Source: Anaerolineae bacterium
GTDB lineage: Bacteria > Chloroflexota > Anaerolineae > Anaerolineales > RBG-16-64-43
Reading direction: 5' to 3'
Length of the DNA stretch: 33,651 bases
Assembly (NCBI GenBank): GCA_003141675.1
Contig: PLND01000031.1
Span: forward strand, 29,885 to 63,535
The notes under the pieces were generated by a model. It saw only the letters and a list, made by a program, of their open reading frames with translations, was not told where the DNA came from and did not search any database. The translations under genes and the position numbers were made by a program. Positions 1 to 33,651 of this stretch are shown here, in pieces; the stretch's first letter is position 1; the number at the start of each line of letters is the position of its first letter.

Positions 1-22
1 GGGTTTTTAATGAGGAGGAAAT

Positions 23-496
23 ATGATTAAGTCCGGCATCATCGTGGGGGCCATTGCTTTTGTTTATTTATTAGTAACCAGCATCGCCATGGGATTTTGC
101 ACGCCAGTCGAAGCGATCATCCTTGGACTTTTCGCGGGAGCGTTGGCTGTCTTCATTGATAAACCGCAACTTGCGAACAAAGCCGCCCTCTCGGGAGGCG
201 TCGCGGGATTAATCGCAGGGATCCTTGGGGTCATCGGAAACGTCATCGGCACGTTGGTTAAAACCTACGTGATATTTACTCCCCAAACGGTCAATAGCCT
301 GGCAGGCCAAATTACCGGGATGGGGTCCACAGCGTTCGATTCCACCATCTCAACCTTGGGCACCTTTTTCTCCCTTGGTTGCTGCGTAATTCTGGATTTG
401 GTTCTCATGGTCGGTTTGGGTGCATTGGGCGGCTATCTTTGGCACCAATATAAAGGAAGGAACGCAGCTCCTCCGCCTCCGAAGATCGTGTCCTGA
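23..496 (+). CDS. Small four-helix membrane protein of unknown function
   Basis: I do not recognise the family. The 157-aa product has four hydrophobic segments, at about residues 5-26, 28-45, 57-79 and 111-140. The first pair and the Gly/Ala-rich third segment are typical of small integral membrane proteins. Between helices 3 and 4 lies a polar Ser/Thr-rich loop, and the C-terminus is a short basic and proline-rich tail (PPPPK). Two adjacent cysteines (C120-C121) lie in the last helix. The start is well supported by a strong ribosome site, GAGGAGG, five bases upstream of the ATG. The gene ends before a strong hairpin with a T-rich tail, so it is probably its own transcription unit or the last gene of one that begins before the window. 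The call as a real gene is firm; function is unknown. Confidence 0.8.
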   Translation: MIKSGIIVGAIAFVYLLVTSIAMGFCTPVEAIILGLFAGALAVFIDKPQLANKAALSGGVAGLIAGILGVIGNVIGTLVKTYVIFTPQTVNSLAGQITGMGSTAFDSTISTLGTFFSLGCCVILDLVLMVGLGALGGYLWHQYKGRNAAPPPPKIVS

Positions 497-549
497 CCGG
501 CGATGCTTAAGGTAATCGTTCTGTCCATCGGAATCTCGTCATCCTGCAA

Positions 550-580
550 GGGGCGGCCCACCGGCCGCCCCGTTTCTTTT
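550..580 (+). terminator. Rho-independent terminator after the small membrane protein gene
   Basis: A perfect 9-bp stem, GGGGCGGCC at 550-558 and GGCCGCCCC at 563-571, encloses a CACC loop and is followed by GTTTCTTTT. It lies about 50 bases after the stop of the upstream gene and 20 bases before tlyA, so it separates the two units. Confidence 0.8.
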
Positions 581-599
581 CCGAATTCCGGGTAGGTCC

Positions 600-1403
600 A
601 TGCCGAACATGAAAAAACAGCGGTTGGATATCCTTATGGTCGAACGCGGGCTGGTCGACACACGGTCGCTTGCCCAGCGCCTGATCCTCGCCAGGCGCGT
701 CAAGGTCGACGGCGGGGACGGGGTCCATCCGGGGAAGCTTCTTCCGCCGGAGGCAAAGATCGAACTGACCGAAATGCCGCGCTACGTTTCCCGCGGCGGG
801 GAGAAACTGGAAGCCGCGCTGGATCGCTTTTCCATTTCCCCCGAAGAATGGACGTGCGCGGACGCGGGCGCCTCGACCGGCGGATTCACCGATTGTCTTT
901 TGCAGCGCGGCGCGGCAAGGGTGTATGCCATCGACGTCGGCAAAGGCATCCTGGATTGGAAACTGCGCAACGATCCGCGGGTGGTCGTCCTGGAGGAGCA
1001 CAACGCGCGCTACATCCAAACGCTCCCCGAACCGGTGGACTTGGTTACCGCTGACGTCGCGTTTATCTCGCTGCGACTTCTCTTTCCGGTGTTCATCCGC
1101 TGGCTGAAGCCCGGTGGCCGCTCGGTTGCGCTTATCAAGCCTCAATTCGAAGCCGGACGCGGCCAGGTGGGAAAGGGCGGGGTGGTGAAGGATCCCGCCG
1201 TCCACCGCAGCGTCTTGGACGAGGTTCTGCGTTCGTCCCTAAAGGCGGGATTTTCCGTCGAGGGATTGATGCTCTCTCCCTTGAAAGGGCCGGCGGGGAA
1301 TGTAGAGTTCCTGGCGCATTTGCGATATTCCGGTGAACCGCGCCCAATAATGGACGGCGATGATTCGCTGCGGCAACTGATAGCATCCATCGTCCCGGAA
1401 TAA
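600..1403 (+). CDS. tlyA: TlyA-family rRNA 2'-O-methyltransferase
   Basis: A predicted S-adenosylmethionine-dependent ribose 2'-O-methyltransferase. TlyA family members modify 16S and/or 23S rRNA in the cytoplasm. Residues about 6-55 form an S4 RNA-binding domain (RLDILMVERGL, LILARRVKVDG). The rest is an FtsJ/RrmJ-like methyltransferase fold: YVSRGGEKLEAAL (62-74), SAM-binding loop DAGASTGGFTD (88-98), DVAFIS (152-157), IKPQFEAGR (179-187) and GNVEFL (233-238). The likely K-D-K-E catalytic tetrad is K69, D152, K180 and E236. At 267 aa the length is normal. The chosen ATG has a GGGTAGG sequence just upstream; an in-frame ATG at 609 is a possible alternative. The family was once called 'hemolysin', which is misleading here. 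The often-seen neighbours nadK and recN are absent from the window. Confidence 0.93.
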   Translation: MPNMKKQRLDILMVERGLVDTRSLAQRLILARRVKVDGGDGVHPGKLLPPEAKIELTEMPRYVSRGGEKLEAALDRFSISPEEWTCADAGASTGGFTDCLLQRGAARVYAIDVGKGILDWKLRNDPRVVVLEEHNARYIQTLPEPVDLVTADVAFISLRLLFPVFIRWLKPGGRSVALIKPQFEAGRGQVGKGGVVKDPAVHRSVLDEVLRSSLKAGFSVEGLMLSPLKGPAGNVEFLAHLRYSGEPRPIMDGDDSLRQLIASIVPE

Positions 1404-1544
1404 ATCGAGAGGGGATGGAATACAAAAGTACACGGAAGCCACCGATAGAAATTCGAGAGCACTGAAATTAATATCATCGATTCAATTACTGGTAGGAAGT
1501 TTTTTTATTGGATCCTTTGCTTACCCCTCCTGGCCGGAGCCCCG

Positions 1545-1585
1545 GCCACCCTCCCCAGTATGGGGAGGGAAGGGGAGGGGTCGGC
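1545..1585 (+). repeat. Dispersed G/C-asymmetric inverted repeat, copy 1
   Basis: The core hairpin is CCCTCCCCA (1549-1557), loop GTA, TGGGGAGGG (1561-1569), followed by AAGGGGAGGGGTCGGC. The 41-bp unit matches the copy at 1704-1744 at 39 positions. A shorter relative lies at 26694-26725 and a related but distinct hairpin at 13379-13406. Confidence 0.8.
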
Positions 1586-1703
1586 TCTGAAGGCACCGAA
1601 AAAATCCTAATCGCAATAACCAATATCCGACCCTATTTTTCTTATCGGTGAGATCCGTTTTTTTCTATGTGATCCGTTTACAAAAAATGGCGGCACAGTA
1701 ACC

Positions 1704-1744
1704 GCCACCCTCCCCATCATGGGGAGGGAAGGGGAGGGGTCGGC
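1704..1744 (+). repeat. Dispersed G/C-asymmetric inverted repeat, copy 2
   Basis: CCCTCCCCAT (1708-1717) pairs perfectly with ATGGGGAGGG (1719-1728), followed by AAGGGGAGGGGTCGGC. It differs from copy 1 only in the loop bases. Confidence 0.8.
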
Positions 1745-1746
1745 CT

Positions 1747-1777
1747 GGTTTTTCCCCTTGAAACAAGGGAAAAAACC
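1747..1777. repeat. Near-perfect 14-bp inverted repeat upstream of lepA
   Basis: GGTTTTTCCCCTTG (1747-1760) and CAAGGGAAAAAACC (1764-1777) pair with one mismatch around an AAA loop. No T-run follows, so it is not a standard terminator. It overlaps a 13-bp palindrome, ACCGAT-T-ATCGGT (1775-1787), that abuts a possible -10 box. It could be a protein-binding site over the lepA promoter. Confidence 0.6.
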
Positions 1778-1787
1778 GATTATCGGT

Positions 1788-1793
1788 TATACT
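1788..1793 (+). promoter_or_regulatory. Possible -10 box for lepA
   Basis: TATACT matches the TATAAT consensus at five of six positions and would give a leader of about 34 bases before the lepA ATG. I see no good -35 box 16-19 bp upstream; that region is taken up by the 1747-1777 inverted repeat. The call is tentative. Confidence 0.3.
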
Positions 1794-1833
1794 TACCAGG
1801 CGCTCCCGGATAGCTGCGGGAGCGCAAATAACG

Positions 1834-3639
1834 ATGGATACCTCCCACATCCGAAATTTCTGCATCATTGCACACGTCGATCATGGCAAATCCACACTTG
1901 CGGACCGTCTTTTGCAACGCACGGGAACCATCTCCGACCGGCAGATGACCGACCAGGTGCTGGACACCATGGATCTTGAACGCGAACGGGGGGTGACGAT
2001 CAAGGCCTCGGCGGTGCGTATGAGTTACACCGCACGAAACGGATCCTCCTACGAATTGAATCTGATCGACACGCCCGGACACGTGGATTTTGCCTACGAG
2101 GTGAGCCGGGCATTGGCTGCGTGCGAAGGGGCGCTCCTGGTGGTGGACGCCACCCAGGGCATCGAGGCCCAGACGCTGGCCAATCTTTACCTGGCGATCG
2201 ATGCCGATTTGGAAGTGATCCCGGTGGTGAACAAGATCGATTTGCCCTCGGCACGGACCGAAGAAGTAAGCCGCGAGGTGGCTTCCCTGCTTGGGGTGGA
2301 CCTCTCCGCCGTTATTCCGATCTCGGCCAAGACCGGCCAAAACGTTGAAGCCGTCCTGGAAGCGGCGATATTACGCATTCGTCCTCCGACGGGATCGGCC
2401 GATGCGTCACCCCGCGCGCTCATCTTTGATTCCCATTACGACTCCTACCGCGGCGTAGTGGCGTACATGCGGGTCCGCGAAGGGATCCTTCGTTTCGGCG
2501 ACATGCTCAAGGTTATGTCGTCCGATGCCAAATTCGAGCCGATCGAAATCGGCATCTTCGCACCTGATATGCGCTCGACGGGCGAACTCTCCTCCGGCGA
2601 GGTGGGGTACATCGCCACGGGTCTCAAGAGCGTGCGCGAATGCCGCGTGGGCGATACGATCACTTCCGCGATGCGCCCGGCCGCCGAGCCGCTGCCCGGG
2701 TACAAGCAAATGAAACCGATGGTCTTTGCCGGATTCTATCCGGTGGAGGGCGAGGATTACGGCAACCTCAAGGAAGCGCTGGAAAAGCTGCAACTCAATG
2801 ACGCATCGCTGGTATATCAACCGGAAACCTCCCAGGCGTTGAACTTCGGATTTCGTTGCGGGTTCCTCGGCTTGTTTCACATGGACATTATCCAGGAGCG
2901 GCTGGAACGCGAATATGACCTGGATGTGATCGCCACCGCCCCTTCGGTGGAATACGAAGTGGCGATGAACGATGGGACCGTGCGCAAGGTGGATTCGCCC
3001 GCCACCCTCCCGCCCGAAGACGAGATCGCCGAGATCCGCGAGCCGTGGATGGAACTCCAGGTTTTCACACCGGACGAGTATTACGGGACGGTGGCGGACC
3101 TGGTGCGAGGCCGGCGCGGGGTCTTCCGCGAGCAGGCGTACACCTCGCCGGGCCGGGTGCAGCTGACCTTCGAACTGCCGCTGGCGGAACTGATTGTGGA
3201 TTTCTACGATAAACTGAAATCGCGCACGCGCGGGTACGCTTCGCTGGATTACCGCTTCCTGGATTATCGCCGCGAGGACCTGGTCCGCCTGGACATTTAT
3301 CTCAACGATGAGCCGGTGGATGCGCTCGCGACGATCGTCCACCGCGATACGGCCTACCACCGCGGGCAGGCGCTAGTCACTAAATTGAAGGATCTCATAC
3401 CGCGCCAGCAGTTCGTCGTCCCGGTGCAGGCGGTGGCGGAAGGGCGGGTCATTTCGAGGGCGAACGTCAGGGCGGTGCGCAAGGATGTGCTGGCCAAGTG
3501 CTACGGCGGCGACATCACCCGTAAACGCAAGCTTCTGGAAAAACAAAAGCGCGGGAAGCGGCGGCTGAAGATGATCGGAAGTGTGGAAGTTCCCCAGGAA
3601 GCGTTCCTGGCGGTGCTGGGAGCCGGAGGCGATGAATGA
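1834..3639 (+). CDS. lepA: Elongation factor 4 (LepA, ribosome back-translocating GTPase)
   Basis: A translational GTPase that acts on the ribosome under stress. All G motifs are visible near the N-terminus: G1 AHVDHGKST (13-21), the G2-region [10 protein letters not shown]3 DTPGH (79-83) and G4 NKID (133-136). Domain II and EF-G-like domains III and V follow (for example [23 protein letters not shown]), and then the LepA-specific C-terminus with [15 protein letters not shown] and a [10 protein letters not shown] ending. At 601 aa the length is exactly as expected. A GGGAG lies 11 bases before the ATG. The stop overlaps the start of the next gene (ATGA at 3636-3639), so the downstream membrane protein is probably translationally coupled. 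Confidence 0.97.
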
Positions 3640-4685
3640 CGGTTCCTGCCCGGAGGAACCGCGTCCTCCGTCTGCTCCCCGGGATTGTCTTGAGCGCGAT
3701 CGCCATCATCGCTTTGATCTGGCAGGTGAATTGGCGGCAGACGCTGCAGGCCTGGGGCCATGCCCAACTCTGGGTGATCGCGCCGGCATCTGCCTTGATC
3801 GTGGGCGCAATGCTCGCCCGGGCGATGGCCTGGCGCAGCCTGATGCGAAACGCCGTCGCGCCGCGGAAGGCTTTCTGGATCCTAGACATCAGTTACATGC
3901 TGAATTCGTTCCTGCCGTTCCGGCTCGGTGACGTGGCCCGGCCATATCTCGTCAGCCGCCGGGACATCGCAGACAAATCCATTGCCGATGGGGCAGGCGC
4001 GGGGACCGAACACCCGCCGATCGACATCGGGACGGCGTTTTCAGCAGTCGCGCTGGAACGAGTATTCGATCTGATTTTGTCCTGCCTGTGTATTCTTCTG
4101 GTCTTCCCCGTGCTCTCCGGCAAGGTGGGAAACGATTGGATCCTGATCTCCTCCTTCGGGCTGGCCGTGGCCGGATTTATTGCGCTGTTGCTGCTGGGCG
4201 CATGGAGCGCTCGAATAATGCATGCGGCGGAATGGGTGGCGGAAAAAGTTCACTTCCTCCGGCCCGCGCTGAAGCCGCTGGAGAATTTCCTGGACGGCTT
4301 GCGCCTGATACGCGATCTGCGTTATTCATTACCAGGGTTTCTGCTGATCGGCGTGGCCATGCTCCTGTGGGCGGCGGATTACTGGGTGGTACTGCGGGGA
4401 TTTGTCCCAACGGCGGGGGTCTCCTGGGCGCTGCTCGCGCTGGTCGGCGGGTTGATCGGGGTGGCGCTGCCGTCTTCGCCCGCCGCGCTGGGGATATTCG
4501 AAGTATCGCTGACGCTTGTGCTGACGGCGGGCGGAATGGATCGCAACATCGCCGTCGCCTACGCGCTCTCACTGCATATGCTTAATACACTTACGGTAAC
4601 CGTGCTTGGGCTGCTCGGATTGCTCGCCGAGCGCCAATCCCTGGGGTCGATCCTCTCCGTGGCGCAAGGCCCGGAGAATCCCTGA
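3636..4685 (+). CDS. UPF0104 / lysylphosphatidylglycerol-synthase-type membrane protein
   Basis: A 349-aa multi-pass membrane protein of the LPG_synthase_TM family (YbhN/AglD-like). Family signatures are [16 protein letters not shown] (from residue 90), ERVFDL (141-146) and [12 protein letters not shown] (about 279-290). About eight hydrophobic helices are apparent. The catalytic cytosolic domain of true MprF is missing, as in most members, so aminoacyl-lipid synthesis is not expected. Relatives are often encoded with glycosyltransferases and are proposed to help flip or modify lipid-linked sugars; that role is an inference here. It overlaps lepA by ATGA and is followed 19 bp later by a GT4 glycosyltransferase, which supports a cell-envelope role. 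Confidence 0.88.
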
Positions 4686-4704
4686 CCGGAAGGGTCTGGC
4701 TCGA

Positions 4705-5865
4705 ATGCGCGTTCTGATCGCACTGACATATTATCGGCCGCACGTATCGGGGCTTACCATTTACACCGAACGTCTGGGCCGCGCGCTGGTCCGGCGCGGG
4801 CACCGGGTGACCGTGCTCACCTCCCGCTTCGACCGGTCGCTGCCGGCGCAAGAGACCCTCGACGGTATGGATATTGTCCGGCCGTGGGTGGCGCTGCGCA
4901 TCAGCAAGGGTGTGATCATGCCGACCTTCGGGTACTGGGCGAACCGATTGGCGCTTTCCCACGACGTACTTTCCATCCACTTGCCGCAATTCGACGCGCC
5001 GGGCATCGCGCTGCGCGGGCGGCTGCTGGGTAAACCCGCCGTCCTAACTTATCACTCCGACCTCAGCCTTCCGCCGACGATGTTCAACCGGCTGGCCAAC
5101 CAGGTGGTCAACGTTTCCAACCATGCCGCGGGAAATTGGGCCGACGCCATCGTCGCCTATACCCGCGATTTCGCTGAACACTCCCCGTACCTCTCCCAAT
5201 ATCTTTCCAAGGTGCGCGTCATCCCGCCGCCGGTGGAGGTGGGCAAAGCCGATCCGGAAGATGTCCAGGCTTTCCGCCGCAAGCACAACCTCGAAGGCCA
5301 TAAGGTCATCGGCATGGCCGCCCGGCTGGCGACAGAAAAGGGGGTCGAGTACCTGCTGGAAGCAGCGCCAAGCATTCTGGAAAAGCATCCGGGCACGCGT
5401 TTCCTGTTCGCCGGCCAATATCAGAACGTGCTCGGCGAGGACACCTACGCGCGCAAGCTGGCGCCGCTCCTGACTGCGCTCGGCGACCGCTGGACGTTTT
5501 TGGGCGTGCTGCAGCCGGATGCCATGGCGGCATTCTTTAAATCCTGCGATCTCACCGTGCTCCCCAGCATCAACAGCACGGAAACGTTCGGGCTGGTACA
5601 GATTGAATCCATGATCTGCGGTACGCCCGTAGTCGCTTCCGGATTGCCCGGCGTACGCGAACCGGTGCGGATGACGGGAATGGGGAAGATCGTCCCGCTC
5701 AGGGATCCTTCCGCACTGGCGGAAGCCGTGCTGGAGGTGCTCGATAACCGTCCGAAATATATCCAGCCGGCTGGAAAAATCGCGGAGATGTTTTCTCCCG
5801 ACGCGACCGCGGCCCGGTATGAAGCGCTGTTCCAGGAAATTCTGGATAAGAAAAAGTCTGTGTAG
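4705..5865 (+). CDS. Glycosyltransferase family 4 protein
   Basis: A GT-B fold retaining glycosyltransferase, cytoplasmic or membrane-associated, probably adding a sugar from a nucleotide donor to a lipid or polysaccharide precursor. The N-terminal acceptor half starts MRVLIALTYYRPHVSG and includes GLTIYTERLGRALVRRGH (16-33). The C-terminal donor half has GMAARLATEKGVEYL and the diagnostic E-x7-E motif, E293-TFGLVQI-E301, followed by GTPVVASGLPGVRE. The start chosen at 4705 gives 386 aa and the canonical MRVL beginning; a longer in-frame start at 4606 would overlap the upstream gene by 80 bp and adds nothing recognisable. Sugar and acceptor cannot be predicted. The stop codon lies inside a hairpin. 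Confidence 0.92.
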   Translation: MRVLIALTYYRPHVSGLTIYTERLGRALVRRGHRVTVLTSRFDRSLPAQETLDGMDIVRPWVALRISKGVIMPTFGYWANRLALSHDVLSIHLPQFDAPGIALRGRLLGKPAVLTYHSDLSLPPTMFNRLANQVVNVSNHAAGNWADAIVAYTRDFAEHSPYLSQYLSKVRVIPPPVEVGKADPEDVQAFRRKHNLEGHKVIGMAARLATEKGVEYLLEAAPSILEKHPGTRFLFAGQYQNVLGEDTYARKLAPLLTALGDRWTFLGVLQPDAMAAFFKSCDLTVLPSINSTETFGLVQIESMICGTPVVASGLPGVREPVRMTGMGKIVPLRDPSALAEAVLEVLDNRPKYIQPAGKIAEMFSPDATAARYEALFQEILDKKKSV

Positions 5866-5910
5866 TCGCGATCGCCGATCGCGGCTACACTAATGGATCG
5901 CCGATCGCGG
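5861..5910. repeat. Hairpin overlapping the GT4 stop codon, with a 14-bp direct repeat
   Basis: TGTAGTCGCGATCG (5861-5874) pairs with CGATCGCGGCTACA (5876-5889) except for one position that can form a G-U pair. The TAG stop at 5863-5865 is inside the left arm. A 14-bp word, ATCGCCGATCGCGG, is repeated at 5871-5884 and 5897-5910. No T-run follows, so a classical terminator is unlikely; it may mark mRNA processing or be a REP-like element. Confidence 0.6.
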
Positions 5911-5969
5911 CGCTGGGACGATAGAACCCGCCGCGACTTCGAAAAGCTTTACCGGAGGAGTTCTTTGTA

Positions 5970-8333
5970 ATGTTCGAAGAAAAACTCAGCGTGTGGGATT
6001 GGTTGGTCCTCCGTTGGAACTCCCCGCGATGGAGGCGAAGGGTGCGCCTGCTTGCGGCTGGAGTGCTGGCCGCTCTCGGTGTGGTCTTTCTTGTGACCCT
6101 TCCGGGAAGCGGCGATTGGATCCCGATCTTTCTTCTCGCCGTGGTGTTCCTCATCCTCGGCTTGCGGATAGAAGTTCCGGAAGAGCCGCTGCCCCTGTCT
6201 CCCGAACTGCGGGAAGAGACGCAGACGGAAGAAATCACTCCTCGAGAGAAGCCTTCCGGCGTCGAAGCTGGTACGGCGCCGCCTGAGCCGCGGAAGAAAA
6301 TCGGCGTCTTGGCCATACTGCGTTTACCGCTTGCCGCATTCGCCGCATTCTGCGCGCAGTGGGTCAGCGAAGTGCACCCTCTGCCGATCGAATCGTCGCA
6401 GCGTTTGGGATGGATTCTGTTTGGGTTGGCGTTTCTCCTCGTGGTCTGGACTCTGCTCGCGGGCGATGTCGCCCTCGCTTTGGAATCCACGCGCGGAACG
6501 GGGAGCAAACCCGGATTCGATATCCGCCGTTTAGGCTTTTTCGTTTGCGCGATATTCTTCGGGCTGCTGGCCTATTGGGGTTTCTGGGGGGGGATGTTCC
6601 GGCTGTTGCCGTTAATCATGCTGGCGCTCGCGGTGGTTTATTGGTGGATCGCGTTGGCGGATTATTCGGGTGGGATCGGCGAGACGATCCTCAGCGCGCC
6701 GTCCGCGGCCGCTACCCGGATCCGCGCCGCGGTAAATTCGGTGCGGAAGGGCGTCACCATTACCGGTTCCTGGACCGTTCTGGTGGTGCTGTGCTTTGTC
6801 GGACTTGTCGTCTACCGGACGTACAACATCGCCGCCGTCCCTCCGGAAATGACCAGCGATCACATCGAAAAATTAATCAATGTGGCGGATATTCTCCAGG
6901 GCCGGACGTACATCTTCTTCGGCAACAACGGGGGGCGGGAAGCGCTCGAGTTCTACCTGATCGCGGCGGTTTCCCAAATCCTGGGAACCGGGATTACCTT
7001 CCTCTCGCTGAAGATCGTCTCCATTTCGATGGGCATTCTGATGTTGCCCTTCCTGTATCTTCTGGGGAAGGAGTTGGCCGACCGCCGGGTGGGACTAGTG
7101 GCGATGATTTTGGGCGGTGTGGGGTATTGGCCGGATATGATCAGCCGGATCGGCCTGCGATTCCCGCTGGCGATGCTGTTCTCCGCAGCGACGCTGTATT
7201 TCTTCTTCCGGGCGCTACGCCGCCGGCGTTGGAACGATTTCCTTTGGGCTGGTCTGATGCTGGGGATCGGCATGTACGGATATACGTCCATCCGGATCGT
7301 GCCGGTCGCGCTGGCGGTCGTCGCCGGCCTGTTCCTGATTCATCCATCGTCGAAGGGGTCGCGGGGATGGGCCGTGCTCGGATTTCTGGTGACGATGGCA
7401 ACCGTCGCGTTGCTATTTATCCCATTCCTGCGGTATGCGGTGGATTTCCCGGGCGATTTCTGGCTGCGGACGATCACCCGCATCGTCCCCTCGGAAGGAC
7501 CGCTGCAGAATCCGGTCGGCACTTTCTTCTCGAACGTTAAAAACGCGCTGCTGATGTTCAGCTGGAACGACGGTGTGGGATGGTTCAATTGCGTCCCCTT
7601 GCGTCCCGCGCTTGATATTGTCACCGGGGGGCTGTTCGCGCTGGGCGTTTTCGGATTGGCAGTTCACACCGTTAAAAAACGTTCGTGGGAAGCGGCGTCT
7701 TTGATCCTGCTGATCCCCGTTCTGCTCCTGCCGAGCATTATGGCGCTGGCGATCCCCAATGAGAATCCCCACCTGGCGCGCGCATCGGCCGCCATTCCGA
7801 TAACCTTTCTCCTTCCGGCGGTTGCGTTGGTCCTTCTCCTTGATTATCTGAAGGGTCTGGTCCCCGGCCGGAACGGCCGGTACCTCGCGGCGCTGGCTGC
7901 GGCGGCGCTGATATTTTTCGCGGCAAGGCAGGATTTCGACCTTACCCAGCGTCAATATCCAGCGGTATACCGTGAGAATTCCCAGAACGCCTCGGAGATC
8001 GGGACGTTCATGCTTAAATTTTATTCAACGATCGGCCGGCCGGAGGACGCGTATCTAATTCCCTATCCCTATTGGGTGGACGACCGGATCGTGAACGTCT
8101 ACGCTGGTTTTCCGATTTTGTCCCACCACGTCATCAACCCGGGAGACATCCCCGGCTTTGCCTTCAGCGGCCGCCCTACGGTCTTCCTGCTTCTGGCGCA
8201 GGATACGGATGATTTGCATGCCTTGCAGGAAAAGTTCCCGACCGGATATTATGGCACGGTGGTCTCCGCCTTTCCCGGTAAAGACTTTATGTTTTTCCTG
8301 GTTCCCGGAACGCCCATTGCGGCAAATCCATAG
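5970..8333 (+). CDS. GT-C (GT39/PMT-like) membrane glycosyltransferase
   Basis: A 787-aa multi-pass membrane protein resembling dolichyl/polyprenyl-phosphate-sugar glycosyltransferases, which transfer sugars on the outer side of the membrane. The first 260 residues hold several helices interrupted by a charged, Glu/Pro-rich loop (about 70-112) that is probably cytoplasmic. The GT-C core begins near residue 285: after helix LVVLCFVGLVVYRTYN comes the acidic loop PPEMTSDHIEK (candidate catalytic D297), then GREALEFYL, a run of helices with LLGKELADRR, and MYGYTSIRI. The last 130 residues form a soluble C-terminal domain. The start has a perfect GGAGGAG ribosome site ten bases upstream. It is the first of four large membrane proteins in the same direction, eight bases before the 1673-aa gene. 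Donor and acceptor are unknown. Confidence 0.8.
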   Translation: MFEEKLSVWDWLVLRWNSPRWRRRVRLLAAGVLAALGVVFLVTLPGSGDWIPIFLLAVVFLILGLRIEVPEEPLPLSPELREETQTEEITPREKPSGVEAGTAPPEPRKKIGVLAILRLPLAAFAAFCAQWVSEVHPLPIESSQRLGWILFGLAFLLVVWTLLAGDVALALESTRGTGSKPGFDIRRLGFFVCAIFFGLLAYWGFWGGMFRLLPLIMLALAVVYWWIALADYSGGIGETILSAPSAAATRIRAAVNSVRKGVTITGSWTVLVVLCFVGLVVYRTYNIAAVPPEMTSDHIEKLINVADILQGRTYIFFGNNGGREALEFYLIAAVSQILGTGITFLSLKIVSISMGILMLPFLYLLGKELADRRVGLVAMILGGVGYWPDMISRIGLRFPLAMLFSAATLYFFFRALRRRRWNDFLWAGLMLGIGMYGYTSIRIVPVALAVVAGLFLIHPSSKGSRGWAVLGFLVTMATVALLFIPFLRYAVDFPGDFWLRTITRIVPSEGPLQNPVGTFFSNVKNALLMFSWNDGVGWFNCVPLRPALDIVTGGLFALGVFGLAVHTVKKRSWEAASLILLIPVLLLPSIMALAIPNENPHLARASAAIPITFLLPAVALVLLLDYLKGLVPGRNGRYLAALAAAALIFFAARQDFDLTQRQYPAVYRENSQNASEIGTFMLKFYSTIGRPEDAYLIPYPYWVDDRIVNVYAGFPILSHHVINPGDIPGFAFSGRPTVFLLLAQDTDDLHALQEKFPTGYYGTVVSAFPGKDFMFFLVPGTPIAANP

Positions 8334-8341
8334 CACGGAGA

Positions 8342-11300
8342 ATGACGCGACCTATGCAAAATCCTATTCAGGATAATCCCCCGCTTTCCACACAATCCCA
8401 ATCTTTGCGCGGGAGAACCATCGGAGGATTCCGGGCGCTTGGAACGAATGTCCGCCGGCTTCCCTCTCTGGCATTCGAAATCTGCATGATCCTGCTGATC
8501 CTGATCGGAGTTATTTTCCGATTCTCGTGGACCAATTGGAGCGAGGGGATGGATATCCATCCCGACGAGTACGGCCTGACGTCCACGTTGACCAGTTTGT
8601 CTTTTCCCAAGTCGATCGCGGATTATTTCAACACCCGGATCTCGCCGATCAGCCCCTACCAAAAATACGACGTTGATGGCAACCAGACCGTACCGGGACC
8701 CGACAATTCCATGCGGTGGGGACAGTGGCCGCAGATCATTATCCGCGGCACAGCGGAAGCGGTGACCGGCATCGAGCAGGCGGTCGTTCCAGGGATCGAC
8801 AATCTGCAATCCAAAATATGTCCGCAGGGAAAGTCCGCTGGGGAGACGTCCCCCGCCTGCACGCCGATTCCGGCAATCAACTACGCGAGCTACAGTTGGC
8901 TGCGGCTGCTGGGGCGGACGCTTTCGGCACTGGCCGATACGCTCTCGCTACTGGTGCTCCTGGCCATCGGCTTGCGCCTGTTCTCCCGCAAGATCGCGCT
9001 CTTGGCGACGGCGCTCAGTGCGCTGGCGGTGATGCAGATCCAGCAATCGCACTTCATGACCGTCGATAATTTCGCCGTGCTGTTTTCGACCCTGTCCATC
9101 TATTGCGCCGTCCGCGCGGCGCAAAAAGGCGGCTGGAAATGGTACGCGCTGTTTGGAACATTTTACGGCATGGCGCTCGCGTCGAAACTCAACCTGGTCC
9201 TGCTGGGCCCGATGATCGCCGTGGCGCTTTGGATGAGCCACCGCGAGCGCTGGAATGACGCCACACTCTCCCCGCTTAAGCGATTCGGTCCGGCCGCCGG
9301 GCAAATGGCGCTGGCGGTTGCGATGACGCTGCTGGTATTCCGCGTCACGCAACCGATGACTTTCCGGGCGACCACCGGGGATACCGGCTTCTTTACGGTC
9401 AGCCTCAACCCGGATTGGGTACGCAGCATTAAGGTTTCCTTGGAGGAATCCAACGGTGTCTGCTGCGGTCCGCCCACCGAACAATGGACGAACCGTCCGG
9501 CGATCATCTTCCCCTTCACTAACATGGTGCTGTGGGGCATGGGCTTGCCGCTCGGGTTGATGGCTTTCGCGGCTCTCTTCTGGGCGGGATACCGCATCTA
9601 CCAGGGGCGGGATTGGCAATCTCATCTGCTGCCGGTCGTCTATACAGCCGTGACCTTCCTGTTTCTGGCCACCCGCTGGGTGAAATCGGTGCGCTATTTC
9701 CTGGTTGTGTATCCCTTCTTTTGCCTGCTGGCGGCCTGGGCACTGGTCGAACTCTGGAACCTTGCCAAACCCCGCGGGGGCTGGCGCAAGGCGCTCTCCG
9801 GCGCGCTGATCGGAGTGGTCGTGTTGGGCACGCTTGCGTGGGCTTGGGGGTTCACCAACATCTACCGCAACGACAATACACGTTTCCAAGCTTCCCGCTG
9901 GATATACCAGAACGTGCCCGCGCCGTTCACACTCAACCTGCTTCTGCCGTCCGGCGGAACGGATAACGAACCGATACCGTTCGATGCCAACCAGCAAATC
10001 GGCGCCGACCCGGCGGTGATCCAATTCACCTCCCGCGAAAGCGGGACGGTGAACGGCATCTCACTGGGGTTTGCCCTTGATCTCTCCGGGGCGACCGGTT
10101 CGGTGATGCACGTCGCGATCTACACCGAGCCGCGCGGGGACGCCCCGCTCGCGCAGACCGATCTGGTCATCCCGGGCGCGGGGAACGATCCGCGCGGTGT
10201 GAGCGTTTCGGGACCGATCGAGCCTGTGGCGCTCGAGCAAAATGGGCATTACCGGCTGGAGGTGAGCGCCGCGAGCGGGGGGCCGTTCACCGTGCAAGGG
10301 GCGACGATCGCCAACGAGTCGTGGGACGAGGGCATGCCGGAGCGGATCGACGGCCGCGACGGATTTGGCGGCCTCTTCACAGGCATCACTATGGAAGTCC
10401 GTTGGCCGGATTTGGAGAACAAGCGCGAGATGTTCATCGACGTGCTCTCCAAGGCGGATTACGTGATCATGCCGAGCCAACGGGCGGTCTGGAGCGCAAG
10501 CCGCCTCCCGGCCGCGTATCCGATGACGCTTGAATATTACCGGGCGCTGTTCGACGGCCGGCTGGGATATGACCTGGTGGCGGAGTTCCAAACGCCGATC
10601 GTCATCGGCCCGCTGCAGTTTTCGGATTTGGCCGGCAGCGTGGCTTGGGGCCATGCGCCCACGCTGCCCCTTTTCAACAACAACCCCCTCGCAGCCGAGG
10701 AGGCTTTCAGCGTCTACGACCATGCGCCGGTGTGGATCTTCAAGAAGCGGGCGGACTTCCGGATTGATCAGGTGAAGGCCGTCCTGAATGCAATCGACCT
10801 TTCCACCGTCGTTCAACAGGATTCCCGCCAGGCAACGAACTTTCCGACTGCGCTGATGCTCCCTGCGGACCAATTGCAACAGCAACAGGCGGGCGGAACC
10901 TGGTCGGATATGTTTTCCTACGACTGGTTGTGGAACAAATATCCCGGCATCGCTGCCGTCCTGTGGTGGCTTTGGGCGATGCTGACCGGATGGGCCGCCC
11001 TGCCGCTGGTGGGGAAAATTTTCCGCGGCTTGCCGGACGAGGGATATTCGATTTCCAAGATCGCCGGCTGGCTGCTGGTAGCCTGGGCATCGTGGATTCT
11101 CGGGAGCTTTAAGGTCCCCTTCGTGTGGACGACGATTGCGCTGGTCTGGTTGGCGCTGGTTGTCGTCGGTGGAATCCTGCTCTGGCGGGATCGCAAGCGC
11201 TGGAAGGAAAGCTTCCATTATCTCTGGAAGACCTGGCTGGCGGCCGAAATTGTCTTTACCGTCTTTTTCCTGTTGGACCTGCTCATCCGCTACGGCAACA

Positions 11301-13363
11301 GTGACCTGTGGCACCCGTCCAAAGGCGGCGAGAAACCGATGGATTTCTCCTACCTGAACGCGGTGATCAAGAGCACTACCTTCCCGCCCTACGACCCGTG
11401 GTTTTCGGGCGGGTATCTCAATTATTACTACTTCGGATTTGTCCTCGTGGCCATTCCGATCAAATTGCTCGGGACCGTGCCGACGATCGGTTACAACCTG
11501 GCGCTTCCGCTGCTGTTTGGAACGCTCGGTGTGACCACCTACGGCGTGGCCTGGAATCTGGCTGAAAGTTTGCGCCGGAAAGGATCGACCCGCGTTGTTC
11601 CGTGGATCGCCGGACTGGCAGCCGCGCTTATGCTTTTGGTCTTCGGCAATTTGGGAGAAGTGGCGCTGGTGTGGAACGGTCTTGTGACCATGAGCGCGCT
11701 CCCGTATCCGCACGGCTTATTATTCCACTTGGGGGATATCCCGCATCTGTTCGATGGGGCGTTGCGGTACGTGCTCGGGCAGGCGAACTGGCCGTTCGGG
11801 ATCGATGCCTGGTATTGGAACGCGTCGAGGTCCATCCCTGTACCGATCGGTCCGGGCGGTGCACAAACGGAGGTTGGGCCGATCACGGAATTCCCATTCT
11901 TCTCGTTCCTCTACGCCGACCTGCATGCGCACTTGATGGCGATGCCGCTGATGATCCTTTCCCTGGCGGGATCGGCCGCGATGGTGATCGCGCCGGAACG
12001 GCTGCGCTCGTGGAAGACGGCGCTGCCGTTGGTGGCCTTCACCGCCCTGGCGGTGGGTTCGCTGTGGGCGACCAACTCCTGGAACTATCCGATCTCGCTC
12101 GGGATCGCCCTGATCGGTCTGGCGTTAGCCGGATGGCGAATGCTTGCGCTGAGCACCGGATTGAAGGATTGGCGCGGATGGATTCACCTGGCAATCCTGG
12201 CAGGGGTTCTCATCGGGCTGTCGGTCTGGCTGTTCCAGCCATACTACCAATGGTACGGCGCCGGATACAACGCTATTGATCCATGGAAGGGATCCCGCAC
12301 TCCGCTGGATGCCTATTTCATAATCCACGGATTGTTCCTGTTCATCCTGATCACCTACCTTGTCTGGCAGACACGCGACTGGCTGATCTCCGTTCCGTTC
12401 GATGCGATGAAGAAAAATTCCGGAATCGGAACGATCCTCCTGACCTCGGTGGCACTGCTCGCGGCGGGGCTCGTGATCCTGGGTGCGCTGGGATATCCTG
12501 TGCTGGTTCTGGCCATTCCTCTGATCGTCTGGGCGGTTATTCTGGGATTGCGGAAGGGATTAGCCGACGAACACCGCGTGGTGCTTGGATTGACGGCGGT
12601 TAGCCTGGCCGTCACTTGTGTGGTGGAACTGATCGTCCTGCGCGGGGATATCGACCGGATGAACACGGTGTTCAAATTCTACATTCAAGCTTGGAACTTC
12701 TTCGCCATTGCGGCCGGAGTCGCCTTGGGCTGGCTGGTGGGAGAACTGGGAGGATGGAAACCGATCCTGCGCAAAATATGGATCGGCGCGCTGGGGTTGC
12801 TCGTAGCCGGCTGCCTTCTCTATACCTTGTGCGCCACGTATGCCAAGATGGTCGACCGGATGAGCGCCGCTGCTCCACGGACTCTCGACGGAATGACGTA
12901 TATGTATTCTTCCTCCTATTTTGACAATGCCGATTTGAATCTCCAGGAGGATTACCTTGCCATCCGCTGGATGCAGGAAAACGTCAAAGGGTCGCCGGTG
13001 ATCGTGGAGGCCAATACGGTCGAATATCAATGGGGTTCTCGGTTCACGATTTACACAGGATTGCCCGGTGTGGTGGGATGGAACTGGCACCAACGCCAGC
13101 AGCGCGGCGTGGTGACCGACCAATGGGTATGGGATCGGGTTAACGCCATCAAGGATTTTTATGACACCCTGGACATGGACCAGACGCGGGCGTTCCTGCG
13201 GAAATACAACGTTCACTACATCGTCGTCGGACAGCTGGAGCGGGCCTTCTACACGCCGGAAGGTCTGGATAAGTTCGAAACCATGGTGCGCGATGGCGAA
13301 TTGAAGAAGGTGTTCACTATCGGGCAGACGACGATCTATGAGGTTGTGGATTTGGAATCCTAA
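8342..13363 (+). CDS. Giant fusion: GT39-like module + DUF2298 (Chlor_Arch_YYY) module
   Basis: This 1673-aa protein joins two membrane modules. Module 1 (about 45-540) is GT39-like: loop MDIHPDEYG with D75/E76 after the first helix, then QQSHFMTVDNFAVLFSTLS and further helices. A mostly polar, beta-looking stretch (about 540-690) follows, ending in VLSKADYVIMPSQRAVWS. Module 2 (about 870-1673) is DUF2298: GEKPMDFSYLNAV (near 997), PPYDPWFSGGYLNYYYFGF with the YYY triad at 1028-1030, YADLHAHLMAMP (D1193, H1195, H1197), DRMNTVFKFYIQAW (from 1438) and a soluble tail with TGLPGVVGWNWHQRQQRG. It presumably acts in extracytoplasmic glycosylation. The ATG at 8342 follows GGAG closely; an ATG at 8354 is possible. 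No frameshift or break is visible between modules. Confidence 0.85.
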   Translation: MTRPMQNPIQDNPPLSTQSQSLRGRTIGGFRALGTNVRRLPSLAFEICMILLILIGVIFRFSWTNWSEGMDIHPDEYGLTSTLTSLSFPKSIADYFNTRISPISPYQKYDVDGNQTVPGPDNSMRWGQWPQIIIRGTAEAVTGIEQAVVPGIDNLQSKICPQGKSAGETSPACTPIPAINYASYSWLRLLGRTLSALADTLSLLVLLAIGLRLFSRKIALLATALSALAVMQIQQSHFMTVDNFAVLFSTLSIYCAVRAAQKGGWKWYALFGTFYGMALASKLNLVLLGPMIAVALWMSHRERWNDATLSPLKRFGPAAGQMALAVAMTLLVFRVTQPMTFRATTGDTGFFTVSLNPDWVRSIKVSLEESNGVCCGPPTEQWTNRPAIIFPFTNMVLWGMGLPLGLMAFAALFWAGYRIYQGRDWQSHLLPVVYTAVTFLFLATRWVKSVRYFLVVYPFFCLLAAWALVELWNLAKPRGGWRKALSGALIGVVVLGTLAWAWGFTNIYRNDNTRFQASRWIYQNVPAPFTLNLLLPSGGTDNEPIPFDANQQIGADPAVIQFTSRESGTVNGISLGFALDLSGATGSVMHVAIYTEPRGDAPLAQTDLVIPGAGNDPRGVSVSGPIEPVALEQNGHYRLEVSAASGGPFTVQGATIANESWDEGMPERIDGRDGFGGLFTGITMEVRWPDLENKREMFIDVLSKADYVIMPSQRAVWSASRLPAAYPMTLEYYRALFDGRLGYDLVAEFQTPIVIGPLQFSDLAGSVAWGHAPTLPLFNNNPLAAEEAFSVYDHAPVWIFKKRADFRIDQVKAVLNAIDLSTVVQQDSRQATNFPTALMLPADQLQQQQAGGTWSDMFSYDWLWNKYPGIAAVLWWLWAMLTGWAALPLVGKIFRGLPDEGYSISKIAGWLLVAWASWILGSFKVPFVWTTIALVWLALVVVGGILLWRDRKRWKESFHYLWKTWLAAEIVFTVFFLLDLLIRYGNSDLWHPSKGGEKPMDFSYLNAVIKSTTFPPYDPWFSGGYLNYYYFGFVLVAIPIKLLGTVPTIGYNLALPLLFGTLGVTTYGVAWNLAESLRRKGSTRVVPWIAGLAAALMLLVFGNLGEVALVWNGLVTMSALPYPHGLLFHLGDIPHLFDGALRYVLGQANWPFGIDAWYWNASRSIPVPIGPGGAQTEVGPITEFPFFSFLYADLHAHLMAMPLMILSLAGSAAMVIAPERLRSWKTALPLVAFTALAVGSLWATNSWNYPISLGIALIGLALAGWRMLALSTGLKDWRGWIHLAILAGVLIGLSVWLFQPYYQWYGAGYNAIDPWKGSRTPLDAYFIIHGLFLFILITYLVWQTRDWLISVPFDAMKKNSGIGTILLTSVALLAAGLVILGALGYPVLVLAIPLIVWAVILGLRKGLADEHRVVLGLTAVSLAVTCVVELIVLRGDIDRMNTVFKFYIQAWNFFAIAAGVALGWLVGELGGWKPILRKIWIGALGLLVAGCLLYTLCATYAKMVDRMSAAAPRTLDGMTYMYSSSYFDNADLNLQEDYLAIRWMQENVKGSPVIVEANTVEYQWGSRFTIYTGLPGVVGWNWHQRQQRGVVTDQWVWDRVNAIKDFYDTLDMDQTRAFLRKYNVHYIVVGQLERAFYTPEGLDKFETMVRDGELKKVFTIGQTTIYEVVDLES

Positions 13364-13378
13364 CCCCTCTCCCTCTTT

Positions 13379-13406
13379 CCCCCTCTCCCCAGAAGGGGAG
13401 AGGGGG
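13379..13406. repeat. 12-bp perfect C/G hairpin between the two DUF2298 genes
   Basis: CCCCCTCTCCCC (13379-13390), loop AGAA, GGGGAGAGGGGG (13395-13406). It occupies most of the 84-bp gap between the 1673-aa and 854-aa genes. There is no T-run, so termination is doubtful; an mRNA-stability or segmental-expression role is possible. It resembles the G/C-asymmetric repeats elsewhere in the window. Confidence 0.75.
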
Positions 13407-13447
13407 CAGGGGTGAGGGAAGAGGATATTTAAGGAGTTAGTGCCGTC

Positions 13448-16012
13448 ATGACTTTCTGGGAAGGCGCGTGGGCGTTTGGGCGATGGTGGGGCTGCACGCT
13501 GATCATCGCTCTGGCTGTCTGGCCCATCACATTCCAATGCCTCAAGCGGTTGCCCGACCGCGGATTTGCATTCGCGCGCATGTTCGGCCTGATCGGCGTG
13601 GGGTACTTCTTCTGGCTGGGCTGCTGGCTTCATCTTTGGCCGAACATCCCCGGTGCCGTCTGGCTATGCGCGGCCCTTTTACTGGCCGTTGGTACGCTGC
13701 TGGCGCAGCGCCGCGGCGAAAAACCGTGGGCGATGCTCCGCGAACACTGGCGCGAGGCGCTCTTTACGGAGGGCCTGTTCCTGGTGCTGTTCGTGGTCTG
13801 GACGTGGGTCCGGGCCAACAACCCGCAGGGGGATTGGGCGGAAAAACCGATGGAAATCGCCTTCATCAATTCCATCATGCGTTCTCCCTACTTCCCGCCC
13901 AACGATCCCTGGCTGTCAGGCTATGCGATTTCTTACTATCACTTCGGCTACATCATGACCGGAATGCTGGCCAAGATCTCGGCCTTGACCGGCAACATCG
14001 CCTTCAACCTGGCGGTAGCCGGGTCGTTTGCGATGGCCGGCGCCGGGTCCTGGGGGATTCTGCGCAACGTATTGCTCCTTCGCGCCCGCGCGAGAAAGGC
14101 CGCTGAGCCTGAATTACCGGATGGCGTCCCGGACTCTCCATGGAGGAAAGCCGCCCCAACCGCCGCGCCCCGCTATTTGATCCTCGCGCTCCTGGCGCCT
14201 TTCTGCCTTTTGCTCCTGGGTAATTTCGAGGGGTTTGTGGATATTTTGTATTATCACGGCGCGGGCTGGGAGAACGGGCAAGGGTTGATCTGGAAATGGC
14301 TGGATTTAAACTGGCGATTGGATCCGCCGATCGTTCAGACGAATTTGGTCCCCAATGCCTATTTGTGGTGGTGGCAGGATTCGCGGGTGATCAACGACCG
14401 GATGTTGACAGGAGATCATGTCGAAGTGATCGACGAGTTCCCGGCATTCACTTACATCATGGGCGATCTGCATCCTCACGTCCTGGCCTTCCCGTTTCTG
14501 ATGGCGGTTCTCGCGATCGTGCTGGAAATCCTCTTGCGGGGAAGCGAGGGCTGGCCGGAAAGTCGATTGGAGCGGTGGCTGTTTTTGATTTTCGTCGCGA
14601 TCTCGATCGGCAGCCTGGCATTCCTCAACACGTGGGATGCGCTGATTTTCGGGATGGCGGCTATAGCCGGTTGGGTCGGCTGGCGAGCGAGCCGCAAGGA
14701 ATTGTCCTTCGGAAGGTTTACGGGATGGAAAGCCTATCTCGCGCGCTGGGCGGCGATCGGATTCCTGACCCTGGTTTTTTGCATTCCCTTCCTGATCGGG
14801 TTCTCTTCGCAGGCCGGCGGCATCCTTCCCAACGTGCTCTTCCCGACCAAGGGAAATCAATTTTTCATCATGTTCGGCACGCTGCTCATTCCGCTCACGA
14901 TCTGGATCTTGCTCGAGCTGACCGAGAAAAGGGGCGGGCTGGATGGGAAGCGCGCGCTGACAATTGTCGGAATCGGCCTGGCAATTCTCCTCGCCGGTTC
15001 GTTGATCCTGGCGTTTGTGCTGGCGCTGATTCCAAACGTCCTCAACAGCCTCGGCGGTGTGCTGGGCGGATTTTCGTCGTTGCAGGCGATGTCCATCCGT
15101 TTGACCCAACGGATAACCGATCCCCTGGCCACCCTCTGGCCCGCCTTCTTGATTTTCGCAAGTTTGGCGGTCGTGCTGGGATGGATCCGGAAACGCAACG
15201 CGGACCATTCCGAGGAGCCGGCCGGAGAATCTCCCCGTGACGCGATCCGGTTGATTGACGCGTATGTATGGATCCTGATTTTCTGGGGAGCGCTCCTGGT
15301 GTTGTTCCCCGAATATTTCTACCTGCGGGATTTGTTCAGCGACCGGATGAACACCGTCTTCAAATTTTATTTCCAAGGCTGGGCATTCTGGAGCCTCGCC
15401 GTTGCCTTTGCCGTGATCCGAATGTTCGAAATCCTTACGGATAAATTGGAACTCAACGGCCGGCGTTGGTCGCTTGCCGGATTGGGGGCGCTGTTGACCG
15501 CCGTCTGTTTTTGCCTTGGAGCGGTCTTTTTGCCGATGGCCGTGTGGAGCAAGACCGGCGGCTTCAAGCCAGCCGGCGGACCGACGCTGGACGCCTCCGC
15601 CTATCTGAAGCAGAATTCACCGGATGACGCCGCCGCGATCGCCTGGATCAATGCCAATATTCACGACCTGGGTCCGATCGCGGAAGCCGTCGGCGGGTCG
15701 TATTCGGAATATGCCAGGATTGCGACCTTTACGGGTCTGTCGAATGTCATCGGCTGGCCATGGCACGAAACGCAGTGGCGCGGCGCATCCCAGGATTTCC
15801 AAAACCGGGAAAATGATATCCGGGAACTTTACACAACCACCGACTGGACCCGCGCGCTGGAAATTCTCGATCAATACGGAATCCGGTATGTATATTTTGG
15901 ACCGCTTGAAGCGAGCACCTACAAGACGCGCGGCCTGGATAAATTCCGCGCCCATATGAATATCATCTATCAGACCGATCAGGTGACCATCTTCGAAAGG
16001 GACGTGCCATGA
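13448..16012 (+). CDS. DUF2298 (Chlor_Arch_YYY) membrane protein
   Basis: An 854-aa multi-pass membrane protein that is a stand-alone paralogue of the second half of the preceding gene. Shared landmarks are EKPMEIAFINS (near 132), FPPNDPWLSGYAISYYHFGY with Y163-Y164-H165 where the fusion has YYY, GDLHPHVLAFP (D340, H342, H344), DRMNTVFKFYFQGW (from 632) and a soluble tail with ATFTGLSNVIGWPWHETQWRG and RGLDKFRAH. The family is known from Chloroflexota and archaea, often beside GT39-like proteins. Glycosyltransferase activity is likely by fold and context but is not proven here. AAGGAG lies 13 bases before the ATG. The stop overlaps the next start (ATGA), so the next protein is probably coupled. 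Confidence 0.88.
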   Translation: MTFWEGAWAFGRWWGCTLIIALAVWPITFQCLKRLPDRGFAFARMFGLIGVGYFFWLGCWLHLWPNIPGAVWLCAALLLAVGTLLAQRRGEKPWAMLREHWREALFTEGLFLVLFVVWTWVRANNPQGDWAEKPMEIAFINSIMRSPYFPPNDPWLSGYAISYYHFGYIMTGMLAKISALTGNIAFNLAVAGSFAMAGAGSWGILRNVLLLRARARKAAEPELPDGVPDSPWRKAAPTAAPRYLILALLAPFCLLLLGNFEGFVDILYYHGAGWENGQGLIWKWLDLNWRLDPPIVQTNLVPNAYLWWWQDSRVINDRMLTGDHVEVIDEFPAFTYIMGDLHPHVLAFPFLMAVLAIVLEILLRGSEGWPESRLERWLFLIFVAISIGSLAFLNTWDALIFGMAAIAGWVGWRASRKELSFGRFTGWKAYLARWAAIGFLTLVFCIPFLIGFSSQAGGILPNVLFPTKGNQFFIMFGTLLIPLTIWILLELTEKRGGLDGKRALTIVGIGLAILLAGSLILAFVLALIPNVLNSLGGVLGGFSSLQAMSIRLTQRITDPLATLWPAFLIFASLAVVLGWIRKRNADHSEEPAGESPRDAIRLIDAYVWILIFWGALLVLFPEYFYLRDLFSDRMNTVFKFYFQGWAFWSLAVAFAVIRMFEILTDKLELNGRRWSLAGLGALLTAVCFCLGAVFLPMAVWSKTGGFKPAGGPTLDASAYLKQNSPDDAAAIAWINANIHDLGPIAEAVGGSYSEYARIATFTGLSNVIGWPWHETQWRGASQDFQNRENDIRELYTTTDWTRALEILDQYGIRYVYFGPLEASTYKTRGLDKFRAHMNIIYQTDQVTIFERDVP

Positions 16013-17763
16013 AGTTGCGCGATTCTATCGGCCGCTGGCTGGAGGAATATGATCTCCTCCTCTATCTAATTTTATTTCTGGCGGCGGTACTGCTCAGGCT
16101 TTCGGCGCTGGCCGCTCCGCCGCTGAATGAAAACGAGGCGCTCCAGGCGTGGGGCGCCCTGCATCTGTTGCGTGGGCAGCCCGCCGCCGGGGGCAGCGCA
16201 CTGTTCGCCTCACTGACGGCGGGGATTTTATTTATTGCGGGACCGTCGCACTGGGCGCCGCGGATCGTTCCGGCGCTGGCCGGTTCGCTCATGGTTTTTC
16301 TGCCGCTCCTGTTCCGATCGAAACGTGGCAAACTCGAATGCGCGCTGGCGGCGATCCTGATCGCGCTTTCCTCTTCGCTGTGGATCGCCTCCACGTTGGC
16401 GGGCGGCGCGGCGGTGGGGCTGCTTGCGGCGGCCGCCTGCATTTTCATTCTGCGCGGCGGACGATCCAACCCGTTGTCCGGCGGCATCCTTCTGGGGCTG
16501 GCCGTGGCGGCTGGAACGGTCGGTTGGAGCGGTCTGGCCATCGCGCTGATCGTCCTTGCTACAGATTGGGCATGGCGCCGGATGCGCATGCCGGATACAG
16601 AGGAGGGAGCGTGCGATCCATTAAAAGAATCGCTGACGCTTGTCTTCCGCTCTCCCGCCGGCCTGGGGGGTCTGGCCCTCGGGATCGCGGCGGGCAGCAC
16701 AGGAATGTTTTTCTTCCCGCACGGTGCAGCCGTCCTGGCATCGGGATGGACGGATTGGTTTGCGGCTTTCTTTTCCGGTTGGCCCAAGCTCGGCGAATTC
16801 ATACTGCTGCTGGTTGCTTACGAGCCGATGGCGCTGGTTTTCGGCATCGCCGGGCTCCTTCTTCTGCGACGGACCCGATTTTCCACCGAAGACCGCTTCC
16901 TGGCAATGTTCGCCGGGGTTGCGTCGATATGGGTGCTGATCCGGCCAGCGGCGTTTCCGGCTGACGCGCTTTGGGTGATCCTGCCGCTGCTGCTCCTGGG
17001 CGCCCGCGCGCTGCGCGCCGTGCTGGAATCTCAGGCGGTGGAGGAACGGCCGCGGTTTATCGCGATCCAGGTTTGCTTGATCGGTCTCCTGATCGCATTT
17101 TCCGCTTTGAGTTTGACCGCGTATACGGCGGCCGGCGAGTGGTGGCAGCCGCTCCTAGCTGCGGCGGGATTCCTTGCGACGTTCCTGGTCGGTCCGATCC
17201 TTTCCGAGAACTGGCGGCAGGCTGTCATCCCATCGCTCGTGGGATTGGCCTGCGCCTGGTTCCTGGTCTTCTTCCTCTTCCAGGCGGGGACGGGCTGGAA
17301 TGCCACCCACGGACGCCACGAATCGGCTAATGAACTCTGGTGGTCCGATACCGTTCCGATCGACATCCTCCGGTTGCACCAAACCATGGATCAGATCTCG
17401 GAGTGGCAAACCGGAGAGCCCGGAGAGTTTGCTGCGATTATCGAGTGGCCGGAGGATTCCGCGCTGGGTTGGGAATTGCTCGCCTACCATGCGGCGGAAT
17501 ACACTGCGGCGCCTGACCTGCTGGCAACTCCCGCGATGGTCGTCGCTCCGCGTGTTCTGCAGGGGGATAGCGTGGCTACACTCCATTTGACCGCCGCCTA
17601 TCGCGGGCAGGGATTCGGCAGCATCGAGCAGCGCGGCTGGTCCGGGCTGCCGCCGGACCTCATTGGCTGGTTGCTGTACCGCCAGGGACCGGTGCAGAGG
17701 GGGCAGATGATCCTCTGGACACGGGTGGATATTTTAACTCCCGACGCGGGAAGCGGAACATGA
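16009..17763 (+). CDS. GT39/TIGR03663-like membrane glycosyltransferase
   Basis: A 584-aa multi-pass membrane protein with a GT-C-like layout. A first helix (about 17-36) is followed by the acidic loop LNENEALQAWGAL (E41 and E43 in place of the usual Asp-Glu), then many Ala/Leu-rich helices up to about residue 430 and a soluble C-terminal domain of about 150 residues. It resembles the glycosyltransferase family that typically accompanies DUF2298 proteins, but conserved motifs are weak, so the assignment rests on topology, the acidic loop and neighbours. It overlaps both the upstream DUF2298 gene (ATGA at 16009-16012) and downstream cmk (ATGA at 17760-17763). Replacement of the usual Asp may mean altered or lost catalysis. 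Confidence 0.7.
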   Translation: MKLRDSIGRWLEEYDLLLYLILFLAAVLLRLSALAAPPLNENEALQAWGALHLLRGQPAAGGSALFASLTAGILFIAGPSHWAPRIVPALAGSLMVFLPLLFRSKRGKLECALAAILIALSSSLWIASTLAGGAAVGLLAAAACIFILRGGRSNPLSGGILLGLAVAAGTVGWSGLAIALIVLATDWAWRRMRMPDTEEGACDPLKESLTLVFRSPAGLGGLALGIAAGSTGMFFFPHGAAVLASGWTDWFAAFFSGWPKLGEFILLLVAYEPMALVFGIAGLLLLRRTRFSTEDRFLAMFAGVASIWVLIRPAAFPADALWVILPLLLLGARALRAVLESQAVEERPRFIAIQVCLIGLLIAFSALSLTAYTAAGEWWQPLLAAAGFLATFLVGPILSENWRQAVIPSLVGLACAWFLVFFLFQAGTGWNATHGRHESANELWWSDTVPIDILRLHQTMDQISEWQTGEPGEFAAIIEWPEDSALGWELLAYHAAEYTAAPDLLATPAMVVAPRVLQGDSVATLHLTAAYRGQGFGSIEQRGWSGLPPDLIGWLLYRQGPVQRGQMILWTRVDILTPDAGSGT

Positions 17764-18446
17764 AACCGGGTGCTGCTGGGATCATCGCGCTGGACGGACC
17801 GGCGGCTTCCGGGAAGACGACCATCGGCCGCATGCTGGCCGCGCGTCTGGCGTATCTTTTTTTCGACACCGGAGTGATGTACCGGACGGTCGCGCTCGCG
17901 GCGTATCAAAGCGGGGTGGATCCGACCGATGAAGCGGCGATTTCTGCGCTGGCGGAAAAAATCGTGATCGACGTGCTGCCGCCCGCGGATGGAGATGGCC
18001 GGACCAGCACGGTCCTGCTCGATGGGGAGGACGTCTCCTGGGCGATCCGCGAGCCGGTGGTCGATGCGACTGTCTCGCAGATATCGGCCTACCGCCGGGT
18101 GCGCGCGGCGATGGTGGCCCAGCAGCGGAAGATCGGCCTGCGCGGGAAGGTCGTGATGGTGGGGCGCGACATCGGCACGGTAGTCCTGCCGGAGGCGGAT
18201 CTCAAAGTATATCTGGATGCGTCGCTAGCGGAGCGTTCCCGGCGGCGGTTCGCCGAGCTGCAATCGCGCGGGGGGAAGCAGACGCTGCAGGAAGTGCAAA
18301 CGGGCTTGGCTCGCAGGGATGAGGTGGATTCCGGACGCGACCTCTCGCCGCTGCACCCGGCCGAGGATGCAGTGATTATTGATACTACCGCGATGACGCC
18401 GGAGAAAATTCTAAAAAAAATCGAATCGTTGTTTGAAAATAATTGA
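17760..18446 (+). CDS. cmk: Cytidylate kinase
   Basis: Phosphorylates CMP and dCMP to the diphosphates using ATP in the cytoplasm; part of pyrimidine salvage and CTP supply. The P-loop is GPAASGKTT (13-21), followed by DTGVMYRTVALAAYQ, the central GRDIGTVVLPEADLKVYLDAS and the lid-region Arg cluster (ERSRRRF). The length, 228 aa, is normal. Its ATG overlaps the stop of the preceding membrane protein, making it the last gene of the glycosylation cluster. The linkage may be incidental or may support nucleotide supply for lipid and sugar carriers. No terminator is evident after it. Confidence 0.95.
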   Translation: MKPGAAGIIALDGPAASGKTTIGRMLAARLAYLFFDTGVMYRTVALAAYQSGVDPTDEAAISALAEKIVIDVLPPADGDGRTSTVLLDGEDVSWAIREPVVDATVSQISAYRRVRAAMVAQQRKIGLRGKVVMVGRDIGTVVLPEADLKVYLDASLAERSRRRFAELQSRGGKQTLQEVQTGLARRDEVDSGRDLSPLHPAEDAVIIDTTAMTPEKILKKIESLFENN

Positions 18447-18581
18447 GTTGGATAGCGGGGAGAATGGATCTTCTTTTGCTGGAATACGGGAATGAATTTT
18501 TCCAAAGGTATTCCGAATTTGATCTCAAAAAAGCTTAAATCAGCGATGCAAATCCTTTACGCTTAATAACCTATTCCCCCT

Positions 18582-18610
18582 TTCACCAAAATCCAAAAAT
18601 GAGGCATAAT
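18582..18610 (+). promoter_or_regulatory. Predicted sigma-70-type promoter for plsC
   Basis: TTCACC (-35, 18582-18587) and CATAAT (-10, 18605-18610) are separated by 17 bp and match consensus at four and five of six positions. The expected start near 18617 leaves a leader of about 95 bases that contains the ATCCG-type repeat. Confidence 0.5.
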
Positions 18611-18660
18611 ATATTGGTATTGGGTTATTTTCCGGATCGATTATTTATCAAGGTATTTCA

Positions 18661-18691
18661 GCGCAATCCGGATAATCCGCGCAATCCGCGG
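18661..18691 (+). repeat. ATCCG-type dispersed repeat, copy 1
   Basis: A 31-bp element built of three AATCC(G) words (AATCCGGAT, AATCCGCGC, AATCCGCGG). Diverged copies lie at 32435-32465 (opposite orientation) and 32495-32524. Here it lies in the predicted plsC leader, 20 bases before the ATG. Confidence 0.6.
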
Positions 18692-18710
18692 ACGAGATAG
18701 AAGGAAGCAT

Positions 18711-19421
18711 ATGGCATCCAAAAGAGATTATCTCCATCGACAATGGGAGCCCATCCGCAACGTTCTTCGCTTCCTCATGGGCCACGTCGGTTTCCGCTAC
18801 CTGGCCAAGATCGATTCCGTCGAAGGCGTGGAGATGGTGCCCGAAAAGGGCCCCGGGATCATCATGTTCAACCACATAGCCTTCATCGATGGCATCGCGA
18901 TTCTCTCCACCCTCAAGCGCAACGCGGTGCCGCTGGTGAAAACCGAAGCCGGAGCCATCCCGTTCTGGGGGATATTCCCCGCGCTGTGGGGCGCCATTCC
19001 CATCCGGCGCGGTGAGTTTGACCGCCGCGCGTTGGAACAGGCCTTGGCCGTTTTGAATTCCGGCGAGTTACTCATGATCGCGCCAGAAGGCCACCGCAGT
19101 CCGGCGCTGATCGAGGGCAAAGAGGGGTTGGCATACATCGCCGCACGAACCAAGGCGCCGATCATCCCCGCGGTCATCGAAGGCAGCGAGGGGTTCCCTT
19201 CCTTGGATCCCAGACGCTGGTCGCAGCCCGGCGCGCGAATCCGCTTCGGTAAACCGTTCAGGTTCCGCTTGCCAAAGGGCCGCATACCGCGCGAGTGGCT
19301 GCGCAAGATGACCGACGAGGCGATGTATCGACTGGCTTCGCTGCTCCCGCCCGTACGCCGCGGCGTATATGGCGATCTTCGCCTGGCGACGACCGATACG
19401 ATTGAATTCCTCTCTCCGTGA
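18711..19421 (+). CDS. plsC: 1-acyl-sn-glycerol-3-phosphate acyltransferase family protein
   Basis: A membrane-associated acyltransferase that would convert lysophosphatidic acid to phosphatidic acid in phospholipid synthesis. The family H-x4-D motif is NHIAFIDG (H55, D60). GAIPIRRGEFDRRAL is the glycerol-phosphate-binding region, APEGHRSP (E126-R129) is a variant of the EGTR block, and PIIPAVIEG is the last block. The length, 236 aa, is typical. AGAAGGAAG lies just before the ATG. The stop overlaps the GTG start of the next gene (GTGA). The acyl donor cannot be told from sequence. Confidence 0.9.
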   Translation: MASKRDYLHRQWEPIRNVLRFLMGHVGFRYLAKIDSVEGVEMVPEKGPGIIMFNHIAFIDGIAILSTLKRNAVPLVKTEAGAIPFWGIFPALWGAIPIRRGEFDRRALEQALAVLNSGELLMIAPEGHRSPALIEGKEGLAYIAARTKAPIIPAVIEGSEGFPSLDPRRWSQPGARIRFGKPFRFRLPKGRIPREWLRKMTDEAMYRLASLLPPVRRGVYGDLRLATTDTIEFLSP

Positions 19422-20785
19422 GCCAAAATCCTTTTCCGGCAAAGTCGAAAGGGGGTCTGATATCGGCCGTCGGGCGGGGGAGCCTGGCGGCGAAGGTCGG
19501 CATCCGCCCGGGCGACCGGCTCCTCGAAGTCAATGGCCATCCCGTCGAGGACGTCATCGACGTGCAGTATCACTCCGCCGATGACGTCCTCTCCTTTACA
19601 TGGAAAAGGGGCGGCCGGATTCTGACCGGCGAGGGCCGACGGACCACGCGCTCAACCCTCGGTCTGGATTTCGTTCATCCCACGTTCGACACCGACATCC
19701 GCCGCTGCAACAACCGATGCCCGTTTTGCTTCGTTGTCCAGATGGCTCCGGGCATGCGCCGTACGCTGCATATCAAGGACGACGATTACCGCTATTCCTT
19801 CCTCTATGGGCATTTCGTCACGTTGACCAATCTTTCCGAGCACGACTGGAGCCGCATCGCCCAGCAGCGCCTCTCGCCGCTTTACGTCTCGGTCCACGCC
19901 ACCGAGCCGGAAGTGCGCGAGAAAATCCTGGGCAACCCGAAAGCGGGCGATATCCTCGAGCGATTGCGGTTCCTTGCCGAGAACCACATCGAGGTTCACA
20001 CGCAGGTTGTGCTTACGCCGGGCTGGAACGATGGGGAACATCTGGAACGCACGCTGCGGGATCTGGCGGGCCTATATCCCTCGATCCGTTCCTGTTCGGT
20101 CGTCCCGGTCGGTGTGACGCGGTTTCAAAAGAACGGCATCCGGCCGTACGATCCCTTGTCGATGGAGACGGTGATTCGACAGGTGGAGGCGGCACAGCAG
20201 GATTTTCTCCATCGGTTGGGATCGCGCTTTGCGTTCCTCACCGACGAATGGTATCTGGGTGCCGGCACTCCGGTACCGCCGCTGGATTCCTATGAGGAAA
20301 TCGACTTGCGCGAAAACGGTCTGGGGCTGACGAGGAATTTTCTGGAAGATTGGAACGCGGTCAAACACAGGCTCCCCAAATTAAAAAAAGAATTCAAAAA
20401 ATCGGGAGCCACGCTGGTCACCGGCAAGTTATTTCAAAAAACGCTGGAATCGGCCGCAGAGGAATTCTCCGGCCTGACCGGAATTCCATTGACCATTGTC
20501 GGTGTAGCCAACCACTGTTTCGGAGAGACGGTCACCGTGGCCGGATTGCTTACCGCGCGCGATGTGATTGACTCGCTCAAGGGGAAGGAAGGGACCGGTC
20601 CCGTACTGCTGCCGCAAATCATGTTCTGCCATCCCGGGACGATCGCATTGGATGATCTCTCCCCGCTGGACGTCGCCCGCGCTGTCGGCTCGGATGTTTA
20701 TCTCGTCGATACGATGAACGGAGTGGCGGATACTTTTTTTGGAAAAAATTCACTTCGGTTCGGAGCGCGGAGCAACCGAAAATAA
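19418..20785 (+). CDS. DUF512 protein: PDZ domain + radical-SAM-like domain
   Basis: A 455-aa protein of the conserved DUF512 family, whose function is unknown. A PDZ-like domain (about 10-70, with GSLAAKVGIRPGDRLLEVNG) precedes a radical-SAM-like domain with a Cys cluster CNNRCPFC (C97, C101, C104; a C-x3-C-x2-C pattern that could bind a 4Fe-4S cluster), LYVSVHATEPEVREKILGN and the C-terminal DUF512 region with TGIPLTIVGVANHCFGETVTVAGLL. The start is a GTG at 19418 that overlaps the plsC stop, so translational coupling is likely. It ends in a C/G-run hairpin shared with the converging histidine kinase gene. Relatives are often linked with lipid genes or the GTPase gene der; der is not in this window. 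Confidence 0.9.
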   Translation: MSQNPFPAKSKGGLISAVGRGSLAAKVGIRPGDRLLEVNGHPVEDVIDVQYHSADDVLSFTWKRGGRILTGEGRRTTRSTLGLDFVHPTFDTDIRRCNNRCPFCFVVQMAPGMRRTLHIKDDDYRYSFLYGHFVTLTNLSEHDWSRIAQQRLSPLYVSVHATEPEVREKILGNPKAGDILERLRFLAENHIEVHTQVVLTPGWNDGEHLERTLRDLAGLYPSIRSCSVVPVGVTRFQKNGIRPYDPLSMETVIRQVEAAQQDFLHRLGSRFAFLTDEWYLGAGTPVPPLDSYEEIDLRENGLGLTRNFLEDWNAVKHRLPKLKKEFKKSGATLVTGKLFQKTLESAAEEFSGLTGIPLTIVGVANHCFGETVTVAGLLTARDVIDSLKGKEGTGPVLLPQIMFCHPGTIALDDLSPLDVARAVGSDVYLVDTMNGVADTFFGKNSLRFGARSNRK

Positions 20786-20817
20786 ACCCCCCGGGGCGGG
20801 GGGGGGGAATCGATTTA
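20783..20817. terminator. C/G-run hairpin between converging genes, possible bidirectional terminator
   Basis: AATAAA, CCCCCC (20787-20792), GGGGC, a run of ten G (20798-20807), then AATCGATTTATT. The C and G runs can pair, and the A-rich left and T-rich right flanks extend the symmetry. It fills the 32-bp gap between the DUF512 stop and the end of the - strand histidine kinase. Confidence 0.5.
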
Positions 20818-22098
20818 TTATTCCTTACTGTCGTCTGTCAATTGGCCGGTGTTTCGCGCGGGAGGAATGACCGGCAGGCAAATCGTGAAAGTGGATCCCT
20901 CCCCGACCCGGCTCTTGACATCAAGCTTTCCGTGGTGACTTTCGATAATATATTTTGAAATATATAATCCCAGGCCAGTGCCTCGGGCCAGTCCCGTTCC
21001 TTCCTGAGACCGGAAGAATCTTTCGAAGAGGTGCGGCAGGCCTTCGTCGGAGATTCCCTTGCCGGTATCCGAGACCTCGATGTAGACGCTATCCTGGTTT
21101 TTTCCGGAACCATGGTACGCCCGGAGAACTATTTCCCCGTTGGGGCAGTTGTATTTCACCGCGTTGTTGAGCAAATTCAAGAGGGCCTGTTTTATCTTCG
21201 CCCGGTCGGCGGTGACATCCAGCGGATCGCGGATCATATCCTGGCGGAAGAGCAACCCTTGAGCGTGCACCAAAGGGGAGATGATTTCCACGCATTCGGA
21301 AACGAGCGCCGCGGCGGAAAACCGTTCGAGCTGCAGGTGCGCCCGCCCGGATTCCAACCGTGCCAGATCCAGATAATCGTCGGTCAATTCGTTGAGCCGT
21401 TGAATCTCCTGCCGGAACGTGGAGAGGACCGAATGGCGCTGGGACTCGCTGAGATCCTGGCGGTCCAGCAGGGCGGAGGCTGTGGCGAGTGCGGCCAGGG
21501 GTGTACGGATTTCGTGCACTAGTTCGGCGATCAGGTCACTTTGGCGGAAGAGGCGCAGGTTGTCCATGACGGCGGCGGCCTGCCCGGCCAGGGCTTCCAA
21601 CGCGGAAAAATCCTCCGGTTCGAAATCCGCTTGTGATTTATTGATCGCCTCGAGCACTCCGACTGAATTGCCTTTGCTTTTCAACGGGACGGCGAGGATG
21701 GATTTCGGATGGATCGGCGCAAAGGCTGTGAATTCGAAATAGGGACTCTTCGGCTGCCCGGAGGAAGCACCAATGAGGAGCGGTGATCCGGAGGTCAACA
21801 CTTTTCCTGCCAGGCTGCCTTCCTTTGGAATGGATTGGTTTTTAAACGTGGCTGGATTCAGATTTGTGGCCGAAACAACCTGCAGGTCGCCGCTGACCGG
21901 ATCCAAGAGCATCAGAACGGCTGCCTCGCATTCCATAAGCGCCATGCTGCCGTCGATGACCTGCGAATAAATATCCTCCATCTGGACGGTGGAGGCCAGG
22001 CGGTGGATGAGTTCCAGCAGCTTCGCGTAACGCCGCAGAAGGGTCGGGTAATTGCGGATCGCGGTGTCGGGGCCGGTGGTGGATTTTTCGGGAGGCAT
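20818..22098 (-). CDS. GAF-domain sensor histidine kinase
   Basis: A soluble two-component sensor kinase of 426 aa. A GAF domain occupies about residues 25-185 (EAAVLMLLDPVSG, SILAVPLKSKGNSVGVLEAINK) and would bind a small ligand. The HisKA helix carries the phosphorylated H195 in LVHEIRTPLAALATASALL. The HATPase domain has N-box NLLNNAVKYN, G1 SDTGKGIS, an F-box LFERFFR and G2 GTGLGLYISK. No transmembrane segment is present. I chose the ATG at 22098; a TTG at 22110 in the same frame is possible, and neither has a strong ribosome site. It lies downstream of the receiver-CpaE gene on the same strand with a gap of 12-24 bases, so the two probably form an operon, and that receiver is a natural partner. 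Confidence 0.92.
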   Translation of the reverse strand: MPPEKSTTGPDTAIRNYPTLLRRYAKLLELIHRLASTVQMEDIYSQVIDGSMALMECEAAVLMLLDPVSGDLQVVSATNLNPATFKNQSIPKEGSLAGKVLTSGSPLLIGASSGQPKSPYFEFTAFAPIHPKSILAVPLKSKGNSVGVLEAINKSQADFEPEDFSALEALAGQAAAVMDNLRLFRQSDLIAELVHEIRTPLAALATASALLDRQDLSESQRHSVLSTFRQEIQRLNELTDDYLDLARLESGRAHLQLERFSAAALVSECVEIISPLVHAQGLLFRQDMIRDPLDVTADRAKIKQALLNLLNNAVKYNCPNGEIVLRAYHGSGKNQDSVYIEVSDTGKGISDEGLPHLFERFFRSQEGTGLARGTGLGLYISKYIIESHHGKLDVKSRVGEGSTFTICLPVIPPARNTGQLTDDSKE

Positions 22099-22122
22099 AC
22101 GTTGCGCCAAGCGGTTCGCGGC

Positions 22123-23271
22123 TCAGGAACGGGCTTTGGACATGATCCGGTCAGTGACCTGGCGGATCTGGTCGGAGACCATCGCGTTCGGGTCGCGGAC
22201 CACGATCGGCACGCCGCTTTCCGCCGATTGGTAGGCGAGTTCCGGAGCGGGGGTGATCATTCCGATTACCGGCTGGCCGAGAATCTCCTCGATTTTGGCC
22301 CGCGCCATTTGCAGGCTGGAGCGCTCGCGGTTGACCAGGACGAAGTCGACTTTGGATTGTGCCAGGCCGAGGGTTTGCAGATCCGTTACCAGCGCCTTGG
22401 CCATCGTAACCGTGTGGCGCATCGGTTCCACTAGGATGATGACGTGGTCGGAGGCCATAAGCAGCTTGGCGCTAATTTCGGTCAGGCCGTTGCCCAGATC
22501 GATCAATAGGTTTTGGGTCATCCCCGCAAGGACGCGAGCAATCGCCTCGATCCGCGCCGACTGTTGGATCATGGCGAAATCGTGCGGTTCGAATGAACTT
22601 AAAAGCGATCGCAACCCGGAAGGATGGCCGACGATTTCCTTCTCCACGATTGCAGTAGTGATCGGCTCGGGATTGTTCTGCATTAAAGCCGTTAGGCCGG
22701 AGGGTTTGTTGATCCCCAGCAACGCACCCGCGATTCCCAACCCTGGACGGAGCTCCAGCAGGATCACGTCCTGTTTGCGGCTCGCCATGGTCACGGCGAT
22801 ATTCACTGCAAGCGTGCTGGTGCCAAGCCCACCCTTGGCGCCGATCACGCAAACCATATGCGCCTTTTTGGCGGGAAGAGCGGCGGCGGAGGAGGCCTGC
22901 CGGCTACGGCCGAGCAGCGCCTTGACGTGGGCCAACAGTTCCGCGGGATGGGTCGGTTTGGGGAGGTAGTCGTCGGCGCCGGCCTCAAATCCTTGTACTT
23001 TGTCGTCCACCTGGGTTTTTGCGGTGAACATCAAAATCGGGGTGGTTTTGAAGGCGGGATCGGAGCGGATCCGACGGCAAACTTCGAACCCGTCGATGTC
23101 GGGCATCATCACGTCCAACAGGATGAGGTCCGGTTTTTCGGCGGGTACTTTGGAGAGCGCCTGGGTGCCGTTGATCGCTGCGACGATGGTATACCCTTGG
23201 CGTTGCAGCATCATCCCGACTAGTTTTAGGGTGTCAAGATCGTCATCGACGACGAGAATTTTTTCCGCCAT
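22123..23271 (-). CDS. Response regulator receiver fused to CpaE/TadZ/MinD-like ATPase
   Basis: A 382-aa fusion. Residues 1-118 form a CheY-like receiver with D10/D11, phosphoacceptor D53 (LLDVMMPD), T83 and K105 all in place. After a short Ala/Ser linker comes a ParA/MinD-type domain (about 137-380). Its deviant Walker A is GAKGGLGTST (144-153), with signature lysine K146 kept but Thr at the usual second lysine, as in CpaE/TadZ proteins. The next motif is LLELRPGLG, where an Asp is usual, and LLIDLGNGL is the Walker B-like strand. Such proteins localise complexes, classically Tad pili, but no pilus gene is in the window. The start at 23271 gives the canonical receiver N-terminus MAEKILVVDDD, preceded by GGGAGA; an upstream extension in frame would overlap the divergent gene. 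Confidence 0.92.
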   Translation of the reverse strand: MAEKILVVDDDLDTLKLVGMMLQRQGYTIVAAINGTQALSKVPAEKPDLILLDVMMPDIDGFEVCRRIRSDPAFKTTPILMFTAKTQVDDKVQGFEAGADDYLPKPTHPAELLAHVKALLGRSRQASSAAALPAKKAHMVCVIGAKGGLGTSTLAVNIAVTMASRKQDVILLELRPGLGIAGALLGINKPSGLTALMQNNPEPITTAIVEKEIVGHPSGLRSLLSSFEPHDFAMIQQSARIEAIARVLAGMTQNLLIDLGNGLTEISAKLLMASDHVIILVEPMRHTVTMAKALVTDLQTLGLAQSKVDFVLVNRERSSLQMARAKIEEILGQPVIGMITPAPELAYQSAESGVPIVVRDPNAMVSDQIRQVTDRIMSKARS

Positions 23272-23302
23272 ACGATTCGGTCTCCCGGCATTAATCTTTA
23301 GA

Positions 23303-23332
23303 AGTGTACTATCTTTATTCTTGTCAGACAAG
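23303..23332 (-). promoter_or_regulatory. Possible - strand promoter and palindrome upstream of the receiver-CpaE gene
   Basis: On the - strand TTGTCT (23331-23326) and TACACT (23308-23303) are spaced 17 bp and match consensus at four of six positions each. The -35 lies inside a perfect palindrome, CTTGTC-A-GACAAG (23320-23332), a candidate operator in the 150-bp gap between two divergent signalling genes. Confidence 0.35.
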
Positions 23333-23372
23333 TCCCGGCGAGCGTAAAAAGGCCGGAAGATCATTCCTGCAA

Positions 23373-23378
23373 TATAAT
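23373..23378 (+). promoter_or_regulatory. Consensus -10 box for the large histidine kinase gene
   Basis: A perfect TATAAT lies only one base before an ATG at 23380. Transcription from it would begin near 23385, which argues for translation from the next ATG at 23425, preceded by GGGGAAGCAGGGA. I see no good -35 box. Confidence 0.35.
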
Positions 23379-23424
23379 CATGCCGGAAGCGAATTCTTTC
23401 ATTGCGGGGAAGCAGGGATTCTTC

Positions 23425-26400
23425 ATGACCTTCGAGGTATGGCTTTCCTCTCCCGCGGGTGTTCCGCTCCTGCCCGCGCAATTCCTTTGGACCGCCGTCC
23501 TGACCCTTCTACTGGCGCTGGCGGTTGCAAGGTCCGTTCCCCGGCGGGAGGAAATTCGCCCCGGACGCATACTTTTTTTCATCCTGGGCCTGCTCCTGGC
23601 CGTCCTGGCAGGAGGTTTGGCCATCCTTCGCTTTCCCGCGTCGGGACCCGCGACGGTTGCAGGAGTCCCGATGGCTGCTTTTCAGCCTGCCGCTGGGCTG
23701 CTCGACATCGCCCTTCTGTTGATGGCAGGCGCCTTGATCGGAAAATTCCCGGCGCTCGCATGCGGGCTGGTCCTCGGGGCGGTCCGATCGGTTTTTGACA
23801 CCCATTCGGTGTCCACGATTTTGGAGTACGGGCTGACGGGCTGGGCGATTGCCGAGTGCATGGGGCAGGATTATTCCGGGCGGCTGTTTTCCATCCTGCG
23901 CAGACCCTGGGGCGCGGCGCTCGGGTCGGCCGTCGTGCTGATCGCGCTACGGTTCGGGAGCGAGCTGGGTTCGGCACGGGGGGATTTGATCACGCTATTT
24001 GATTACGCGCTGGCGAGATTCCCCGGCTTGCTGCCGGCCGTTCTATTGGAATGTCTGGCCGGCGCGGCGGAGGTGGAAGGGATCCGGTTACTAGCGGGCT
24101 CCGCTTGGCCCGTGCCCAAACGGCTGAAGGCGACGCGCTATGAGCGCTCGCTGGCCTGGAAGGTCAGCTTGTGGTTGATCCTCCCGATCGCTTTCATGGC
24201 GGCGGCGTTGACCGCCATCGTGGTGATCGACACGCGATCCCAGGCGCGGCTGACCCTGCGTCAAGAAGTGTTGGGAGCGGTCCAGACTGCCCAGAGTGAT
24301 CTACCCGTGGCGATCACGACCGGGCACACGCTTCTGCAAGGCATGAGCTCCAGTCTGCCTTCGGGCATTCCGGATCGGGCCGCGATCGAATCCTATTTGG
24401 GCGACCGGCTGAGCCAGCCTCCGTTCTTTGAACAAATCGCCTTCCTCACGCCCGATGGAACGCCCTTCGCGGCATATCCTCCCAATACCGTTCCCTTCTG
24501 CCAGAGCGAGGAAGAAGCGCAGGGTTGCAGCCTCGCATTGCGCGGGATCGCTTGGGAGGGATGGCTGGCGCCCGACGCCAACGGAAAAACGTGGATTGCG
24601 TTCACCCAGCCGGTCTGGGATTCGGACGGTAAGGTTCGCGGGGCGCTCGTCGGACGGACCGCACTGGAAACCAATCCGCTTCTAAAAGCCATCCCCGCCG
24701 CGTTCCAATCTTTGACGGGCGGGCAGGGGATGTTCCTCGACGATACGAATCGTGTGCTCTACCCGTCGAATACGGAACCCTGGACTACGGATACGCTGGT
24801 GGAACAGGATAGTCAGGGCGGCGAATGGTTCCTGGGTTCGATGCCGGGCGGGGGTACGAGGCTTTCCTATTTGCTCCCGCTGGCATATCCAAAATGGAAG
24901 ATCGCCATCCGGGTTCCCGAGGCGTTCGCCTTTCGTACGGCCCTGGAGACCGGATTGCAGGTGGGGATCTTCGCTTTTTTCATGACCTTGCTGGTGGGCT
25001 TGCTGGCGCTTTTCATCGCCCACCAGATCACTTCACCCCTGCGCCAACTGGCGGAATCCGCCGGATTGATTGCGGCGGGGGATTTGGAACGGACGGTTAC
25101 TGTAACGGGGGAGGACGAGATGGGACGGCTCGGGAGATCTTTGGAATCCATGCGCCGCAGCCTGCGCCGACAGATGCGCGATCAGGAGATCCTGTTACAG
25201 GCGGTGCAAGGGATGACTTCGAGCCTCGATCTGGAACGGTCGATGGAAATTCTTCTGCGCAGCGTCCAGACGGCAACCGGGGCGCAGACGGTGCGGTTGG
25301 TGCTGGCGCCGTCGTTTCGCGGATCGTATCCGGTGGACCGTTTCTCACTTGGAGAGGAAGCCGCGGCGCTGGGATCGATCGACGAGCGGATCCTCGCGGC
25401 CGTCCGCGACGGACCGGGCGCAGGCCGGCAAACCCCCTTCACAGCCAATCGCAATTCGGGCACGGACGAGGGAATATTCGAACCGCTCCCCGGTACGGTC
25501 GGCGCGCTGATCGCTTTGCGGATCGCCAGCGCGAGTGCGTTCTATGGGGCGCTGTGCGTGGCTTATCGCGAACCGCAGGCGTTTGAGGAGGGTTTGCTCG
25601 AATTGTTGGCCGGGTTTGCCAACCAGGCTTCGCTGGCCATCACCAACGCCCGCCTGTTGGACGGCACCGAATACGAGCGCGAACGCCTGGCCGCCATTCT
25701 CGAGGCCATCCCGGAAGGGGTTCTGGTAGTGGATGCGGAAGATTGCCTGCAGTACGCCAACCCCACGGCCGAGGCGATGCTGGGAGCCGGATTGCTCGGG
25801 GTGGGGCGTCCGGTTGCGGAAAGCGTATCCCAACCGGATCTGGCGCGGCTCCTGGCGGAATCGGCCGTCGAGCCGCGCGTAATGGAATTTTCCGGCGCGG
25901 GAGGACGCCGATTGCAGGGGGTTGTGCGCAGCGTGCGCAGCGCCGACGGGGATGGAGTGTGGCAGGTGTGCGTGCTGCAAGATGTGACTTCCTTCCGCCA
26001 GCTTGACGAATTGAAAACGGAATTCGTGCACACCGTCAGCCACGACCTGCGCCGTCCTTTGACGATGATGGAAGGGCTGGTGCATATGATCGAAATGCTC
26101 GGCCCGCTCAACCCAGCTCAACAGGAATATGCCCGGCGGATCCGGCTTTCGGCTCAGGAAATGAACCGGCTGGTCAAGGACCTTCTGGACCTGGGCCGAG
26201 TCGAAAGCGGCGTGGAAATCCGACGCCTTCCGGTGCAGCTCCCGGCGATCATGGCGCGCGTTGTCGACGGGTTGAAACCGGAAGCGGCGGCCAACAGCGT
26301 AAAGCTGCGCGTAAAAATTCCGGAGTCGCTTCCGGATGTTCCCGCGGACGCCTCGCTCCTGGAGCGCGCGCTTGGCAACCTGATGGAAAACGCGATCCGC

Positions 26401-26685
26401 TTCAACCGCCCGGGCGGCACCGTGGACGTGAGCGTAAAAATCTCAGGGGAAACGGTCGTGGTGGTTGTGAAGGATAACGGGATTGGTATCGCGCCGGCCG
26501 ACCAGCCGCGCGTTTTTGAAAAATTCTTCCGGGTCGCGCCCTCATCGGATCCAGAGCATCCCGCCTGGGGGCTGGGGCTGGCGATCGCGAAGAGTGTGGC
26601 CGAATGGCACGGGGGGAAAATCTGGTTCGAGACCAAACTCGGCCAGGGGAGTACGTTTTACCTGGCGTTGCCGATGAAAGGGTAG
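23425..26685 (+). CDS. Large membrane sensor histidine kinase (membrane sensor, Cache-like, HAMP, GAF, PAS, HisKA, HATPase)
   Basis: A 1086-aa hybrid-sensing kinase. About residues 10-230 hold a multi-helix membrane sensor region. A helix at 248-270 leads into an extracytoplasmic region (about 275-505) with features of a Cache-type ligand domain, and a further helix (509-533) leads to HAMP (HQITSPLRQLAESAGLIAAG, about 533-585). A GAF domain (604-747) and PAS domain (749-865, AAILEAIPEGVLVVDAED) follow. The kinase core has phosphorylated H873 (VSHDLRRPLTMMEG), N-box NLMENAIRFN, VKDNGIGIAP, VFEKFFR and GLGLAIAKS. No receiver is attached, so an external regulator is needed; the divergent receiver-CpaE protein is the nearest. 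The start was set at 23425 because of its ribosome site and an upstream -10 box; an ATG at 23380 would add 15 residues. Confidence 0.9.
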   Translation: MTFEVWLSSPAGVPLLPAQFLWTAVLTLLLALAVARSVPRREEIRPGRILFFILGLLLAVLAGGLAILRFPASGPATVAGVPMAAFQPAAGLLDIALLLMAGALIGKFPALACGLVLGAVRSVFDTHSVSTILEYGLTGWAIAECMGQDYSGRLFSILRRPWGAALGSAVVLIALRFGSELGSARGDLITLFDYALARFPGLLPAVLLECLAGAAEVEGIRLLAGSAWPVPKRLKATRYERSLAWKVSLWLILPIAFMAAALTAIVVIDTRSQARLTLRQEVLGAVQTAQSDLPVAITTGHTLLQGMSSSLPSGIPDRAAIESYLGDRLSQPPFFEQIAFLTPDGTPFAAYPPNTVPFCQSEEEAQGCSLALRGIAWEGWLAPDANGKTWIAFTQPVWDSDGKVRGALVGRTALETNPLLKAIPAAFQSLTGGQGMFLDDTNRVLYPSNTEPWTTDTLVEQDSQGGEWFLGSMPGGGTRLSYLLPLAYPKWKIAIRVPEAFAFRTALETGLQVGIFAFFMTLLVGLLALFIAHQITSPLRQLAESAGLIAAGDLERTVTVTGEDEMGRLGRSLESMRRSLRRQMRDQEILLQAVQGMTSSLDLERSMEILLRSVQTATGAQTVRLVLAPSFRGSYPVDRFSLGEEAAALGSIDERILAAVRDGPGAGRQTPFTANRNSGTDEGIFEPLPGTVGALIALRIASASAFYGALCVAYREPQAFEEGLLELLAGFANQASLAITNARLLDGTEYERERLAAILEAIPEGVLVVDAEDCLQYANPTAEAMLGAGLLGVGRPVAESVSQPDLARLLAESAVEPRVMEFSGAGGRRLQGVVRSVRSADGDGVWQVCVLQDVTSFRQLDELKTEFVHTVSHDLRRPLTMMEGLVHMIEMLGPLNPAQQEYARRIRLSAQEMNRLVKDLLDLGRVESGVEIRRLPVQLPAIMARVVDGLKPEAAANSVKLRVKIPESLPDVPADASLLERALGNLMENAIRFNRPGGTVDVSVKISGETVVVVVKDNGIGIAPADQPRVFEKFFRVAPSSDPEHPAWGLGLAIAKSVAEWHGGKIWFETKLGQGSTFYLALPMKG

Positions 26686-26693
26686 AAACTCAA

Positions 26694-26725
26694 TCACTCC
26701 CCAGGATGGGGAGGGAAGAGGTCGG
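26694..26725 (+). repeat. G/C-asymmetric repeat, short diverged copy
   Basis: ACTCCCCAGGATGGGGAGGGAAGAGGTCGG in outline: CTCCCC, loop, GGGGAG, GGAAGAGGTCGG. It matches the 1545-1585 and 1704-1744 copies but lacks part of the G-rich tail. Confidence 0.65.
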
Positions 26726-26827
26726 TTATTTTCCCCGCGGGGATGATCCCTCCGGCGGGGTGAGCCGGGGCGGACTGTTCGCTGCTCCCGCGCAAACCGC
26801 GAAGCGAATCGCCCGGAAATTTTATCC

Positions 26828-26875
26828 CGGGGCTGAAGCCCCGAGCTATTAACCGCGCCCGGCTGAAAGCCGGGC
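26828..26875. repeat. Pair of REP-like hairpins near the Y1 transposase gene
   Basis: Hairpin 1 is CGGGGC (26828-26833), TGAA loop, GCCCCG (26838-26843). Hairpin 2 is GCCCGGCT (26857-26864), GAA loop, AGCCGGGC (26868-26875), followed by TTCAAAC. Both are built on a GGCTGAA(A)GCC core, the usual look of repetitive extragenic palindromes. They lie about 140 bp beyond the 3' end of the transposase gene. Confidence 0.6.
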
Positions 26876-27011
26876 TTCAAACAAACCCGGCGGTTGATGC
26901 TTTCTAATTTTGTTTTTCAGCGGTCTAGTAGGGACCCCTCCGAAAGAACCCCGTCATCGGTTAATTCAAATGATCTGACGCCGGGCGGAATGTTCCCCCG
27001 GATAGTTCATG

Positions 27012-27422
27012 TTATTCCCAATCCTTGCGGATCTCCAAAGGATTGGCATGATGCTCTTTTTGCTTTTCGGTGTAGAAAATGCATGCCGAAAGGCTGGTTT
27101 CGTCCAAAGAGAAGACGCCATATTCTTCTTGCCAATTAAATATCACCCGTAATAATCCGGATTCATTTATTCGCAATGAGGATGTTCCTTTCACCTGGCC
27201 GATGAAGTTCGAAAGAGATATTGATGGTGGAATTGATGGTGGAACCGAAGCCACCAGATGAACGTGATCCCGACACGCGTTCACCGCGAGCACTCGTCCG
27301 TCCAATCCTGACACTTTGGACCGGATGGAATTAAATAATTGCGATTCCAATTCCGGGATGATCCAGGGTTGGCGATTTTTTGTAGCCCAAATGAAATGGT
27401 AGAATAGCAGGTAATGTGACAT
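27012..27422 (-). CDS. Y1 (IS200-like / REP-associated) tyrosine transposase
   Basis: A 136-aa single-strand DNA transposase of the Y1 HUH superfamily (Y1_Tnp). The HUH metal site is H53-V-H55 in CRDHVHLVASV, and the nucleophile is probably Y117 in the helix CIFYTEKQKEHH. The N-terminal HFIWATKNRQPWI is also typical. The length is that of complete IS200/RAYT proteins, and all key residues are present. The start is backed by a strong AGGAGGGGG ribosome site ending two bases before the ATG, so the gene may be functional. No tnpB partner is present. REP-like hairpins on both sides suggest a REP-associated (RAYT-type) role instead of an ordinary insertion sequence; this is an inference from context. 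Confidence 0.88.
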   Translation of the reverse strand: MSHYLLFYHFIWATKNRQPWIIPELESQLFNSIRSKVSGLDGRVLAVNACRDHVHLVASVPPSIPPSISLSNFIGQVKGTSSLRINESGLLRVIFNWQEEYGVFSLDETSLSACIFYTEKQKEHHANPLEIRKDWE

Positions 27423-27494
27423 ATCCCCCTCCTGAACTCATCATACATCACGAATGGTAAATTGAGAAGCCGAATTTATCCGGAGTTGTTGAAA

Positions 27495-27538
27495 GCCCCG
27501 AGCGCCAACCCCGCGTTCGCGCGGGATTAGCTCCGGGC
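27495..27538. repeat. Two-level hairpin upstream of the transposase gene
   Basis: The outer stem GCCCCGAGC (27495-27503) pairs with GCTCCGGGC (27530-27538) with one mismatch. The inner stem CCCGCG (27510-27515) pairs with CGCGGG (27520-27525) around a TTCG tetraloop. It lies 73 bp upstream of the transposase ATG and is a REP/BIME-like candidate. Confidence 0.6.
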
Positions 27539-27587
27539 GGACATCCGGGACAGAACACCTTGTTAATGTCTGGTAAAAACCCTCGCC

Positions 27588-27616
27588 TTGCCTGTGGTTT
27601 CCCAAACGATTACAAT
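27588..27616 (+). promoter_or_regulatory. Predicted sigma-70-type promoter for folC
   Basis: TTGCCT (-35, 27588-27593) and TACAAT (-10, 27611-27616) are spaced exactly 17 bp and match consensus at four and five of six positions. The expected transcription start, about seven bases on, falls on or next to the GTG at 27623, hinting at a leaderless message. Confidence 0.5.
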
Positions 27617-27622
27617 CCTCCG

Positions 27623-29053
27623 GTGATCATTTCAACTTATCAGCAGGCACTGGATTATCTGTACTCCTTTATCGACTACAGCCTCCAGCGCACCTATCAA
27701 TATTCCGACCATACTTTCGACCTCGGGCGCGTGCACGCGTTGCTTGCGCTGCTAGGCGACCCGCACCGGAAGTATGCGGTGATTCACGTGGCGGGGACCA
27801 AAGGCAAGGGATCGGTCTCGGCGATGGCGGATTCCGTTTTGCGCGCCGCGGGCTATCGCACCGGTTTCTATTCCTCGCCGCATCTGATCGATTTCTGTGA
27901 GCGGATCCGGATGGGGGGCGAGCCCATCGCGCACGAGCGGCTGGCGCAAATCGTGAATGATTTGCAGGAAGCCGTTGCGAAAGTCCCCGGATTGACAACC
28001 TTCGAGATCACCACCGCGGCGGCTTTCCAATATTTTGCCGAGGAACGGGCGGATGTTGTGGTGGCCGAAGTTGGCCTGGGAGGGCGGCTGGATGCCACCA
28101 ACGTCGTGACGCCGCAGGTGGCGGTGATCACGTCGCTTTCCTACGACCACACGCACCTTCTGGGAAACACCTTGGCCGAGATCGCCTATGAAAAGGCCGG
28201 GATCATCAAACCGGAAATCCCGGTCGTCTCATCGCCGCAGGAAGGCGAAGCGATGCGCGTCCTGCTTGACGTCACCCGCCAGCGCAACGCTCCGCTGACC
28301 CTGGTCGGGCGGGATTGGCACTTTGCACCGCGGAGCCACGACCTGGAAGGACAATCGTTTTATCTCTGGTCCGCCCGGGAACAAACCCTGATGGACGAGA
28401 TGCTCGACCGAAGCGGTGAGCCGCAGTGGATCCCGATGCGATACGAAATCCCTCTTCTGGGGTATCATCAAGTGATCAACGCGGTGACGGCGATTGCCAC
28501 GCTGTTTGTTTTGAAAGAACGCGGTTATAAAATCCCGGAAGAGGCGATCGCGAAGGGATTGCGTTCGGTTCACTGGGAAGGCCGGTTCCAGATTCTCCAC
28601 CGCGCGCCGCTGGTGATTGTCGACTCGGCGCATAACCGGGATTCGGCGCGGCGCTTGCGGACTGCACTGGACGATTACGTTCCCGGCCGGCAGGTAGTGC
28701 TGCTGTTCGGCGCATCCGACGACAAGGACATCGCCGGGATGTTGGATGAGCTCTCGCCGCGCCTCCTGCGCATGGTCGCCACCCGGTCGACCCATCCCCG
28801 CGCGGCCGATCCGGAAAAGATCGCCGCGCTGGCGCGCGAGCGCGGCTTCCCGGCGGAAGTGCAAGCCGATCCGGCGCAAGCCCTGGAGCATGCACTCCGG
28901 CTGGCCGGCTCCGAGGGTGTTCTACTGGCCGCTGGAAGCCTGTTCGTGGCGGGAGCGGTGCTTACCGAATGGCCCCAGCTGAGCCGAAAAATTTTCGCAG
29001 CAAAGGAACAGGAAATGGGACCTTTGGCCGTGATTTCGGAAACCGGCGGTTAA
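27623..29053 (+). CDS. folC: Bifunctional folylpolyglutamate synthase / dihydrofolate synthase
   Basis: A cytoplasmic ligase of the Mur-ligase superfamily that adds glutamate to dihydropteroate and to folates, using ATP. Motifs are the P-loop GTKGKGS (58-64), [59 protein letters not shown] and VDSAHNRDS (about 333-341). The 476-aa length fits. The GTG at 27623 gives the expected N-terminus near the first helix ([15 protein letters not shown]). Longer in-frame starts at 27560 (TTG) and 27566 (ATG) precede the predicted promoter -10 box and lack a ribosome site, so I reject them. lon starts one base after its stop, suggesting co-expression. Confidence 0.93.
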
Positions 29054-29054
29054 T

Positions 29055-31559
29055 ATGAGCGGACAGGATTATCGCGATTGGCAGCTGCGTTCGGAATTTG
29101 CCGAGGTGCTGGGAAGCCGCACCGAGGAACTGCAAAAGATTCCCGACGCGCCGCCGGATAAGGACGGGCTGATCACGTGCGCCGTTCTCCCGCTGCGCGA
29201 CCTGGTGGTTTTCCCTCGCATGGTCACGCCGCTCTTTGTGGGGCGGGAAAGCGCGCTTTCGGCGCTGGAGTATGCCCACACCGCGGGCCAGACTGTAATC
29301 GCCGTCGCCCAGAAAAACGACGAGAAGACCGAACCGGTATCGGCCGATCTCTATACCATCGGTTGCGAATCGGCGGTGGGACGGGTGCTGCACCTGCCGG
29401 AAGGCGCCACTACAGTGCTCGCCCAGGGACGCCGCCGGGTGCAGATCGTCGAATATCTGCCTGGCGAGTCTTTCCTGCGCGCACGAGCCCGGCCGGTGTA
29501 TGAAGCCACCGAGCGCAGCCGCGAGACCGAAGCCCTGATGCGCGCCGTGCTGGCCTTGTTCGAAAAAGTCATCCAGCTCAACCGCAGCTTGCCCGAAGAT
29601 GCCTACGTCTTCGCCCTCAACGTGGATGACCCCGGCTGGCTGGCCGATCTGATCGTCTCCGCCCTGGGCGTTGCCGTTCCGGAACGCCAGCGGATGCTGG
29701 AAACGTTCGATGTCGAACTGCGGTTGCAGCGGCTGAGCATCATGCTTGGGCGGGAATTGGATGTGCTCGAACTGGAGAACCGCATCCACTCCAAAGTGCA
29801 GAGCGAAGTGGACCGCAGCCAGCGCGAGTACTACCTGCGCGAGCAGTTGAAAGCCATCCAGAATGAATTGGGCGAACAGGATTCCTGGTCGCAGGAACTC
29901 GGCGAAGTCAAGCAAGCCATTCTGAAGGCCGGCATGCCCGAGGAAGTTCAGACCAAGGCGCTCAAGGAACTCGAGCGGCTGGCCCAGATGCCGTCGATGG
30001 CGCCCGAGGTGGCCATCGTCCGCACGTATCTCGATTGGTTGATCGAACTGCCTTGGCAGAAGGAAACTGAAGATAAACTCGATTTGAAACGCGCGGCCGA
30101 AGTTTTGGACCGGCAACACTACGGGCTCCCCAAGGCGAAAGAGCGGATCCTGGAATATTTGGCGGTCCGCCGGCTGCTGCCGAAAAAACAGAAGCAACCG
30201 ATCCTATGCTTCGTCGGTCCGCCCGGCACCGGCAAGACTTCGCTCGGCCGATCGATCGCCGAGACGCTCGGGCGCAAGTTCGTGCGCGTCTCACTGGGCG
30301 GGATCCGTGACGAAGCCGAGATCCGCGGACACCGGCGGACCTACATTGGTGCTCTTCCTGGCCGCATTCTGCAAACCATGCGCCGCGCTGCCACGGTCAA
30401 CCCGCTCTTCATGCTCGACGAGATCGACAAGCTCGGCGTGGATTTCCGCGGCGATCCGGCAGCCGCGCTGCTGGAGGTTCTTGATCCGGAACAGAACTAC
30501 GCCTTCGACGACCATTACCTCGACGTGGCCTACGACCTTTCCAAGGTGATGTTCATCACCACCGCCAACACCTTGGGGCCGATCCCGCCGGCGCTGCTGG
30601 ACCGGATGGAAGTGATCGAGTTTCCGGGTTACATCGAGCAGGAGAAGATTGCGATCGCCAACCGCTTCCTGATTCCGCGCCAGGTGGAGGAAAACGGGCT
30701 GACCCCGTTCCCGATCGCCTTTAGCGAGGATGCGCTGCGGCGAATCATCCGCGAATACACCTGGGAAGCCGGTGTGCGCAACCTCGACCGCGAGATCGCG
30801 CATGTCTGCCGTAAGGTGGCCCGGCGCAAGGCGGAAGGCCGGCGCATCCCCGCCCGCATCGAGGGCGCGCATGTCCCGCGCTTCCTCGGACCGCAGCAGT
30901 TCTTCCAGCTCGAGGCGGAGAAGCAGGATGAGGTGGGCGTGGCCACCGCCCTGGCTTGGACCGAAAACGGCGGCGACACAATGCCGGTTGAGGTGGTTTT
31001 GGTCGAGGGCAAGGGCAACGTCCAGATCACCGGGCAGGTGGGCGAGGTGATGCAGGAGAGCGCCCAAGCGGCAATGTCGTATTTGAAATCGCGTGCCAAG
31101 CATTTTAAATTGGATCCGCAACGGTTCGAAAAAATCGACGTGCACATTCACATCCCGGAGGGAGCCATCCCTAAGGACGGTCCGAGCGCCGGGATCACCA
31201 TGGCCACCGCGCTGGTCTCGGCCTTTACCGGCCGCAAAACCCGCAAGGATGTGGCCATGACCGGCGAGATCACCCTGCGCGGGCGGGTGCTGCCGGTGGG
31301 CGGCGTGCGCGAGAAAGTGCTCGCGGCGCACCGCATCGGCTTGCGGACGGTGATCATCCCCAAGCGCAATGCCAAGGATCTGGTGGAAATTCCCAAGGAC
31401 GTGCGCAAGGAAATGACGATATTTCTTGTCGAGCACATAGATTCGGTGCTGGCCCAGGCGCTCCGCAAAAACGGCAAGCCGAGCGACGTGGGGCTCGGCG
31501 CTCCAAAAAAGAAAACCGCCGGTAAAAAAGAAATCCGCCGTAGAAAACCGCATGCGTAG
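29055..31559 (+). CDS. lon: ATP-dependent protease Lon
   Basis: A cytoplasmic AAA+ serine protease for damaged and regulatory proteins. The N-terminal substrate domain starts near residue 43 ([19 protein letters not shown]) and is followed by the helical region with [18 protein letters not shown]. The AAA module has Walker A GPPGTGKT (388-395) and Walker [10 protein letters not shown]. The protease domain has the Ser-Lys dyad S711 (DGPSAGIT) and K754 (REKVLAA), spaced 43 residues as in E. coli Lon. At 834 aa it is slightly longer than usual because of a short N-terminal extension and a Lys/Arg-rich C-terminal tail. It starts one base after folC and its last 8 bp overlap the lipoprotein gene. 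Confidence 0.97.
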
Positions 31560-32433
31560 AAAATATTCGTTGGTGGGATTAATGCTAGCTTTGGTTTGCG
31601 CGGCGACGGCGTGCAATATCGGAACGCCGTCCCCAACCCCTGGGATTTTAGTGCCAGCGGATACGGCAGTCCTTACCCCGACGGAAACGGTTACCTTGGC
31701 GCCAATCCATTCCTATGCAGTCGTCCTCGTACCCGAAAGAGGAACCTTGGACGTTCATACGGCCGCCGGAAAAAGCAGCCCGGCGGCGGGCACTCTGGCG
31801 TGGGATGCGGTTGGCCTTCAATCCACAGGAAACTTCGCAGCGGTCGGAACCGATACCTGGGTGGAATTGAACCTGCCCGGAGGCGGGACAGGCTGGGTGA
31901 ACCGGAATAATCTTACCGAGTATGTGCCGTCCGGAACTTTCTGTACGGATCCCGGGCCCTTGGCGCTTTTCCCGACTATAGGAATGGCAGTCAACACCTC
32001 CAACGGTTCGGCGCTGGCCGCGCTGGTCAGCCCGGTGCACGGCTTGGCGGTTGGGTATATCCACGGAGGCACCCCGCGCGTTTACGCTCCGCCGGAGCTG
32101 GTTTCGATCTTTACCAGCATCGAATCGGTCAATTGGGGGCTTGGTCCGGGCAGCGGATTGCCGGTGATGGGAACGTTCAACGATCGGGTGCGGCCGGATT
32201 TGATCGACGTCCTTGGCGGCGCCTACATGCCCTACTGCAACACGATCCAACTCGGCGGAGCTTCCTATTCGGTTCAATGGCCGGCCGAGTGGAAGAATAT
32301 TAATTTTTATTCACTTTACAAACCGGGACCGGCAGGACAGGAAGAGGCTTGGATGACCTGGCTGGCCGGCGTGGATTACGTGGACGGGCTTCCGTACCTT
32401 TTCTCCCTCGCCCGCTATAACTGGGAACCGTAA
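31552..32433 (+). CDS. Predicted lipoprotein with SH3-like domain
   Basis: A 293-aa secreted lipoprotein. The signal peptide has basic residues MRRKYS, a hydrophobic stretch [12 protein letters not shown] and a lipobox ending ATAC with lipidated C21. A Pro/Thr-rich linker (about 25-50) follows. Residues about 55-130 resemble a bacterial SH3-like domain ([39 protein letters not shown]), usually a cell-wall or ligand-binding module. The remaining 160 residues look globular and unrecognised, with two cysteines that could form a disulfide. The ATG lies within the lon 3' end (8-bp overlap, different frame), so expression may depend on lon. The function is unknown. Confidence 0.82.
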
Positions 32434-32434
32434 A

Positions 32435-32524
32435 CCACGGATTACACGGAAAAGATCCGGATTGCACTGAATAAAATTTCATTTCATTATCGGTGTAATC
32501 CGGTAATTATCCGTGAAATCCGTG
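32435..32524. repeat. ATCCG-type repeats, two facing copies forming a 15-bp inverted repeat
   Basis: Copy 2 (32435-32465, reversed) and copy 3 (32495-32524) resemble the element at 18661-18691. CACGGATTACACGGA (32436-32450) and TCCGTGAAATCCGTG (32510-32524) are reverse complements at 14 of 15 positions, with an AT-rich centre. The block begins one base after the lipoprotein stop and ends before the dehydrogenase start. Confidence 0.65.
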
Positions 32525-32581
32525 TTCCATTTTCGAAACCGTCGTAAGGAAGAAAGTGACAACTCCGCAGGAAGTCGAGCG

Positions 32582-33403
32582 ATGAAAATACTGGAAGGAG
32601 CCGTGGCGCTCATCACCGGCGCTTCCTCCGGGATCGGAGAGGCCGCCGCGCGCTCCCTGGCAAAACGGAAGGCGCTGATCATCCTGACCGCCCGGCGTAA
32701 GGACCGACTGGATGCGCTGGCGGAGGAAATCCGCGTGATGGGGAACGGGGCGGAGGCGCTCGTGATTCCCGGCGATCTGAACGCGCCGGGCGAGTTGGAT
32801 CGAATCGCGCGCGAAGCCCTGGCGTGGAAGGGCAGGGTGGACGTGCTGGTCAACAATGCCGGAATAGGCAAAACCCGCCTCCTGGAAACCCTGGATCCGG
32901 AAACCGAAATCCTGCCGCAGATAAATCTCGACCTGACCGTGCCGATCCTGCTCACACGGGCCCTGCTCCCGGCCATGCTCGAGCGGCACTCGGGCTGTGT
33001 CATCAACATCGCGTCCGTCGCGGGACTGGTGACACTGCCCGCCTTCAGCGTATATTCCGCCGCCAAGTATGGTTTGCGCGGGTTCAATGACGCGCTGCGC
33101 CGGGAATTGCGCGGCCAAGGGATCGACGTGTGCCTGGTCTGCCCCGGCGTTGTGCGCACGGAGTTCGGCGACCACAGCACGCGGATCAGCGGTTGGGAGG
33201 ATTCGATCACCCAACGGATCGCGTTGCCGGCCGAGGCGCTGGGGGAGTGCATTGCGGACGTTGCGCGCCGACCACGGCGCTGCGTTGTGATCCCGTGGTA
33301 TTACGGGTTGCCCGTGTTTTTGACCAATGCGGTCCCAGCGTTCACCGACTGGGTGGTGGAATTGATCTATACGCGGTCGGTCCGTAAGCGGACGGCCGGG
33401 TGA
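32582..33403 (+). CDS. Short-chain dehydrogenase/reductase (SDR family)
   Basis: A 273-aa NAD(P)-dependent oxidoreductase of the classical SDR type. The cofactor motif is TGASSGIG (12-19), NNAG is at 91-94, and the catalytic tetrad is N115, S145, Y158 and K162 (YSAAK). ARRKDRL after strand 2 suggests NADP preference. CPGVVRTEFG follows the active site. The chosen ATG at 32582 gives the usual short N-terminus and is preceded by AGGAAG; an upstream in-frame start at 32513 lies inside the repeat. The C-terminal 40 residues include a hydrophobic stretch (VIPWYYGLPVFLTNAVPAF) that may sit on the membrane. The substrate cannot be predicted. Confidence 0.93.
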   Translation: MKILEGAVALITGASSGIGEAAARSLAKRKALIILTARRKDRLDALAEEIRVMGNGAEALVIPGDLNAPGELDRIAREALAWKGRVDVLVNNAGIGKTRLLETLDPETEILPQINLDLTVPILLTRALLPAMLERHSGCVINIASVAGLVTLPAFSVYSAAKYGLRGFNDALRRELRGQGIDVCLVCPGVVRTEFGDHSTRISGWEDSITQRIALPAEALGECIADVARRPRRCVVIPWYYGLPVFLTNAVPAFTDWVVELIYTRSVRKRTAG

Positions 33404-33439
33404 GATCTTCTGTAAAGGGATTGGCGCAGGGCGCGCACC

Positions 33440-33468
33440 TTCACGAACAGGCTCCAGCCGGGTATAAT
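33440..33468 (+). promoter_or_regulatory. Promoter of the tRNA-Thr gene
   Basis: TTCACG (-35, 33440-33445) and a perfect TATAAT (-10, 33463-33468) are spaced 17 bp. The expected start near 33475 lies about 22 bases before the tRNA 5' end. Confidence 0.65.
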
Positions 33469-33496
33469 CCCGCCCGTTCTCCGTTTCCGGATCGTC

Positions 33497-33569
33497 GCCA
33501 CGGTAGCTCAATCGGTAGAGCAATCGCTTCGTAAGTGATAGGTTAAGGGTTCAATTCCCTTCCGTGGCT
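33497..33569 (+). tRNA. tRNA-Thr (anticodon CGU)
   Basis: A complete 73-nt cloverleaf. The acceptor stem GCCACGG pairs with CCGTGGC, the D-stem is GCTC/GAGC, the anticodon stem ATCGC pairs with GTGAT (one G-U) around loop TTCGTAA, so the anticodon is CGT and reads ACG. The T-stem is AAGGG/CCCTT with TTCAATT loop, and the discriminator base is T. CCA is not encoded. It has its own promoter and terminator. Confidence 0.93.
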
Positions 33570-33575
33570 CACCCA

Positions 33576-33596
33576 AGCCCCTCGCGGGGCTTTTTC
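33576..33596 (+). terminator. Rho-independent terminator of the tRNA gene
   Basis: AGCCCC (33576-33581), loop TCGC, GGGGCT (33586-33591), then a T-run. It starts seven bases after the tRNA 3' end. Confidence 0.85.
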
Positions 33597-33651
33597 ATTT
33601 ATCCCTCACCCCATAAACCGCCCCCTCGAAATTTGCTTTTTTCATCCGTTT

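Follow-up and report, generated by a model that had tools for sequence, protein, structure and literature searches.

Two membrane modules that exist elsewhere as separate proteins share one open reading frame in a member of the Anaerolineae, and the question raised by this locus is whether the joined gene is real and, if so, whether its two halves act together. The frame lies in a stretch of 33,651 nucleotides (the window), which corresponds to positions 29,885 to 63,535 of the forward strand of contig PLND01000031.1 of Anaerolineae bacterium (GCA_003141675.1). According to the open reading frame listing and its translation, it encodes 1673 amino acids without an internal stop (Table 1).

Architecture and distribution of the fused gene

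The encoded protein consists of a PMT-like module (aa 1–868, referred to as module 1) joined to a DUF2298/Chlor_Arch_YYY module (aa 869–1673). Pfam matches to PMT_2 and PMT were confined to aa 180–311 and scored 53.6 and 42.9 bits, respectively (cut-offs 26.1 and 22.7 bits). The second half is a member of DUF2298/TIGR03662 by full-length profile scores above the curated cut-offs: DUF2298 matched aa 912–1453 (Pfam; 366 bits, cut-off 27.8 bits; profile positions 1–487 of 488) and TIGR03662 Chlor_Arch_YYY matched aa 871–1668 (NCBIfam; 532 bits, cut-off 300; positions 4–726 of 727). The description of the first half as GT39-like in the earlier note holds at the Pfam level, where PMT and PMT_2 exceed their cut-offs, but the analysis supports a GT-C fold and not GT39 activity. 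The module is therefore named PMT-like rather than GT39, a name that would imply a Dol-P-Man donor and a Ser/Thr protein acceptor. A GGAG motif lies one base upstream of the ATG at 8342, so that the ATG at 8354 is a possible start of the gene, and the conserved part of the protein begins near aa 41 in an alignment of 91 fusions.

A search for the same architecture in other genomes found it throughout the class and, beyond it, in further classes of Chloroflexota. Matches were obtained in 384 of 396 genomes of the class, most of the best ones in open frames of approximately 1,450–1,880 codons that span both modules, and a second collection comprised 80 loci from named assemblies, mostly metagenome-assembled genomes of Anaerolineales/Anaerolineae. 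Among the fetched loci, the gene is present in 111, and every one of these has both modules in one open reading frame (99 of these frames being complete; two of the loci, L001 and L003, are the source genome itself). This contradicts the alternative that relatives always have two separate genes with a frame break at this position, and it confirms the claim of the earlier note that two membrane modules are fused in a frame free of stops and frameshifts. The source genome is an assembly of 105 contigs, and an assembly artefact or a lost stop codon might accordingly have joined two genes in it. However, the same frame recurs in more than 100 independent loci at 31–68% identity, and the junction residues G852, T853, F858, and W875 are conserved in at least 95% of the 91 fusions, so that misassembly and a hidden frameshift are excluded and the probability of the artefact explanation is negligible.

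Several lineages depart from the two-module arrangement. In family f76 (L173, L174), module 1 (602–619 aa) and DUF2298 (793–857 aa) are encoded by separate adjoining genes, and in L175 the two genes are approximately 6.7 kb apart, in agreement with the earlier statement that elsewhere the modules are separate proteins. Family f71 and the Anaerolineae family f39 contain proteins of 2436–2766 aa with the order module 1, DUF2298, DUF2298 (L152, L153, L158). These chains (L152 5099–12592, L153 8179–16476, and L158 6482–13789) each have three predicted GT-C cores. A stand-alone module 1 with the beta domain (797 aa, approximately 50% identical to the window protein) is encoded at L145 5826–8216 (G202:C3); the fusion is present in that genome as well.

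Among 201 genomes of the phylum, strong matches to both modules were found in 124, to DUF2298 only in 9, to module 1 only in 1, and to neither in 67 (Fisher p = 4e-42 for co-occurrence, with phylogeny ignored); some of the nine DUF2298-only genomes may reflect assembly gaps. That the modules almost always occur together supports their participation in one pathway. Two genomes, G446 and G538, contain no strong module 1 anywhere and thus represent a natural DUF2298-only system; in their loci L161 and L162, genes for DUF2298, Agl23-like, and UPF0104 proteins are found together. A phylogenetic tree of 57 DUF2298 domains placed all 25 fused first domains on one side of a branch with an SH-aLRT support of 99, and 28 of 29 stand-alone domains beyond a second branch. 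This split indicates that the two DUF2298 genes per operon are old paralogues, one of which has long been fused. The unfused DUF2298 genes of family f76 (L173/L174) grouped with the stand-alone branch, and the f76 pair is therefore not a simple split of the fusion.

The fused form is thus old and widespread in the Chloroflexota and no rarity of the source genome. The architecture is ordinary for this phylum and already implied by TIGR03662 and Pfam matches in databases. The family text of TIGR03662 presumably already refers to long proteins of Chloroflexi that carry an additional N-terminal region, and Pfam may already class DUF2298 in its GT-C clan, in which case the fold part of the present results would not be new.

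Table 1. Features of the fused gene and its neighborhood; coordinates refer to the window.
Feature	Coordinates	Strand	Details
UPF0104/LPG_synthase_TM, predicted lipid flippase	3636..4685	+	PF03706 1.9e-36
GT4 cytoplasmic glycosyltransferase	4705..5865	+	PF00534 2.8e-30; start = internal ATG, MRVLIALTYY
Separate PMT_2 GT-C-like protein, 787 aa	5970..8333	+	PF13231 3e-12
Fusion gene, GT-C (PMT-like) module plus DUF2298/Chlor_Arch_YYY module	8342..13363	+	1673 aa
Module 1 membrane part, aa 41–525, predicted GT-C fold	8462..9916	+	AF2 model and PDB structural matches
H73-P74-D75-E76, tip of juxtamembrane helix 1 (helix 74–84), candidate catalytic acid	8558..8569	+	Conservation and model
R451-x6-P458, GT-C Rx6P motif ahead of the last two membrane helices	9692..9715	+	Conservation and model
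Inserted beta-sandwich, aa 526–660, dispensable and duplicable	9917..10321	+	Model strands 529–659; weak DUF4082-like signal
Module 1 extracytoplasmic C-terminal domain, aa 661–868	10322..10945	+	AF2 model; conserved D662/P666/Y792/D793
Three extra membrane helices, aa 868–949, from module 1 outer domain to DUF2298 GT-C core	10943..11188	+	
DUF2298 membrane part, aa 869–1500, predicted GT-C fold	10946..12841	+	AF2 model and PDB structural matches
E997-K-P-M-D1001, tip of juxtamembrane helix 1 (helix 998–1010), candidate catalytic acid	11330..11344	+	
R1439-M-N-T-V-F-K1445 before the last two membrane helices, candidate lipid-phosphate binding	12656..12676	+	
DUF2298 extracytoplasmic C-terminal domain, aa 1501–1673	12842..13360	+	Resembles AglB C-terminal globular domain
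Second, unfused DUF2298 protein, 854 aa, ancient paralogue	13448..16012	+	PF10060 9e-98; separate tree branch
Agl23-like membrane protein, 584 aa, overlaps preceding stop	16009..17763	+	TIGR03663 1.5e-9, below cut-off

Predicted folds, topology, and candidate active sites

The structures of both modules were predicted with AlphaFold2 using 69 sequences. The model of module 1 (aa 1–868; pLDDT 90.8, pTM 0.90) matched PMT4, AglB, ALG12, STT3, Emb, and ArnT in the PDB (foldseek; E down to 2.7e-7), and all matches with E < 1e-3 were GT-C proteins; at the sequence level, profile A1 showed a weak match to fungal Pmt4 (E = 0.013). The model of the DUF2298 half (aa 854–1673; pLDDT 94.4, pTM 0.94) had seven PDB matches below 1e-3, all of them to GT-C proteins (DPY19, AftA, AglB, ArnT; best E = 1.5e-7), with DPY19 and AftA scoring above AglB. 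Matches of this model to MFS, TRAP, and pyrophosphatase structures were found only at E > 0.04 and probabilities of 0.25 or less, and a viral structure library searched as contrast gave no match. The global TM-scores of both modules to GT-C structures are 0.3–0.56 at approximately 10–14% identity, which is modest because both proteins carry large extra parts, and the claim made here is one of a shared core and not of close similarity. The C-terminal domain of the DUF2298 half aligned with the C-terminal globular domain of AglB (3vu0) at a TMt of 0.50 and a probability of 1.00, but at E ~0.02.

Searches of PDB sequences with the protein (P0001) and profile A2 retrieved no credible relative of the DUF2298 half, and its profile was not convincingly related in sequence to either module 1 or any PDB chain. 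Compared as profiles, the two modules matched only over their 15 overlap residues, so that an origin of one by duplication of the other is not detectable at the sequence level. A match to a D_TM/Agl23-like profile (probability 66.7) was set aside because it is out of register with the GT-C core. DUF2298, which occurs in Chloroflexota and some archaea, was also detected in the control genomes of Haloferax volcanii and Methanosarcina acetivorans. The literature searched for DUF2298, Chlor_Arch_YYY, and COG5427 contained nothing on function and no biochemical data.

In GT-CA enzymes the tip of juxtamembrane helix 1 bears an essential aspartate (PMC12041299; PMC12041525), and the Rx6P motif that precedes the last membrane helices of STT3 and DPY19 contains a conserved arginine (PMC6801728). 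Module 1 has the predicted GT-C core, the acid at the juxtamembrane tip, and the Rx6P motif. The H73-P74-D75-E76 motif is conserved in at least 95% of the 91 fusions, and all 13 copies compared across the phylum, fused and unfused alike, share D75, E76, and R451. The DUF2298 half is likewise predicted to contain a GT-C membrane core with an acid at the corresponding tip, which is Glu rather than Asp. This residue, E997, directly precedes helix 998–1010 in the model, with D1001 in the first turn, and the position is acidic in all 57 DUF2298 domains, paralogues included. R1439 and K/R1445 are present in 57/57 domains as well, ahead of the last modeled helices (1440–1471 and 1474–1504), and no recognizable Rx6P occurs in this half. 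The motif that gives Chlor_Arch_YYY its name is found as Y1028-Y1029-Y1030 followed by x-G1032 (Y1029 in 57/57), and further residues to be mentioned are D1018, E1183, and D1193-x-H1195-x-H1197. The position of the conserved acids and arginines in the models suggests that they have a catalytic role.

According to the model, the DUF2298 half begins with extra helices at aa 868–893, 902–922, and 929–949 (model positions 15–40, 49–69, and 76–96, offset by 853), after which a long helix (951–985) leads into the loop with E997. The loop charges fit the orientations out-in, in-out, and out-in for the three helices, and the positively charged loops KIFRGLPDEGYSISK and RDRKRWKESFHYLWK would be cytoplasmic in this reading. 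Three extra helices would thus allow two outward-facing enzymes to be joined via a linker on the outside.

The polar, beta-like domain that had been proposed to lie between the modules is instead inserted inside the outer C-terminal domain of module 1 (strands 529–659), which resumes at 661 and runs to approximately 860. The insert is absent in L154–L158 and L160, where about 10 residues link the membrane part to the remainder of the outer domain, and is present as two tandem copies in family f3 (L146 6251–11548, L147 9323–14746, and L148 6193–11559). Its copies are 15–47% identical to that of the window, with no invariant column. Pfam DUF4082 was detected weakly in 8 of 46 copies (best 4.6e-4), no sequence match was found in the PDB, and a resemblance to jelly rolls (phage baseplate, 4-1BBL; foldseek, E ~0.005–0.015) is a hint at the fold only. 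We read the insert as an optional binding or spacing domain that is not catalytic.

Operon context and proposed function

Upstream of the fusion and the adjoining PMT_2 gene are lepA and the genes of the UPF0104 flippase and the GT4 enzyme; downstream, the second DUF2298 gene is followed by those of the Agl23-like protein, cmk, and PlsC. The order PMT_2, fusion, second DUF2298 was found in 47 of the 80 named loci, most of the others ending at a contig or locus edge. Profile comparisons related the PMT_2 neighbor (probability 98.6) and the Agl23-like neighbor (97.1) to module 1, and the operon thus holds several GT-C-type proteins. The source genome has two DUF2298 genes, namely the fusion and its neighbor. 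It also encodes 18 PMT_2 matches, 3 UPF0104 proteins, and 1 GtrA-like protein, so that the fusion operon is not the sole such system in this organism. In much of the class the glycan operon is flanked by the housekeeping genes lepA and cmk (1834–18446 in the window), an oddly stable neighborhood for a surface-glycan locus; cmk and the Agl23-like gene overlap by 4 bases. Between the fusion and its DUF2298 neighbor lies a near-perfect palindrome (13362–13432) with a 12-bp GC-rich stem, CCCCCTCTCCCC-AGAA-GGGGAGAGGGGG, and flanking pairs (single-strand fold z = -3.95). Four CCCTCTCC...GGAGAGGG palindromes are present in the genome (0 matches for a reversed-pattern control), and the element may act as a terminator/attenuator or represent a small repeat element.

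The fusion is probably a tandem extracytoplasmic membrane glycosyltransferase, with two GT-C modules encoded in a conserved cell-surface glycan operon. We infer its enzyme activity, donor, acceptor, and shared substrate as follows. The GT4 enzyme and the UPF0104 flippase would supply a lipid-linked sugar, and its users on the outside would be the PMT_2 protein, the fusion, the second DUF2298 protein, and the Agl23-like protein. Both GT-C modules would face the outside of the cytoplasmic membrane, where a polyprenyl-phosphate (or diphosphate) carrier in the outer leaflet would serve each half as sugar donor. The acceptor would be activated by the acid at the tip of juxtamembrane helix 1 (D75/E76 in module 1, E997 in DUF2298) and the lipid phosphate held by the arginine before the last two helices (R451, R1439). 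The outer C-terminal domain of module 1 would reach the DUF2298 core via the three extra helices with correct topology, and a single growing surface glycan or glycoprotein is probably the target of both active sites. A shared substrate, with the modules catalyzing consecutive steps or sharing an acceptor, is plausible. The earlier note had regarded the fusion as strong evidence for the same substrate; co-occurrence supports one pathway, but this wording is overstated, given that DUF2298 occurs without its partner in G446 and G538 and that the unfused DUF2298 of L173/L174 belongs to the other branch. The more specific proposal, that DUF2298 is an unrecognized GT-C family and that the fusion has two active sites which attach two sugars in succession to one outer-leaflet acceptor without releasing it, is put forward tentatively as a possibility.

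Other functions are conceivable for the pair. Only one half might act as a GT-C enzyme, the other being a non-catalytic derivative of the GT-C fold whose role, like that of PIGU in the GPI transamidase, is to bind the acceptor or lipid carrier. PIGU adopts a GT-C fold but lacks transferase activity (PMC12041525), so that the fold alone is no proof of catalysis, and the DUF2298 half is very divergent and devoid of a recognizable Rx6P. A dead half would, however, be expected to lose its acids and arginines, whereas near-invariant tip acids and arginines at the lipid-phosphate position are retained in both halves throughout the phylum, and a PIGU-like partner is therefore rather unlikely. It also appears clearly improbable that DUF2298 is a transferase of the STT3/AglB kind, which would pass a whole lipid-linked glycan to protein while module 1 adds or edits a sugar. 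AglB is among the structural matches, the C-terminal domain is similar to the AglB globular domain, and the EL1 motif FPPYDPWF of the DUF2298 half presumably recalls DPWFN of STT3; yet no WWDYG is present in the fusion sequence, the monosaccharide-donor enzymes DPY19 and AftA match better, and nothing demonstrates a protein acceptor. Finally, a large multi-helix protein in an operon with a predicted flippase could be a polyprenyl-linked glycan transporter or polymerase-like partner, its fusion coupling flipping or polymerization to PMT-like transfer, but this is highly improbable since all significant structural matches are GT-C enzymes and transporters and pumps score as poorly as stated above.

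The tandem glycosyltransferase remains the favored interpretation, and the fusion suggests that the DUF2298 family consists of sugar-transfer enzymes. Two results could be of use to specialists, namely the prediction that DUF2298 is a GT-C family and the chain of predicted GT-C cores, two in the fusion and three in some lineages; the combination of predicted GT-C fold, PMT-like fusion, and conserved glycan operon gives DUF2298 a specific and testable putative function in sugar transfer on the extracytoplasmic side. Little is known about the surface glycans and glycoproteins of Chloroflexota, and the locus offers a concrete starting place for their study. To our knowledge, no characterized enzyme combines two GT-C cores in a single chain, and none turned up in a literature search.

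Comparison with known systems

The C-terminal half of the fusion is a full-length member of TIGR03662/PF10060, and what differs is that the N-terminal region is here identified as a complete, predicted GT-C module of the PMT-like type and that a GT-C fold is also predicted for DUF2298 itself. Module 1 resembles GT39/PMT and PMT_2 (ArnT-like) proteins in its Pfam scores over cut-off, its predicted GT-C fold, the DE pair at the tip, and Rx6P. It differs from GT39/PMT by an outer C-terminal domain of its own with an optional beta insertion, and has H237-x4-D242 instead of the Rx4D reported for POMTs. The best structural matches of the DUF2298 half are DPY19 and AftA, and in DPY19, too, the first helix is followed by a glutamate motif (PMC6801728). 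This half is distinguished from both by an identity of approximately 10–12%, the three extra N-terminal helices, and the motifs YYY, DLHAH, and RMNTxFK. With AglB/STT3 the fusion shares a predicted GT-C core and a C-terminal globular domain of similar fold, but it lacks WWDYG and contains two predicted GT-C cores per chain. A precedent for the flippase and GT4 neighbors is gpgSDF, in which the flippase itself is only predicted (PMC12713373). UPF0104 flippases together with PMT/STT3-like proteins are also known from archaeal glycosylation neighborhoods (PMC5898192), which resemble the present locus in combining a flippase, a glycosyltransferase, and GT-C neighbors, whereas the locus described here is bacterial, contains the fused gene and two DUF2298 paralogues, and is flanked by lepA and cmk.

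Follow-up and report, generated by a model that had tools for sequence, protein, structure and literature searches.

The protein P0001, encoded in a draft Anaerolineae genome, belongs to a conserved Chloroflexota variant of CpaE/TadZ that is paired with a kinase and has a Walker A motif ordinary for this family. It combines an intact receiver and a CpaE-like architecture with residue losses common to its whole clade, a clade that is separate from the main one of Tad-linked CpaE, and the gene of a GAF-domain histidine kinase lies 12 nt downstream of its own. Judged from its sequence, P0001 is most likely a kinase-switched positioning protein of the CpaE type. The full reading, in which it is a second CpaE/TadZ-type protein, belonging to a Chloroflexota clade distinct from Tad-linked CpaE and serving as a two-component output by the entire mechanism proposed below, is given a probability of about 0.45. 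The features concerned lie in the window, the whole stretch of 33,651 nucleotides that was analysed, as follows.

22123-23271, minus strand: receiver-ParA/MinD protein P0001 of CpaE/TadZ architecture, 382 aa
22921-23259, minus strand: receiver domain, residues 5-117, phospho-acceptor D53 (Pfam PF00072 Response_reg, E 6.5e-32)
22135-22860, minus strand: ParA/MinD-like half, approximately residues 138-379 (PF01656/PF13614; Foldseek 3fkq, 1hyq, 3ea0)
22813-22836, minus strand: P-loop KGGLGTST, residues 146-153, Thr151 in place of the usual lysine
22741-22755, minus strand: switch-I site ELRPG, residues 173-177, Asp missing at 175
20818-22110, minus strand: GAF-HisKA-HATPase_c histidine kinase, 12 nt downstream of P0001
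23380-26685, plus strand: divergent membrane histidine kinase (HAMP, PAS, HisKA and HATPase, by Pfam)

Translation of 22123-23271 on the minus strand gives an open frame of 382 codons with an ATG start and no internal stop. In the receiver the acidic residues D9-D11, the phospho-acceptor D53, T83 and K105 are all in place, their functions being presumably those of standard receivers. The ATPase half is matched by the Pfam families CbiA (1.2e-07), AAA_31 (3.2e-07) and ParA, with the match starting at residues 137-141. Both canonical ParA/MinD features, the KGGxGK[ST] P-loop and the switch-I aspartate, are missing: within AKGGLGTSTLA the first lysine (K146) is kept and T151 occupies the second-lysine site, while switch I reads LLELRPG (E173, R175) where two paralogs from the same genome, aligned with it, have MDADYSFG. 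D258 is retained. Pfam likewise identifies both neighbouring kinases, and the first-pass annotation, which had read from this DNA a receiver with all its phosphorylation residues, the deviant P-loop, a switch I without Asp and two flanking histidine kinases, was therefore right in its description. In NCBIfam 101 families were matched; among the 25 listed, all receiver-containing regulators or kinases, none reached its cut-off, and the best for the P0001 receiver were PleD, PhoB, MtrA, RpaB and OmpR, each below its own whole-protein cut-off. The receiver thus resembles in sequence those of PleD and the OmpR/PhoB-type regulators; their outputs, however, are DNA binding or a cyclase, whereas that of P0001 is a ParA/MinD half.

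The AlphaFold2 model of P0001 has a mean pLDDT of 88.4 and a pTM of 0.64, with a low-confidence linker at residues 126-134. Its best PDB match by Foldseek is 3fkq, a two-domain protein of E. rectale which we take to be the published TadZ structure (E 3.0e-15, 376 columns, TM 0.50, rmsd 13.8); the high rmsd indicates that the two halves are oriented differently or uncertainly. The other Foldseek hits, which include 1hyq, 1g3q, 2bek and 3ea0, are proteins of the MinD, ParA-family and receiver kinds. A PDB search with an ATPase-half profile likewise gives 3ea0, whose P-loop is KGGDGGS, as its top match. P0001 therefore shares with the CpaE/TadZ proteins of Tad (type IVc) pili the receiver and ParA/MinD halves, the deviant Walker A and the match to the 3fkq fold, but differs from them in lying outside any Tad locus, in belonging to a separate clade and in having an adjoining kinase gene. 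With MinD, ParA and Soj it has in common the fold (1hyq, 1g3q, 2bek) and D258; unlike them it lacks the P-loop lysine and the switch-I aspartate and carries an N-terminal receiver. In positioning ATPases of the ParA/MinD group generally, ATP hydrolysis is regarded as what drives the cycle.

A scan of genome contigs for relatives retained the best 80 of 553 loci, among which 22 (L016-L037) span the receiver and the ATPase half at no less than 37% identity and three others are full-length relatives at about 32%. All 22 belong to Chloroflexota, the nearest listed being an Anaerolineales MAG (L016, 82% identity). Searched with the ATPase-half profile, the source genome and the genomes of these 22 relatives each have a single member (E 3.1e-63 or better), and the strongest match after these is at 1.5e-37. 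Clade members (E 1e-45 or better) occur in 49 of 150 genomes sampled from the class and in 15 of 201 sampled from the phylum; these 15 are all of the class of P0001, and 14 of them are the source genome itself or members of its order. Because the relatives were gathered with a profile of the clade to which P0001 belongs, other receiver-ParA clades are under-sampled.

In a tree of 110 rows, made by a quick method without bootstrap and with long branches flagged, P0001 lies inside a Chloroflexota clade of 63 rows (SH-aLRT 97). This clade contains none of the 21 rows of Tad-linked CpaE, 19 of which form a main Tad clade; P0001 does not group with them, so that the placement in a CpaE/TadZ tree which the first-pass annotation had called for sets it apart from the main Tad-linked group. 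The more distant full-length relatives L038, L039 and L064 fall outside the 63 rows. Two truncated Tad-linked rows, L149 and L167, are outside both the tree and the 21.

The P-loop lysine is missing in all 63 rows of the clade, being replaced by T (45), V (11), A (3), I (2), L (1) or S (1), and the switch-I aspartate is missing in all 63 as well, which makes normal ATP hydrolysis unlikely, as had been proposed at first sight. D10, D53, T/S83 and K105, on the other hand, are present in all 62 receivers in view (that of L205 is out of view; L035 is cut at its 3' end). The pattern seen in P0001 is not due to chance, since it recurs in the 22 relatives L016-L037 and holds over the 63 rows. Among the Tad-linked rows the lysine is missing in 15 of 21 and present in six (missing in 16 of 23 if the truncated L149, without lysine, and L167, with it, are counted), the switch-I aspartate is present in 5/21, D53 and K105 are kept in 21/21, and Ser occupies position 83 in 19/21. 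Both groups thus lack the Walker A lysine as a rule, and within Chloroflexota an intact phospho-acceptor is found beyond the clade of P0001 as well.

Deviant Walker A motifs have also been published for this family. One report describes a Liberibacter CpaE with KGGVGSS, lacking the lysine (PMC8513845), and another an E. rectale TadZ whose deviant Walker A still binds ATP for dimerisation and whose receiver is atypical (PMC13170226). The idea that the Walker A change is a special trait of P0001 is consequently abandoned. The literature search, with subscription journals mostly outside its reach, found no paper on the clade of P0001.

The receivers of the clade are better conserved than the ATPase halves, with mean pairwise identities of 58.5% and 31.8%, respectively, and the receiver is the more similar part in 1810 of 1857 pairs (pairs with ATPase halves at least 60% identical being excluded). 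In the Tad clade, compared in the same way with L160 and L163 left out, the corresponding means are 59.6% and 41.1%, and the receiver is higher in 153/153 pairs. The difference fits a reading of P0001 as a kinase output, though a similar trend is seen in the Tad clade. These values also bear on whether P0001 is a decaying paralog without specific function, an explanation to which the loss of canonical catalytic residues from the ATPase half would lend itself; it is very improbable, as the residue pattern persists throughout a clade with a mean ATPase-half identity of 31.8%, the frame is open, and every one of the 62 receivers in view is intact.

Gene order was compared in 62 loci, comprising all 22 of L016-L037 and 40 of the 50 clade places from the class sample outside the source genome (genome G056 is counted twice); 53 of them have at least 1.5 kb of downstream sequence and nine have less. 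Each neighbour was named after whichever of 12 reference proteins it matched best by BLAST, with Pfam checks for three Sir2 and three GAF kinases. Within 2.5 kb downstream and on the same strand, a relative of the GAF kinase is found in 24 of the 53 loci, as a best match rather than proof of orthology, and Sir2 in 25 by matched stretch (22/53 by frame ends); one or the other is present in 31/53 and both in 18/53. In many relatives a Sir2 gene separates those of the receiver-ParA protein and the GAF kinase, as at L025:11140-11904, L019:7183-7944, L027:11161-11931 and others. GatB was found within the same distance in 5/53 loci.

In the window itself the GAF kinase frame opens with TTG, the first ATG being at 22098, and the product is predicted to be soluble, as no 19-residue window exceeds KD 1.6. 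A partner kinase gene adjoining the regulator, one mark of two-component systems, is thus present 12 nt downstream, and the GAF kinase is probably the cognate partner of P0001. The pairing is not universal, however, since 29 of the 53 loci have no relative of this kinase within 2.5 kb downstream. The divergent membrane kinase (23380-26685) has a dCache match below its cut-off, and relatives of it occupy the equivalent position in loci L016 and L017. Of the suggestion that P0001 is a phosphorylation-controlled localisation factor, it is the phosphorylation control that gains plausibility from the 62 intact receivers and the adjoining kinase. A comparable arrangement is reported for Micrococcus luteus, where, according to PMC8467076, CpaB and a PAS kinase are encoded in one operon together with a TadZ/CpaE gene (Mlut_14650, 14640, 14670) and such genes may sit outside the tad cluster. 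Both systems contain a CpaE-type gene and a sensor kinase, but the M. luteus operon differs in having CpaB and a PAS kinase; the likeness is drawn from the published description.

The source genome, a 2.82-Mb draft estimated to be 99.7% complete, does contain Tad genes. The window belongs to its 63.5-kb contig C83, on which no match to T2SSE (E 0.001) or T2SSF was found anywhere, in line with the initial observation that pilus genes are absent from the vicinity. The search for tad genes elsewhere in the genome that the first-pass annotation had suggested revealed on contig C50 a Tad locus that includes a CpaE of its own: it comprises a SAF/RcpC (CpaB-like) protein, a receiver-ParA protein (CpaE), T2SSE (CpaF) and a pair of T2SSF proteins. 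Contig C34 (L100:5432-10557) carries another Tad-like set, a divergent one, with T2SSE and T2SSF over cut-off and RcpC/CpaB and TadE matches just below their cut-offs; the search of this genome gave no receiver-ParA match near it. These two loci rule out the possibility that P0001 comes from a genome without Tad genes. The two receiver-ParA paralogs mentioned above (L097:4219-5361 and L098:18779-19954, on contigs C45 and C58) have the P-loop KGGVGKT and a switch-I DAD, yet an Asn at the phospho-acceptor site. They mirror P0001, with canonical ATPase residues and the phospho-acceptor replaced.

Tad genes immediately beside comparable loci, which the first-pass annotation had named as evidence that would refute its reading, were found in part. 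CpaF lies about 2 kb downstream of a clade member in five loci (5/53 with enough flank, 5/62 overall), namely L172 (family f15) and L173-L176 (family f12), the latter with a second receiver-ParA gene in between; TadB, TadC and CpaB, sought with single queries from the source genome, had no match in the fetched flanks of the 62 loci. The clade members at these five loci sit inside the 63 rows of the tree, in two separate places. In genome G040 a T2SSE gene lies about 14 kb from the clade member on the same contig, and together with the five CpaF loci this contradicts the view that the clade never occurs near Tad genes. The second receiver-ParA proteins of L173-L176 have intact receivers and a P-loop that is unrecognisable in the alignment. 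Downstream of the receiver-ParA gene in L172, a 641-codon open frame (L172:7971-9893) starts like a receiver and matches CpaF; it may encode a receiver-CpaF fusion.

In the class sample 45 of the 49 genomes that have a clade member also have T2SSE, against 65 of the 101 that lack one (Fisher p 3e-4, ignoring kinship), at cut-offs of E 1e-45 for the clade member and E 1e-40 for T2SSE, a family that also includes PilB/GspE-type ATPases. A laxer T2SSE cut-off brings up a match in two of the four member-bearing genomes that had been missed, the comparison group being scored at E 1e-40 only. G143 (96% complete), G066 (82% complete) and G020 have a clade member and no T2SSE match, and G009 has one below the cut-off. 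Among the 22 genomes of L016-L037, 20 contain a T2SSE that passes the cut-off.

These data bear on the proposal that P0001 is an ordinary Tad-pilus CpaE encoded off-locus, with the receiver as a structural dimerisation module and the kinase incidental. Its architecture and deviant Walker A are like those of Tad CpaE, T2SSE accompanies it in 45 of 49 genomes, CpaF lies about 2 kb away in 5/62 loci, and the Tad-like set on C34 has no receiver-ParA match nearby. However, in 21 of 23 genomes another receiver-ParA protein or ParA half (a fragment in G002) already adjoins T2SSE at a different place, and these fall mostly in a clade separate from that of P0001; moreover, the gene is kept in genomes without T2SSE, and its phosphorylation residues are intact in 62/62, whereas the E. 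rectale TadZ receiver is described as atypical (PMC13170226). This last argument is weaker within Chloroflexota, where all 21 Tad-linked rows likewise have the phospho-acceptor Asp and the Lys. On balance an off-locus CpaE is rather unlikely, though it deserves serious consideration.

A different proposal is that P0001 is unrelated to pili and acts as a two-component output that positions or sequesters another complex, perhaps with an acetylation input through Sir2. This would be consistent with the downstream Sir2 genes in 25/53 loci, the presence of Sir2 or the GAF kinase in 31/53 and of both in 18/53, the Pfam-checked Sir2 identity in three loci and the retention of the gene in genomes without T2SSE over cut-off; furthermore, CheY, a receiver protein, is reported to be deacetylated by E. 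coli CobB (PMC2883070). The co-occurrence with T2SSE and the five CpaF-adjacent loci point instead to pili. Sir2 has no match in the source genome or in G001 and so is not needed here, which speaks against such an input; as a component of the window's own system it is rejected. The non-pilus alternative is accordingly doubtful, without being negligible.

For the preferred reading, a kinase-switched CpaE-type protein, the following mechanism may be envisaged. D53 would be phosphorylated by the GAF kinase, whereupon the receivers would dimerise and thereby join two ATPase halves as an ATP-bound sandwich that would persist for a long time, hydrolysis being presumably weak or absent. The dimer would then dock on the membrane and position or gate a partner, for which the likeliest candidate is the CpaF motor of a Tad-type pilus from another locus, and would be released by dephosphorylation rather than by ATP hydrolysis. 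CpaE/TadZ proteins are expected to have an amphipathic C-terminal helix that contacts the membrane; in P0001 a predicted C-terminal helix (residues 364-381) has a hydrophobic moment of 0.55, but its mean hydrophobicity is negative (-0.34), so that membrane docking is unsure. Counted in favour of the Tad link are the T2SSE co-occurrence and the CpaF-adjacent loci, and counted for the preferred reading are also the published accounts of the M. luteus CpaE-kinase operon (PMC8467076) and of Caulobacter, in which CpaE dimers are modelled as a ring encircling CpaF (PMC13170226). Counted against this reading are the members in genomes without T2SSE over cut-off and the 48 of 53 loci in which CpaF is missing within 2.5 kb downstream.

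A broader formulation, put forward quite tentatively, is that P0001 represents a ParA/MinD-type positioning protein switched on and off by a kinase through phosphorylation, in place of ATP hydrolysis: ATP would serve as structural glue alone, the dedicated GAF kinase would set the dimer, and in many relatives deacetylation by a sirtuin encoded within the gene cluster would add control. In this clade the hydrolysis residues are lost, the phosphorylation site is kept and a kinase gene is often close; with such a residue pattern and a kinase nearby, the replacement of hydrolysis by phosphorylation as the clock of the cycle can be tested with two adjacent genes. The clade thus provides a lead on the signalling use of CpaE-type receivers in Chloroflexota.

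Elsewhere in the window, a PDZ-radical SAM-DUF512 protein is encoded on the plus strand at 19418-20785, its TIGR03279 match being below cut-off, and an IS200-like Y1 transposase on the minus strand at 27012-27422 (Pfam PF01797, E 4.3e-19).
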